Part shown: positions 1 through 49,744 of the stretch, piece by piece | Numbering within the stretch: position 1 is the stretch's first letter | How the letters are laid out: each line of letters begins with the position of its first letter | NCBI GenBank assembly: GCA_024709365.1 | Contig: JANJWV010000172.1 | Location: forward strand, 1 to 49,744 | Source: Desulfomicrobium sp. | Lineage (GTDB): Bacteria; Desulfobacterota; Desulfovibrionia; Desulfovibrionales; Desulfomicrobiaceae | DNA: 49,744 bases | Reading direction: 5' to 3' | Notes under the pieces: generated by a model | Database searches by the model: none | Seen by the model: only the letters and a program-made list of their open reading frames with translations | Told to the model about the DNA's origin: nothing | Program-made: the position numbers and the translations under genes

Positions 1-410
1 GGCCGCGCCTTCTCGGTCTTGGGCAGGTGCAGGTGCAGCATGCCGTCCTTGAAGACCGCCTTGATGCCGTCCGGGTCCACGTTGTCCGGCACCGTGAAGC
101 GCCGCACGAAGGTGCCCGTGAACCGCTCCACGCGGTGATACTTCTTGTCCTTCTCTTCCTTCTCGGTCTTGCGCTCACCCTGGATCGTCAGCACGCCGTT
201 CTCCACGGACACCTTGACATGGTCCTTCTCCACGCCGGGAATATCGGCCTTGATCAGAAACTCGGTTTCGGTCTCGGCAATATCCACCCGCGGAGTCCAG
301 TCGCTGGAGGCCAAGGCCTCCTGTCCGCCGCGCGGCCATCCCACGGCCTTGGTGTACCGATCGAACATGTCCTCGATTTCCCGCCAGGGATCCCATTTCA
401 TCAGTGTCAT
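1..410 (-). CDS. Hsp20/alpha-crystallin small heat shock protein (3' end missing)
   Basis: This is an ATP-independent holdase chaperone of the Hsp20 family. The start ATG at 410 is preceded by GGAAGGAGG, an excellent ribosome binding site. The N-terminus (MTLMKWDPWREIEDMF) is the usual Hsp20 arm. The alpha-crystallin domain runs from about residue 40: DIAETETEFLIKADIPGV, then ENGVLTIQGER and the typical VERFTGTFVRRFTVP and KAVFKDGMLHLHLPK strands. The reading frame is open to base 1, so only the last few residues and stop lie outside the window. Family assignment is secure; the paralogue is not distinguished. Confidence 0.95.
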   Translation of the reverse strand, partial: MTLMKWDPWREIEDMFDRYTKAVGWPRGGQEALASSDWTPRVDIAETETEFLIKADIPGVEKDHVKVSVENGVLTIQGERKTEKEEKDKKYHRVERFTGTFVRRFTVPDNVDPDGIKAVFKDGMLHLHLPKTEKAR

Positions 411-478
411 GGCCAACCTCCTTCCGTGACCTGTCTTGAGTGTGTTCCACGGTCCCGGACCGCTTCCGGGTCACCCCA

Positions 479-506
479 CAGATAAGACGGCATGACGGTC
501 AGTCAA
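479..506 (-). promoter_or_regulatory. Candidate promoter for the Hsp20 gene
   Basis: On the minus strand TTGACT (506-501) and TATCTG (484-479) are separated by 16 bases, about 70 bases upstream of the Hsp20 start. This resembles a sigma-70 promoter. The CTTGA core could also serve a heat-shock sigma factor, but the expected CCCCAT-type -10 box is poor. Confidence 0.4.
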
Positions 507-561
507 GGCCTAACGGCTCGACAAAAAATGATTTACATCCATTATTTCAGCATTTTGAATG

Positions 562-585
562 AAAAAAGCGACCCGCTGGCCGCTT
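562..585 (-). terminator. Rho-independent terminator of the ilvN-ptb operon
   Basis: Read on the minus strand, an 8-bp stem (585-578 with 573-566, one G-U pair, 4-base loop) is followed by a run of six T. It lies about 30 bases past the ptb stop codon. Confidence 0.75.
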
Positions 586-615
586 AACGGAAGAAGAAAC
601 GGCCGAACCGGGTGC

Positions 616-1527
616 TCACGCGTCGGCGCCGGCCAGGTAGGCGGCCAGGGCCAGGGCGTAGAACTTGGAGCGGTCGGAGTCTCCGCGCGATGGGACGACC
701 AGCGGCCAGGCCGCACCGACGACGATCCCGGCCATGGGCAGGTCCATGAGACTGGTCACGGCCTTGTAAAGGACGTTTCCGGTGACGATGTTGGGCGCGC
801 AGAGGATATCGGCCCGGCCGGCCACGGGGTGCTCCACGCCCTTGGCCCGCGCCTTCTCCTCCGACACGGCGATGTCCAGGGCGAAGGGCCCGCCGACCAC
901 GGCGTCGCCGAAGAGGCCCATGCGACAGAGCTTGGCCAGGATGTCGGCGTCCTTGCTGGAGACCATATCGTTGTAGGAGACCTTCTCCGTGGCCGAGATG
1001 ACCGCCACCTTGGGCGGCTCCATGCCGAGCTTCTTGGCCACCCGGACGGCGTTGTTGATGATGTCGATCTTGCGCGTCAGGGTCGGGGAGATGTTCACGC
1101 CCGCGTCGGTGACGATGAGAAGCCGCTCCTCGCGCGGGTGGGGGAAGACGCCGATGTGGCTCAGCAGGCCCTCGCCGCGCTTGCGGCCCAGCACCGCGCG
1201 CAGCAGCACGTCGGTCTTGACCCCGCCCTTCATCAGGAAGCCGGCCCGCCCGTCCTGCAGCAGATCGAGGGAGAGCTTGAGGGCGGCGGACGTGTCGGGT
1301 TCGTGCAGGCACTCGAAACCGGAAAAATCCGTCCCCGCCAGTTCCGGCAGCGCCTTCATGCGCTCGACATCGCCGACGAAGACAGGCTCGGCCAGGCCCT
1401 GGCGATGGGCCTCCAGGCCGGCCAGGACCGCGTTGGCCTCGGCGCAGGCGGCAATGACCACGCGCGCGGCCGTGCTGCGGGCGCGGACCAACTCGACCAT
1501 CCGGTCCAGGGAGGTCACGGCGGCCAT
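616..1527 (-). CDS. ptb: Phosphate butyryl/acetyl transferase family protein
   Basis: A 303-residue protein of the phosphate acyltransferase family (acyl-CoA + phosphate to acyl phosphate + CoA). Family features are the LMKGGVKTDVLLRAVL stretch near residue 98, HPREERLLIVTDAGVNISP near 128, and the C-terminal PNIVTGNVLYKAVTSL and GIVVGAAWPLVVPSRGDS segments that bind CoA and phosphate. The length fits Ptb (about 300) and not the longer Pta. The start ATG overlaps the ilvN stop (ATGA), so the two are translationally coupled. No butyrate or acetate kinase gene is adjacent, so the substrate (butyryl, branched-chain or acetyl) is undecided; pairing with an acetolactate-synthase-type ACT protein hints at branched-chain acyl metabolism. 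Confidence 0.88.
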   Translation of the reverse strand: MAAVTSLDRMVELVRARSTAARVVIAACAEANAVLAGLEAHRQGLAEPVFVGDVERMKALPELAGTDFSGFECLHEPDTSAALKLSLDLLQDGRAGFLMKGGVKTDVLLRAVLGRKRGEGLLSHIGVFPHPREERLLIVTDAGVNISPTLTRKIDIINNAVRVAKKLGMEPPKVAVISATEKVSYNDMVSSKDADILAKLCRMGLFGDAVVGGPFALDIAVSEEKARAKGVEHPVAGRADILCAPNIVTGNVLYKAVTSLMDLPMAGIVVGAAWPLVVPSRGDSDRSKFYALALAAYLAGADA

Positions 1528-2006
1528 CAGCCGTCCCCCCGCGACAGGGCGATGAGGCCGGTGCGGCTCAGGGACTGGATGCCGTGGGGCGCCAGGGTGC
1601 GGATGAGGCCCGCGACCTTGCCCTGGGGCGCGGCGAGCTCGGCCGAGATGGTCTCGTTGCCCATGTCGATGACGTTGGCGCGGAAGACCTCGAAGATCTG
1701 CAGGATCTGGCTGACCGAGGCCGGGGTGATGCGGACCTTGATCATGACCAGCTCGCGGTCCATGAGGTCGCGGTCCGAGAGGTCCTCCAGGCCCAGGACG
1801 AAGCCCAGGGACTCGATTTCCCGCGTCACGTCGCCGACCTTCTCGTCACCCGCCTCGACACAGATGATCATGCGCGAGACGTCCTCGCGCTCGGTCTCGC
1901 CGCAGGAGATGGAGCGGATGTTGATGTCGTGGCGCTCGAAAACGTGGGCCATGGCGGCCAGGACGCCGGGCTTGTTCTGGACCAGGGCGGAGATGGTGTG
2001 GCGCAT
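1527..2006 (-). CDS. ilvN: Acetolactate synthase small-subunit-like ACT protein
   Basis: A 159-residue regulatory subunit of the IlvN/IlvH family, which binds branched-chain amino acids and activates the catalytic subunit. The N-terminal ACT domain (residues 1-75) begins HTISALVQNKPGVLAAMAHVF; INIRSISCGETE and MIICVE follow. The C-terminal half (VRITPASVSQILQIFEVFRANVIDMG) matches the second domain. An ATG also exists at 2045, but the ATG at 2006 has AAGGAG with 5-base spacing and starts exactly at the family's N-terminus. No ilvB large subunit lies next to it, so it is either an orphan small subunit or works with a partner elsewhere. Confidence 0.87.
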   Translation of the reverse strand: MRHTISALVQNKPGVLAAMAHVFERHDINIRSISCGETEREDVSRMIICVEAGDEKVGDVTREIESLGFVLGLEDLSDRDLMDRELVMIKVRITPASVSQILQIFEVFRANVIDMGNETISAELAAPQGKVAGLIRTLAPHGIQSLSRTGLIALSRGDG

Positions 2007-2101
2007 GGGGGCTCCTTGGAAACGTTGAGTACGTACCTGCCGCATATGTCAGGGCCTGACCGCCGAGGCAAGGCGGCCACGGACGCTTCGGAACTGGACG
2101 G

Positions 2102-2141
2102 AAAGGCATGGATTCCCGCGAGGGCGGGAAGCCATGCCTTT
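2102..2141. repeat. Strong extragenic palindrome after tdh
   Basis: Two 18-base arms (2102-2119 and 2124-2141) pair with one mismatch around a 4-base loop. The core is ATTCCC-N8-GGGAAG, close to the ATTCCC-N8-GGGAAT pattern known from dispersed repeats in other bacteria. It sits between the tdh stop and the ilvN start and could terminate tdh transcription, though no long T run follows. Confidence 0.6.
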
Positions 2142-2167
2142 GTACCCTTTCCGTCATCAGCCCCGCA

Positions 2168-3205
2168 TCAGGCGTTCCAGTCCAGGATGACCTTGCCGGA
2201 CTTGCCCGAGCGCATGACGTCGAAGCCCTTCTGGAAGTCCTCGGCCGCGAAGTTGTGGGTGATGACCGGGGCCATGTTCAAGCCGCTCTGCAGCATGGCC
2301 GTCATCTTGTACCAGGTCTCGAACATCTCGCGTCCGTAGATGCCCTTGAGCTTCAGGCCCTTGAAGACGACCTGGCCCCAGTCGATGGCCGTGTCGCCGG
2401 GCATGATGCCCAGCAAGGCCACGTGGCCGCCGTGGTTCATCTGGGCCAGCATCTCGCGGAAGGCTGCGGGGCTGCCGGACATCTCCAGGCCCACGTCGAA
2501 GCCCTCGGCCATGTGCAGGTCGGCCATGACCTCGGACAGGGATTCGCTGGCCACGTTGACGGCGCGGCTGACGCCCATCTTGCGGGCCAGGTCCAGGCGG
2601 TAGTCGTTGACGTCGGTGATGACAACGTGGCGCGCCCCGCAGAAGCGGGCGATGCCGGCGGCCATGATGCCAATGGGACCGGCGCCGGTGATGAGCACGT
2701 CCTCGCCGACCAGGTCGAAGGACAGGGCCGTGTGCGTGGCGTTGCCCAGGGGGTCGAGCATGGCGGCCACGTCGCCGGAGATGGTGTCGGGCACCTTGAA
2801 GGCGTTGACGGCCGGCACGCAGAGGTACTCGGCGAAGCAGCCGGGGCGGTTGACGCCCACGCCGATGGCGTTGCGGCAGAGGTGGCGCTTGCCGGCCTTG
2901 CAGTTGCGGCAATGGCCGCAGGTGATGTGCCCCTCGGCCGAGACCCGGTCGCCGGCCTTGAGGCCCCGCACCTCGGAGCCCACCTCCACGATGCGACCGA
3001 CGAACTCGTGCCCCACGGCCATGGGCACCGGAATGGTCTTCTCGGCCCAGGCGTCCCAGTTGTAAATATGAATATCGGTGCCACAGATGGCGGTCTTGCC
3101 GACCTTGATCAGAATATCGTTGTGGCCGACCTCGGGCACCGGGATCTCTTCCATCCAGATCCCGACTTCGGCCTTGGCCTTCACCAGCGCTTTCATCTTT
3201 TCCAT
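2168..3205 (-). CDS. tdh: L-threonine 3-dehydrogenase
   Basis: Zinc-dependent medium-chain dehydrogenase that oxidises L-threonine to 2-amino-3-ketobutyrate with NAD+. It has 345 residues (E. coli Tdh 341). Visible are the catalytic zinc ligands C41 ([10 protein letters not shown]) and H66-E67 (VGHEFVG), the structural zinc cysteines C96, C99, C102 and C110, and the NAD-binding GAGPIG at 174-179. The start ATG at 3205 has AAAGGAG upstream; an upstream in-frame extension to 3259 is unlikely. It lies downstream of kbl in the same direction, so the two form the threonine-to-glycine pathway, although a 257-base gap with a large palindrome separates them. Confidence 0.95.
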
Positions 3206-3259
3206 GACCTTCTCCTTTCTTCTCTCACCAAATAAAATACGAAATTTCGAGCTACCCAA

Positions 3260-3436
3260 GGAGTGTCGGGGGGCCGGGATCGCGGCTCGTCAACTGTCTG
3301 ACTGAGCCTGGCATCGTTAGGCGAACCATTGCCCCCCACCCGAAGCTCAGACCCGGGGCCGACAGGAGCAATGGTTCGTCTTACGAGGCCCGCGAAGGAG
3401 TTTTGACGGGCCGCGATCCCGGCCCCCCGACACTCC
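3260..3436. repeat. 177-bp imperfect palindromic element between kbl and tdh
   Basis: Outer arms of 34 bases (3260-3293 and 3403-3436) are inverted copies with a single mismatch. Inside, a second inverted pair (3322-3332 and 3368-3378) is perfect over 11 bases and extends imperfectly to about 14. The transcript in either direction could fold into one long hairpin. It has no convincing gene: short open frames on the two strands mirror each other because of the symmetry. It may be a dispersed genomic repeat, a small non-autonomous element remnant, or an attenuator that lowers tdh relative to kbl. Confidence 0.75.
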
Positions 3437-3462
3437 CCCGCCAACGAAGCTCCCCGTCACGA

Positions 3463-4647
3463 TCAAATCACTCCCAATTCCTTCCCGACCTTCACGAACG
3501 CCGCCACGGCCCGCTCCAGATGCTCCCGCGTATGCGCCGCGCTCATCTGCGTCCGGATCCTCGCCTGCCCCTTGGGCACCACCGGGAAGCTGAAGCCCAC
3601 GACGTAGATCCCCTCCTCCAGCATCCGCGCGGCCATGCGCTGGGCCAGCACCGCGTCGCCGAGCATGACCGGGATGATGGGATGCTCGCCCGGGACCAGG
3701 GTGAACCCGGCCTCGGTCATGGCCTTCCGGAAATACTGGCTGTTCTCCACGAGCCTCGCCCGCAACTCCGGCTCACGCCGGACCAGGTCCAGCACTTCCA
3801 AAGACGTGGCCGCGATGACCGGGGCCAGGGTGTTCGAAAACAAATAAGGCCGGGAACGCTGCCGCAGCCATTCGACGATCTCCTTCCGTCCCGACGTATA
3901 GCCGCCCGAGGCCCCGCCCAGGGCCTTGCCCAGGGTGCCGGTGATGATGTCCACGCGGCCCATGACCCCGCAGTGCTCGTGGGTGCCTCGGCCGTTCTCG
4001 CCCATGAAGCCCACGGCGTGGGAGTCGTCGACCATGACCAGGGCGTCGTAGCGGTCGGCCAGGTCGCAGATGGCCTTCAGGTCGGCGATGCTGCCATCCA
4101 TGGAGAACACGCCGTCGGTGACGATGAGCCGGTAGCGGCAATCGGCCGCGTCATTCAGCTGCGTTTCCAGGTCGGCCATGTCGCCATTCGCGTAGCGGAA
4201 ACGCTTGGCCTTGCACAGGCGCACGCCGTCGATGATGGAGGCGTGGTTCAGGGCGTCGGAGATGACGGCGTCCTCGGCCCCGAGCAGGGTCTCGAAGAGG
4301 CCGCCGTTGGCGTCGAAGCAGGAGCTGTAGAGGATGGTGTCGTCGGTGCCCAGGAACTCGGACAGGCGGTCCTCCAGTTCCTTGTGCACGCCCTGGGTGC
4401 CGCAGATGAAACGCACCGAGGACAGGCCGTAGCCCCAGCGGTCCAGGGCCTTGTGCGCGGCCTCGGTCAGGCGCGGGTCGCCGGCAAGACCCAGGTAGTT
4501 GTTGGCGCAGAAGTTGAGCACCTCGCGGCCGCCGGCCACGGTGATGCGCGCGCCCTGGGTCGAGGTGATGACCCGCTCCGCCTTGTACAGGCCGTTGTCC
4601 CGCAGTTCGGCCGTCTGCCGCGCCAGATCCTCGAGTATCCGTTTCAT
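3463..4647 (-). CDS. kbl: Glycine C-acetyltransferase (2-amino-3-ketobutyrate CoA ligase)
   Basis: PLP-dependent alpha-oxoamine synthase that cleaves 2-amino-3-ketobutyrate with CoA to glycine and acetyl-CoA, following Tdh. It has 394 residues (E. coli Kbl 398). Markers are [11 protein letters not shown] (45-55), VDDSHAVG (206-213) and the PLP lysine K241 in [10 protein letters not shown]. The start at 4647 has GGAGGGGAAG upstream; a frame extending to 4746 runs through the promoter and is rejected. The gene is first in the leftward kbl-tdh unit and divergent from an Lrp/AsnC regulator. Confidence 0.95.
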
Positions 4648-4678
4648 GCCTTCCCCTCCGATAAATTTCGATTTGCGT

Positions 4679-4728
4679 AATTTTATCGCGATAAAATTTC
4701 TTGTCAAGAAATCGAAGAACAATATATT
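4679..4728. promoter_or_regulatory. Divergent promoters and palindromic operator, kbl/Lrp
   Basis: An AT-rich island in GC-rich DNA. A perfect 20-bp palindrome occupies 4679-4698 (AATTTTATCG and its complement). A second palindrome, 8-bp arms around one base, occupies 4696-4712 (ATTTCTTG-T-CAAGAAAT). Rightward promoter: TTGTCA (4701-4706), 16 bases, TATATT (4723-4728). Leftward promoter: TTGACA (complement of 4702-4707), 16 bases, TAAAAT (complement of 4680-4685). The -35 elements overlap, so a protein bound at the palindromes would affect both directions. The obvious candidate is the adjacent Lrp-family protein. Confidence 0.7.
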
Positions 4729-4819
4729 GCTGAATGCACGAAACATACCCCCTGCCCAGGACGCCGCAAAAACTTGCCGGCCGGGAAGGGGTCACGTAAG
4801 AGCGTCGCGGGAGAAGAAC

Positions 4820-5293
4820 GTGAGCGAAAAGGACTTGAATCTCGACCAGATGGACCGGCAGATCATCGACGCCCTGCAGAAGAACGGGCGCGAATCCTAC
4901 AAGAGCATCGCCCAGAAGCTGGGCGTGTCCGACGGGACGGTGCGGCTGCGCACGGAGCGCATGATCAGAAGCGGGTACCTGCGCATCTCGGCCTCGGTGA
5001 ACCCCATGTTCTTCGAGGACGGCCTGACGGCCACGGTGGGCGTGAGCCTGGAGGGCCGGGCCAACGCCGAGATCATGCGCGCCATCGCCGCCCTGGACGG
5101 GGTGCAGTCCGTGGCCAACGTCTCGGGGCGCTTCGACCTGCTGGTGGAGATCCACGTCTCGTCGCGCAACGACCTGCGCCGCTTCCTGGTCGACGACCTG
5201 TCGGCCGTGGGCGGCATTCAGAACACCGAAACGTTTCTTTACCTCGAAACCATCGACAAGTGGGTGCGCCAGCGCTCCGAAGGAACCGAATGA
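4820..5293 (+). CDS. Lrp/AsnC family transcriptional regulator
   Basis: A 157-residue feast/famine regulator. The N-terminal winged helix-turn-helix (about 10-60: MDRQIIDALQKNG, SYKSIAQKLGVSDGTVRLR) is followed by the RAM ligand-binding domain (about 75-150: TATVGVSLEG, VQSVANVSGRFDLLVEIHV). GTG at 4820 is chosen because GGGAGAAG lies just upstream and the protein then begins at the family N-terminus; the frame stays open upstream only through the promoter region. Position and operator palindromes suggest control of kbl-tdh and of itself, perhaps in response to an amino acid such as leucine, threonine or glycine. Confidence 0.9.
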   Translation: MSEKDLNLDQMDRQIIDALQKNGRESYKSIAQKLGVSDGTVRLRTERMIRSGYLRISASVNPMFFEDGLTATVGVSLEGRANAEIMRAIAALDGVQSVANVSGRFDLLVEIHVSSRNDLRRFLVDDLSAVGGIQNTETFLYLETIDKWVRQRSEGTE

Positions 5294-5484
5294 GCCATAT
5301 CCTGCACGGGTTCACGGACCCGAAATATCTCGACGTCATGATCGCCAAGGCCGAGACGCAGCTGAAAGAGGCGGATAACGAAGAAGACCGGCAGCGTTTC
5401 GCCGCCTACCTGGAAGTCCTCAAGGGCTGGAAGGGCAAGCTCGCGACGAGCCGCGACGTCTGCACGCCCGAAACCCCGGAATAG
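5290..5484 (+). CDS. Small conserved-looking protein coupled to the Lrp gene
   Basis: A 64-residue, charged, soluble protein (MSHILHGFTDPKYLDVMIAK at the start, then a Glu/Lys-rich helix). Its ATG overlaps the regulator's stop codon (ATGA), which indicates translational coupling and supports it being real. I do not recognise the family. Its last 79 bases overlap the end of the convergent gene on the other strand. Confidence 0.6.
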   Translation: MSHILHGFTDPKYLDVMIAKAETQLKEADNEEDRQRFAAYLEVLKGWKGKLATSRDVCTPETPE

Positions 5485-6566
5485 CACGGGTCCGCGGCAC
5501 CAAGGCCCTCGCCCATACGCAGGGCCGTCAGTTCGCCCCGGTCCAGCCTGGTTTCATACCCCTCCCCCAGCATCCGCAGCGCTTCCCTGCGTGCATCCCG
5601 GCCATATAGCTCGGCCCAGCACCTGAACACGTCCCGGGCGCGCCCGCGCAACGACTCTTCGGACGCCGTTGCGGCGGCGGCATGGAGCGCCTCCAGCGCC
5701 TCCGGCTCTGGCAGCCGCACCAGCCGCTCGGTGAAGAGCTGCTTGTAGCGTGCCAGGGACGAGGCCACATGGCTCTCCTGAACCACGGACAATCCCGACC
5801 ACCCGGCCCGCATCCACTGGAAGACCCCGCCGACGACGCCCCCTTCGGCCTGCAGATAGACGCCGATGGACACGTTGGTCTGGATGCGCGACGATACCCA
5901 GCCGAGCCCCGTCCTGGTCAGCCCCTTCTCCCCGCTGTAGACGTAGCGGCCGTCCCCGTCGTTCCCCAGAACATACCCCTTGGTGCCGACCTCCGAATCC
6001 CCCTGCTGCACGCTGACGGACAGCACGGCCCCTTCCGCGGGGAGCAGGATGACGGCGCGGCGCAGCGTCATGCCGTAGCACCCGCCGGTGGAAGGATCGG
6101 GCGTGGTCCGGTCGTACTGCTCGCCGCGCACGACGACCGGCCCGGACGGTGGCCACGGGTCGCTCCACAGGCGCCGTTGCCGCTCATCCGTCCCCGGAGT
6201 GGTCCAGACGGACGAGCGGATGGAAAAGGGTTTGACGATCTCCTGGGGGATCTGCGGGTTGTAGAGGTAGCGCAGCAGGCGCCGCAGGGGCATGCGGATG
6301 GGGAAGCCCTGGAAGGCCCCCGGAGCATCCTGGTACCTGGGCAGGCTCGTCGCGGCGTCGGCGTTGGCGCGCACATGGGCGAGAACCGGCGCGATGCGGG
6401 CCGGATCGGGATCGCCCCCGGCCAGGAGCTCCGTGCAGAGGTAGTCCACGGCCGACTGCAACGCTGCGGGTGGCCCTTCCTGCGCCTCCGCCGGACCGGC
6501 CGCCACGAGAAGGACGACTGCGAGCCCCATGGCCCACCCTTTTCCGAAGCGGGATGAGGCGCTCAC
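5406..6566 (-). CDS. Exported protein of unknown function, last gene of the PSD-like operon
   Basis: A 386-residue protein starting at GTG 6566, two bases after the upstream stop codon. An N-terminal signal peptide is clear: positively charged start, hydrophobic WAMGLAVVLLVAAGPAEAQ, probable cleavage after AEA. The mature part contains PFSIRSSVWTTPGTDERQR, GGCYGMTLRRAVILLPAEGA and a glycine-rich beta-looking stretch (GYVLGNDGDGRYVYSGEKG), then helices. I do not recognise the family. An internal ATG at 6530 would shorten the signal peptide. Position at the end of the operon suggests an envelope role. The 3' end overlaps the convergent 64-residue gene by 79 bases. Confidence 0.75.
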   Translation of the reverse strand: MSASSRFGKGWAMGLAVVLLVAAGPAEAQEGPPAALQSAVDYLCTELLAGGDPDPARIAPVLAHVRANADAATSLPRYQDAPGAFQGFPIRMPLRRLLRYLYNPQIPQEIVKPFSIRSSVWTTPGTDERQRRLWSDPWPPSGPVVVRGEQYDRTTPDPSTGGCYGMTLRRAVILLPAEGAVLSVSVQQGDSEVGTKGYVLGNDGDGRYVYSGEKGLTRTGLGWVSSRIQTNVSIGVYLQAEGGVVGGVFQWMRAGWSGLSVVQESHVASSLARYKQLFTERLVRLPEPEALEALHAAAATASEESLRGRARDVFRCWAELYGRDARREALRMLGEGYETRLDRGELTALRMGEGLGAADPCYSGVSGVQTSRLVASLPFQPLRTSR

Positions 6567-6567
6567 G

Positions 6568-7599
6568 CTAAATTTCCCCTTCCCTGACCGCGAAGCGCAC
6601 CACGGAATCCGTGACGCAGCTGCGCCCCGTATACAGAAACACGGCCAGGAACACGCCCTGCAGCAGGAGCAGCACGGGCACGCTCCACAAGGCGGCGACC
6701 CCTCGGCCGAGATGCGCCTGCACCCCGGACGCGTCGAGCGTCACTGCCGGGATCAGCCCGTACAGCACGCCGAGGCCGGCCATGATCTGGTAGGCCGAGA
6801 TCTTTCGCTCGCCCCGGTAGTCGGCCCGGAGAAACTCGGAAACGACCCGCCAGATCTGCGTGGCCACCAGGGGCAGGACCATGGCCATGGAGAAGTTCCC
6901 GGCCGCGAAGAAGACCATGCCGAGGCAGGCCACGCCGCAGTAGAGGTAGGCCGTCAAAAGCTGCACCGGCACCAGCCTGTGCCCGCACAGGCCGTGGGCG
7001 TAGGCGGCCTTCTTGGTCTTCCCCTCGAAGACGATGTTCCACTTTTCGAACAGGCCGCGCCACGGCGCGGGCAGCGTGTCCACGGGGCGGCCGTAACAGC
7101 ACCCGAAGCTCAGGCAGGCCATGCGGCCCACGCCCTCGCCCACGGCGTAGGCCACGGACAGCGCCGCCAGGGCCGGCAGCACGGCCCCGGAACCCGTGGC
7201 GGCGACCACGGCCCAGGCCACGAAAGGCGCCACGGCGATGCCGACGAAGACCGCCCCGCCCACGGTCAGGGTGTTGCGTTTGCCCTCCACCAGCCGGGCC
7301 ACGATCTTCGACGCCGGGATGCACAGCCCGAGCATGCCCGCGACCATGAGGCAAAGCCCCGTCAGACCCATGCCTACGGAGGCCAGCAGCGTCACGGCCA
7401 CGGCCGTGGCCAGGGTGTAGGCCAGGGCGCTCAGGGCCCCGTACCAGGTCAGGTTGAGGCCCCGCCAGGAGCCGTCTTCGTTCCTGGCCAGCGGGACGCT
7501 GGCCAGCATTTGCCAGCGCTCGCCGGGCAGCGTGCGGCCGCCCCAGGCAATGAAGGCGAAGAGCGCGGCCCCGAAAGCGATGATTCCCGGATATTCCAT
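6568..7599 (-). CDS. Polytopic membrane protein related to prolipoprotein diacylglyceryl transferase (Lgt-like)
   Basis: A 343-residue integral membrane protein with about seven hydrophobic segments. The region GEGVGRMACLSFGCCYGRP (154-172) matches the signature of divergent Lgt-family proteins, where an Arg-containing GRxxC segment is followed by a GCCYGRP loop. Later segments (PVQLLTAYLYCGV, FLRADYRGER) also fit Lgt topology. True Lgt moves a diacylglyceryl group from phosphatidylglycerol to a lipoprotein cysteine; divergent members have unknown acceptors. Start at 7599 has AGGA upstream and lies four bases after the PSD-like stop, so the genes are co-transcribed. Neighbours suggest lipid chemistry rather than housekeeping lipoprotein maturation. 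Confidence 0.72.
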   Translation of the reverse strand: MEYPGIIAFGAALFAFIAWGGRTLPGERWQMLASVPLARNEDGSWRGLNLTWYGALSALAYTLATAVAVTLLASVGMGLTGLCLMVAGMLGLCIPASKIVARLVEGKRNTLTVGGAVFVGIAVAPFVAWAVVAATGSGAVLPALAALSVAYAVGEGVGRMACLSFGCCYGRPVDTLPAPWRGLFEKWNIVFEGKTKKAAYAHGLCGHRLVPVQLLTAYLYCGVACLGMVFFAAGNFSMAMVLPLVATQIWRVVSEFLRADYRGERKISAYQIMAGLGVLYGLIPAVTLDASGVQAHLGRGVAALWSVPVLLLLQGVFLAVFLYTGRSCVTDSVVRFAVREGEI

Positions 7600-7603
7600 G
7601 AGT

Positions 7604-8608
7604 TCAATCCTGTATGGTTGAAGTGACGACCCGGCCGATGGTCCGCCGCACCCGCACATCCGTCTCCACCCACGGGCGGTCCAGCCAGTTGGAGAACCGG
7701 CTGCCCACGTCCCTGCGGAACTGGTTGGCGACGAGATCGGCGCCGAATTCGACCCGGCCCGGCTGGAAGAAGAGTACGTCCAGGGAGCTGCCCGGCCGGT
7801 ACAGGCTCTTGGGCTGCCCCTTGCGCAGGAAGAGGCCCGGATGCATGGGCTCGGCCGGCTCGTAGCCCTCCCCGGCGTAGGCCTGCACGATCTGCCCGAT
7901 CATCAGGGCCGCCACCTCGACCATGGCCACCAGGCCGCACCGGCTCCCGCCGGCCACGTCCGTGTCGATGACCGTCACGGCCCGGCGGTTGCGGGAGAAC
8001 GGGGTGGCCTCGGAGATGACCGCGGACGGGTTGCAGGAGTGGAACGCGCCCTCGATCTCGTAGAAGTCGCGGACCACGCCGCTGACCGGCACGTGGTTGT
8101 AGTGGTACTTGTCCGGGGTCAGCCGGAACACGGCGAACTCGCCCCCGGCAAAGGCCTCGACCCATTGGCGGCGGCCCAGGAACTCTCCGAAGGAGAAGAA
8201 CTTGTCCTTGATGAAGAGCACCGACCCCTCGCTCAGGGACCCGGCGAACATGCGCGAGTCCGCCGGCGAGACGACGGCCTCCGGGCTTTCGTCCATGGGG
8301 CGCACGTCGGCGTAGCGGATGCGGCGCTCGAAGATGCGGCGCGGGGTGTCGTAGTAGGCGGCCTCCTCCACGCACTCTCCCAGGTCGATGCCGAGCCTGC
8401 GGATGAGGGTCTCGGCCCCCGAAAGCCTGGCGCCCAGAGGCAGGTCGTAGTTGAGAAAGCCCAGCAGGCTGGAGGCGCGTCCCGAAACCACGGCCTTGAA
8501 CACGGCCGGCGCCTGCTCCCGGATGCGGGAGTAAAGATAGCCGACGATCCGGTCGCAGAAGAGCTCCTCGTCGAGGACCCGGCCGTCGCAGACATACTGA
8601 TGCGTCAT
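7604..8608 (-). CDS. Phosphatidylserine decarboxylase-like protein
   Basis: A 334-residue protein. PSD hallmarks are in order: SPADSR with D117 in the position of the catalytic Asp, FRLTPDKYHYNHVPVSG with H172, VIDTDVAGGSRCGLVAMVEV, and RPGSS (271-275) followed by LFFQPGRVEF, equivalent to the LGST self-cleavage site that yields the pyruvoyl group at S274. Known PSDs convert phosphatidylserine to phosphatidylethanolamine at the membrane. The N-terminal about 110 residues are longer than in bacterial core PSD and resemble the larger proenzymes. The start ATG overlaps the stop of the upstream 792-residue gene (ATGA), with GGAAGGAAA as ribosome binding site. The substrate may differ from phosphatidylserine, given the unusual partners. 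Confidence 0.82.
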   Translation of the reverse strand: MTHQYVCDGRVLDEELFCDRIVGYLYSRIREQAPAVFKAVVSGRASSLLGFLNYDLPLGARLSGAETLIRRLGIDLGECVEEAAYYDTPRRIFERRIRYADVRPMDESPEAVVSPADSRMFAGSLSEGSVLFIKDKFFSFGEFLGRRQWVEAFAGGEFAVFRLTPDKYHYNHVPVSGVVRDFYEIEGAFHSCNPSAVISEATPFSRNRRAVTVIDTDVAGGSRCGLVAMVEVAALMIGQIVQAYAGEGYEPAEPMHPGLFLRKGQPKSLYRPGSSLDVLFFQPGRVEFGADLVANQFRRDVGSRFSNWLDRPWVETDVRVRRTIGRVVTSTIQD

Positions 8609-10983
8609 GATTTCCTTCCACGGATGCGTGCGTTGTCGCGGTGCATGCCGACGACCAGCAGCAGGAGCTGCGTCAGGGTCCGGCGGCAGCCGCTCAGTTC
8701 CCCGGTCAGCCGCAGTTCCTCGTCGGCCTCCCGGATGAAATCGAGGATGTCGCGGCCGCCGAGCAGCGCGGTCAGGCCGACGCGGCAGAACTGCTCGGGC
8801 AGGCAGCCGAAATTCTTCACCGTCTCGCAATCCTCGCGCAGATATTCCAGGGCCTCGGCCAGGTACGAGCGGCGCAGCCCGTCGCGATAGACGTCCTCGG
8901 CGGCCATGTTGAACTCCCGTCCCCGCAGGGACAGGGGCGAGCGCGCGCCGGTCCTGTCCAGGACGCGCCGCGTGAGCTTGCCCGCGGCCCCGAGCCGCGG
9001 GTCCAGGATGCGGGCGCGCAGGTCGGCCAGCAGCCCCGCCGCTCCGAACATTTCGACCAGATCCGCCCCTTCCCGCTCGATGAAGTCCAGGAGCGCCAGG
9101 CGGTATTCCTGCACGTGGGCCCGCACGTGGCCGGGATAGCGGCGGCTTGGCCGCACGCGGTCGGCGCCCGAGACCAGGTCCAGGAGAAAGGCGTTGCCCG
9201 AGTCGCGGCGCACGAAGAACGTGGGCAGCGAGATGGCCGTGGCGAAGAATATCTGCCGCCGCTCGCTCTCGACCTCGGGCGTGTCCGGGATGGCGGCGCG
9301 CGTGACGCGGCCGGAGAGGATCAGCTTGCAGGCCAGGGCGCTCAGGAGCTGCTGCAGGGTCGCGGCGGGCCGCATGTCCTCCTCCAGGGAGTCGAAAAGG
9401 CTGTAGAAGCGGCCCTCGAAGCCGGAGAAACCCATGGTCGCGAAGGCGCGCTGCTTGTAGAGGAGATAGGTCGACATGGACTCGTGGAACACGCCCATGG
9501 ACGCCAGTTCGCGCTTGAGGCGCAGGTCGTTGCCGAGTTCCCCGTTCAGGGCCGGGCAACGGTGGGTGCTCATGAGGGTCGTCATGTAGTCGAGCAGCCT
9601 GAAGTCCGGGATGAAGTCCCCCTTGAGCCGGAACAGCCGGGCGACGGCCCGGTCCATGAGGGGCGGCCCGAAGGGCGTCAGGGGCCGGCCGAAGACCTTG
9701 AGCCTGGCCTTCTTCTTCCAGCGCCGCCAGATCATGCGCAGATGGGTGTAGTCGAGTTCGTGGGGCAGGAAGCCCAGGGCCTTCTCGGGGTGGAAATCCT
9801 CGAAATCCATGCGCAGGGGCGCGGCGCTGTAGGTGCCGACGAAGAGGGGCAGGAAGTGCTCGACGATCTTGATGGTCAGGTCGCCCAGGTACTTCTCCTC
9901 GGCCGGGCCGAAGTCGCCCCCGCCCTGCATGAGGTCATCGAGGCGGGCGCTGCCCAGGGAGATATGCGTGCCGTTGTTGGCCAGGCAGGTGTTCGACGTG
10001 TTGGGCAGCACGACCAGGTTGTTGGTCAGGATGCCGGACTCGCGCAGTTTGGCGATGGTATTCAGCTGGCTGCGCGAGAGGATGCGGTGGCACAGTCCCA
10101 TGTACTCCTTCTTGGCCTCGCCGCGGTCCCAGCCCGACAGGCAGGGGTTCATGAACAGGTCGCGGTAATGGGCGTCGGGGATCAGCTCGTTCAACCGCTT
10201 CTGCCTGGCCGGCGGCATGGGGGCGAAGTAGATCATGGCGCGCTGCCCGTGCTCGAGCAGGCCGAAGCTCTCGTTGGCGTGGTCCAGCAGGAGCTGGGAC
10301 AGGAGGAAGCGCTGGCTCGTCTCGCGGGCGACGCCCCGGCCTCCCTGGAAGGCGGCGTTCATGGGCGCGGGATAGAAGGAGAAGGTCTCGGGGGAGGTGT
10401 TGTCGTTCAGGAAGTGGTCGAGGAACTTCTCGGCCAGTCTGCGGACCGGGGGCTGCACGCCGGAGCCGGCCAGGTCGGCCAGGGAGAGCTTGAGCAGGTA
10501 GCTGATGGGCACCCGCAGCCACTCCTGGCCGTTTCGGATGAAGAAGAAATCGGGGCTGTCCTTGCGTCGGCCCGAATCCGGGTCGGCCTTGTCGGCCAGC
10601 AGGTCGCGCTCCAGGGTATGGCGGGCGAAGGCGCCGAGGCGATCCAGGGGAAAGCGCACCCAGCTGTTCTCCCACACCGCATCCGGACCGCCCTGAAGAT
10701 AGCGCTCCAGCTCCACGAGCGACGCGCCCGCCGTGTCGCCCGACACCGTGCGCCGAGTCAGGTTCTGGTAGTGGCTCGACTCCCGGATCATGATGGGCAG
10801 GTCCACGTTCTCGGGACTGCCCATGACCGCGACCTGCAGTTCACTCTCGCTCCCCGCCGTGGCGTCGTCCGGGGCGAACGGCAACGCGCCGAGGGATCTC
10901 TCGTTCCAGGCGCCCTCGAAACCCATCACCATGCCCAGTCTCGTTTCCATGCCGGCCCACGTCATTGTTTCGTCAAAAAACAT
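8605..10983 (-). CDS. Large protein of unknown function, first gene of the PSD-like operon
   Basis: A 792-residue soluble-looking protein with no signal peptide or clear membrane segment and no family I can name. Recurrent features are ANESFGLLEHGQRAMIYFAP near 240, NLVVLPNTSNTCLANNGTHI near 324, MDFEDFHPEKALGFLPHELD near 400, and several His/Asp/Glu clusters that could hold a metal or nucleotide. ATG 10983 and in-frame GTG 10989 are both possible; AAGG lies eight bases before the ATG. The stop overlaps the PSD-like start, so the pair is tightly coupled. A Pho-box-like site lies about 60 bases upstream. Likely an enzyme acting with the PSD-like protein, but that is only context. Confidence 0.8.
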   Translation of the reverse strand: MFFDETMTWAGMETRLGMVMGFEGAWNERSLGALPFAPDDATAGSESELQVAVMGSPENVDLPIMIRESSHYQNLTRRTVSGDTAGASLVELERYLQGGPDAVWENSWVRFPLDRLGAFARHTLERDLLADKADPDSGRRKDSPDFFFIRNGQEWLRVPISYLLKLSLADLAGSGVQPPVRRLAEKFLDHFLNDNTSPETFSFYPAPMNAAFQGGRGVARETSQRFLLSQLLLDHANESFGLLEHGQRAMIYFAPMPPARQKRLNELIPDAHYRDLFMNPCLSGWDRGEAKKEYMGLCHRILSRSQLNTIAKLRESGILTNNLVVLPNTSNTCLANNGTHISLGSARLDDLMQGGGDFGPAEEKYLGDLTIKIVEHFLPLFVGTYSAAPLRMDFEDFHPEKALGFLPHELDYTHLRMIWRRWKKKARLKVFGRPLTPFGPPLMDRAVARLFRLKGDFIPDFRLLDYMTTLMSTHRCPALNGELGNDLRLKRELASMGVFHESMSTYLLYKQRAFATMGFSGFEGRFYSLFDSLEEDMRPAATLQQLLSALACKLILSGRVTRAAIPDTPEVESERRQIFFATAISLPTFFVRRDSGNAFLLDLVSGADRVRPSRRYPGHVRAHVQEYRLALLDFIEREGADLVEMFGAAGLLADLRARILDPRLGAAGKLTRRVLDRTGARSPLSLRGREFNMAAEDVYRDGLRRSYLAEALEYLREDCETVKNFGCLPEQFCRVGLTALLGGRDILDFIREADEELRLTGELSGCRRTLTQLLLLVVGMHRDNARIRGRKS

Positions 10984-11043
10984 ATGCACCGCCTTGTTTG
11001 CCCAGCATTCACCAGACCAATGTGGAGACGGTGCGAAGACGGC

Positions 11044-11061
11044 GTGACCGGAGCGTGACAG
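11044..11061 (-). promoter_or_regulatory. Pho-box-like site facing the PSD-like operon
   Basis: On the minus strand CTGTCAC-GCTC-CGGTCAC matches the PhoB consensus (two CTGTCAY heptamers spaced four bases apart, 11-bp period) at 13 of 14 heptamer positions. It lies about 60 bases upstream of the 792-residue gene. I could not find a good -10 box at the expected distance, so PhoB control is proposed, not shown. Confidence 0.55.
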
Positions 11062-11080
11062 AACGTCCCTGCGCCGCAGG

Positions 11081-11109
11081 CCGTCACCGGGATGTCACCG
11101 ACGCGTCAC
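11081..11109 (+). promoter_or_regulatory. Three-unit Pho-box-like array facing dedA
   Basis: Three heptamers CCGTCAC, ATGTCAC and GCGTCAC are spaced by exactly four bases (11-bp period), each matching CTGTCAC at 5-6 of 7 positions. The array ends 33 bases before the dedA start. No clear -10 box follows. Confidence 0.5.
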
Positions 11110-11142
11110 TGCGGACGGCACTCCGCATGGCAGGTTCGGCCC

Positions 11143-11700
11143 ATGGACATGGAAATCATCGCCCGTTTCGGACCGGCGGCCATCGCGCTGGGGACATTTA
11201 TCGAGGGTGAGACCACGGTGCTCCTGGCCGGGGCGGGTCTGGCCCTGGGGGTCTTCGATTTCTGGACCGTGGTGCTCTCCGCCCTGGCCGGGAGCCTGGC
11301 CGGGGACCAGTTCTTCTTCTGGCTCGGCAGGCTCAAGGGGGCGGCCTGGCTGAACGGCCATCCCCGTTTCGGCGCAGCCGTGGGCAAGGCCACGCGCATG
11401 ATGGTCCGCCACCGCCTGCCGCTGCTCTGCGCCTATCGATTCATCTATGGGCTGCGCGGCGCAATCCCCTTCGCCTTCGGGGTGTCCGGCATCTGCTGGC
11501 GTTTTTTCCTGCTGGCCAACGTGGTCACGGCGGCCCTGTGGTCGCTTCTCGTCACCATGCTGGGCATGCATGCCGGCAGGTTCCTGGCCGATGCGGACAC
11601 GATCGCCCGGCTGCCCCTGTTTGGCGCCGCGGCGGCTGTCGCGTTCGGCCTGGCCGTCGTGGTTCGCAGGCGGAGAAAAAGGGGCGGGGAACCTACCTGA
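11143..11700 (+). CDS. DedA family membrane protein
   Basis: A 185-residue polytopic protein of the DedA/VTT family, some members of which recycle undecaprenyl phosphate or move phosphatidylethanolamine across the membrane. Family motifs are an early Glu (TFIEGETTVLLAG), GSLAGDQFFFWLGR, and the conserved RFIYGLRGAIPFAFGVSG segment with its essential arginines; four to five hydrophobic helices are visible. ATG 11143 is chosen; ATG 11149 is an alternative and the ribosome site is weak. It is divergent from the PSD-like operon across Pho-box-like repeats. Its end overlaps the convergent radical SAM gene by 8 bases. Confidence 0.88.
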   Translation: MDMEIIARFGPAAIALGTFIEGETTVLLAGAGLALGVFDFWTVVLSALAGSLAGDQFFFWLGRLKGAAWLNGHPRFGAAVGKATRMMVRHRLPLLCAYRFIYGLRGAIPFAFGVSGICWRFFLLANVVTAALWSLLVTMLGMHAGRFLADADTIARLPLFGAAAAVAFGLAVVVRRRRKRGGEPT

Positions 11701-12955
11701 AGGACGGGGCGAGCTCGGGTTCGGATGCGGGGCCCGCGAAACGGGCCAGCTTTTCCGGCCTCATGGGCTTGGTGCCGTCGAAGGTGTCGCAGGCCAGATA
11801 GTAGCGCAGGTCCGTCAGCCAGGTGCCGAAGGCGCCCGGCGTCGCGGCGAAGTTCCGCAGCACGGCGAAGGGGTTGCGTAGCGCGGCCCCGAAGGGTCCG
11901 AAGAGCTCGGACGGGTCGCGGAAGCATTCCCAGTCGCAGCGCCGGCACGCGGAGCCGTCTTCGGGCAGGTCGCGCATTTCCCAGAATGGTCCCATGTCGT
12001 CGCCGCTGCGGTAGCCGCAAGGATAGGCGTGGCCGCGGGTCGCATCGACGAAGAAGAAGTCCGTCCCGCCCCGGCACGGGTAGGTCCGCGCCGCGCCGCC
12101 CTCGATCTGACGGATGAGCGCATCGAGCGAGGACAGGGGCGTGAAGAGCCGGATGCGCGGCCGGAAATCGGGCACGACGCTCCGCAGGGCCTGCAGCATG
12201 GTCTTTTTCTCGTCCGCGGTGAAGGTGATGAAAGGATCCGACGAGGTGGCCCGGTAGACGGCGTTCCCCTCATCGCTCATGGGGTAGCAGCAGTTGGCGA
12301 TGGTAAACCCGAGGTCGATGGCGAAGGAGAAGAAGCGAGCGAAGGCCTCGGCAAATCCCTCCCGGAAGGCGTCCGGCTCGAACGCCCCCTGCAGGGCCCC
12401 GATGCGCCCGCCGCAGAGGCGGTTGATGCCGAGGTTGACCGAGGGGTAGAGGCCGCGCTCGTGGAAGACCGGGAGCGCCTTGCCCATGCCCCGCACCACG
12501 CCGGGCAGGCCGCGGTTGGCCTCGTGAATGGCCGGGTCGCAGGAGTCGAGGCTGACCCAGAAGTTGCGGATGCCGCTTTCCAGGAGCTCGTCGGCGATGA
12601 GCGCCATGCGGTCTCGGAAATCCGGGGCCTCGTGGCGCTGGAAGATGAAGCCGTTGGTGCCGGTGCGGATATAGGGGATGCCGAGCCGTTTGGCGCGACG
12701 GATCATGCGGGTCAGGCGCGGGAAGTCGAGGAGCGGCTCCCCGCCGGTGAAGGACACGGCCTGCATGCCCAGGCGCGAGACGGTGTCGAGGATCCTGTCC
12801 ACGACGTCCGGGTCGAGGCTGTGCCTGGCAAAGGCGTGGTCGGCGCTCATGCCGCACTGGACGCAGCGGGCGTTGCAACGCGTGGTGATCTGGATCACGG
12901 CCTGGCCGGGCAGACGTCCCCTGACGAGACGGCGGATGGCACCGAAATGGCTCAT
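11693..12955 (-). CDS. Radical SAM protein with C-terminal cysteine-rich (SPASM-like) region
   Basis: A 420-residue radical SAM enzyme. The [4Fe-4S] triad is C27, C31 and C34 (TRCNARCVQCGM) and the SAM motif is SFTGGEPL (GGEP at 71-74). C-terminal cysteines (TYPCRGG, YPCGYRSGDD, ACRRCDWECF) suggest one or more auxiliary clusters, as in SPASM/twitch maturases that modify peptides or proteins. AGGAGG precedes ATG 12955. It lies 80 bases after the amphi-Trp/HU gene in the same direction and may be the last gene of the kinase/ATP-grasp operon. The substrate is unknown. Confidence 0.88.
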   Translation of the reverse strand: MSHFGAIRRLVRGRLPGQAVIQITTRCNARCVQCGMSADHAFARHSLDPDVVDRILDTVSRLGMQAVSFTGGEPLLDFPRLTRMIRRAKRLGIPYIRTGTNGFIFQRHEAPDFRDRMALIADELLESGIRNFWVSLDSCDPAIHEANRGLPGVVRGMGKALPVFHERGLYPSVNLGINRLCGGRIGALQGAFEPDAFREGFAEAFARFFSFAIDLGFTIANCCYPMSDEGNAVYRATSSDPFITFTADEKKTMLQALRSVVPDFRPRIRLFTPLSSLDALIRQIEGGAARTYPCRGGTDFFFVDATRGHAYPCGYRSGDDMGPFWEMRDLPEDGSACRRCDWECFRDPSELFGPFGAALRNPFAVLRNFAATPGAFGTWLTDLRYYLACDTFDGTKPMRPEKLARFAGPASEPELAPSFR

Positions 12956-13035
12956 GCGTTCCTCCTTGTGCAGTCCCATGGTGCAGGGGCCCCGTTACCG
13001 CCCTGCGACGGACTCGTGACCCGACGGCGTCAGCC

Positions 13036-13692
13036 TCATGAGTTGACAAGAGCACGCATCTCGTCGGCCATGGCGAAGCGGACTCGCCGGCCCGCCGGAA
13101 TCAGGACCGCAGCGCCGGTGCGGGGATTCCTGCCTTGCCGGGCGGAGAAATCCCTGACCTTCAGCACACCCAGGCCAGGCAGGCGCACATCCAGGCCTTC
13201 CGCCAGGGCTTCGCGGACGACGGCGAAAAGGGCCTGCACGGCCGGATCCGTGAGATTCGGCCGCGAACGACATGGCGCGTCTGGGCCTAGCAGGCATGCC
13301 GGGTCCGCGCAGGGCGCAGGCGCATGGCCTTCCGTTGCGCCTTCTTCCGGAACGCCGCCTTGCCCCGCCGCGTCCGTGCCGTCATCCGGCATCAGCTCAT
13401 TTTTTTTTTTTGCCGCGTCTTCCGCCGGGGAATCCGCTTGGGCCACGAGGTGGGTCAGGGGCTGCGTCCTGTTTGGCGCCCAGGAGAGCTTGACTTCGAC
13501 CTTCTCCTTGTCGCTCTTCTGCTTGATTTCGAGCTCCGCTTCGATGGAGTCGGACGGGCGCAGGATGAGCGGACGCTCCTCGCTGTCGAGAATGAGCGAG
13601 CCCTGCTTCAGGCCGGCGAGAATTGTTTCCAGGTACGCGGCCGTCTCGTCCCTGGTCATGATGCTCTTGAGTTTGAGCTTGTCCTTTCCCAT
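13036..13692 (-). CDS. Amphi-Trp domain fused to an HU/IHF-type DNA-binding domain
   Basis: A 218-residue protein of two parts. Residues 1-75 resemble the amphi-Trp domain (KSIMTRDETAAYLETILAGL, LILRPSDSIEAELEIKQK, EVKLSWAP with the diagnostic Trp). A low-complexity linker follows. Residues about 145-218 carry the HU/IHF fold (PAVQALFAVVREALAEG, RLPGLGVLKVRDFSARQGRNP, IPAGRRVRFAMADEMRALVN), with the RxGRNPxTG arm that contacts DNA. The start has GGAGG seven bases upstream. A run of twelve A residues in the coding strand separates the two domains (see the repeat entry). It may link the operon's signalling to DNA, but this is inference. Confidence 0.78.
   Translation of the reverse strand: MGKDKLKLKSIMTRDETAAYLETILAGLKQGSLILDSEERPLILRPSDSIEAELEIKQKSDKEKVEVKLSWAPNRTQPLTHLVAQADSPAEDAAKKKNELMPDDGTDAAGQGGVPEEGATEGHAPAPCADPACLLGPDAPCRSRPNLTDPAVQALFAVVREALAEGLDVRLPGLGVLKVRDFSARQGRNPRTGAAVLIPAGRRVRFAMADEMRALVNS
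13400..13411 (-). repeat. A12 homopolymer inside the amphi-Trp/HU gene
   Basis: Twelve consecutive T on the plus strand are A12 in the mRNA, encoding K-K-K between the two domains. Slippage by one base into the alternative frame meets UGA immediately after the run, giving an amphi-Trp-only product. Confidence 0.9.
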
Positions 13693-13713
13693 ATGATCCT
13701 CCGGGGGTTGTCG

Positions 13714-14910
13714 TCACACCAGGGAAATGAGCGCCTGGCAGAGTAGATGCGGGTCGATGGCTCCGGTTTCCGGGACCGTGAGGGGCGTCCTGATGACCTG
13801 AACACCCAGAGGGGCCAGCTCACGTTCGGGGTTTGCGGCGCCGGGGTATGCGATTGCGGGATCGAGCAGGACGAAGTCCAGCACGTCGCCGATGGCGATG
13901 GTGTCGGGGTCGTCGGCCCGCAGGTGGCGCAGCAGCGTGCGTACCTGGTTTTCCAGGGACATGCCGATGCTTTCGGGATCGTGAAACGTGTTGGGAATGA
14001 ACACCTTGGGGCAATGGGTCCGGCTGACGGCCTTGCCCACGCCCGCAGGCAGCAGCGTGGCGATCAGGGAGCTGTAGAAGCTGCCGACGGGATAGCAGAT
14101 CAGGTCGCAGGCGCCAATGGCCGCGCGGATCTTGTCGCGGATCATGGGCCGCACGGGCGCATTCCCCCTGGCCGGGTCGACGAGGGACAGTTCGGCGATG
14201 GGCTTGGTCAGGGGCGGGGTTTCCTTGCCCGTGATGAGATGCTGGCCGATGAGGTGCCCTCCCCCTTCGAGCTGGGCCCGGAGATGCAGGTTCGAGTTGA
14301 TGAGCAGCCGGACTTCTCCCCGGACCTGGACCAGCTTGGAATAGATGAAGACGATGGGGTCGATGTGCCGCCTGCTGTCCAGGTAGCCTGCCGTCAGAAT
14401 GAGGTTTCCGACGCTCGCCCCGCGCAGGTCGAAATCGCCGCCGGCTGCCTTGGCGAAGATCTGCAGGTGGTGGCGGATGATCTTGCGCATGGGGTCCGAA
14501 ACCTTGGCGATCAGCGGGTGCACGCCGTTCGCCAGGGCATCGAGCTCCGCCCGGAGCTGGTCGGGGCTCGACGTCTTCGGCAGGCGGTGGGCGAAGAGGC
14601 TGTAAATCTCCGGATACCCGTGCAGGCTCCGGTCGGCCAGGGCCATGAGCCGGCTGCGCAGGTCCCCGACGGCCGGCATGTCGAAGTGGCGGCGAAGGGC
14701 GGCCGAACTCCCGCCCGAATCAAAGGGCGTGACCAGATGCACGGAGTTGTGCGAGTATTCCACCAGAGCCTGGCTCGTCTCCCTGAGGGCCGTCCCGCCC
14801 GTGAAGAACAGGATGCGCGGACCGAGGTCCGGACTGCGCCGGGTCCTGACCACGCGGATGGGGTCCGGGATGCGGATGGCTCGGGTGACGCGGATGGGCA
14901 TTCTGCTCAT
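13714..14910 (-). CDS. CofD-like protein of the ATP-grasp/kinase cluster
   Basis: A 398-residue protein of the CofD/YvcK superfamily, whose members bind a nucleotide-type substrate and transfer phospho groups (CofD) or bind UDP-sugars (YvcK). Visible are ILFFTGGTALRETSQAL near residue 35, VTPFDSGGSSAALRRHF near 60, ASVGNLILTAGYL near 165, and DLICYPVGSFYSSLIATLL near 280, all typical. Its ATG overlaps the upstream kinase stop (ATGA). I recall that a family of this type carries the name 'GAK system CofD-like protein'; the reaction is unknown. Confidence 0.8.
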   Translation of the reverse strand: MSRMPIRVTRAIRIPDPIRVVRTRRSPDLGPRILFFTGGTALRETSQALVEYSHNSVHLVTPFDSGGSSAALRRHFDMPAVGDLRSRLMALADRSLHGYPEIYSLFAHRLPKTSSPDQLRAELDALANGVHPLIAKVSDPMRKIIRHHLQIFAKAAGGDFDLRGASVGNLILTAGYLDSRRHIDPIVFIYSKLVQVRGEVRLLINSNLHLRAQLEGGGHLIGQHLITGKETPPLTKPIAELSLVDPARGNAPVRPMIRDKIRAAIGACDLICYPVGSFYSSLIATLLPAGVGKAVSRTHCPKVFIPNTFHDPESIGMSLENQVRTLLRHLRADDPDTIAIGDVLDFVLLDPAIAYPGAANPERELAPLGVQVIRTPLTVPETGAIDPHLLCQALISLV

Positions 14911-15977
14911 GACGTTTCCAGAAGCCGCAGGCAGCCTGCGGCCGCGAAGTCGAAATCGACGCCCCCGCTGATCTCGAACACCCGGCACCCGTCCAGGGCC
15001 CGGGCATAGTCCGAGGCCGTCGGCGCATAGTCCCCGTCGGGCACGAAAAAGAGCCCCGTGTCCTTCATGAAGGCGGCCAGCAGGTCGTGCCGCGCGTGCA
15101 CGTCGATCTCCTCGAAGCGCGTGACCGCGATGTCCCGGCTCCAGTTCAGCAGCACCAGATAGCGCATGGGGCTCTGCAGGATGAAGCGGTCGGTGCCGAA
15201 GAGACGGTCGATGAGGGCGTCGTACTTGTGTTCCAGGTTCCAGAGCTCCTCGGGCGCCATGCGCAGGAATCGTTCCCGGTCCTCGTCGGTGATGATGCCT
15301 GCGAGGTCCGGGTTGTGCAGGGCTGTGCCCGGGTTGATGCGCGGGTGCTTGGCCACGCCGAACATGGCCGGGCAGGGCGCGCCGGGACGTACCATGAGGC
15401 GGTCGTTGCTGACGAAGGTCACGCCCTTGCTGACCAGGTGCAGGGCCAGGGTGGACTTGCCCATGCCCGAGAAGCCGGCCATGGCCATGCCCGTCTCGCA
15501 CAGGGCCACCCCGGCGGCGTGGGCCAGGAGGCAGCCGTCGTTCAGCTTGCGCTCGATGAAGCGGTTGTTGACGAAATTGACGATCTGGTTGGGGTTGGCC
15601 TCGCAGTCGCCCACGGCCAGGTTCCGCCCTCCCCCGAAAATAAAGTGCAGGCCGGTCAGGCGCTTGCGCACGACTCGCCCGCCGGGGACGTCGGCCCACT
15701 CCTCCTTGATCTTGGTCTTGCCGGGGTCGGGCTCCTTGACGAGGAAGGAAAGGCCCAGATCGGGGACGGGTCCCTGCAGGGCGGTCACGGCGATGTCGGC
15801 GGCGCCGGGGGAACAGAGAAACGGCGCGAAGTAGGTCGTCAGCTCACCGGCCAGGGTTTCGGAGTTGGTCTCGACCCGGAATCGGCAGTCGCCCATGGCC
15901 AGGAAGACGCGGTGCGGGGTGTCGGCGCCCGCGGTCAGACGGTCGATGAGGTCCGAACAGTGCACTCTAGCTTCCAC
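14907..15977 (-). CDS. HprK-related kinase (type B)
   Basis: A 356-residue protein related to HPr kinase/phosphorylase. The P-loop GFSGMGKST lies at 168-176, followed by FVSNDRL (188-194), the expected second nucleotide-binding motif, and HprK-like LAHAAGVAL before the P-loop. The N-terminal 110 residues are an uncharacterised beta-rich part. GTG 15977 is chosen because GGAG lies seven bases upstream; it overlaps the ATP-grasp stop by 11 bases. No HPr gene is nearby, so the target is not the usual PTS protein. The amphi-Trp or XXXCH proteins of the operon are possible substrates (inference). Confidence 0.82.
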   Translation of the reverse strand: MEARVHCSDLIDRLTAGADTPHRVFLAMGDCRFRVETNSETLAGELTTYFAPFLCSPGAADIAVTALQGPVPDLGLSFLVKEPDPGKTKIKEEWADVPGGRVVRKRLTGLHFIFGGGRNLAVGDCEANPNQIVNFVNNRFIERKLNDGCLLAHAAGVALCETGMAMAGFSGMGKSTLALHLVSKGVTFVSNDRLMVRPGAPCPAMFGVAKHPRINPGTALHNPDLAGIITDEDRERFLRMAPEELWNLEHKYDALIDRLFGTDRFILQSPMRYLVLLNWSRDIAVTRFEEIDVHARHDLLAAFMKDTGLFFVPDGDYAPTASDYARALDGCRVFEISGGVDFDFAAAGCLRLLETS

Positions 15978-16839
15978 GGATCTTCTCCATGACGTAGTCG
16001 GTGTACATGGCCGCGGCGTCCAGGCCGCAGGCCTCCTGGATGCCACGGAAGCCCCCGAAGGCCGAGACCTCGAAGACCACGGGCCCGGCGGCCGTCTCCA
16101 CTACGTCCACGCAGGTGAAATCGAGATCGAACAGCGATTGGGCCTTCTGCGCGACAGCCAATGCCTCGGGCGAAGGGACGGCGGGCGCGTACCTGCCCCC
16201 CGACTCCGTGGTCGTGTTCCAGGCGCCGGTTCCGCAACGCGCGTAGGTCGTCATGTACTCGCCGCCCAGGAAGACGATACCCAGGTCCTGGCCGGGCAGC
16301 TCGATCTTCTGCTGCAGGTACATGATGGGGTTCTCGGCGTGGAAGGCCGCTACGGCCTCGCGCGCCGCAGGGCCGTCCGCGATGACGGTCATGCCGCGGG
16401 CCTTGGAGGTGAAGAGCGGCTTGAAGACCGCCTCACCGTAGCGGCCCACGGCGGCCAGGGCTTCGTCCACGGACTCGGTGACGGTCGTCGGGGGCATGGG
16501 GATGCCGCCGAGGCGCAGGGTCACGGTGCAGCTCAGCCGGTCCAGGACGCGCATGATGGACAGGGGCGAGGAAAAAATGGGCAGCCCGCGCTCGGACAGG
16601 AAGCGCAGCAGCTCCAGGCGGTCCAGGAGGTCCGGGGAGTAGCGCGCCCCGATCTTCTTGATGATCAGGCCGTCGAGGCCGGCCAGGTCCACGCCCTGGA
16701 AGGTGGCCGTGCCCGTGTCCAGATCCAGGCAGACCTGCTCCATGTCCACCAGCAGGCGGTATCCCGTCCTGGCTGCCACCGTGTCCGCCAGCAGCTCCGA
16801 GGACCATCCCCCGCGCGTGCCGACAACTCCTATTTTCAT
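15967..16839 (-). CDS. ATP-grasp enzyme of the kinase cluster
   Basis: A 290-residue ATP-grasp fold protein resembling the RimK-like branch. The N-terminal Rossmann-like part starts MKIGVVGTRGGWSSELLADT; the ATP-grasp core has AVFKPLFTSKARGMTVI (ATP-binding lysine), QQKIELPGQDLGIVFLGG, and a C-terminal FTCVDVVET..VVFEVSAFGGFRG with metal-binding acidic residues. Such enzymes ligate an amino group to a carboxylate through an acyl phosphate. The start has a weak AGGTG; the gene lies eight bases after the PhoU-kinase fusion. I recall this type as 'GAK system ATP-grasp enzyme'. Confidence 0.82.
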   Translation of the reverse strand: MKIGVVGTRGGWSSELLADTVAARTGYRLLVDMEQVCLDLDTGTATFQGVDLAGLDGLIIKKIGARYSPDLLDRLELLRFLSERGLPIFSSPLSIMRVLDRLSCTVTLRLGGIPMPPTTVTESVDEALAAVGRYGEAVFKPLFTSKARGMTVIADGPAAREAVAAFHAENPIMYLQQKIELPGQDLGIVFLGGEYMTTYARCGTGAWNTTTESGGRYAPAVPSPEALAVAQKAQSLFDLDFTCVDVVETAAGPVVFEVSAFGGFRGIQEACGLDAAAMYTDYVMEKIRGS

Positions 16840-16847
16840 GATCGCAC

Positions 16848-18485
16848 CTAATAGTAGAGTATTTCAAGGGGGAAGGAAAAGCCGGCGAGCTCTTCCGGGG
16901 TCTTCTCCGTGAGCCGTTCCATGAGGAAGAGCCCGCGGTTGTACATGTCGTGGGCAAAGGACCGGTTCAGCTCGAACCGGGTGGAGGTGTACAGGGACCT
17001 GGCCACGCCAAGGCCCAGGCGGATGTCGAAGCCTGGGTCGTCGTGGGCCTGGGCGAAGGACTTGGCGAAGGCGTAGAAACTGGCGATGGTCTGGTGGATG
17101 CGCCCGCGCGACAGGGGGTCGAAGGCGGGCAGCCGGAAGTTGGAGACCAGGAAGACGGAGACGTCCTGCACGTAGTCGGCGTGCTGGGAGCGGTGCAGGT
17201 CGATGAAATAGACCTTCTGGTTCTGGTGGTTGTAGATGACGTTGTTGATGTTGAAGTCGCCATGGATGAAGACCGAGAAGGGGGCGGGATAGCGGGCCTC
17301 GATGTCCATGCAGCCCTTGATCAGCTCCCCGGCCGAGGGGATGGGCAGGGGGCCGATGCCCAGGGGCGGGCGCATGAGCTCCGGGTGGACCTGCAGGATG
17401 GAGGACATGCGGTCCCCGACCTGACGCATCATGTTCGTCGGCAGCTCGAACCTGTTCAGGGTCTGCTCCCAGATGTGCTGCAGGGTCTGCTCGAAGATGA
17501 ACAGCGCGTTCTCGAGGATTTCCTCGTCGGGGTTGAAGATGGCCTCGTCCAGGGTGCATCCGGCCAGGAACTCCGTCAGCAGGGAGGCGTTCTCGCCCTC
17601 CTCCTGGTAGCTGAACACGCGGGGCACCAGGCCCGGGAAAATCTCGTTCCAGCACTCCAGGTTGATTTTCTCCTGCCGGATCTTGCGCAGGTTGCCCTCC
17701 TTGAAGATGGAGTCGCGGGCCTGGGGGGTGTTCTTCTCCTCCACCCGGGCGATGCGGCACCCCGAACGTGAACCCCAGATGCCCTGGAAGTCCACGTCCG
17801 TGACCTCGCCCTGCAGGCCCGACTTGGTCAGGTTGCGCTGCAGGGCCTGGAACTGCTGGATCTTGATGCGCTCGCCGATGATGACGAAGAGCAGGGCCTC
17901 GCCGATGTTCAGCAGGCTGTCGCCGATGCGCTCCAAGTAGCGGATGATGAACAGCGAGGTGATGTGATCCTCCACGTTGCGGCCGATGCGCAGGTGGATC
18001 ATGATCTTGTCGAAGTTGCCCTTGTACATGGCGTCCAGTTCGGCCTCCATGCGGCAGATGGCCAGGGCGCCGGACAGGTTGGCCTTGTGCAGGGTCGGCA
18101 GGATGTCGCTCACGGTCTGGTGGATCTTGAGGAAGCTCTCGCGGTAGTCGAAATTCTCCAGGAAGCGGGGCGTCGAAAGATAGCCCATCTGCTTGGCGAT
18201 GTTCACGCAGTAGTCGCCGATGCGCTCCAGGTTGATGGAGATGACGTGCACCGCGCGCAGGTACTTCATCTGCTCGGGCGAGAGCTTGGTCTGGCTCAGG
18301 GTCGTGAAGCACTTGTTCTCGATGACGTTCTTCAAGTTGTCGATGTAGTCGTCCTTGTTGATGATCTTGTCGTAGGTGCCCGGCGTTGGGGCGAGCAGGA
18401 ACTCGATGGTGGCCTTGATCTGGTTCTGGACTTCCAGGATCAGGAAACGGAAATTCTCGTCCAGGCCTTCGAAGTGTCTGTGCAT
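16848..18485 (-). CDS. PhoU domain fused to an aminoglycoside-phosphotransferase-like kinase
   Basis: A 545-residue fusion. Residues 1-215 are two PhoU three-helix repeats (ERIGDYCVNIAKQ and ERIGDSLLNIGEAL mark each repeat), the fold that senses or signals phosphate status with the Pst transporter and PhoR. Residues about 240-545 are an APH/choline-kinase-like domain with FIHGDFNINNV (about 404-414, catalytic Asp and Asn) and FIDLHRS (about 425-431, magnesium Asp). Such domains phosphorylate small molecules or, rarely, proteins. It is preceded by the amphi-Trp gene and followed by the ATP-grasp gene at 8-base gaps. PhoU fused to this kinase type is unusual. Confidence 0.85.
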   Translation of the reverse strand: MHRHFEGLDENFRFLILEVQNQIKATIEFLLAPTPGTYDKIINKDDYIDNLKNVIENKCFTTLSQTKLSPEQMKYLRAVHVISINLERIGDYCVNIAKQMGYLSTPRFLENFDYRESFLKIHQTVSDILPTLHKANLSGALAICRMEAELDAMYKGNFDKIMIHLRIGRNVEDHITSLFIIRYLERIGDSLLNIGEALLFVIIGERIKIQQFQALQRNLTKSGLQGEVTDVDFQGIWGSRSGCRIARVEEKNTPQARDSIFKEGNLRKIRQEKINLECWNEIFPGLVPRVFSYQEEGENASLLTEFLAGCTLDEAIFNPDEEILENALFIFEQTLQHIWEQTLNRFELPTNMMRQVGDRMSSILQVHPELMRPPLGIGPLPIPSAGELIKGCMDIEARYPAPFSVFIHGDFNINNVIYNHQNQKVYFIDLHRSQHADYVQDVSVFLVSNFRLPAFDPLSRGRIHQTIASFYAFAKSFAQAHDDPGFDIRLGLGVARSLYTSTRFELNRSFAHDMYNRGLFLMERLTEKTPEELAGFSFPLEILYY

Positions 18486-18493
18486 TGGGATTC

Positions 18494-18763
18494 CTAGGAA
18501 GAAATGGAGATGGTTCCCGATTCCGCAGCCTGGTCGCCCCTGTCCTTCCAGCCGACCTTGATGGCCAGCTTGTTCTCCTGGCCCTTCTTCTTCACCGTGA
18601 CCTCGAACTTCACGTAGCCGGCCGGGTGCAGGACGATCTCCGCCCCGTCGGCGGAAAGGACGAGACGTCCCTGGTCAAAGCCGTCCTGCAGGGCCTGCAG
18701 GTATTTCTGGATGGTCCGACAGTCCTGGACGGACTCGAACTCGAACTTTTCGTCTTGAGACAT
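18494..18763 (-). CDS. Amphi-Trp domain protein
   Basis: An 89-residue single-domain protein with the amphi-Trp layout: a helical N-terminus (SVQDCRTIQKYLQALQDGFD), two beta strands with alternating hydrophobics (IVLHPAGYVKFEVTVKKKG), and the closing KVGWKDR with the diagnostic Trp. It resembles residues 1-75 of the amphi-Trp/HU fusion further down the operon. CAAGGAAA lies before ATG 18763. Its role is unknown; size suggests a binding or carrier module rather than an enzyme. Confidence 0.75.
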   Translation of the reverse strand: MSQDEKFEFESVQDCRTIQKYLQALQDGFDQGRLVLSADGAEIVLHPAGYVKFEVTVKKKGQENKLAIKVGWKDRGDQAAESGTISISS

Positions 18764-18781
18764 GGCGTTTCCTTGTGGATT

Positions 18782-19924
18782 TCAGCCCATCAGGCGGTCG
18801 CGGTATTCGCGGATGACGATTTCGCGGCTCATGCCCGAGAGGATGAGGCGCTTGGAGATTTCCAGGTCGTCCCAGGCCGGCTGGTAGCCGATCTCGCGGC
18901 CCGCCTTCTCGGGGTTCTGCTCGGCCGGGGCCTTGACCTTCTCGCCCATGTGCGTGTCGTCGCCCATGAAGACGAGCTTGCGGCGGGCCGACGCCCCCAG
19001 GCAGGAGTTGGCGCGGCCCACGGCGGTGATGAGGAAGTCGGTGTAGCGCTGGGACTGGGGGTTCCAGACCTCGTAGCCGTCCACGTCGTAGTCGGCCAGG
19101 AGGATGGGCCAGAACTGCTCGGGGTGGGGGATGATGACGCCGGCACCAAGGGCCCTGGCCTCCTCGATGACCTCCGAGGTGCGGTAGAAGTAGCGCAGGG
19201 TGAAGTGGCGCTTGACGATGGCCTTGACGGCCGAGAGGTAGGTCTGGATGCGGTCGATGAGCCCGCCGTCGTAGCGGGTGCGCAGGGCGTCGAAGTAGTT
19301 GCGCAGGAGCTTGTTCTTCAGGGCGTCCTCGGGGAGATCGTGGCGGCGCTCCTCGACCATGCGCTGGATCTTGGTCACGTGATGGCGCACGAATTCGACC
19401 AGGTCGAGGTCCGCGCCCGTGGTGCGGGCGGCCTCCTCGACCCTGTCCTCCATGGGCGCGGTGATGGTGTGCATGAAGTCGAAGAGCTGGGAGGCGCGGT
19501 AGGTCCGGGTGTGCCGGAGCATGGCTTTGAGCGTGTGGGCGTTTTCCAGGCGGGAGGTCCTGAAGTGCAGGAGCAGCTGCACCTTCTGGTTGAAGCCGTG
19601 GGAGTAGCAGTCCACCTCCACCCCGCTGAACTCGTCGTCGTAGGCCATGAGCTCGTTGTGCTGGGTGGGGATGATGAGGCTCTCGGACATGTTCGGGAAC
19701 ATGCCCTCCACCCGCCGCCTGACGACCGGCATGGGGACGAACTCGGGGTGCCAGTGCACGGCCATGACGCTGCGCTGGCCCGGCAGGACGAGCTGCGGGC
19801 CGGCCAGATCGGCCAGCGTGGCCTCGCTCAGGTCCGTGCTCGTCACGCTGCGGAAGACCTCCTCGTCCTGCTCCGTGACGGCCGGGTCCCAGACCGCGGG
19901 GTTCATGGGGTCCGTGGTGCGCAT
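18782..19924 (-). CDS. Uncharacterised protein with PHP-like metal-binding motifs
   Basis: A 380-residue protein, first half with AVHWHPEFVPMPVVRRRVEG and LIIPTQHNELMAYDDEFSG, second half with VIIPHPEQFWPILLADYDVD and a later FMGDDTHMGEK. The spaced His/Asp clusters and the IIPHP and GDDTH strings resemble PHP-superfamily phosphoesterases, but the canonical HxHS start is replaced by HWHPE. I would call it PHP-like with low certainty. It lies 18 bases before the amphi-Trp gene and 15 bases after the XXXCH gene. Confidence 0.7.
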   Translation of the reverse strand: MRTTDPMNPAVWDPAVTEQDEEVFRSVTSTDLSEATLADLAGPQLVLPGQRSVMAVHWHPEFVPMPVVRRRVEGMFPNMSESLIIPTQHNELMAYDDEFSGVEVDCYSHGFNQKVQLLLHFRTSRLENAHTLKAMLRHTRTYRASQLFDFMHTITAPMEDRVEEAARTTGADLDLVEFVRHHVTKIQRMVEERRHDLPEDALKNKLLRNYFDALRTRYDGGLIDRIQTYLSAVKAIVKRHFTLRYFYRTSEVIEEARALGAGVIIPHPEQFWPILLADYDVDGYEVWNPQSQRYTDFLITAVGRANSCLGASARRKLVFMGDDTHMGEKVKAPAEQNPEKAGREIGYQPAWDDLEISKRLILSGMSREIVIREYRDRLMG

Positions 19925-19939
19925 CGGTAGTCCCGCCCC

Positions 19940-20473
19940 CTATTTGTACCGCGCATGGCAATTCTTCCTGGCCTCGGCCAGTTCGCCGATGGCCGCGCCG
20001 GCCCCCGCCAGGTCCTCGGCATCCACGGCTTCCCGCAACCGCCGGCAGATGTCCGCGTAGGCCGGGTAGAACTCGTCTCCGTACCCGGGGTAGGCCAGCA
20101 TTTTCTCGGAGTCCGAGAGAAAAACCGAGACGATCTCCCTGGACGGCATGACCCCGGCCGTCACGCTCTCGCGCAGGGCCTTGAAATAGACCTGCATGCG
20201 CTTCTTGAGGGACGAATATTTCTCGCACACGCCGCTCGATCCGCACGACTCCTCTCCCCCGCAGACCTTGGCCCCCTTGCCGGTGAACTTGACCTCCATC
20301 GACTCGGTGGCGTCCAGATCGATCTTGATCTTGAACTTGATCAGTTCGGCCAGGCTGATGCCGTAATGCTCCACCTCGCCGGAGCCGGTTTCCAGGGTGT
20401 CGGCCACCCTGCGCAACAGATCGGCCGCCTCCGCCCGGGAGAGATTCCAGCTGTACTTTCGTTTCGAAGTCAT
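19940..20473 (-). CDS. XXXCH-type protein, first gene of the kinase/ATP-grasp operon
   Basis: A 177-residue protein. The N-terminal 70 residues (KYSWNLSRAEAADLLRRVAD, GISLAELIKFKIKIDLD, MEVKFTGKG) look like a relative of the amphi-Trp domain. A cysteine cluster follows (KVCGGEESCGSSGVCEKY), then a helical region ending in EARKNCHARYK, which holds the CH dipeptide that gives the 'XXXCH' families their name. ATG 20473 has AAAGGAC upstream. A cytochrome-like CXXCH haem site is not present. Function unknown. Confidence 0.75.
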   Translation of the reverse strand: MTSKRKYSWNLSRAEAADLLRRVADTLETGSGEVEHYGISLAELIKFKIKIDLDATESMEVKFTGKGAKVCGGEESCGSSGVCEKYSSLKKRMQVYFKALRESVTAGVMPSREIVSVFLSDSEKMLAYPGYGDEFYPAYADICRRLREAVDAEDLAGAGAAIGELAEARKNCHARYK

Positions 20474-20528
20474 ATTCGTGTCCTTTTTGAAAAGTGGAGG
20501 GAAATGAATATCGTCTGCGTCAACCCCT

Positions 20529-20557
20529 ATTTAAAGTCAATCTCAAAACCGTGTCGT
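20529..20557 (-). promoter_or_regulatory. Weak candidate promoter of the XXXCH-to-CofD operon
   Basis: On the minus strand ACGACA (20557-20552), 17 bases, TTAAAT (20534-20529); each hexamer matches 4 of 6 consensus bases. The predicted start would leave a leader of about 50 bases. Confidence 0.3.
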
Positions 20558-20559
20558 TT

Positions 20560-20577
20560 GTGTCACAACACTGTTAC
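20560..20577 (+). promoter_or_regulatory. Pho-box-like site upstream of the PHP-glycosyltransferase gene
   Basis: GTGTCAC-AACA-CTGTTAC matches paired CTGTCAC heptamers at 12 of 14 positions with the correct 11-bp period. A weaker pair (TCGACAC-GATA-CCGTCAC) lies at 20620-20637 in the same orientation. Both face the PHP-GT4 gene; they also abut the leftward candidate promoter. Confidence 0.45.
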
Positions 20578-20688
20578 AAATTACACAGGCGCAGACATGG
20601 CGAAATTTTCGATGCATTATCGACACGATACCGTCACAGAAAATTCTCGAATCAGAGATATGGGGTGTAAACCATAGCGAGGTAGAAC

Positions 20689-23106
20689 ATGGCCCCCATG
20701 CGCAAAGCGGATCTGCACGTGCATTCGAAGTATTCCAGCCGCCCTTCCCAATGGATCCTCAAGAAACTCGGCTGTCCGGAGAGCTTCACCGAACCGGCCT
20801 TCATCTACGAGAAGGCCCGGGCCGCGGGGATGGATTTCGTGACCATCACCGACCATAACGTCATCGACGGCGCCCTCGAGATCGCCCACCTGCCCGGGGC
20901 CTTCGTCAGCGAGGAAGTGACGGCCCACTTCCCCGAGGACAAGTGCAAGGTGCACGTCCTGGTCTACGGCCTCACCGAGGCCCAGCACCGGGAGATCCAA
21001 CGCATCCGCGAGAACGTCTACGACCTGTGCGGCTATCTGCGCCACGAGCGCCTGCCGCACGCCCTGGCCCACCCGCTCTTCGCCGTGAACGACAAGCTGC
21101 AGGTGGAGCATTTCGAGAAGTGCCTGCTGCTCTTCGACCTCTTCGAGGCCAACGGGTGCCGGGACGCCATGCAGAACCGCGTACTGGAAGGGATTCTGAA
21201 GGACCTGGACAGGGTGACCATGGACATGCTGGCCGACCGGCACGGACTCGCGCCCCTCGGGGAGACTCCCTGGAAAAAAGGCATGACCGGCGGGTCCGAC
21301 GACCACTCCGGCCTCAACATCGCCAGCATGCACACCCTGGCCCGCGGGGACGACGCCGCCGGCTTCCTCCAAGGGGTGCGCGCGGGCGGTGGCCGGCACG
21401 CCGGCACGCCGGCCACGGGTCACGCCCTGGCGCGCAACCTGTACTCCATCGCCTACCAGTACTACCGCAACCGCTCGGGGATGGGGCAGGCCGCGTCCAA
21501 AATGCTGTGCATGCAGTTCGCGGAACGGATGCTGGGCAGCGCCCATGGACGCGAGACCGGCATCCTGTCGAGAATCCACTTGGCCATCGGCAAGCGCAAA
21601 AGCTCGGCCTGGCTGAAACTCTCCGACGCCGACGGCATCAAGGCGCTCCTGCTGAAGGAGGGAACGCGCATCATCGAGGGCGACCCCGGCTTCTCGGCCC
21701 TGGCCAGGGGCGAGGACGGCGCCGACATGGACCGCGAGTGGTTCCGCTTCGTGGGCCGGGCCTCGGACGAGCTGTTCTCGAATTTCCTGAACCGACTCCT
21801 GACCGGCGCCGTGGGCGCGGACATCTTCGACATCTTCAGCACCATCGGCACGGCCGGGTCCCTCTACGCCCTTCTGGCCCCGTACTTCGTGTCCTTCGGA
21901 CTCTTCGCCCGCGAGCGCGGGTTCAGCCGCCGTTGCGCCCGCGCCTTCGGGCAGGACGTCGAAGAGCCCTGGACCATGGCCCATTTCACGGACACCTTCG
22001 AGGACGTCAACGGCGTGTCCTGGACCATCCGCCAGCAGCTGGAACTGGCCCGCGAGAACGGCAAGGGCATGACCGTCATCACCTGCGGACAGGGCCAGGA
22101 CGGCCCGGGCCTCAAGACCTTCGGCCCCGTCGGGACCTTCGCCGCGCCGGAATACCCGGAGCTGTCCGTGGCCTATCCACCCTTTCTGGCCATGCTCGAA
22201 CACTGCCTGGAACTGGACCCGGCCCTCATCCTGGCCGCCACGCCGGGGCCCGTGGGACTTGCGGCCCTGGGCATCAGCCGCATCCTGCAGATCCCCATCC
22301 ACGGCACCTACCACACCGCCTTTCCGCAGTACGTCGGCTCCCTGACCGGTGACGCGGGCCTGGAGGACATGACGCGCAGGTTCATGTCGTGGTTCTACAG
22401 GCAGATGGACACGGTCTACGCCCCGTCCCGCGCCATTGCCCTGGAACTCGAAGCCCTCGGGGTCGCCCCGGGCGCCATCCGGGTCTACCCGCGCGGCGTG
22501 GACACGGCCCGCTTCGACCCGGCCAAGCGCAACGGCTTCTACCGGCCCTGGAACTGTCCGGATGCGCTCAAGCTCCTCTATGTCGGCCGCGTCTCCCGCG
22601 AGAAGGACCTGGACGTGCTGGCCGCGGCCTTCCGGCAGGCGCAGGAACGTCTGGACGGCCACGACGTGCGCCTGGTCATCGTCGGCGACGGTCCCTACAG
22701 GGCGGAAATGGAGCGGGAACTGGCCGGGTTGCCGGCGATCTTCACCGGCATGCTGCACGGCGAGTCCCTGGCCGCGGCTTACGCATCGGCTGACCTCTTC
22801 GTCTTTCCCTCGACCACGGACACCTTCGGCAACGTCGTGCTGGAAGCCCAGGCCTCGGGGCTGCCGGTCATCGTCAGCGACAAGGGCGGCCCCATGGAGA
22901 ACATCGAGGACGGGAACACGGGCGTCGTGGTTCCCGGGCGGGACGTCGACGCCCTGGCCCGGGCCATGGCCGAACTCTGCGCCGACCGCGCCCGGCTGAA
23001 GGCCATGGGCCTGCGCGCACGGGCCTTTGCCGAAATGCGGAGCTTCGACTCCGCCTTCCTGTCCATGTGGGAGATGTACAAAGACGGCGCAGTTTACGCA
23101 GCCTGA
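20689..23106 (+). CDS. PHP phosphoesterase fused to GT4 glycosyltransferase
   Basis: An 805-residue fusion. The PHP domain (1 to about 270) has DLHVHSKYSS (HVH at 10-12), TITDHN (54-57), PHALAHPL near 122 and GGSDDHSG near 205, the metal-binding set of PHP phosphoesterases. A middle part (about 270-430) is unassigned. The GT4 glycosyltransferase (about 430-795) has LLYVGRVSREKDLDVL near 630, VIVGDGP, and ASADLFVFPSTTDTFGNVVLEA near 700 with the EX7E-type acidic pair. ATG 20689 follows GAGG by six bases. A reasonable model is that PHP releases diacylglycerol from a phospholipid and GT4 glycosylates it, giving a phosphorus-free glycolipid. Pho-box-like sites upstream support this, but it is inference. 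Confidence 0.88.
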   Translation: MAPMRKADLHVHSKYSSRPSQWILKKLGCPESFTEPAFIYEKARAAGMDFVTITDHNVIDGALEIAHLPGAFVSEEVTAHFPEDKCKVHVLVYGLTEAQHREIQRIRENVYDLCGYLRHERLPHALAHPLFAVNDKLQVEHFEKCLLLFDLFEANGCRDAMQNRVLEGILKDLDRVTMDMLADRHGLAPLGETPWKKGMTGGSDDHSGLNIASMHTLARGDDAAGFLQGVRAGGGRHAGTPATGHALARNLYSIAYQYYRNRSGMGQAASKMLCMQFAERMLGSAHGRETGILSRIHLAIGKRKSSAWLKLSDADGIKALLLKEGTRIIEGDPGFSALARGEDGADMDREWFRFVGRASDELFSNFLNRLLTGAVGADIFDIFSTIGTAGSLYALLAPYFVSFGLFARERGFSRRCARAFGQDVEEPWTMAHFTDTFEDVNGVSWTIRQQLELARENGKGMTVITCGQGQDGPGLKTFGPVGTFAAPEYPELSVAYPPFLAMLEHCLELDPALILAATPGPVGLAALGISRILQIPIHGTYHTAFPQYVGSLTGDAGLEDMTRRFMSWFYRQMDTVYAPSRAIALELEALGVAPGAIRVYPRGVDTARFDPAKRNGFYRPWNCPDALKLLYVGRVSREKDLDVLAAAFRQAQERLDGHDVRLVIVGDGPYRAEMERELAGLPAIFTGMLHGESLAAAYASADLFVFPSTTDTFGNVVLEAQASGLPVIVSDKGGPMENIEDGNTGVVVPGRDVDALARAMAELCADRARLKAMGLRARAFAEMRSFDSAFLSMWEMYKDGAVYAA

Positions 23107-23168
23107 CGTGACAGGACGAGAAAGGCGGGACCGGCGCCGGACGCGCCGCCCGCCCTCCTCAATTCGCT

Positions 23169-24356
23169 CTAGAGCCCGGTCTTGATGACCATGTCCGTGA
23201 TGGGCCCGCGCGAGCGCTCGCCCTTGAGCACGATGTGGCCGTAGCCGGGCAGGCCTTTGAGCATCTTCACGGTCCAGTTCAGGCCGTTGTTGGATTCGTT
23301 CAGGTAGGGGTTGTCCACCTGGCGCGTGTCGCCCAGGCAGATGCACTTCACGTTCTCGCCCATGCGGGTGAGCAGGGCGCGGGTTTCGGCGCGGGACAGG
23401 TTCTGCATCTCGTCGACGATGACCACGGCGTTCTCCAGGTTCATGCCGCGGATGAAGGCGATGGGCAGGATCTCGAAGCGCTTGGGGTTGAAGCGGAAAT
23501 TGCCGCCCTCGCTGTCCATGAAGATGCGGTTGGCCGGGCGCAGGTCATGCAGCTTCATGATCAGATCGCCGACGTAGCGCACGTACGGGGCCATCTTCTC
23601 TTCCAGGTCGCCGGGCAGGTAGCCGAGTTTGGCCCCGATCTCGATGACGGGCTTGACCAGGTAGATCTTGCGGTAGGGGTTGTCCTTCTGCTCCAGGGCC
23701 AGGAACAGGGCCGCGGCCAGGGCCAGGAAGGTCTTTCCGTAGCCGGCCTCGGACTGCAGGGTGACCAGGTTCACGGCATGGTCAAGCATCAGCTCCAGGG
23801 CCAGGTTCTGGTACACGTTGCGCGGCCGCACGTTCCAGACGCTGTGCTGGTAGTCGATGACGCGCGGGCCCGAGGCGGCGTGCATGTAGGGCTGGCCGCC
23901 GACCCAGGCGAAGCTGTTGGGGATGGGTTCCTCGCCCTCGCGCACGAAGCCCGTGTAGGACTGGGACTCGGAGCGGAAGGGGTTGGAGTCGCGGAAACCT
24001 TCGCTGGCGATGGCGTGGATGCGGGCCTTGAGCTGCAGGATGCGGTCGTTCGTGACCAGGATGGGGGCCTCCACCCCGCTGTCTTTGAGCTCTTCGAGGA
24101 TCAGGTCGTCGCCGGCCTTGCTTTCGGTGTCGTCAAAGGCCCGCGGCGGCAGGAAGAGGATGTCGGGGTCGTCCTGCAGGACGGAGATGGCCTGGGCCAC
24201 GATGTGGGACACCCGCGGCTCGCGCTTGAGCTTGTCCAGCTCGCGCAGGACCGTGTACGGCAGGATGACGCGGTTCTCCTGGCCGTTGCGCAGGGTGCGG
24301 ATGCAGGAAGGGTTGTCGAGGAGCACATTGGTGTCGAGGACGTAATTCTTCTGCAT
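23169..24356 (-). CDS. PIN-PhoH family protein (YlaK/PhoH2 type)
   Basis: A 395-residue fusion of an N-terminal PIN ribonuclease domain (NYVLDTNVLLDNP, then TESKAGDDLIL and ILVTNDRIL with the acidic residues) to a C-terminal PhoH ATPase/helicase domain (LQSEAGYGKTFLALA Walker A near 200, VVIVDEMQNLSRAE Walker B, CLGDTRQVDNPYL). Members unwind and cut RNA in an ATP-dependent way. ATG 24356 is preferred; TTG 24368 lies too close to the AAGGA. It stands alone, convergent with the PHP-GT4 gene. Confidence 0.92.
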   Translation of the reverse strand: MQKNYVLDTNVLLDNPSCIRTLRNGQENRVILPYTVLRELDKLKREPRVSHIVAQAISVLQDDPDILFLPPRAFDDTESKAGDDLILEELKDSGVEAPILVTNDRILQLKARIHAIASEGFRDSNPFRSESQSYTGFVREGEEPIPNSFAWVGGQPYMHAASGPRVIDYQHSVWNVRPRNVYQNLALELMLDHAVNLVTLQSEAGYGKTFLALAAALFLALEQKDNPYRKIYLVKPVIEIGAKLGYLPGDLEEKMAPYVRYVGDLIMKLHDLRPANRIFMDSEGGNFRFNPKRFEILPIAFIRGMNLENAVVIVDEMQNLSRAETRALLTRMGENVKCICLGDTRQVDNPYLNESNNGLNWTVKMLKGLPGYGHIVLKGERSRGPITDMVIKTGL

Positions 24357-24421
24357 GGACGGGAGCAATCCTTAGGGGCTGCATGCCCCGGTCAGGACCG
24401 TTGAGGGAAAGGCGGCCGGCC

Positions 24422-24823
24422 TCAGACCGCTGCCAGCACCCCGCCCCCTATCCCGGTGCGTCCGAACTCGCCGGGATGCGCGTCGATCATCTCCTGGCAC
24501 TCGATGCAGTAGCGCGCGCTCGGGATGGCCAGCAGCCTGCGGTCCGAGATGTCGTCCCCGCAGAGTTCGCACACCCCGTAGGAATCGTTGTCGATGGCCT
24601 TGAGGGCGACGGCGATGTCTTTGAGCAGCTTCACGTTGCGATTGAAACGTATCATGTTCCAGTCCTGGGAGGAAGCCGTGCAGGCCTGGTCGGCCGGATC
24701 GGGTTCGAGGGCCCGGTCCTGGCGCATAACCTCCCGAAGATCTTCGATTTCCCGCTCGATGGTGACGTACTTTTCCCGCAACTGACGTTCGATGCCCTGA
24801 TGCATGTTCCTGCTCTGCGACAT
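24422..24823 (-). CDS. DksA/TraR-family zinc-finger protein
   Basis: A 133-residue protein that ends in a C4 zinc finger (YGVCELCGDDISDRRLLAIP, then YCIEC), preceded by the coiled-coil stretch expected of DksA (REKYVTIEREIEDLREVMRQ). DksA-like proteins enter the RNA polymerase secondary channel and work with ppGpp. The family's coiled-coil tip usually carries acidic residues; EDLREVM and QDRALEPDPAD are here. ATG 24823 has AGGAGG eight bases upstream; an open extension to 24952 is unlikely. It may be a paralogue and not the housekeeping DksA. Confidence 0.88.
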   Translation of the reverse strand: MSQSRNMHQGIERQLREKYVTIEREIEDLREVMRQDRALEPDPADQACTASSQDWNMIRFNRNVKLLKDIAVALKAIDNDSYGVCELCGDDISDRRLLAIPSARYCIECQEMIDAHPGEFGRTGIGGGVLAAV

Positions 24824-24954
24824 GGGGGGAGCCTCCTGGATTGTGGTCGCCAGGACCCTCCGGCCCGCCCGGAGGAAACCTTCCAACCGTTGGCTCACCC
24901 TATGCCCCGCATGTTGCGGATCGGCGACGGCGGAGAGGCGGCTCCATGACAACC

Positions 24955-25326
24955 CTATGGGGCTGCGGCAAGAAGGCGGTCGGCGATGAGCCCCTCCATG
25001 GCCGGGTCATCCTGCAGGGTCGGCTGCACGACGAACTCGAGTCCCGGCATCTCCCGGCGCAGCTCGGCGATCATTTCGGGGATGTCCTGCTCGATGTGCA
25101 CGCCGTTGTAGAGAAAATACTGCATGATGACGATCCGCGAGCAGCCGTCAGAGGCCAGCCTGCGCACCTGGTCGGCCAGGGTCGGTTCGCCCAGGGAAAA
25201 GAAGGCCGGCAGCACCTTCATACCCGGCAACCGCCCGGCAACCCGCCCCACCATGGCGGTGAAGGCCTCGCCCACTTCCCTGCGCCGGCTGCCGTGGCCG
25301 AGCACGATCATTCCCGTCGTGTCCAT
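24955..25326 (-). CDS. CbiX-family small chelatase
   Basis: A 123-residue single-domain protein of the CbiX/SirB family (cobalt or iron insertion into sirohydrochlorin). It starts with MIVLGHGSRRREVGEAF, holding the active-site His of LGHGS, and has IVIMQYFLYNGVHIEQDIPE with the second His. One domain of this length is the 'short' CbiX that must dimerise. GAGGAGCG precedes the ATG. The next gene upstream encodes a His-rich protein, which suggests metal handling. Confidence 0.86.
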   Translation of the reverse strand: MDTTGMIVLGHGSRRREVGEAFTAMVGRVAGRLPGMKVLPAFFSLGEPTLADQVRRLASDGCSRIVIMQYFLYNGVHIEQDIPEMIAELRREMPGLEFVVQPTLQDDPAMEGLIADRLLAAAP

Positions 25327-25349
25327 GCTTCGCTCCTCGAAAAAGGAAA

Positions 25350-25377
25350 GGGCCGCCCTCCCGTGGTCAGGCGGCCC
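25350..25377 (-). terminator. Terminator after the His-rich gene
   Basis: An 8-bp GGGCCGCC/GGCGGCCC stem with a 12-base loop lies between the His-rich gene and the chelatase gene. On the minus strand it is followed by TTTCCTTTTT; on the plus strand by GTTTTC. It should at least attenuate read-through into the chelatase gene. Confidence 0.65.
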
Positions 25378-25395
25378 GTTTTCTCGCCGTTGCCT

Positions 25396-25563
25396 CTAGT
25401 GCTTGTGGTCCTCGTGGACCGGGGCTTTTTTCTCGTCGTGGGTGTGGTCGTGATCGTGGTCGTGGGGGTGACTGTGGGTCAGGTCACCGTGGGAATGTTC
25501 GTGATCGTGCTTGACCACCGTCGTGGTGGCCTTGCCGCGCAGGCATCCGCATCCTTTGCACAT
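25396..25563 (-). CDS. Small histidine-rich metal-binding protein
   Basis: A 55-residue protein with an N-terminal cysteine motif (MCKGCGCLRGK) and a His/Asp-rich tail (HSHPHDHDHDHTHDEK), typical of nickel, cobalt or zinc binding. ATG 25563 has AAGGAGG five bases upstream. A second in-frame ATG at 25614 also has a good AAAGGA site and would give 72 residues, so two starts may be used. It is divergent from the ZraP-like gene and a sigma-54-like promoter may drive it. Confidence 0.75.
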   Translation of the reverse strand: MCKGCGCLRGKATTTVVKHDHEHSHGDLTHSHPHDHDHDHTHDEKKAPVHEDHKH

Positions 25564-25647
25564 ATGAGCCTCCTTGCGCCCGTTGCCAGGCGAATTGCTG
25601 TGTCGTGACGCCATGATCGTAATCCTTTCCCGCACGAAGGCAAGACC

Positions 25648-25663
25648 GGCAAGGCTGCAGCCG
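25648..25663 (-). promoter_or_regulatory. Possible sigma-54 promoter for the His-rich gene
   Basis: On the minus strand CGGCTGC-AGCC-TTGCC keeps the GG at -24 and TTGC at -12 with correct spacing. It lies only three bases from the activator sites, closer than usual. Confidence 0.4.
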
Positions 25664-25665
25664 GA

Positions 25666-25702
25666 TTGCACAATGCGGCCAGTTGTGCAACAAGGTGCAC
25701 AA
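25666..25702. promoter_or_regulatory. Inverted-repeat activator sites for the sigma-54 regulator
   Basis: TTGCACAA (25666-25673) and TTGTGCAA (25683-25690) form a perfect inverted repeat with a 9-base spacer, and TGCACAA (25696-25702) repeats the first half-site. They lie about 60-100 bases upstream of the ZraP-side promoter, the usual place for an enhancer-binding protein. Confidence 0.6.
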
Positions 25703-25763
25703 AAACCAACCCCCAAAACCTCCCTGTTTTCACAACCATTCGAATTTACGAAACATTCAACGC

Positions 25764-25779
25764 TGGCACGCAGGATGCT
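25764..25779 (+). promoter_or_regulatory. Sigma-54 promoter of the ZraP-like gene
   Basis: TGGCACG-CAGG-ATGCT matches the -24/-12 consensus TGGCACG-N4-TTGCW except for one T. The expected start is near 25790, about 40 bases before the ATG. Confidence 0.8.
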
Positions 25780-25830
25780 ATACGCAATCCGTCATCACAC
25801 CACTACCTCCACAGTGTGACAGGAGCATTC

Positions 25831-26301
25831 ATGTACTTCAGACACCTCATCCTCTCCCTCCTTCTGGTCCTCATCCTCGCTGCCGGGGCCCAGGCTTACA
25901 AAGGCGGCTGTCCGGGACAGGGACACTACCAGGACTTCATGTCCGGCCTGACCCCCGAGCAGCAGGAAAAGGTCCAGAAACTGACCGACGTGCACCACGA
26001 ACAGCTCTTTGCCCTCCACAAGGAGCTTGGGGCCAAGCACGAAGCCATGGAAACCCTGTTCGCCGCAGTGCCGGTGGACAAGGCGGCCGTGGACAAGGCC
26101 ATGGCCGAAGTGAACGAACTGCAGGCGAAGAAGGCCAAGCTCAATGCCGACTACCGCATCGAGCTGACCGAAATCACCGGCAAGCCCGTTCCCTTGGAAT
26201 CCCAGAGAGGCTGCGCAGGCGCAGCCGGGTGCGGAGCATACTCCAGCGGTGCCGGAACCGGCGCCGGCGACGCACCCGCCTCTCCAGCCCAAACCCTGTA
26301 A
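25831..26301 (+). CDS. ZraP/Spy-like periplasmic stress protein
   Basis: A 156-residue exported protein. The signal peptide is ILSLLLVLILAAGAQA, with likely cleavage at AQA. The mature part begins YKGGCPGQGHYQDFMSGLTP and has the LTPEQQEKVQKLTDVHHEQL helix of the ZraP/CpxP/Spy family, long helices rich in Glu and Lys, and Cys/His residues that could bind zinc. The C-terminus is Gly/Ala-rich and adds cysteines (GCAGAAGCGAY). AGGAG precedes the ATG. It is followed by its presumed sensor kinase and regulator, as in the E. coli Zra system, but in the same direction here. Confidence 0.83.
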   Translation: MYFRHLILSLLLVLILAAGAQAYKGGCPGQGHYQDFMSGLTPEQQEKVQKLTDVHHEQLFALHKELGAKHEAMETLFAAVPVDKAAVDKAMAEVNELQAKKAKLNADYRIELTEITGKPVPLESQRGCAGAAGCGAYSSGAGTGAGDAPASPAQTL

Positions 26302-26325
26302 CCGCTCATCCCCTCCCCGTACCGG

Positions 26326-26359
26326 GCAAAGGCCGCACCCCCTGCGGCCTTTGCCTTTT
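26326..26359 (+). terminator. Terminator/attenuator after the ZraP-like gene
   Basis: A perfect 12-bp stem (26326-26337 with 26343-26354) with a C5 loop is followed by CTTTT. It separates the abundant periplasmic protein from the kinase-regulator genes. Confidence 0.85.
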
Positions 26360-26376
26360 CAAGCCAGGAGCCGGCC

Positions 26377-28080
26377 ATGGACATCGCCCTCCCTCCCCGC
26401 AGCAGCCGCACCATCATGCTCATGGCCACCATGGCCGTGTTCGTCCTCGGCCTGGCCCTGAGCTTCTCCACCTGGCGCAACCTGCGGCAGCAGCAGGAGT
26501 CCTTCCACGAGCACGCCGTGGTCACGGCCAGGGCCATCGCCGCCGGCATCGAGATCAACCTGCGCCGTGAACTGCGCCTGCCACCCTCGTCGGAGCACGC
26601 CACCGCCCTGCTCAATCTCCAGCGCGCCATGGCCAAGGACATCCTCAAGGACTACATCGCCCGCTCCGACGCGCGCTTTATCGGCCTCTACAACCCCATG
26701 GGGCACATCCTCTTCTCCTCCCACGACGACCCCAAGGCCATCCACGGGCAGCTGCCGACCATCGCCTGGGCGAGCATGGGCAACGCGGGGGAGTGGACCG
26801 GCGAGATGAATTTCGAGGGCCGCCCCATCATGGTCCTGGGCCGGATCAGCCACCTGAGCGCGGGCCTGGACTGCCAGGACGAGCAGTGCCCGCCCGAGCA
26901 CAAGCCCCCGATGCTCCTCATCGGCGTGGACATGACCCAGCATCTCGAAGCCTTCGGCAAGTACAGGCGCACGGCCATCCTGCAGACCGGCTACATCCTG
27001 GCCGTGACCATCGTCTTCTGGCTGCTGCTCATGGGCTTCCTGCAGCGCAAGGAGCAGGGGCAGCGGCTGGCGCGCCTGGAGTCCTTCAACGCGCGTCTTC
27101 TGGACAACATGCCCGACGGACTCCTGACCCTTTCGGCCGAGGGGACCATCGTGGCCGCCAACCCCGCGGCCCAGGGCCTCATGGACGGCTTCAGGCTCAT
27201 GGGCGAACCCCTCGCGACGATACTCGACAGCCTCGGGTTGCCGCCCGAAAAGATCGGCTCCCAGGAATGGACGACCCTGGCCACGGGCGACAAGCACCTC
27301 GAAATCCGGCAACTGCCCCTCAGGGACGGGTCAGGCCAGAGCCTCGTGCTGCTGCGCGACCGCACCGAACTGGCCGGCCTGGAGCGGGAGCTGCACCTGA
27401 ACGAGAAGCTGGCCGCCATCGGCCGCATGGCCGCGGGTGTGGCCCACGAGATCCGCAACCCCCTCTCGGCCCTGCGCGGCTTCGCCCAGTTCTTCGCCAA
27501 GAAGCTGGCCGGCAGGGAGCCCGAAGAGCTCTACGCGCGCACCATGGTCCAGGAGGCCGACCGTCTGAACCGCGTCATCACGGACCTCCTCTTCCTGGCC
27601 CGGCCCCGCCGGCTGACCTTCGACCAGGTCCCCCTTGCGGAGGTTTTCGGGGAGGTGCATACTCTGTTGTCCATGGACGCCCGGGCCAAGAACGGCAGAC
27701 TGGAGCAGGACCCTGCGCCGGGGACCGTCACGGCGGACCGCGACGCCCTCAAGCAGGCCCTCATCAACCTGACCATGAACGGCATCGAGGCCCTGCCCGA
27801 AAGCGAAGGCGTCATCCGGCTCCAAAGCCGCGAGGACGACAAGGGCACGTGGGTCCTGGTCCGGGACAACGGCCGGGGCATGACGGCCGAAGAGCGCGAG
27901 CACGCCCTGGAGCCGTTCTTCACCACGCGCGACAAGGGCACGGGGCTGGGCCTGGCCATCGTGCACACCATCATGCAGGAGCATGGGGGCGGCATCGACA
28001 TCGAGACGGCCCCGGACGGCGGGACCACCGTGTCCCTCTTCTTCCCCCGCAACCACAGCCAACCGGAGAGCCCGTCATGA
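26377..28080 (+). CDS. ZraS-like membrane sensor histidine kinase
   Basis: A 567-residue kinase. Two membrane segments (about 13-32 and 205-228) enclose a periplasmic sensor of about 170 residues that has a CQDEQCPPEH motif. A PAS-like domain (about 240-330: DNMPDGLLTLSAEGTIVAAN) follows, then HisKA with the phospho-acceptor His near 356 (AAGVAHEIRNPLSALRGF) and HATPase (INLTMNGIEALPES, VRDNGRGM, GTGLGLAIVHTIM). CAGGAG precedes the ATG. Its stop overlaps the regulator start (ATGA). The likely signal is zinc or another envelope metal, from the ZraP-like neighbour. Confidence 0.88.
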   Translation: MDIALPPRSSRTIMLMATMAVFVLGLALSFSTWRNLRQQQESFHEHAVVTARAIAAGIEINLRRELRLPPSSEHATALLNLQRAMAKDILKDYIARSDARFIGLYNPMGHILFSSHDDPKAIHGQLPTIAWASMGNAGEWTGEMNFEGRPIMVLGRISHLSAGLDCQDEQCPPEHKPPMLLIGVDMTQHLEAFGKYRRTAILQTGYILAVTIVFWLLLMGFLQRKEQGQRLARLESFNARLLDNMPDGLLTLSAEGTIVAANPAAQGLMDGFRLMGEPLATILDSLGLPPEKIGSQEWTTLATGDKHLEIRQLPLRDGSGQSLVLLRDRTELAGLERELHLNEKLAAIGRMAAGVAHEIRNPLSALRGFAQFFAKKLAGREPEELYARTMVQEADRLNRVITDLLFLARPRRLTFDQVPLAEVFGEVHTLLSMDARAKNGRLEQDPAPGTVTADRDALKQALINLTMNGIEALPESEGVIRLQSREDDKGTWVLVRDNGRGMTAEEREHALEPFFTTRDKGTGLGLAIVHTIMQEHGGGIDIETAPDGGTTVSLFFPRNHSQPESPS

Positions 28081-29435
28081 CCCCCACCGTGCTCATCATC
28101 GACGACGAACCCGCGCACCGGCTCATGGTCCGCGTCGTCCTGGGCGACGCCGGCTTCAAGGTCCTGGAGGCCGACAACGGCCCGGCCGGGCTGGCCGCGG
28201 TCCGAACCAGGCCCGTGGACGTGATCCTGCTGGACATGCGCATGCCCGGCATGAGCGGCCAGGAGGTGCTGCAGCGCCTGCAGGAAAGCGGCAGCTGCCC
28301 GCCGGTCATCATGCTCACTGCCTTCGGCAGCGTGGGCAACGCCGTGGAGGCCATGAAAGCCGGGGCCTGGGACTACCTGACCAAGCCCACGGACAACGAC
28401 GAGCTCCTGGCCGTGGTCCAGAAGGCCTGCGACCATGCGCGCCTGACGCGGGAAAACCGCGACCTCAAGAAGCAGATCGGCCAGCTGCGGGACACCCGCC
28501 TCATCGGCGACAGCCCGGCCATGCGCCGGGTCGTGGAGCTCATCGAGCAGGTGGGGCCCAGCGAGGCCAACGTGCTCATCCTCGGCGAATCGGGCACCGG
28601 CAAGGAACTGGCGGCCCAGCTGCTGCACGAGCACAGCCTGCGCAGGGAAGGGGCTTTGGTGAAGGTCAACTGCGCGGCCCTGCCCGAGACGCTGCTCGAA
28701 AGCGAACTCTTCGGCTACGTGCGCGGCGCCTTCACCGGCGCCACCCAGGACAAGCCCGGCCGCTTTCAGCTCGCCGCCGGCGGCACCCTTTTCCTGGACG
28801 AGATCGGCGAACTGCCCATGACGCTGCAGGCCAAGATCCTGCGCGCGCTGCAGGAGCGCATCGTCGAGCCCCTGGGCGGCGTGACCCCGGTCAGCGTGGA
28901 CGTGCGCTTCATCGCCGCCACAAACCGCGACCTGCCGGCCATGATCGCCGAAGGAAAATTCCGCGAAGACCTCTATTACCGCCTCAATGTCCTCGAAATC
29001 CGCATCCCGCCCCTGCGCGAGCGGACCGAGGACATCCCGCTGCTGACGGACCACCTGCTGGCCAAGCTCTGCCGCAAGAACAACCGCCCCGTGCGCTCCG
29101 TGAGCCGGGAATTCCTCGACGCCCTCACGCGCCACGAGTGGCGGGGCAACGTGCGCGAACTGGAGAACGTGCTGGAGAGGTCCCTCATCCTCTGCCGCGG
29201 CGACGTCCTCGACGTGCGCGACCTGCCGGAGCATCTGCTCTCCCCCGCCCGCACGCCCGCCACGCCCTCCTCGACCGCCCCGGCCGAAAACCCGCTGGAG
29301 GCCGCCGAGCGCCACGCCCTGGAAGAAACCCTGCGCAAGTATGCCGGGCACAGGGAGCGCACGGCCCAGGCCCTGGGCATCAGCCGCCGCACCCTGCAAT
29401 ACCGATTGAAAAAATACGGCCTGACCACCAGATAA
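28077..29435 (+). CDS. ZraR-like sigma-54-dependent response regulator
   Basis: A 452-residue NtrC-family activator. The receiver domain (1-120) has acidic pocket D9/D10 and phospho-acceptor D53 (LLDMRMPG). The AAA+ domain (about 145-380) has GESGTGKE near 170, GAFTGA near 216 (contact with sigma-54), FLDEIGELP Walker B, and the arginine-finger region. The Fis-type helix-turn-helix is at the C-terminus (RTAQALGISRRTLQYRLKKYG). It fits the sigma-54 promoter and inverted repeats upstream of the ZraP-like gene. Confidence 0.92.
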   Translation: MTPTVLIIDDEPAHRLMVRVVLGDAGFKVLEADNGPAGLAAVRTRPVDVILLDMRMPGMSGQEVLQRLQESGSCPPVIMLTAFGSVGNAVEAMKAGAWDYLTKPTDNDELLAVVQKACDHARLTRENRDLKKQIGQLRDTRLIGDSPAMRRVVELIEQVGPSEANVLILGESGTGKELAAQLLHEHSLRREGALVKVNCAALPETLLESELFGYVRGAFTGATQDKPGRFQLAAGGTLFLDEIGELPMTLQAKILRALQERIVEPLGGVTPVSVDVRFIAATNRDLPAMIAEGKFREDLYYRLNVLEIRIPPLRERTEDIPLLTDHLLAKLCRKNNRPVRSVSREFLDALTRHEWRGNVRELENVLERSLILCRGDVLDVRDLPEHLLSPARTPATPSSTAPAENPLEAAERHALEETLRKYAGHRERTAQALGISRRTLQYRLKKYGLTTR

Positions 29436-29436
29436 A

Positions 29437-29466
29437 AGAAGCCGGCCCCCGAGGGAGCCGGCTTCT
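29437..29466. terminator. Bidirectional terminator between the ZraR-like and stress-protein genes
   Basis: A 10-bp stem (29437-29446 with 29457-29466) has TTCATTT after it on the plus strand and TTTTATC on the minus strand, so it can serve both convergent genes. Confidence 0.85.
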
Positions 29467-29489
29467 TCATTTCACACTTCCGCAGGACT

Positions 29490-29954
29490 TCAGATTCCGC
29501 AGGCTTCCCGCAGGTACTTCAGGCGCAGGTTGCGCGTCACCAGCACCGGACAGTTGGCCCCTTCCAGCACGCGCGTGACCACGCTGCCCATGATCACGTT
29601 CTCCAGGACCGAGAGGCCGCGGGAGCCGATGACGATGAGGTCGCAGTCCAACTCGTCCTGGACGTTCAGGATGACATAGTCCGGGCGGCCGCTGCGGGAG
29701 ATGAGCTCCACCTCCATGCCGCAGGGCTCGAGCATCTTCTTGTATTCCTCAAGCATGGCCATGGACTTGGCCTGGGCGCTCTGGCGCAGCTTCTCGGCCA
29801 TCTCGCCGCCAATGGTCATGTTGACCGGTTCCCAGACGTTCAGGAGGTATATCTTGGGGTTGCGGGCATTGACCAGCTGGGTCCCGTACTTGGCCGCGTT
29901 CCTGGAGGAATCCGACCCGTCCACCGGGATGAGCACTTTTTCAACTTTGATCAT
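29490..29954 (-). CDS. Universal stress protein (copy 1)
   Basis: A 154-residue UspA-fold protein: KVLIPVDGSDSSRNAA at the start, the ATP-binding IVIGSRGLSVLENVIMGSV loop (G-2x-G-9x-G-S type) and CPVLVTRN at the end. It follows the antiporter gene by 30 bases in the same direction. It differs from the second copy (31906-32370) at about 16 of 154 residues by my count, with the stretch around residues 75-130 nearly unchanged even in DNA. It may regulate the neighbouring transporter or serve as a stress chaperone. Confidence 0.94.
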   Translation of the reverse strand: MIKVEKVLIPVDGSDSSRNAAKYGTQLVNARNPKIYLLNVWEPVNMTIGGEMAEKLRQSAQAKSMAMLEEYKKMLEPCGMEVELISRSGRPDYVILNVQDELDCDLIVIGSRGLSVLENVIMGSVVTRVLEGANCPVLVTRNLRLKYLREACGI

Positions 29955-29984
29955 CTTCTTGTCTCCAGAGTGTTTGCAGCGGCG

Positions 29985-31424
29985 TTAGAAGAAAAGGATG
30001 GTCATGAGCACGAAACTCGGGATCAGGATGCCCACGGACCAGGCCATGTAGCCGAAGAAGCTGGGCATCTTGATGCCGGACGATTCCGCGATGGACCGGA
30101 CCATGAAGTTCGGGGCGTTGCCGATGTACGTGTTGGCGCCCATGAACACCGCGCCCGCCGAGATGGCCATGAGGGTGTGCACATGCTCCATGAGGAAGTG
30201 GGCGTCGCCGCCGGCCGTGTTGAAGAAGACCAGGTAGGTCGGGGCGTTGTCCAGGAAGCTCGACAGGGCGCCCGTCAGCCAGAAGTACATGGCGTTGTTG
30301 GCCACGCCGTCCGTGGAGACCAGGGCGATGAGGCTCGACAGGGCGCCGTCCATGCCTGCGCGCAGGATGGCGATGGCCGGGATCATGGTGATGAAGATGC
30401 CGGCGAAGAGCTTGGCCACCTCGATGATGGGCTCCCAGTTGAACTCGTTGCGGCGGCGGATGTCCAGGGCCGTGGTCTTGAGGCTGACGCCGGCCAGGAT
30501 CAGGAGCAGGACATCGCGGGCGATGTTCTGCAGTTCCATGTGGACATGATACACGGTGACGCCGCCCTCGGGCTTCCACATGCCGCTCATGAGCACGCCG
30601 CCGACGACGCCGGCCAGGAGCACCAGGTTGAAGGTGCCTTCGAGGCGCAGTTTGCCGTCCTGCCCCGCGTCGGGGGACTCGGGACGACCTTCCTTGCCGA
30701 ACAGCACCGTGTCGATGATGAAGTACAGGGTCAGCAGGATGACCGACATGGCCGCGAAGGGCATGAACAGGTGGATCGTGGTCCAGAAGAAGGACACGCC
30801 CTTCAGGAAGCCCAGGAACAGCGGCGGGTCGCCAAGGGGCGTCAGGCTGCCGCCGATGTTGGCCACCAGGAAGATGAAGAAGACGATGGTGTGGACCTTG
30901 TACTTGCGATGCGAGATGGCCCGCATGAGGGGCCGGATGAGCAGCATGGCCGCGCCGGTGGTTCCCATCCAGCTGGCCAGCAGGGTGCCTATCAGGAGAA
31001 TGACCGTGTTGACCTGCGGCGTGCCAACCAGGGAGCCGCGCAGGCACACGCCGCCGGCGATGGTGAAGAGGGAGAAAAGCAGGATCAGGAACGACACGTA
31101 TTCCAGGGCGATGGTGTGGACCACGGAATACGTGGCCAATTCGAAGCCGTGGAACAGGGCGAAGGGCACCAGAAACGCGACGCTCCAGAAAGCGGCCACC
31201 TTGCCGTAGTGGTGGTGCCAGAAGTGCGGGACGGCCAGCGGCATGACGGCGATGGACAGGAGCATGCAGGCGAAGGGCACGACCCACAGGACGCCCAGGT
31301 GCTTGCCGATCTCCTCGGCCTCATGATGCAGGTCGCCGCCGGAAGCCCACACGTCCGGCAACACTCCAAGAACTGCCAAGCCGATGACCGCCAGGCAAAA
31401 AAACCAGACAGAACTCTTGCGCAT
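29985..31424 (-). CDS. NhaD-type sodium/proton antiporter (copy 1)
   Basis: A 479-residue polytopic protein of the ion transporter superfamily with NhaD-like features: about 12 hydrophobic helices, the conserved GTTGAAMLLIRPLMRA and FLVANIGGSLTPLGDPPLFLG segments, and SSFLDNAPTYLVFFN and NTYIGNAPNFMVRSI near the C-terminus. The signal-like N-terminus ends in WASGGDLHHEAEEIG, so the N-terminus is probably external. AAAAGGAGAAC lies before the ATG. It is likely in one transcript with the stress protein gene that follows. Confidence 0.9.
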   Translation of the reverse strand: MRKSSVWFFCLAVIGLAVLGVLPDVWASGGDLHHEAEEIGKHLGVLWVVPFACMLLSIAVMPLAVPHFWHHHYGKVAAFWSVAFLVPFALFHGFELATYSVVHTIALEYVSFLILLFSLFTIAGGVCLRGSLVGTPQVNTVILLIGTLLASWMGTTGAAMLLIRPLMRAISHRKYKVHTIVFFIFLVANIGGSLTPLGDPPLFLGFLKGVSFFWTTIHLFMPFAAMSVILLTLYFIIDTVLFGKEGRPESPDAGQDGKLRLEGTFNLVLLAGVVGGVLMSGMWKPEGGVTVYHVHMELQNIARDVLLLILAGVSLKTTALDIRRRNEFNWEPIIEVAKLFAGIFITMIPAIAILRAGMDGALSSLIALVSTDGVANNAMYFWLTGALSSFLDNAPTYLVFFNTAGGDAHFLMEHVHTLMAISAGAVFMGANTYIGNAPNFMVRSIAESSGIKMPSFFGYMAWSVGILIPSFVLMTILFF

Positions 31425-31905
31425 CCCTTGTTCTCCTTTTGGGCCGCCGCCGGAAGCGGCGTCCCGTTCACGTGAACGTTCAGGGCATCGGTCACGATGC
31501 CCAGCCTCTCCTCTCCCGTCTCCAAAAAAACAGGCCCCTGGTCGCCCATGCCTTACCCATGGGTTCCAACGGCCAAAGGGCGAAACCCGGCGACGCGTTC
31601 AGCGCCTCCCATCCGGCTTTCGTCCATGCGCAAGGCCCTTGCGTCAACGCGCGTTCATGGACCTTTTTCACGCACGGCGGGTGCATATGACATATCGCCC
31701 GCTGGAGCAATACCCCCCTCCAATCGGCCGTCTGTCTGGCCTGCCGGGAGCGCGCGGCGGAAATCGTCCCGGGGCGGAGGGAATTGTCTCCGCCAAAATC
31801 CCCGCAATCCGCATCTAGCCGGAATTATTCCGAGCTTGCCGGTCAGAAAAAAAGGCCGCCTCCCTCGCGGGAGACGGCCTCGGATCGGCGCGATGCGGAA
31901 AGCGC
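31425..31905. other. 481-base intergenic region with hairpins
   Basis: No credible gene. It holds a 14-bp perfect palindrome at 31465-31478 (GTTCACGTGAAC core), an 8-bp-stem hairpin at 31483-31502, a 7-bp inverted repeat with one-base spacer at 31629-31643, and the terminator near 31847-31879. The promoter of antiporter copy 1 should lie here; I could not pick a good one. Confidence 0.5.
31847..31879 (-). terminator. Terminator of the second stress-protein gene
   Basis: On the minus strand an 11-bp stem (31879-31869 with 31864-31854, one mismatch, 4-base loop) is followed by seven T. It lies 26 bases after the stop codon. Confidence 0.9.
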
Positions 31906-32370
31906 CTACAGCCCGCAGGCTTCCTGCAGATACTTCAGGCGCAGGTTGCGCGTGACCAGCACCGGGCAGGTCGCGCCCTCCAGCACGCGCGTGACCACGC
32001 TGCCCATGATCACGTTCTCCAGGACCGAGAGGCCGCGGGAACCGATGACGATGAGGTCGCAGTCCAGTTCGTCCTGGACGTTCAGGATGACATAGTCCGG
32101 GCGGCCGCTGCGGGAGATGAGCTCCACCTCCATGCCGCACGGTTCGAGCAGTTTCCTGTGCTCCTCCAGGAGCTCCATGGACTTCTCGTGGGCATTCTGG
32201 CGAAGCCGCTCGGCCATCTCGCCGCCGATGGTCATGTTGATCGGCTCCCAGACGTTCAGCAGGTATATCTTGGGGTTGCGGGAATTGACCAGGTGCGCTC
32301 CGTACTTGGCCGCGTTTCTGGAAGAGTCCGACCCGTCCACCGGGATGAGCACTTTTTCGACTTTGATCAT
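31906..32370 (-). CDS. Universal stress protein (copy 2)
   Basis: A 154-residue near-duplicate of the protein at 29490-29954. The nucleotide-binding loop and both ends are the same; substitutions concentrate in the NAHEKSMELLEEHRKLLEP helix. It lies 43 bases after the second antiporter gene and ends at a strong terminator. Confidence 0.94.
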   Translation of the reverse strand: MIKVEKVLIPVDGSDSSRNAAKYGAHLVNSRNPKIYLLNVWEPINMTIGGEMAERLRQNAHEKSMELLEEHRKLLEPCGMEVELISRSGRPDYVILNVQDELDCDLIVIGSRGLSVLENVIMGSVVTRVLEGATCPVLVTRNLRLKYLQEACGL

Positions 32371-32413
32371 GACATTCTCCCCATGGCGCTCTGCGCGCCA
32401 CCGGTTCTCTCGG

Positions 32414-33859
32414 TTAATGGAAGAACAGGAAGTTCATCAGCAGGAAACAGGGGACGAGGATGCCCGCGGACCAGGCCATGTAGCCGAAGAAGCTGGGCAT
32501 CTTGATCCCGCCGGATTCGGCGATGGACCGGACCATGAAGTTCGGGGCGTTGCCGATGTACGTGTTGGCGCCCATGAACACCGCGCCCGCCGAGATGGCC
32601 AGCAGGGTGCCCACCTCCGACATGAGACGCTGCGGGTCGCCGCCGGCCGTGTTGAAGAAGACCAGGTAGGTCGGGGCGTTGTCCAGAAAGCTCGACAGCA
32701 TGCCCGTCAACCAGAAGAACATGGTGTGGTTGTCCATCCCGTCGGCCGTCTTGACCATGGAGATGACCCCGCTCAAAGCACCGTCCATGCCTGCGCGCAG
32801 GATGGAGATGGCCGGGATCATGGAGATGAAGATGCCGGCGAAGAGCTTGGCCACCTCGCGAATGGGCTCCCAGTCGAACTCGTTGCGGCGGCGGATCTCC
32901 GGGGCCGTGATCTTGAGGCTCACGCCGGCCAGGACCAGGAGCAGGACGTCGCGCACGATGTTCTGCAGTTCGATGTGCACATGGTAGATGGTCACGCCGC
33001 CCTCGGGCTTCCACATGCCGCTCATGAGCACGCCGGCGACCACGCCGCCCAGGAGCAGCAGGTTGAAGGTGCCTTCGAGGCGCAAGCGTCCGTCCTGACC
33101 CGCGTCGGGGGACTCGGGGCGCCCTTCCTTGTTGAAGAGGAACGTGTCGATGGCGAAGTACAGCGCCAGCAGGATGGCCGAGAGGACCGCAAAGGGCACG
33201 AACATGTGGATCGTGGTCCAGAAGAAGGACACGCCCTTCAAAAAGCCCAGGAACAACGGCGGATCGCCCAGGGGGGTGAGGCTGCCGCCGATGTTGGCCA
33301 CCAGGAAGATGAAGAAGACGATGGTGTGGACCTTGTACCTGCGGTGCGCGATGGCCCGCATGAGGGGCCGGATGAGCAGCATGGCCGCGCCGGTGGTCCC
33401 CATCCAGCTGGCCAGCAGGGTGCCGATGAGCAGGATGACGGTGTTGACCACGGGCTTGCCCACCAGGGAGCCGCGCAGGCACACGCCGCCGGCGATGGTG
33501 AAGAGGGAAAAGAGCAGGACGATGAAGGAGATGTATTCGAGAAACAGGGTGTGGGCCACGGAATACGCGGCCAGTTCGAACCCGTGCACGATGGCGAAGG
33601 GCACCAGGAAGGCCAGCCCCCAGAAGGCGGACACCTTGCCGTAGTTGTGGTGCCAGAAATGCGGCACGGCCAGGGGCATGACGGCGATGGACAGGAGCAT
33701 GCAGGCGAAGGGCACGACCCACAGGACGCCCAGCTCCTTGCCGATCTCCTCGGCGGCGTGGTGCAGGTCGCCGCCCGCGGCCCAGGCTTCGGGCAGAATG
33801 CCGAGCGTTCCCAGGCCGAGAACGGCCAGGCAGAAAAACCACACTGAACTTTGTCGCAT
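32414..33859 (-). CDS. NhaD-type sodium/proton antiporter (copy 2)
   Basis: A 481-residue paralogue of the antiporter at 29985-31424, with the same helices and motifs and conserved GDPPLFLG, SFLDNAPTY and NTYIGNAPNF segments. Main differences are at the very C-terminus (ending NFLFFH) and in small loops such as MVKTADGMDNHTMFFW. A good AAAAGGAGAAC site is kept. Two copies may differ in expression or ion preference. Confidence 0.9.
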   Translation of the reverse strand: MRQSSVWFFCLAVLGLGTLGILPEAWAAGGDLHHAAEEIGKELGVLWVVPFACMLLSIAVMPLAVPHFWHHNYGKVSAFWGLAFLVPFAIVHGFELAAYSVAHTLFLEYISFIVLLFSLFTIAGGVCLRGSLVGKPVVNTVILLIGTLLASWMGTTGAAMLLIRPLMRAIAHRRYKVHTIVFFIFLVANIGGSLTPLGDPPLFLGFLKGVSFFWTTIHMFVPFAVLSAILLALYFAIDTFLFNKEGRPESPDAGQDGRLRLEGTFNLLLLGGVVAGVLMSGMWKPEGGVTIYHVHIELQNIVRDVLLLVLAGVSLKITAPEIRRRNEFDWEPIREVAKLFAGIFISMIPAISILRAGMDGALSGVISMVKTADGMDNHTMFFWLTGMLSSFLDNAPTYLVFFNTAGGDPQRLMSEVGTLLAISAGAVFMGANTYIGNAPNFMVRSIAESGGIKMPSFFGYMAWSAGILVPCFLLMNFLFFH

Positions 33860-33923
33860 CCGATGTTCTCCTTTTCGGGCCGCCGTAGCGACCCGGGTCG
33901 TTTGCGGCGGAGAGCGGAGAGCA

Positions 33924-35207
33924 TCACCTTCGATGCCCTGCCAACACCCTCACCAAGGAAGTGGTCAAAACGGCCAGGTCCTGGTCGTCCATGATGAATG
34001 GGGGCATCACGTACACCAAACGGCCAAAGGGACGAACCCAGACGCCCTCTTCGACAAAAGCGGTCTGAATTTCGGCCATGCGCACCGGCTCCTTGAGCTC
34101 CACCACCCCGATGGCGCCCAGGGTGCGCACGTCCACAGTGTAGGACAAATCGGCGCACGGGGCAAGGCCGTCCGCCAGCAAACGCCCGATCCGCGCCACT
34201 TGCGCGGCCCAGTCGTTACTTTCCAGCAGGTTGAGGGACGCACGCGCCACGGCGCAGGCCAGGGGATTGCCCATGAAGGTCGGGCCGTGCATGAACACGC
34301 CGGGCGAGCCCTCGCACACGCCCTCGGCCACGCGCTCCGTGGCCAGGGTGGCGGCCAGGGTCATGTAGCCGCCGGTCAGGGCCTTGCCCAGGCACATGAT
34401 GTCGGGACTGACCCCGGCGTGCTCGCAGGCGAAGAGCCTGCCCGTACGGCCGAAGCCCGTGGCGATCTCGTCGGCGATGAGCAGCACGTCGAAGGCGTCG
34501 CACAGCTCGCGCACACGCCGCAGGTACATGGGGTGGTAGAAATGCATGCCGCCCGCGCCCTGAACCACGGGTTCGAGGATGACGGCCGCGATCTCCCGGT
34601 GGTGGCGTTCCAGGGCCTCGCGCATGGGGCGGATGTCCTCCTCGTCCCACTCCTCCCCGAAACGGCAGCGCGGCCGGGGGACGAAATGGTGGTGCGGCAG
34701 GACATTGGCGAAGATCTCGTGCATCCCGTTCACGGGGTCGCACACGCTCATGGCCGCGAAGGTATCGCCATGGTAGCCGCCCCGGATGGTCAGCAGCCGG
34801 CTCTTTTCGGGCCGCCCCCGGCAGATCCAGAACTGGAAGGCCATCTTGATGGCCACCTCCACGGCCACGGAGCCCGAGTCGGCCAGAAAGACGCGGGTCA
34901 GAGGCGCCGGGGTCATCCCGACCAGCTTGCGGCACAGTTCCACGGCCGGCTCGTGGGTCAGGCCGCCGAACATGACGTGGGCCATGCGCGAGAGCTGGTC
35001 CGTGACGGCCGCGTTGAGCACGGGGTGGTTGTAGCCGTGCACGGCCGCCCACCACGAGGACATGCCGTCGATGAGCTCCCGGCCGTCGGCCAGCTTCAGG
35101 CGCACGCCCGAGGCCGAGACGACCTGGCGCACGGGCAGGGGCTCGGTCGTGGAGGTGTAGGGGTGCCAGATGTGCCGGCGGTCGAAGTCGAGAATGTCGT
35201 TGTTCAT
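33924..35207 (-). CDS. bioA: Adenosylmethionine-8-amino-7-oxononanoate aminotransferase
   Basis: Biotin pathway enzyme that aminates KAPA to DAPA using SAM as amino donor, PLP-dependent. It has 427 residues (E. coli 429). Markers: IWHPYTS at the N-terminus, [46 protein letters not shown], and the PLP lysine in [11 protein letters not shown] near residue 274. It stands as a single gene divergent from queA; no other bio gene is in the window. Confidence 0.95.
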
Positions 35208-35289
35208 GGGCGAACCCTGTTTTGGGCTGTTGGCGGGAATTGCGCTTCCGGTGCGCTTGGACTAGCAGCACGTGGACACGAGGAAAAAC

Positions 35290-36375
35290 ATGACGCCTAT
35301 CCCCGAGGAATTCAATCTTCAATCCTACGATTTCGACCTGCCCGAGTCCCAGATAGCCCAGGACCCGGCCGAGCGACGCGGCGCATCGCGCCTGCTGGTG
35401 CTCGACCGCGCAAGCGGCGGACTGCGCGACTGCATGTTCGCGGACATCGCGGAACTGCTGCCCAGGGACGCGCTCATGGTCGTCAACAACACCAGGGTCC
35501 TCCCGGCCCGGCTCATCGGGCGCAAGGAGTCTGGCGGCAAGGCGGAGTTCCTGCTCCTCACGCCCCTGTCCCTGATCGAGCCCCAAACCTGCCCGGACGG
35601 CGGGAGCACGGCCGAGGTCGAAGGCCTGCTCAAGGCCTCCAAGGGCCCCAGGCCTGGCGAACGCCTGCACTTCGACGGGCTGGAACTCCTGGTGCTGGAA
35701 AAGCGCGAATTCGGCCGCAGCCGCGTCCGGCTGAGCTGGCGCGGCGAACTGGCCGACCATTTCCTGAAGCAGGGGCACATCCCCCTGCCCCCCTACATCC
35801 GCCGCGAGGACAAGGGCGAAGACCGCGACCGCTACCAGACCGTCTATTCCCGCGAGGACAAACTCGGCTCCGTGGCCGCGCCCACGGCCGGGCTGCATTT
35901 CACGCCGGAGATCATGGCCGCCCTGGAAGCGCGCGGCATCCGCACGGCCGAAGTCACGCTCTACGTGGGCTACGGCACCTTCAGCCCCGTGCGCTGCGAC
36001 GACATCCGCGAGCACGTCATGCACGCCGAGTACGCAGAGGTCCCTGAGGAGACCGCCGGGGCCATCGCCAGGGCCAGGGCCGAGGGGCGTCCCGTGGTGG
36101 CCGTGGGCACGACCACGACCCGCACCCTGGAGAGCATGGCCACGCACCTCGGGGGGATCGGACCCTTCCGGGGCTGGACCGACATCTTCATCCGTCCCGG
36201 GTACAGCTTCAAGGTGGTGGACCAGCTCATCACCAACTTCCACTTGCCCCGCTCATCCCTAATCATTATGGTCAGCACACTCGCGGGCAGGCGGCGGATC
36301 ATCGATGCCTACACCCATGCGGTGCGGCACGGCTTCCGCTTTTTTTCCTACGGCGACGCCATGCTCATCCGCTGA
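35290..36375 (+). CDS. queA: S-adenosylmethionine:tRNA ribosyltransferase-isomerase
   Basis: Queuosine biosynthesis enzyme that moves the ribose of SAM to preQ1 in tRNA to make epoxyqueuosine. It has 361 residues. Typical segments are YDFDLPESQIAQDPAERRGASRL, MVVNNTRVLPARLIG, LPPYIRR, SVAAPTAGLHFTPEI, VGYGTFSPV, and NFHLPRSSLIIMVSTLAG. ATG 35290 with GAGGA is preferred; GTG 35272 in frame is unlikely. Confidence 0.95.
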   Translation: MTPIPEEFNLQSYDFDLPESQIAQDPAERRGASRLLVLDRASGGLRDCMFADIAELLPRDALMVVNNTRVLPARLIGRKESGGKAEFLLLTPLSLIEPQTCPDGGSTAEVEGLLKASKGPRPGERLHFDGLELLVLEKREFGRSRVRLSWRGELADHFLKQGHIPLPPYIRREDKGEDRDRYQTVYSREDKLGSVAAPTAGLHFTPEIMAALEARGIRTAEVTLYVGYGTFSPVRCDDIREHVMHAEYAEVPEETAGAIARARAEGRPVVAVGTTTTRTLESMATHLGGIGPFRGWTDIFIRPGYSFKVVDQLITNFHLPRSSLIIMVSTLAGRRRIIDAYTHAVRHGFRFFSYGDAMLIR

Positions 36376-36419
36376 ACCCGCCAGTCCCGTTCACCATCAT
36401 CCCCCCGTGGAGGTATTCC

Positions 36420-36659
36420 ATGCCTAGCAGAGTCGAGTTCCGGGAGGACCGCTGCAAGGGCTGCCTGCTCTGCACCGAGGTCTGCCCGACCGGCATCATC
36501 CAGCAATCGAGTCGGTTCAACCAGAAGGGGTACAAGGTCGTGGAGATCACCCCCGAAGCGATGAAAGAATGCAAGGGCTGCGCGTTCTGCGCCATGATGT
36601 GCCCTGATTTCTGCATCAACGTCTTCACGACGAAGCAGGCCAAAGGAGGGAAGAAATGA
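36420..36659 (+). CDS. 2-oxoacid:ferredoxin oxidoreductase, ferredoxin-type delta subunit
   Basis: A 79-residue ferredoxin with two [4Fe-4S] motifs: CKGCLLCTEVCP and CKGCAFCAMMCP. It carries electrons between the thiamine-enzyme core and free ferredoxin. TGGAGG lies upstream of the ATG, and the stop overlaps the next start (ATGA). It heads the four-gene operon, 44 bases after queA. Confidence 0.92.
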   Translation: MPSRVEFREDRCKGCLLCTEVCPTGIIQQSSRFNQKGYKVVEITPEAMKECKGCAFCAMMCPDFCINVFTTKQAKGGKK

Positions 36660-37717
36660 GCACTCCCAAGCGCATCTTCGTCAAGGGCAACGAGGCCATC
36701 TCCCGCGGCGCCCTGGCCGCCGGAATGAGGTGCTTCTTCGGCTACCCCATCACGCCCCAGAACGACATCCCCGAATTCCTGTCCCAGGCCCTGCCCGAAG
36801 CGGGCGGTGAATTCGTGCAGGCCGAGAGCGAAGTGGCCGCGGCCAACATGCTCATGGGCGCGGCAGCCTGCGGCATCCGGGCCATGACGTCCTCGTCGAG
36901 CCCGGGCATGTCCCTCAAGCAGGAGGCCATCTCCTACATGGCCGGCAGCGAGATCCCCGGCGTCATCGTCAACGTCAGCCGCGGCGGACCGGGCCTGGGC
37001 GACATCGGCCCGTCCCAGGGCGACTACTTCCAGTCCGTCAAGGGCGGCGGGCACGGCGACTACAAGCTCCTCGTCCTGGCCCCCGGCACGGTGCAGGAAG
37101 CCTATGACCTGACCATCAAGGCCTTCGACCTGGCCTTCAAGTACAGAAACCCCGTCCTGGTCCTGGCCGACGCCATCATCGGCCAGATGAAGGAGCCGGT
37201 GGTGCCGTGGGTGCCCGAGAACCGCGACCCCGCAGAGGGGCAGGACTGGGGCCTGCAGGGCGCCGTGAACCGCCCCCCGAGGCTCATCAAGTCCCTCTTC
37301 CTCGACGACGGCGCCCTGGCCGGCCAGAACCTGAAGCTCCAGGCCAAGTACCAGGCCATGCAGGCCGAGGTGGACCAGGAGCTCTTCCTGACCGAGGACG
37401 CCGAGCTCATCGTCGTGGCCTTCGGCTCCATCGGGCGCATCGCCAAGAGCACCGTGCGCAAGCTGCGCGCCCAGGGCAAGAAGGTCGGCCTGGTGCGGCC
37501 CATCACCCTGTTCCCGTTCCCGTCGGACGTGCTGCTGGGCCTGGCCAAACAGGGCAAGCGCTTCCTGACCATCGAGCACAACATGGGCCAGATGGTCGAG
37601 GACGTGCGCCTGGCCATCCGCACCGTGGCGGACTCGGCGTTCCACGCCCAGCTTCCGGGCAACCTGCCGACGCCGGACGATTTCGAAGAACCCATCTTGA
37701 AGGCGCTGGAGGGCTGA
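36656..37717 (+). CDS. 2-oxoacid:ferredoxin oxidoreductase alpha subunit (VorB/KorA type)
   Basis: A 353-residue subunit: KGNEAISRGALAAGMRCFFG and YPITPQNDIPEFL at the N-terminus, FVQAESEVAAANMLMGAAA, GIRAMTSSSSPGMSLKQE, and a C-terminal transketolase-type segment (DAELIVVAFGSIGRI). This pattern is shared by the 2-oxoisovalerate (Vor) and 2-oxoglutarate (Kor) enzymes, which oxidise branched-chain 2-oxoacids or 2-oxoglutarate to acyl-CoA. Substrate cannot be decided from sequence alone. Confidence 0.92.
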   Translation: MSTPKRIFVKGNEAISRGALAAGMRCFFGYPITPQNDIPEFLSQALPEAGGEFVQAESEVAAANMLMGAAACGIRAMTSSSSPGMSLKQEAISYMAGSEIPGVIVNVSRGGPGLGDIGPSQGDYFQSVKGGGHGDYKLLVLAPGTVQEAYDLTIKAFDLAFKYRNPVLVLADAIIGQMKEPVVPWVPENRDPAEGQDWGLQGAVNRPPRLIKSLFLDDGALAGQNLKLQAKYQAMQAEVDQELFLTEDAELIVVAFGSIGRIAKSTVRKLRAQGKKVGLVRPITLFPFPSDVLLGLAKQGKRFLTIEHNMGQMVEDVRLAIRTVADSAFHAQLPGNLPTPDDFEEPILKALEG

Positions 37718-37719
37718 GC

Positions 37720-38481
37720 ATGACCCAGGAAATTCGCGTCACCAACTACCCCGAGGTCCTCACCGACCGGCCGACCCACTACTGCCCCGGCTGCCACCAC
37801 GGCACGGCGCACCGCCTGGTGGCCGAGGCCATCACCGATCTGGGCCTGGTGGACAAAAGCATCCTCATCGGCTCCATCGGCTGTTCGGTCTTCATCTACA
37901 ACTACCTCTCCCTGGACGCCATCGAGTCGCCCCACGGCCGCGCCCCGGCGGTGGCCACGGGCGTCAAGCGCGCCCGGCCCGACAAGATCGTCTTCACCTA
38001 CCAGGGCGACGGCGACCTGGCCTCCATCGGCATGGCCGAGATCATGCACTGCGCCAACCGCGGCGAGAACATCACCACGATCTTCGTCAACAACACGGTC
38101 TACGGCATGACCGGCGGCCAGATGGCCCCGACCACCCTGGTCGGCCAGAAGACCACCACCTGCCCCGGCGGCCGTTGCCGCGAGAACGAGGGCATGCCCA
38201 TCCGCATGACCGAGATCATCGCCTCCCTGGGCGGCGTGGCCTACGCAGAGCGCGTAGCCGTGAACAACGTCAAGAACATCATGAAGGCCAAGAAGGCCGT
38301 GACCAAGGCCTTCGAGTACCAGACCAAGGAACTCGGCTTCTCCTTCGTGGAGATCCTGGCCACCTGCCCGACCAACTGGCACATGACGCCGCTACAGGCC
38401 AACAAGCGCGTGGAAACGGAAATGATCCCCTACTTCCCCCTGGGCAACTTCAAGGACGTGCTGGCAAAGGAGGAGAAATGA
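37720..38481 (+). CDS. 2-oxoacid:ferredoxin oxidoreductase beta subunit
   Basis: A 253-residue thiamine-diphosphate-binding subunit. HYCPGCHHGTAHRLV holds Cys ligands and GDGDLASIGMAEIMHCANRG followed by NNTVYGMTGGQMAPTT is the TPP motif. It starts two bases after the alpha stop and overlaps the gamma start. Confidence 0.93.
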   Translation: MTQEIRVTNYPEVLTDRPTHYCPGCHHGTAHRLVAEAITDLGLVDKSILIGSIGCSVFIYNYLSLDAIESPHGRAPAVATGVKRARPDKIVFTYQGDGDLASIGMAEIMHCANRGENITTIFVNNTVYGMTGGQMAPTTLVGQKTTTCPGGRCRENEGMPIRMTEIIASLGGVAYAERVAVNNVKNIMKAKKAVTKAFEYQTKELGFSFVEILATCPTNWHMTPLQANKRVETEMIPYFPLGNFKDVLAKEEK

Positions 38482-39041
38482 GCATTTACCAGGATGCAAT
38501 CATCGCCGGGTTCGGCGGCCAGGGCGTCATGCTCATCGGCAACCTCCTGGCCTACGCGGGCATGGATGCGGGGCTGAATGTGACCTACATCCCGGTCTAC
38601 GGCCCCGAGATGCGCGGCGGAACGGCCAACTGCACCGTCGTGGTCTCCGACGACGTCATCGGTTCGCCCATCATCCGCTCGCCGGTGAGCCTCATCATCA
38701 TGAACGGCCCGTCCCTGGACAAGTTCCAGCCGCAGCTGCAGGACGGCGGCGTCATGATCCTCAATTCGTCCCTCATCGACCCTGCCAAGGCCGACAAGGA
38801 CCGCGTCAAGGTCTACGCCGTTCCGGTCAACGAGATCGCCGACGGGCTGGGCAACGCGCGCATGGCCAACATGGTGGCCATCGGGGCCTACGTGCAGGCC
38901 ACGGGCGTCCTGCCGGTCAAGCAGGTCCAGGACAGCCTCGGGTCGGTCATCTCGGCCCACTACAGCCACATGATTCCCAAGAACGCGGCGGCCATCCAGG
39001 CCGGCGCGGACTACGTCATCGCCAACGGCCAGTACAAGTAG
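38478..39041 (+). CDS. 2-oxoacid:ferredoxin oxidoreductase gamma subunit
   Basis: A 187-residue subunit with IIAGFGGQGVMLIGNLLAYA, the expected CoA/nucleotide-binding start, and YIPVYGPEMRGGTANCTVVVS. The ATG overlaps the beta stop, with AAAGGAGGAG upstream. It closes the operon, which then ends in a strong terminator. Confidence 0.93.
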   Translation: MSIYQDAIIAGFGGQGVMLIGNLLAYAGMDAGLNVTYIPVYGPEMRGGTANCTVVVSDDVIGSPIIRSPVSLIIMNGPSLDKFQPQLQDGGVMILNSSLIDPAKADKDRVKVYAVPVNEIADGLGNARMANMVAIGAYVQATGVLPVKQVQDSLGSVISAHYSHMIPKNAAAIQAGADYVIANGQYK

Positions 39042-39045
39042 CACC

Positions 39046-39074
39046 GCCGGGGCCCTCGCGGCCCCGGCTTTTTT
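39046..39074 (+). terminator. Terminator of the oxidoreductase operon
   Basis: A 9-bp stem (39046-39054 with 39060-39068), 5-base loop, followed by six T. Confidence 0.92.
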
Positions 39075-39119
39075 GTCCTCGCGGCCCCGTCTCTCCACCC
39101 GAACCGCCCGAGGTGCGAC

Positions 39120-39932
39120 ATGCTTCTTCTCGGCATCATCGGCCACCCCCTCTCCCATACCCTGAGCCCGGTCCTGCACAACTGGGCCTTCCGCGAACTG
39201 GGCATCCAGGCCTCCTACCACGTCTGGGACACCCCTCCGGAAAAGCTCCCGGCCTTCATGGCCGCCCTGCGCACCCTGCCCATCCACGGGGCCAGCGTGA
39301 CCATCCCCCACAAGGAACCGGTCATGCCCCTCGTGGACAGGCTGACGGCCAACGCGCGGGAGATCGGCGCCGTCAACACCCTGTACTGGGAGGACGGGAG
39401 GCTGTGGGGCGAGAACACAGACGTCACGGGCTTCATGGCCCCGCTCCTGGAGCGCGGCACGCCTCCCGGCACGGTCCTGGTCCTGGGCGCGGGCGGCGCG
39501 GCCCGCGCGGCGGTCTGCGGCCTGCACCGGGCAGGTTGGAAGGTCCTCCTCTCGGCCCGCACGGGCACCAGAGCCGACAGGCTGGCCCACTCCTTCCAGG
39601 CCGAACACGTGCCGTGGAGCGAGCGGCACGAAGTGCGGCCGGACCTGCTGGTCAACACCACGCCCCTGGGCATGTCCGGCCCCTTCCAGGGACTCTCGCC
39701 GTGGAAGGGCCCCCTCGCCGGCGTGTCCCTTGTCTACGACCTGATCTACAACCCGCGGGAGACCCCGCTGCTGCTCCAGGCCGCACGAGAAGGCGTGGAC
39801 GTCGTGCACGGCCTGCCCATGTTCGTGCACCAGGCCCTGGCCCAGTTCGAGCTCTGGACCGGCCGGCGCTTCCCGCTGCCGCAGGCCGTGGCACTCCTGG
39901 AGGAAACCCTGGCCGCCCGGGGGAAGGCATGA
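39120..39932 (+). CDS. aroE: Shikimate dehydrogenase
   Basis: NADPH-dependent reduction of 3-dehydroshikimate in aromatic amino acid synthesis. It has 270 residues. Markers: IIGHPLSHTLSPVLHN, GASVTIPHKE with the catalytic Lys, GAVNTLYWEDG, GENTDVTGF, and VLGAGGAARA for nucleotide binding. The start follows GAGGTGCGAC. It is coupled by ATGA overlap to tag. Confidence 0.95.
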   Translation: MLLLGIIGHPLSHTLSPVLHNWAFRELGIQASYHVWDTPPEKLPAFMAALRTLPIHGASVTIPHKEPVMPLVDRLTANAREIGAVNTLYWEDGRLWGENTDVTGFMAPLLERGTPPGTVLVLGAGGAARAAVCGLHRAGWKVLLSARTGTRADRLAHSFQAEHVPWSERHEVRPDLLVNTTPLGMSGPFQGLSPWKGPLAGVSLVYDLIYNPRETPLLLQAAREGVDVVHGLPMFVHQALAQFELWTGRRFPLPQAVALLEETLAARGKA

Positions 39933-40510
39933 CCCGTTGCCCCTGGGTGGACCTGTCCAAACCCGACTACGTCCGCTACCATGACGAGGAGTGGGGCGTC
40001 CCGGTCCACGACGACCGAACGCTCTTCGAATACCTGGTCCTCGAATCCGCCCAGGCCGGGCTTTCCTGGTACACGGTGCTGCGCAAGCGCGAGGGCTACC
40101 GGGCGGCCTTCGCCGGATTCGACCCGCAGGCCGTGGCCGGCTTCACCCCGGCCGACGTGGAGCGGCTCATGGCGGACCCCGGCATCATCCGCAACCGCCG
40201 CAAGATCGAGGCCGCCATCGGCAACGCCCGCGCCTTCCTGCGGGTGCGGGAGAGCTTCGGCTCCTTCGCCGGATATCTGTGGCGGTTCGTGGACGGACGT
40301 CCCATTGTCCACACCCTGCGCACCCTGGCCGACTATCCCGTGACCATCGCCCAGTCCGACGCCCTGGCCAGGGACCTCAAATCCAGGGGCTTCGCCTTTC
40401 TCGGCGCCACGACCTGTTACGCGTTCATGCAGGCCACGGGCCTGGTCAACGACCACAGCGTCGACTGTTTCCGGCGGAGGGAACTGCTGGGAACGCCCAC
40501 CGGACCCTGA
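39929..40510 (+). CDS. tag: DNA-3-methyladenine glycosylase I
   Basis: Removes 3-methyladenine from DNA. It has 193 residues and the Tag pattern CPWVDLSKPDYVRYHDEEWG (zinc Cys), FEYLVLESAQAGLSWYTVLRKR, GIIRNRRKIEAAIGNA, and the C-terminal GATTCYAFMQATGLVNDHSVDC with the remaining zinc ligands. Start overlaps the aroE stop. Confidence 0.95.
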   Translation: MTRCPWVDLSKPDYVRYHDEEWGVPVHDDRTLFEYLVLESAQAGLSWYTVLRKREGYRAAFAGFDPQAVAGFTPADVERLMADPGIIRNRRKIEAAIGNARAFLRVRESFGSFAGYLWRFVDGRPIVHTLRTLADYPVTIAQSDALARDLKSRGFAFLGATTCYAFMQATGLVNDHSVDCFRRRELLGTPTGP

Positions 40511-40657
40511 GAACGCAGACGGCGAGTGAGCGCTCGCCACGCGCGGCGAAACAAAGTTATGTCTGGCTTTGCCGGGAAAAATCGTATATTTTCCACGCAG
40601 TTTCTCTTTCCCTGAGCCGGCGGGACCGTGCCGGCAAACTCCCTGGAGGGATGCGGC

Positions 40658-41815
40658 ATGAGCTTCACCGAACTGCGCAAATTCGTCGCCCCTGAAACGA
40701 TCTTCGGCGTCGGCGCCCTGCTCGTGGCCGGGCAGTACGCCAGCAAGTTCGGCATGATGCGCCCCCTCGTGGTGACCGACCCCGGAATCGTGGAGGCGGG
40801 CTGGGCCGGCAAGGTCCTGGAGAGCCTGGCGGCCTTCGACATCGAAGGGGTCCTGTTCTCCGCTGTCTCGCCCAACCCCAGGGCCGAGGAAGTCATGGCA
40901 GGGGCCATGACGTACATGGAGCACGGCTGCGACGGCCTGGTGGCCGTGGGCGGCGGCAGCCCCATGGACTGCGCCAAGGGCATCGGCATCGTGGTCTCCA
41001 ACGGCGGCCACATCCTCGATTACGAAGGCGTGGACAAGATCATCGTGCCCATGCCGCCGCTCATCGGCATCCCGACCACGGCCGGCACCTCTGCCGACGT
41101 GTCGCAGTTCGCCATCATCAACGACACCGAGCGCAAGACCAAGATCGCCATCATCAGCAAGACCATCATCCCCGATGTGGCGCTCATCGACCCCCAGACC
41201 CTGACCACCAAGAGCCCCTATCTCGTGGCCTGCACCGGCATGGACGCCCTGGTCCACGCCATCGAGGCCTTCGTCTCCAGCGCCCATTCGCCCATGAGCG
41301 ACCTGCACGCCCTGGAGGCCATCAGGCTCGTGACCGGCAGCCTCCTGGCCTCCCTGCAGAACCCCGGCGACATGGAGCTGCGCGCCAAGACCATGCTCGG
41401 CAGCATGCAGGCCGGCCTGGCCTTCTCCAACGCCAGCCTCGGGGCGGTCCACGCCATGGCCCACAGCCTGGGCGGCTACAAGGACCTGCCCCACGGCGAG
41501 TGCAACGCCATGCTCCTGCCCCACGTCATCGACTTCAACTTCCCGGCGGCCCCCGAACGCTTCCGGGTCATCGCGGAAACCATGGGCATCGACTGCCGCG
41601 GGCTGAACAACAAGGAGATCAGAGCACGCCTCCTGCAGGCCATGATCGAGCTGCGCAACGCCGTCGGCATCCGCGAACATCTCGGGCAGAAAGGAATCCG
41701 CACCGGCGACATCCCGGTGCTCTCGGCCAAGGCCGTGCTCGACCCGTGCCTGGTGACCAATCCCAAAACCGCCACCACCCGCGACATCCAAGTCATCTAT
41801 GAAGAAGCGACCTGA
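40658..41815 (+). CDS. Iron-containing alcohol dehydrogenase
   Basis: A 385-residue group III alcohol dehydrogenase. VGGGSPMDCAKGI and IPTTAGTSADVSQFA are the NAD-binding parts; metal-ligand helices are DALVHAIEAFVS, GAVHAMAHSLGG and DLPHGECNAMLLPH, with the conserved His and Asp residues. GGAGG lies upstream of ATG 40658. The sensor kinase that follows starts inside its last codons, so both are one transcript; the kinase may read the redox or aldehyde state this enzyme affects. Confidence 0.93.
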   Translation: MSFTELRKFVAPETIFGVGALLVAGQYASKFGMMRPLVVTDPGIVEAGWAGKVLESLAAFDIEGVLFSAVSPNPRAEEVMAGAMTYMEHGCDGLVAVGGGSPMDCAKGIGIVVSNGGHILDYEGVDKIIVPMPPLIGIPTTAGTSADVSQFAIINDTERKTKIAIISKTIIPDVALIDPQTLTTKSPYLVACTGMDALVHAIEAFVSSAHSPMSDLHALEAIRLVTGSLLASLQNPGDMELRAKTMLGSMQAGLAFSNASLGAVHAMAHSLGGYKDLPHGECNAMLLPHVIDFNFPAAPERFRVIAETMGIDCRGLNNKEIRARLLQAMIELRNAVGIREHLGQKGIRTGDIPVLSAKAVLDPCLVTNPKTATTRDIQVIYEEAT

Positions 41816-44060
41816 CGAGCAGGTGAGCGACACGACGTCCCTGCGCGACAAGATTGTCGGCCTGAGCGAGTCATCGGGCCGCAAGAGCTATTATCCCATG
41901 CTGCAGCAGAAGATCCGGGAGCTGCAGAACGAGATTTCCGAGAGGTGGCGCGCGGAGAACACGCTGCGCCAGACCCTGGCGCGCATCAGCCGGCAGCAGG
42001 CCGTCATGGCCGAGATTTCCACGGACCCCAACGTGTTTCACGGCCGGCTGCGGGACGCGGCCCCCATGATCACCGTCAAGATGAGCCATGCCCTGGAGGT
42101 CAGCCGGACAGGCCTCTGGATCAGGCAGGGTGAGCGATTCATCTGCCTGGACAAGTTCGACGCCCGCTACGACGCCCACAGTTCCGGCCAGATTCTCAGG
42201 CTTGAAGAGTTCCCGACGTACCATGCGGCCATAGTCCGGGAAGTGGTCGCGGCCGACAACGTCTACACGGATCCCCGGACCATGGCCTTCGCCTCGTCCT
42301 ACCTCGCGCCCCACGGCATCGAGTCCATGCTCGACGTGCCTGTGCAGATCGAAGGCGAACTCGCCGGCATCATTTCCTTCGAACACACCGCAAGCCCACG
42401 AGCCTGGCAGCCCGACGAAATCACCTTCGCCGGCCGCGTGGCCGATCAGGTGGCGCTGATCATGGAGAACAAGCGCAGGCGCATGGCCGAGGAGCGGCTC
42501 AGGGAGGCCCACGCCGAACTGACCAGGAACTTCCGCTTCACGGAGGTGCTTCTCGACGCCATCCCCATCCCCCTGTTCTACAAGGACTCGAACCTGCGCT
42601 ACCTCGGCTGCAACCGAGCCTTCACGGAGGTCATGGGCGTAAGCCGCGAGGAGATCCAGGGCAAGACCACCCGGGACTTGTGGCCCGACCTTTCACCCAC
42701 CTATGAGGATAACGACCGCTACCTGCTGCGCGGCGCACCCAGAAGCACCTACGAGGCCAAGGTCCGCGACAAGGATGGAAGCCTGCGCGAGGTCATCTTC
42801 GCCAAGCAGGTCTTCTTCGACGAGCGCAACCGCACGGACGGCATCATCGGCTCCTTCGTGGACATCACGGAGCGCATCCGTTCGGAAAAGGAGTCGCAGC
42901 GCCTGCGGACATTGCTGTCGAACATCATCAACTCAATGCCGTCCATGCTCATCGGCGTGGACGCCGACGGCCGCATCGCGCAATGGAACCAGCAGGCGGC
43001 CAGCGTGACGGGCATCGACGAAGATGAGGCCAGAGGCAAACCCCTCGGGCAGATCGTGCCGTGGCTCGAACCGGAGATGCGCAGGATTCGTCAGTCCATC
43101 GCCGACAAGAAGCCCTTTTTCGAGGGGAAACTGCGCAGAATCGTGGACGGGGAGACGCTCTTCGAGGACGTGACCATCTACCCCCTCATCAGCAACGGCG
43201 TGGAGGGCGCGGTCATCCGCATCGACGACGTGACGGACAAGGTCCGCATCGAGGACGTGCTGGTCCAGTCGGAAAAGATGCTCTCCGTCGGGGGCTTGGC
43301 AGCCGGCATGGCCCACGAGATCAACAACCCGCTGGCGTCCATCATGGGCAACGCCCAGGTCCTGGAGACACGCCTGACCCAGCCCCTGCCGCAGAACGCG
43401 GCCGCGGCCCGGGAGGCAGGCATCACCATGGAGGCCCTGCGCACGTACCTGGAGTTGCGGGGCATCCCGAAAATGCTCCTGTCCATCCGCAGCTCGGGGG
43501 CCCAGGCGGCCCAGATCGTCAGCAACATGCTCAGTTTCAGCCGCAAGAGCGACGCGGCCCTCGTCCCGGAGGACATCACCGCCATCCTGGACAAGACCCT
43601 GGAACTGGCCAGCACGGACTACAACCTCAAAAAGAACTACGACTTCAAGAAAATTCAGATCGTCAGGGAGTACGAACCGGGCCTGCCCATGGTCCTGGGC
43701 TCCGCGAGCAAGCTGCAGCAGGTCTTTCTGAATCTTTTCCGGAACGGAGCCGAAGCCATGGGGGAAAAAGGATACCCCGAAGGGCAGGGCCCGCTCTTCA
43801 CCCTGCGGGCGCGAAGCAATCCGCCCTGGGTGCGGATCGAGCTTGAGGACAACGGCCCGGGGCTTGAGGAACCGGTGCGCAAGCGCATCTTCGAGCCGTT
43901 CTTCACCACCAAGCCCGTGGACAAAGGCACCGGGCTTGGCCTGTCGGTATCCTACTTCATCGTCACCGAGGACCACTCGGGCGTGATGAGCGTGCAGACC
44001 GCCGTGGGCGAATGGACGCGCTTCGTCATCGACCTGCCCGCCGCACCCCGCCGCAAATGA
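41799..44060 (+). CDS. GAF-PAS-PAS sensor histidine kinase
   Basis: A soluble 753-residue kinase, no membrane segments. A coiled N-terminus is followed by GAF (about 60-225), PAS (about 245-360: LLDAIPIPLFYKDSNLRYLG, then the C-terminal DITERIRSEKE), a second PAS (about 375-485: NIINSMPSMLIGVDADG), HisKA with His near 506 (AAGMAHEINNPLASIMGN) and an unusual insert of about 35 residues before LLSIRSSGAQAAQI, and HATPase (LFRNGAEAMGEKG, GTGLGLSVSYFIV). It overlaps the dehydrogenase gene by 17 bases; GTG 41823 is an alternative start. No response regulator is adjacent. Confidence 0.9.
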   Translation: MKKRPDEQVSDTTSLRDKIVGLSESSGRKSYYPMLQQKIRELQNEISERWRAENTLRQTLARISRQQAVMAEISTDPNVFHGRLRDAAPMITVKMSHALEVSRTGLWIRQGERFICLDKFDARYDAHSSGQILRLEEFPTYHAAIVREVVAADNVYTDPRTMAFASSYLAPHGIESMLDVPVQIEGELAGIISFEHTASPRAWQPDEITFAGRVADQVALIMENKRRRMAEERLREAHAELTRNFRFTEVLLDAIPIPLFYKDSNLRYLGCNRAFTEVMGVSREEIQGKTTRDLWPDLSPTYEDNDRYLLRGAPRSTYEAKVRDKDGSLREVIFAKQVFFDERNRTDGIIGSFVDITERIRSEKESQRLRTLLSNIINSMPSMLIGVDADGRIAQWNQQAASVTGIDEDEARGKPLGQIVPWLEPEMRRIRQSIADKKPFFEGKLRRIVDGETLFEDVTIYPLISNGVEGAVIRIDDVTDKVRIEDVLVQSEKMLSVGGLAAGMAHEINNPLASIMGNAQVLETRLTQPLPQNAAAAREAGITMEALRTYLELRGIPKMLLSIRSSGAQAAQIVSNMLSFSRKSDAALVPEDITAILDKTLELASTDYNLKKNYDFKKIQIVREYEPGLPMVLGSASKLQQVFLNLFRNGAEAMGEKGYPEGQGPLFTLRARSNPPWVRIELEDNGPGLEEPVRKRIFEPFFTTKPVDKGTGLGLSVSYFIVTEDHSGVMSVQTAVGEWTRFVIDLPAAPRRK

Positions 44061-44063
44061 AAA

Positions 44064-44085
44064 CGGCAGGCCCGGGGGCCTGCCG
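44064..44085 (-). terminator. Terminator for the MltD-like gene (also near the kinase end)
   Basis: A GC-rich 10-bp stem (44064-44073 with 44076-44085) between convergent genes. On the minus strand TTTTCATTT follows. Confidence 0.65.
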
Positions 44086-44114
44086 CAATCTGACGCACGC
44101 GCTTTCCGCAGCAA

Positions 44115-45749
44115 CTAGCGGGAATAGACCTTGAGCTGATCGCCGGGTCGGATGTGACTGTTGGCCGCCAGCTTGTTCCAGCTGAGCAGGTCCTCGGCGC
44201 TCACGCCGAAACGCTTGGCGATGGACCACAGGGTGTCGCCCTGCCGGACCTGATAGCTGACCAGTTCCTTGCGCACGGTCTGGGCCTGGGCCTGGGCCTT
44301 TTTGGTTTCCTCGCGTCCCGCGTCGGGCACGAACAGCTTCTGGCCGACCTTGAGGGTTGCGGAGCCTTTCATGCCGTTGGCTTGAAGCAGGGTCGAGGGA
44401 TCGGTCTCGAACTGCTTGGCTATGGACCACACGCTGTCGCCCTGTCGAACCACGTAGTTGGCCCGCTTGGAAGCCCACTTCTTCGTCTCGGCCACGGCGG
44501 GAGCGCCTTCGCCCGAAGCCTGGCCGGGAACGCGCAAGACCTGCCCCACGCTCAGTTTCTTGACCGTGTTGGCCTTCTGCAGATCCTTGACCGGAACGTT
44601 GAACTTCTTGGCCACGCCCCACCAGGTATCGCCGGGCTGCACCCTGTGGCTGGCGTACTCCGTGCGTTTGACGATGACCGGCTTCTTCAGGAACTCCTCG
44701 GCCTTGGCCACGAGGTGGCCGGGCACCGCGACCTGTATGGACCGCGTGGGCGGCGCCTCCTGCTTGCGCAGGGCGGGGTTCAGCTCCCGGAAGGACTTCC
44801 AGTCCATGCCCATGCTTTTGGCCATGGCCTGCAGATCCGTACCCGGAGCGGCCTTCAGCTTGGAAGGAGTCGCGGGCCGTCTGTCGAAATCGAGGGGCTC
44901 GAAGCCCAGTTTCTCAAGGTTCCTGGCCACCTTGACCAGGGCGAGAAACTTGGGGACGTACAGTTTCGTTTCCTTCTTCAGGTCCTCGGAAGCTTCGCAC
45001 AGGGTGAAATAATCCTCGCTGCCGGTCTTCTTCAGGGCCCGACCCACCGCACCCTCGCCGGCATTGTACGCCGCCAGGGCCAGGGGCCAGTCCCCGAACT
45101 CCGCATACAGCTTCTTCAGGTACGCGATGGCCGCCTCGGTGGACTTGTACGGGTCGCGCCGCTCGTCCACCCAGCTGTCCACGGTCAGCCCGTAAATCCT
45201 GCCGGTCTGGGGCATGAACTGCCAGATGCCGCCGGCGCCGGCCGGGGAGACGGCGAAGGGGTTGAAACCGCTCTCGGCGAAAGGAAGGTAGATGAGGTCC
45301 TCGGGCAGGCCTTCGGCCAGAAAACGCGCCCGGATGTGCGGCAGATAGGGCTGGGCCCTCTTGAGCCACCCTTCCATGGTCCCCCGATGGGAATGGGCGT
45401 AGTAGTGAAAATAGCGCTGGACTTCCGCATTATCATCGGTATCCAGAGCGACAGGAAAGGACATCTGCGCATCGAGGATGCTTTTTTCCTCGGCGGACAG
45501 CTCACTGCCCGCGGGAATGTCCTCCCGGCCCTGCAGGACATCGACGTAGTCGACATCCTCGTCCTGGGCCGAAACTTCCTGGGTGGCGTTGCCGGAGTCG
45601 GGGGATGCGTCCTCTGCCTCTCCGGCGTCCTGCGCCGTCACGTCCACACCCGGTCCGACAGAGGCCGGGTTCTGGGCCTGCTTTGCGGGCATACACCCGG
45701 CAAGGGCCAGCAGGACGGCGAGCAGGATCACTCGTATATCGACTGTCAA
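44115..45749 (-). CDS. mltD: MltD-like membrane-bound lytic transglycosylase with LysM repeats
   Basis: A 544-residue lipoprotein that cleaves peptidoglycan. The start is TTG at 45749 with AGGAG six bases upstream; no ATG gives a signal. The lipobox is LALAGC. A low-complexity acidic stretch follows, then the SLT domain (about 190-310: YLPFAESGFNPFAVSPAGAG with catalytic Glu, GIWQFMPQTGRIYGL, LAAYNAGEGAV). The C-terminus has three LysM domains (QPGDTWWGVAKKF, RQGDSVWSIAKQF, RQGDTLWSIAKRF) that bind glycan, and one degenerate LysM-like region before them. Confidence 0.92.
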   Translation of the reverse strand: MTVDIRVILLAVLLALAGCMPAKQAQNPASVGPGVDVTAQDAGEAEDASPDSGNATQEVSAQDEDVDYVDVLQGREDIPAGSELSAEEKSILDAQMSFPVALDTDDNAEVQRYFHYYAHSHRGTMEGWLKRAQPYLPHIRARFLAEGLPEDLIYLPFAESGFNPFAVSPAGAGGIWQFMPQTGRIYGLTVDSWVDERRDPYKSTEAAIAYLKKLYAEFGDWPLALAAYNAGEGAVGRALKKTGSEDYFTLCEASEDLKKETKLYVPKFLALVKVARNLEKLGFEPLDFDRRPATPSKLKAAPGTDLQAMAKSMGMDWKSFRELNPALRKQEAPPTRSIQVAVPGHLVAKAEEFLKKPVIVKRTEYASHRVQPGDTWWGVAKKFNVPVKDLQKANTVKKLSVGQVLRVPGQASGEGAPAVAETKKWASKRANYVVRQGDSVWSIAKQFETDPSTLLQANGMKGSATLKVGQKLFVPDAGREETKKAQAQAQTVRKELVSYQVRQGDTLWSIAKRFGVSAEDLLSWNKLAANSHIRPGDQLKVYSR

Positions 45750-45881
45750 AACAATCTCCTGGTCAAATGTTGGCCCCTGGGACGCGAAAAATCCATCCCA
45801 GCGAGATCGAGCATTTTGCCCTGCTACAGAAAAAAAACCGAAATTGCAAACCCGCCAGCCCGGCTCATCACGGATCAGCAC

Positions 45882-46628
45882 ATGAACGAAAATTCCGACC
45901 TCAGAAGCCATCTGACCCCCGGCCGCAAGCCCGTCCTCGAACTTCTCCGCACACGTCCCGAGGTCCTCGACACGGTCTTCCTGGCCGAGGACGCGCCCGG
46001 CCTGGGGGACGTCCTCGGGCAATGCAAGGAGGCCGGCGTGCGCTTCCGCAAGGTACGCCGCGCCGAACTGGACCGCATGTTCCCCGGCAACCACCAGGGC
46101 GTGGTGGGCCGTTTGCGTGGGCGGCAACTCGTGGAGCTGGACAGCCTCATCGCCGAAGCCGGCCGCTGCCCCTTTCCCCTCATCCTGGCTCTCGACCAGG
46201 TTCAGGACCCCGGCAACGTCGGCACCCTGGCCCGCACCCTGCTGGCCCTGGGCGGGGCCGGCCTTCTGTTCCCGCGCGACCGCACGGCCTTCATCGGCCC
46301 GGCCGCGGCAAAGGCGGCGGCGGGAGCCCTGGACCGGCTGCCCCTGTGCCAGGTGGTCAACCTGGCCCGCGCCCTGGACGCCTGCACCGAAGCGGGCCTG
46401 ACGATTTACGGCTCCGCCGCAGGACCGGCAAGCACGGACCTCTTCACGGCCAGGCTCGATTTCCCGGCGGTGCTGGTGCTCGGCAACGAGGACAAGGGAA
46501 TGCGCCCGAACGTGGGCAAGCGCTGCGCGGCCATGCTCTCCATCCCCATGCGGGGCGGGTTCGACTCCCTGAACGTGGCCCAGGCGGGGGCCATGATCAT
46601 GACGGAGATGCTGCGCCGAAGAAGCTGA
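45882..46628 (+). CDS. rlmB: 23S rRNA 2'-O-ribose methyltransferase, TrmH/RlmB type
   Basis: A 248-residue SpoU-family protein. It starts with the substrate-binding N-domain (GRKPVLELLRTRPEVL, VGRLRGRQLV). The SPOUT knot follows: LALDQVQDPGNVGTLARTLL (motif 1), VLVLGNEDKGMRPNV (motif 2), and IPMRGGFDSLNVAQAGAMIM (motif 3 with Asn). The ribosome site is weak. It faces the flagellar genes with only 10 bases between ends. Confidence 0.9.
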   Translation: MNENSDLRSHLTPGRKPVLELLRTRPEVLDTVFLAEDAPGLGDVLGQCKEAGVRFRKVRRAELDRMFPGNHQGVVGRLRGRQLVELDSLIAEAGRCPFPLILALDQVQDPGNVGTLARTLLALGGAGLLFPRDRTAFIGPAAAKAAAGALDRLPLCQVVNLARALDACTEAGLTIYGSAAGPASTDLFTARLDFPAVLVLGNEDKGMRPNVGKRCAAMLSIPMRGGFDSLNVAQAGAMIMTEMLRRRS

Positions 46629-46638
46629 AGGCGGGAGG

Positions 46639-46908
46639 CTACTTGATGTACTGAGGGAAGTTCAGGAACACGTCCTGGGTGAAGGTGATCATCTTGTCCA
46701 TGATCCATGGGAAGGAAATGAGCAGCGCCACGAAGACGGCGATGATCTTGGGCACGAAGGTCAGCGTCATCTCCTGAATCTGGGTCGCGGCCTGCAGGAT
46801 GCTGACCAGCACGCCGACCCCCAGTCCCACGCCCAGCATGGGCAGGGAAATGGCCAGGGTCAGTTCGATGGACTGCCGCGCGAAACCTATCACGAATTCT
46901 GGGGTCAT
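46639..46908 (-). CDS. fliQ: Flagellar export apparatus protein FliQ
   Basis: An 89-residue protein with two transmembrane helices (ISLPMLGVGLGVGVLVSILQ and FVPKIIAVFVALLISFPW) and the family segment QAATQIQEMTL between them. It is part of the type III export gate, with FliP and FliR. Confidence 0.95.
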   Translation of the reverse strand: MTPEFVIGFARQSIELTLAISLPMLGVGLGVGVLVSILQAATQIQEMTLTFVPKIIAVFVALLISFPWIMDKMITFTQDVFLNFPQYIK

Positions 46909-46929
46909 GGGTTCACTCCTTGACTCGGG

Positions 46930-47718
46930 CTAGACGAAACTGTTGACGAGGGAGCCGATGAGCAGGTTCCAGCCGTCGACCATGACGAAGAGCAGGATCT
47001 TGAACGGCAGGGACACCATGACCGGCGGCAGCATCATCATGTCCATGGACAGAAGGATGCTCGCCACGACCATGTCGAGGATCAGGAACGGGATGTAGAT
47101 CAGAAACCCGATCTGGAAGCCCGTCTTGAGCTCGCTGATGACATAGGCCGGAATGAGGACCATGGTCGGGACCTCTTCCTTGTTCTTGGGCCGCTCCAAG
47201 CCCGTGATGGAAAAGAACACGGACAGGTCCTTTTCCCGGGTGTGCTTGAAGAGGAACGTCCTGAGGGGTGTCTCGGCCCGTTCGATGGCCACGTCGTACC
47301 CGATCTCTTCCTTCAGGTAGGGCTGCAGGGCCGTGTCTTTGATGGTCCGTCCCGTGGGCATCATGATGACCACGGTCATGAAGATGGCCAGCGAGGCCAG
47401 GACCTGGTTCGGCGGCATCTGCTGGGTGCCCATGGCCTGCCGCAGGAAGTGGAAGACGATGATGATGCGGGTGAAGGACGTGACCGTCAGCACGATGGCG
47501 GGGGCCAGGGACAGGACCGTCAGCAGGGCCATGACCTCCAGGGCCACGGCCACCTTCTGGGGCTCGGCCTGGGCGCTGGACAGGGACAGGGACAGGGACG
47601 GGACGCTCGGGGCCTGCTGGGCCAGGGCCACCAGGGGAAAGAGCAGGAGAAGGCTAGGAAGAAGAATCCTGGCCGCTTTCACGCTCCAGTGCGGTCTGAA
47701 AATCCGGGGTGGGGTCAT
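46930..47718 (-). CDS. fliP: Flagellar export apparatus protein FliP
   Basis: A 262-residue export-gate protein with a cleavable signal peptide (ILLPSLLLLFPLVALAQ) and four helices. Conserved parts are SLAPAIVLTVTSFTRIIIVF, TQQMPPNQVLASLAIFMT, PAYVISELKTGFQIGF, and SMDMMMLPPVMVSLPFKILL. ATG 47718 overlaps fliO by 65 bases; GTG 47682 would leave a normal signal peptide and a shorter overlap and is a real alternative. Confidence 0.94.
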   Translation of the reverse strand: MTPPRIFRPHWSVKAARILLPSLLLLFPLVALAQQAPSVPSLSLSLSSAQAEPQKVAVALEVMALLTVLSLAPAIVLTVTSFTRIIIVFHFLRQAMGTQQMPPNQVLASLAIFMTVVIMMPTGRTIKDTALQPYLKEEIGYDVAIERAETPLRTFLFKHTREKDLSVFFSITGLERPKNKEEVPTMVLIPAYVISELKTGFQIGFLIYIPFLILDMVVASILLSMDMMMLPPVMVSLPFKILLFVMVDGWNLLIGSLVNSFV

Positions 47719-48010
47719 GGTCTGCCTTGTGCTCCGCGATCAGGTTGATGCCGGCGTCGGTGACGCCCAGCACCAGAAGCCTATTCAAGAAGCGGACCAC
47801 CACCAGCTGTTTGCGCGGGCCGAGAGCCACGCGCTCCTCGATCCGCAGGGCGCCGGCCCCGCGGCCCTGCAGGCGTGCGGCCAGCCCGAAACGCTTGAGG
47901 AGCGCCAAGGCCAGAAAAATGAGCCCGAGGATGAGCAGCAGCGCCGCCGCCATCTTGACGGCGGCCAGCCCCAGCCCCGCGCCTGCGCCTGTCAGGGTTG
48001 CGTTATCCAA
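47654..48010 (-). CDS. fliO: Flagellar biosynthesis protein FliO
   Basis: A 118-residue protein with one transmembrane helix (MAAALLLILGLIFLALALLK) and the cytoplasmic FliO motif (RIEERVALGPRKQLVVVRFL, LLVLGVTDAGINLI). It helps assemble FliP. Its ends overlap fliN (8 bases) and fliP. Confidence 0.92.
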   Translation of the reverse strand: MDNATLTGAGAGLGLAAVKMAAALLLILGLIFLALALLKRFGLAARLQGRGAGALRIEERVALGPRKQLVVVRFLNRLLVLGVTDAGINLIAEHKADHDPTPDFQTALERESGQDSSS

Positions 48011-48566
48011 GCTGCTTCACCCGCTCGATGGGGCTGATGATGTCCGTCAGGCGAACGCCGAACTTCTCGTTGATGACCACGGCCTCGCCGCGCGCCACGA
48101 GCTTGCCGTTGACCAGGATCTCCAGGGGCTCGCCGGCCAGCTTGTTCAGTTCGATGACCGAGCCCTGCCCGAGCTGCAACAGTTCGTTGATGAGGAGCTT
48201 GGTGCTGCCGAGCTGGGCCGAGACCTCCAGCGGGATGTCGAGGATGAAATCCAGGTCCTTGCGCAGGTTGTCGGGTTTGGGGGCCTTGGCCTCGCCCGTC
48301 AAATCTTTGTATTCAAAATCCCGACTCTGGGCGGAAAGCTGCTTCTGCTTCTTTTCGCGCTGGATTTTGCCCTCCTCCTCGTCGGCCAGGGCCTTGGCCC
48401 ATTCCTCGGCCAGGGCCTGGTCCGAGCCGCCCGCCTCCTGCTCCTTGAGGGCCGCGCTCCAGGCGTCGGCCAGGTCCTGCCCCTCTCCGCCGGCGGACTC
48501 CGCGGTGCTCTGCTCTTCGAGGGCTGCGGCCCACTCCGCCGCCAGTTTGTCCTGATCTTCGACCAT
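48003..48566 (-). CDS. fliN: Flagellar motor switch protein FliN with extended N-terminus
   Basis: A 187-residue C-ring protein. The SpoA/FliN domain occupies about 105-187 (FILDIPLEVSAQLGSTKLLI, GSVIELNKLAGEPLEILVNG, INEKFGVRLTDIISP). The N-terminal half is acidic and contains three repeats of the pattern L-A-x-x-W-x-x-A-L (W12, W36, W56). These could be short binding motifs, for example for CheY or FliH. FliN of E. coli is about 137 residues, so the extension is real. Confidence 0.92.
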   Translation of the reverse strand: MVEDQDKLAAEWAAALEEQSTAESAGGEGQDLADAWSAALKEQEAGGSDQALAEEWAKALADEEEGKIQREKKQKQLSAQSRDFEYKDLTGEAKAPKPDNLRKDLDFILDIPLEVSAQLGSTKLLINELLQLGQGSVIELNKLAGEPLEILVNGKLVARGEAVVINEKFGVRLTDIISPIERVKQLG

Positions 48567-48575
48567 ACCGTACCC

Positions 48576-49553
48576 CTAGTAATTGAGTTCCTGTTCCTTG
48601 ATGACCTTGAAGGCCTTGTTTCCCTTGACGAACCCCGGCTGTCCCAAAAATTTGAGCACGCCCTGGATGCGGGCCGTGAGGAGATCGTCCTCGTCCTGAT
48701 CCAGGAGCAGGATGTCCCCGACCTTGAGGTCGAGAAGCTGCCGGCCGGTCATCTGCGTCGTGCCGAAGGTCACGCCCACGTCCACGGGCGTCTCCATGAG
48801 CCGGTCCCGGAAGCGCGAGATCCAGGCGTGGTCGATTTCCAGGCGCTCGGTCTGGAAGGCGGCGTACAGCTTGGACCGGATGGGCTCGATGGTGGCGTAG
48901 GGCAGGGCCAGGACCATGGAGCCCAGGGCGTTCTCCAGCTCCACCTCGAAGGAGATGACCACGACCACGTCGCTGGGCGGGACGATGGTCGCGAACTGCG
49001 GGTTGATTTCCGAGCGCAGGAGCTCGATGCTGACCTCGTGCACCGGCCGCCAGGCGTCCTCCAGGTTGGCCAGGATGATCTTGACCACCTTGACGATGAT
49101 GGACTGCTCGATGGGCGTGAAGTCGCGCCCCTCGATCTTGGGCTGGCTGCCCGCCCCGCCGAAGAAGTTCTCGACCAGGGAGAAGACCAGACGCGTGTCG
49201 ACCACCAGCAGGGCGTTGCCGCGCAGGGGCTCTATCTTGAAGATGTTGATGCTCGTGGGCACGGGCAGGGAGCGCATGAAGTCCCCGAACTTGGACATGT
49301 CGATGGAGATGGGGTTCACGTCCACCCGCTTGCGCATGGTGTTGGCCAGGGCGCTGGTGCACAGGCGCGAGAAGCGGTCGTTGATGATCTCGAGCACCGG
49401 CATGCGGCCGCGGATGATGCGGTCCTGGTTGGCCAGGTCGAAGGACACGACGCCGCTCTGATCCTCGACGACCTCCTCCTCGGTCTCGATCTCCCCGCCC
49501 GAGATGCCCCGCAGCAGGGCATCGACCTCGTCCTGGTTCAGGATCTTGCTCAT
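48576..49553 (-). CDS. fliM: Flagellar motor switch protein FliM
   Basis: A 325-residue switch protein. It begins with SKILNQDEVDALLRGISGG, the CheY-P binding region. The FliM middle domain follows (RLCTSALANTMRKRVDV, NALLVVDTRLVFSLVENFFG), then the SpoA domain (GVTFGTTQMTGRQLLDLKVG). It lies nine bases before fliN, with fliL upstream. Confidence 0.95.
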   Translation of the reverse strand: MSKILNQDEVDALLRGISGGEIETEEEVVEDQSGVVSFDLANQDRIIRGRMPVLEIINDRFSRLCTSALANTMRKRVDVNPISIDMSKFGDFMRSLPVPTSINIFKIEPLRGNALLVVDTRLVFSLVENFFGGAGSQPKIEGRDFTPIEQSIIVKVVKIILANLEDAWRPVHEVSIELLRSEINPQFATIVPPSDVVVVISFEVELENALGSMVLALPYATIEPIRSKLYAAFQTERLEIDHAWISRFRDRLMETPVDVGVTFGTTQMTGRQLLDLKVGDILLLDQDEDDLLTARIQGVLKFLGQPGFVKGNKAFKVIKEQELNY

Positions 49554-49569
49554 AGACTTCCCGCAGGCC

Positions 49570-49744
49570 CTACTGGACCACGAATTCCGTGAAATATACG
49601 TTGAGCACCTTGCCCTTGCCCAGAATCTGGTTCAGGCGCTCGACGATCTGGTTCTTGAGTTCGATCTTGCGATCCATGCTGCTGATCTCCTCGAAGGTCT
49701 TGCTCGACAGCAGGAGCAGGAGCGTGTCCTTGACCTTGGGCATG
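49570..49744 (-). CDS. fliL: Flagellar protein FliL (C-terminal part)
   Basis: Only the last 57 complete codons are in the window: KVKDTLLLLLSSKTFEEISS, then RKIELKNQIVERLNQILG, ending VYFTEFVVQ, which is the FliL C-terminal pattern. FliL is a stator-associated membrane protein; its N-terminal membrane helix lies beyond the window edge. It is the first visible gene of the leftward fliL-fliQ run. Confidence 0.92.
   Translation of the reverse strand, partial: MPKVKDTLLLLLSSKTFEEISSMDRKIELKNQIVERLNQILGKGKVLNVYFTEFVVQ

Follow-up and report, generated by a model that had tools for sequence, protein, structure and literature searches.

A conserved GAK gene cluster in Desulfomicrobium sp. and its probable control by PhoB

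Genes and proteins of the locus

The window analysed here, a contig of 49,744 nucleotides from Desulfomicrobium sp., contains nine leftward genes (11693-20473) and a divergent gene for a PHP-GT4 glycosyltransferase (20689-23106), as the first-pass annotation had described from the open reading frames; the short gaps and overlaps it claimed are also present, the successive spacings in the nine-gene run being 56, 21, -4, -11, 8, 8, 18 and 15 bp. All five NCBIfam 'GAK system' families (TIGR04354 to TIGR04358) are clustered here with scores above their curated cut-offs, which bears out the link to this system made in the first-pass annotation, and the locus is a full copy of that system. The model titles seen give no function, and for the two most constant members, B and D, no dedicated family model exists. 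A reading frame of 805 aa at 8641-11058 on the forward strand and its antisense partner at 8605-10989 had no family match and lie outside the module.

Gene A (19940-20473, reverse strand) encodes an amphi-Trp-like N-terminal domain (beta-alpha-beta-beta) joined to an XXXCH domain (TIGR04358, 106.5 bits, cut-off 40), and the latter is, as modelled, a degenerate and cytoplasmic-looking four-helix bundle of the cytochrome c'/b562 type. The AF2 model (pLDDT 90.5) led to cytochrome c' in Foldseek, with a VIA Z of 11.5, although all Foldseek and VIA rows belong to the helical bundle, the amphi-Trp-like domain being unrepresented among them; cytochrome c' was also top-ranked in the PDB profile search, and PF01322 matched 16 of 42 XXXCH members (best 5.8e-6). 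The fold and the C-terminal Cys-His are shared with these cytochromes, His173 being invariant and Cys172 nearly so, whereas the first Cys of the CXXCH heme attachment motif is missing in nearly all XXXCH members, no export signal is obvious, and the domain is fused to an amphi-Trp-like one.

Gene B (18782-19924, reverse strand; 380 aa) had not been recognised as a phosphoesterase in the first-pass annotation and was identified by fold search, which was needed because the PDB sequence-profile search gave a chance match only; the protein has no Pfam or NCBIfam match. Its AF2 model (pLDDT 84, pTM 0.81) returned the PHP-fold structures 3e0f (9e-6), 3o0f and RNase AM in Foldseek, and a VIA Z of 14.9 over 245 aa. 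A PHP relative by fold and not by family sequence, B is identified by the model as a PHP-fold metallophosphoesterase, with a predicted set of metal ligands (HxH, H, E, H, H, DxH) that is invariant; H57, H59, E61, H89, E103, H120, H267, D322, D323 and H325 are the invariant residues across 15 sequences.

Two core proteins belong to the amphi-Trp family (TIGR04354, cut-off 31). Gene C (18494-18763, reverse strand; 75.8 bits) encodes an 89-aa protein, w1, in which Ser11 (73 of 73 aligned residues) and Trp72 (75 of 75) do not vary. Gene H (w2; 13036-13692, reverse strand; 63.1 bits) carries an HU/IHF-like C-terminus (PF00216, 2.8e-17) that the first-pass annotation did not mention, read in frame with the amphi-Trp domain across a run of 12 A at 13400-13411. 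An alignment of four species places A10 followed by TGA at the equivalent point in relatives of H, and the conserved A10 run suggests that slippage yields an amphi-Trp–HU fusion.

Gene D (16848-18485, reverse strand) fuses a PhoU domain (PF01895, 1.4e-25; PDB profile match to PhoU, 4e-18) to an APH-like kinase domain (9.9e-8) with the motifs HGDFNxNN and iDLxRS; catalytic residues are conserved in D as they are in B and F. Gene E (15967-16839, reverse strand; TIGR04356, 456.9 bits, cut-off 300) is an ATP-grasp ligase of the RimK/MptN/LysX type, its PDB profile matches including RimK (4e-21) and the LysX structures 1uc8 and 3vpb. Against the RimK family model it reaches 97.3 bits, below the cut-off of 143.4, and the metal-binding Asn of EVN is invariantly replaced by Ser (EVSAFGGFRG). 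Gene F (14907-15977, reverse strand) is an HprK-related kinase B (HprK_rel_B; TIGR04355, 534.6 bits, cut-off 200) that conserves the Walker A motif and the Asp region following it (P-loop GFSGMGKST, SNDR); its PDB match to HprK (2.4e-4) covers only some 50 residues surrounding the P-loop, and it scores 27.3 bits against the hpr-ser equivalog cut-off of 240.

Gene G (13714-14910, reverse strand; motif DSGGSSAxLR...MPAxGDxRxRL) had been labelled CofD-like, a label that stands insofar as it matches CofD_rel_GAK (TIGR04357, 524.6 bits, cut-off 340) and belongs to the PF01933 superfamily (110 bits) that it shares with F420 biosynthesis. Its nearest solved relatives are, however, of the UPF0052/YvcK type (PDB profile matches 2ppv at 4e-31, 2o2z and 2hzb), and neither the PDB matches nor the NCBIfam models listed include an F420 CofD, a 2-phospholactate transferase. 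The score of 99.1 bits against YvcK (TIGR01826) is below the cut-off of 196, so that YvcK is the nearest relative and not an equivalog; on profile comparison G is closest to YvcK/GlmR, regulators that bind UDP-sugars (PMC5482804). Because the profile search returned YvcK structures, a phospholactate or F420-like cofactor reading was downgraded. An ATP-grasp enzyme of glutamate-ligase-like kind, here E, is a further feature in common with F420 biosynthesis.

The conserved core and its neighbours

Of the ten genes, eight make up a core whose members keep the same order and strand throughout Desulfobacterota, and also in some metagenome-assembled genomes assigned to other phyla; the ten-gene set proposed earlier thus holds for these eight, while neighbourhood comparison places the radical-SAM and PHP-GT4 genes outside. 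The gene order is repeated in dozens of genomes, far above chance, the internal order is constant, and in 56 loci no core gene lies on the opposite strand. Co-occurrence is strong (B/D p=7e-25, D/F p=7e-26; range p=1e-13 to 1e-26), and the distances co-vary (B versus D r=0.78, against a null maximum of 0.13). The conserved co-occurrence and order anticipated by the first-pass annotation are therefore borne out, and the scattering of members set beforehand as evidence against it was not observed.

Within the core, the minimal unit is made up of phosphoesterase B, the amphi-Trp protein and PhoU-kinase D, w1 being flanked by B and D in almost every locus. Reduced units without F exist, with no E in those of their loci that were read, and in one family the system is jointly reduced to B-w-D. 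The cluster is present in named isolates, for example Desulfatibacillum alkenivorans (L122) and Desulfovibrio sp. A2 (L119). No transporter or substrate-supplying gene recurs within the core in the neighbourhood comparison.

The PHP-GT4 gene (J; 20689-23106, forward strand), assigned by profile matches, is an optional recurrent neighbour: in several arrangements, it accompanies the core at 8 of 80 named loci and also at L044. The gene for a radical-SAM protein (I; 11693-12979, reverse strand), likewise assigned by profile matches, has a better start with a Shine-Dalgarno sequence at 12955 and is a genus-level accessory: together with DedA, it adjoins the core only in Desulfomicrobium loci, for which reason a RiPP-like reading with a radical-SAM maturase was dropped. 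Shikimate-pathway (aroK/aroC-like) neighbours are conserved in 10-12 loci counted by eye, apparently within one clade.

Connection with phosphate

PhoB boxes were defined as direct repeats of YGTNAC with an 11-bp period, a consensus taken from PMC3333781. A perfect box, TGTAAC-N5-TGTGAC (20562-20578, reverse strand), stands in the intergenic region between the divergent genes, some 90 bp upstream of gene A, and is accompanied by a third repeat (9/10; 20551-20567), and a PhoB-box-like site (9/10; 20621-20637, forward strand) precedes the PHP-GT4 start codon by 51 bp. The whole window holds five perfect boxes versus 0.16 expected. At operon starts, perfect boxes were found in 14 of 93 loci versus 0 expected, and boxes scoring 9/10 or better in 28 of 93 versus 2.3, boxes being detectable in a minority of loci.

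Gene linkage points in the same direction. Genes of pst occur near the core in 10 of 80 loci, and two of them (L086 and L088) read pstSCAB-phoU-A-B-w-D-E-F-G on a single strand. Solo copies of G are found in the arrangement pstSCAB-phoU-G-mgtE (L040), next to Pit and DUF47-like genes (seven genomes) and next to pta-ackA (L041). Together, boxes, linkage and solo-G neighbourhoods uphold the proposed tie to phosphate limitation; PhoB is the probable regulator of the GAK operon, and the cluster appears to be switched on at phosphate exhaustion. On the other side, the passages of PMC3333781 consulted do not name the GAK cluster as a PhoB target in D. vulgaris, and no GAK gene was recognisable by name in the fitness data for D. 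alaskensis G20 under phosphate limitation (PMC5193443).

Possible function and significance

We tentatively favor the reading that GAK is a PhoB-controlled post-translational switch for phosphate starvation built around a small amphi-Trp protein, cell behaviour being probably controlled via the tagging of one small GAK protein. In its well supported first step, low phosphate would turn the operon on through PhoR/PhoB. PhoU-kinase D would couple phosphate status to kinase activity, with PHP phosphoesterase B as its reversing partner, and in the full system F may phosphorylate Ser11 of the amphi-Trp protein, as HprK phosphorylates Ser46 of HPr or Crh. One comparative test bears on this third step: in family f83, HprK_B is found in none of 37 genomes and w1 position 11 is F, L or A in all 20 genomes seen, while a Ser/Thr is kept two residues further on; the loss of Ser11 counts as one event, since f83 is a single clade. 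Ser11 is a candidate phosphoacceptor; the single event, the Ser/Thr kept in f83 and the position of Ser11 as a helix N-cap count against this. RimK-type ligase E may add amino acids to a protein of the module and G may sense a nucleotide sugar, so that the output would be tied to envelope-sugar or glycolipid supply, which would explain the recurrent PHP-GT4 neighbour; the XXXCH bundle may contribute heme or redox input. It is possible, if doubtful, that all these parts make up a new phosphate-status switch in which the two kinases and the phosphoesterase set amphi-Trp phosphorylation, the YvcK/GlmR-like sensor and the ligase provide further inputs, and in Desulfomicrobium the slippage-made amphi-Trp–HU fusion carries the signal to DNA.

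A close parallel is the HprK–HPr/Crh–YvcK (GlmR) system of Firmicutes, with a kinase and a YvcK-like protein from the same superfamilies and, in HPr, a small alpha/beta protein whose Ser46 is a helix N-cap, as the invariant Ser of amphi-Trp is at its first helix. However, nothing marks amphi-Trp as an HPr homologue, F is far below the HPr kinase cut-off, and GAK adds the PhoU-kinase, the RimK-type ligase, the PHP phosphoesterase and PhoB control. With Pst-PhoU-PhoRB it has in common the PhoU domain, the PhoB boxes and the pst-phoU linkage, but differs in that its PhoU domain is part of a kinase protein, encoded in a multi-enzyme operon of its own.

Against a switch it can be argued that small molecules are often the substrates of APH-like kinases and ATP-grasp enzymes. 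D, E and G come from superfamilies that frequently modify such molecules, and these three might instead build a phosphorylated one (a cofactor, a signal or a phosphorus store), for which B would be the phosphatase and the amphi-Trp proteins the binders. The resemblance of E to MptN (131.8 bits) and of B to nucleotide-type PHP phosphoesterases such as 2yb1 would fit such a pathway, and a phosphorus store would account for the phosphate link. Glucose polydiphosphate in the granules of D. gigas is an example of such a store; a literature search on that compound returned nothing useful. We nevertheless consider biosynthesis unlikely, given that G is nearest to regulatory YvcK proteins and not to the F420 enzyme, that in minimal B-w-D the kinase and the phosphatase still have a small protein between them, and that the core lacks a recurrent transporter or substrate-supplying gene. 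Quite improbable is the carrier scheme raised in the first-pass annotation, in which an amphi-Trp or XXXCH protein would act like LysW, its C-terminus being loaded with an amino acid by the ligase while the kinases act on the bound intermediate: E is of the LysX family and the operon has several small amphi-Trp proteins, but their C-termini are not acidic and differ in both length and final residue, unlike the C-terminal Glu of LysW, conservation is concentrated at Ser11, Asp14 and Trp72, the metal motif of E is altered, and the units without F had no E in the loci read. A mere neighbourhood of PhoB co-regulated genes with separate processes, to which the coming and going of PHP-GT4, pst and phoU and the solo G genes would be congenial, is very improbable in view of the strict order, overlaps, co-occurrence, co-varying distances and co-reduction to B-w-D.

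Our literature search found no paper on the 'GAK system' or on 'amphi-Trp'. Families that NCBIfam names without a stated function now form one defined module, with a core of eight genes, a minimal unit of three, PhoB as probable regulator, revised identities and a candidate phosphorylation site, and, since named isolates carry the cluster, it is directly testable. If the preferred switch is true, sulfate reducers, which matter in marine sediments, souring and the gut, would use a phosphate-limitation signalling layer apart from PhoR/PhoB/Pst, one that connects phosphate status with nucleotide-sugar supply and glycolipids.

Conserved core and local additions

The nine leftward genes extend from 20473 to 11693 on a single contig of a 3.65-Mb draft genome, with successive gaps of 15, 18, 8, 8, -11, -4, 21 and 56 bp, and encode, in order of transcription, an XXXCH protein (A), a 380-aa protein without a family (B), an amphi-Trp protein (C), a PhoU-kinase (D), an ATP-grasp protein (E), the HprK-related kinase B (F), a CofD-like protein (G), an amphi-Trp protein with an HU/IHF-like domain (H) and a radical SAM protein (I); the divergent PHP-GT4 gene starts at 20689. 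This layout is as described in the first-pass annotation, and its assignment to the "GAK system" was borne out by five GAK families exceeding the curated NCBIfam cut-offs. A scan of 84,980 species provided 80 named loci, among which the gene order A-B-w-D-E-F-G-w (w, an amphi-Trp gene) recurs. Where the downstream sequence suffices (56 loci), all 56 contain w, 55 contain D, 54 E, 50 F and 41 G, and none has a core gene on the opposite strand. Since the radical SAM gene adjoins the core in Desulfomicrobium loci only, and PHP-GT4 lies close to it, in several arrangements, at 8 of these 80 loci and one further locus (L044), the ten-gene cluster proposed earlier is an eight-gene conserved core with two local additions.

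Most loci belong to Desulfobacterota, and a few are from metagenome-assembled genomes labelled Zixibacteria, Phycisphaerae, Nitrospinota or Atribacteria. Of 297 Desulfobacterota genomes, 21 have B, 22 have D, 20 have F and 24 have G; 19 carry both B and D (p=7e-25) and 19 both D and F (p=7e-26), p-values that are indicative only because related genomes are among the samples. Distances for B correlate strongly with those for its partners, at r 0.67-0.78 against a null maximum of 0.16. The closest copies of gene B are those of Desulfomicrobium loci L071 and L073 (83-84% identity) and a partial one in L072 (96%). Elsewhere in the window's genome (G000), there are a fourth amphi-Trp domain gene (L069, C100:3861-4070) and a second CofD_rel_GAK, 70% identical (C175:2484-3584; L037, 2475-3707), which is not within a GAK cluster and adjoins an apparent HD/HAD-type hydrolase. 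In one GAK cluster (L061, G046:C113), apparently decaying or poorly assembled, B, D and G are interrupted by in-frame stops.

Protein identities and the A-run of gene H

Gene B had no match in Pfam or NCBIfam. Its AlphaFold2 model (pLDDT 84, pTM 0.81), however, matched the PHP phosphoesterases 3e0f/3o0f in Foldseek (9e-6) and in VIA (Z 14.9 across 245 residues), followed in VIA by RNase AM, 2yb1 and Pol III PHP domains, with unrelated chains at Z <5. The candidate metal ligands H57, H59, E61, H89, E103, H120, H267, D322, D323 and H325 are all invariant; the model is weak at 269-291, a stretch containing the conserved EQFWPILL. By its modelled fold, B is thus a PHP phosphoesterase relative without a sequence family. 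For the XXXCH domain of A, 16 of the 42 members hit the Pfam cytochrome c' model, the best at 5.8e-6, and a profile search of the PDB also found cytochrome c' (0.002). The domain lacks the first heme Cys, and a signal peptide was not apparent in A. Cytochrome c' was also the top Foldseek match (E 0.003) of the modelled four-helix bundle (pLDDT 90.5), but the VIA Z of 11-12 is ordinary for helical bundles, and therefore the argument rests on the sequence matches.

D combines a PhoU match (4e-18) with an APH-type catalytic loop, and E is of the RimK type (4e-21, PDB profile search), with an invariant EVS instead of the usual EVN. F is related to HprK via a 50-residue stretch around the P-loop. 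The solved structures nearest to G are YvcK/UPF0052 (4e-31); YvcK binds UDP-sugars (PMC5482804), and GlmR/YvcK has been proposed to act as a carbon-partitioning checkpoint (PMC6171935).

The amphi-Trp frame of H terminates in L071 (16529), L072 (6352) and L073 (16518) at exactly A10 followed by TGA, in a block, GC-AAAAAAAAAA-TGAGC, that is invariant amid poorly conserved sequence, and Lys codons elsewhere in the core genes are AAG rather than AAA by 79:8. The HU-like frame is open across the run in L071 and L073, being reached by the loss of one A or the gain of two, and is uncertain in L072 because of Ns downstream; in the window, A12 (13400-13411, minus strand) joins the two frames. Judged from these sequences, the run looks like a site of programmed transcriptional slippage yielding short and long products. 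A homopolymer assembly error could possibly account for the A12 of the window, but would leave the conserved A10 of the relatives in place.

The link to phosphate

The PhoB site of D. vulgaris is described as a direct repeat of (c/t)GTnAC (PMC3333781). The 360 bp at the operon starts of 93 loci, a few of which share a genome, were scanned for YGTNAC-N5-YGTNAC. Perfect sites numbered 14, with 0 in 40 resampled sets, and sites of at least 9/10 numbered 28, with 2.3 expected by resampling; perfect-site density over the 80 loci and the window was 0.031 per kb. The window, which has five perfect matches overall (0.16 expected), carries one between A and PHP-GT4 (20562-20578) and a 9/10 site in the same intergenic region (20621-20637). 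In addition, 10 of the 80 loci have pst genes no more than about 10 kb away, and in two (L086, L088) pstS-C-A-B-phoU leads directly into the core on one strand. Solo G genes, whose neighbours were named by reading translations, occur in the run pstSCAB-phoU-G-mgtE (L040), beside pta-ackA (L041) and, in seven genomes of one genus lacking HprK_B, B and D (L054-L060), near an apparent Pit-type transporter and a DUF47/PhoU-like gene. PhoB-type sites, pst linkage and solo-G neighbourhoods are three independent lines of genomic evidence that back the tie to phosphate limitation suggested in the first pass.

Genes for pta-ackA or ackA stand beside GAK parts in separate lineages (L041, L043, L152), a possible sign of an acetyl-phosphate link. 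Three perfect PhoB-pattern matches, two overlapping with 11-bp spacing, lie at 11043-11109 (+), 5' of and overlapping the start of a DedA/VTT gene (11092-11700) with weak UptA similarity, and suggest that this gene may also belong to the phosphate regulon. Between H and I, three imperfect 11-bp PhoB-like repeats (12993-13020, +) are oriented against transcription.

A putative protein-modification switch

The alignment of amphi-Trp C has Ser11 at all 73 residues aligned there (73/73), Asp14 at 74/75 and Trp72 at 75/75; H shows no comparable conservation at these positions. A family of 37 genomes (f83) has the unit reduced to B-w-D, with B in 33, D in 31 and HprK_B in none, and in each of the 20 genomes where w was read, its position 11 is occupied by F, L or A. 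This joint absence fits Ser11 as the target of HprK_B, which is a prediction and not proof because it comes from one clade whose w keeps a Ser/Thr two residues on.

From the clustering, the PhoB-type sites and the conserved catalytic residues, we favour GAK as a PhoB-induced protein-modification switch, the main rival being a small-molecule pathway. In the proposed switch, D would sense phosphate through its PhoU domain, F, and perhaps D too, would phosphorylate C, B would undo this, E would modify some protein of the module and G would read a nucleotide sugar. Firmicutes possess an HprK-HPr/Crh-YvcK set, and because GAK likewise brings together a kinase resembling HprK, a protein resembling YvcK and a small protein that bears a Ser, it may by analogy function like that set, though it is not a member. 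The GAK system is named yet uncharacterised, and the cluster described here is a new member of it, to which this work adds the core component set, regulatory evidence, corrected protein identities and a testable site.
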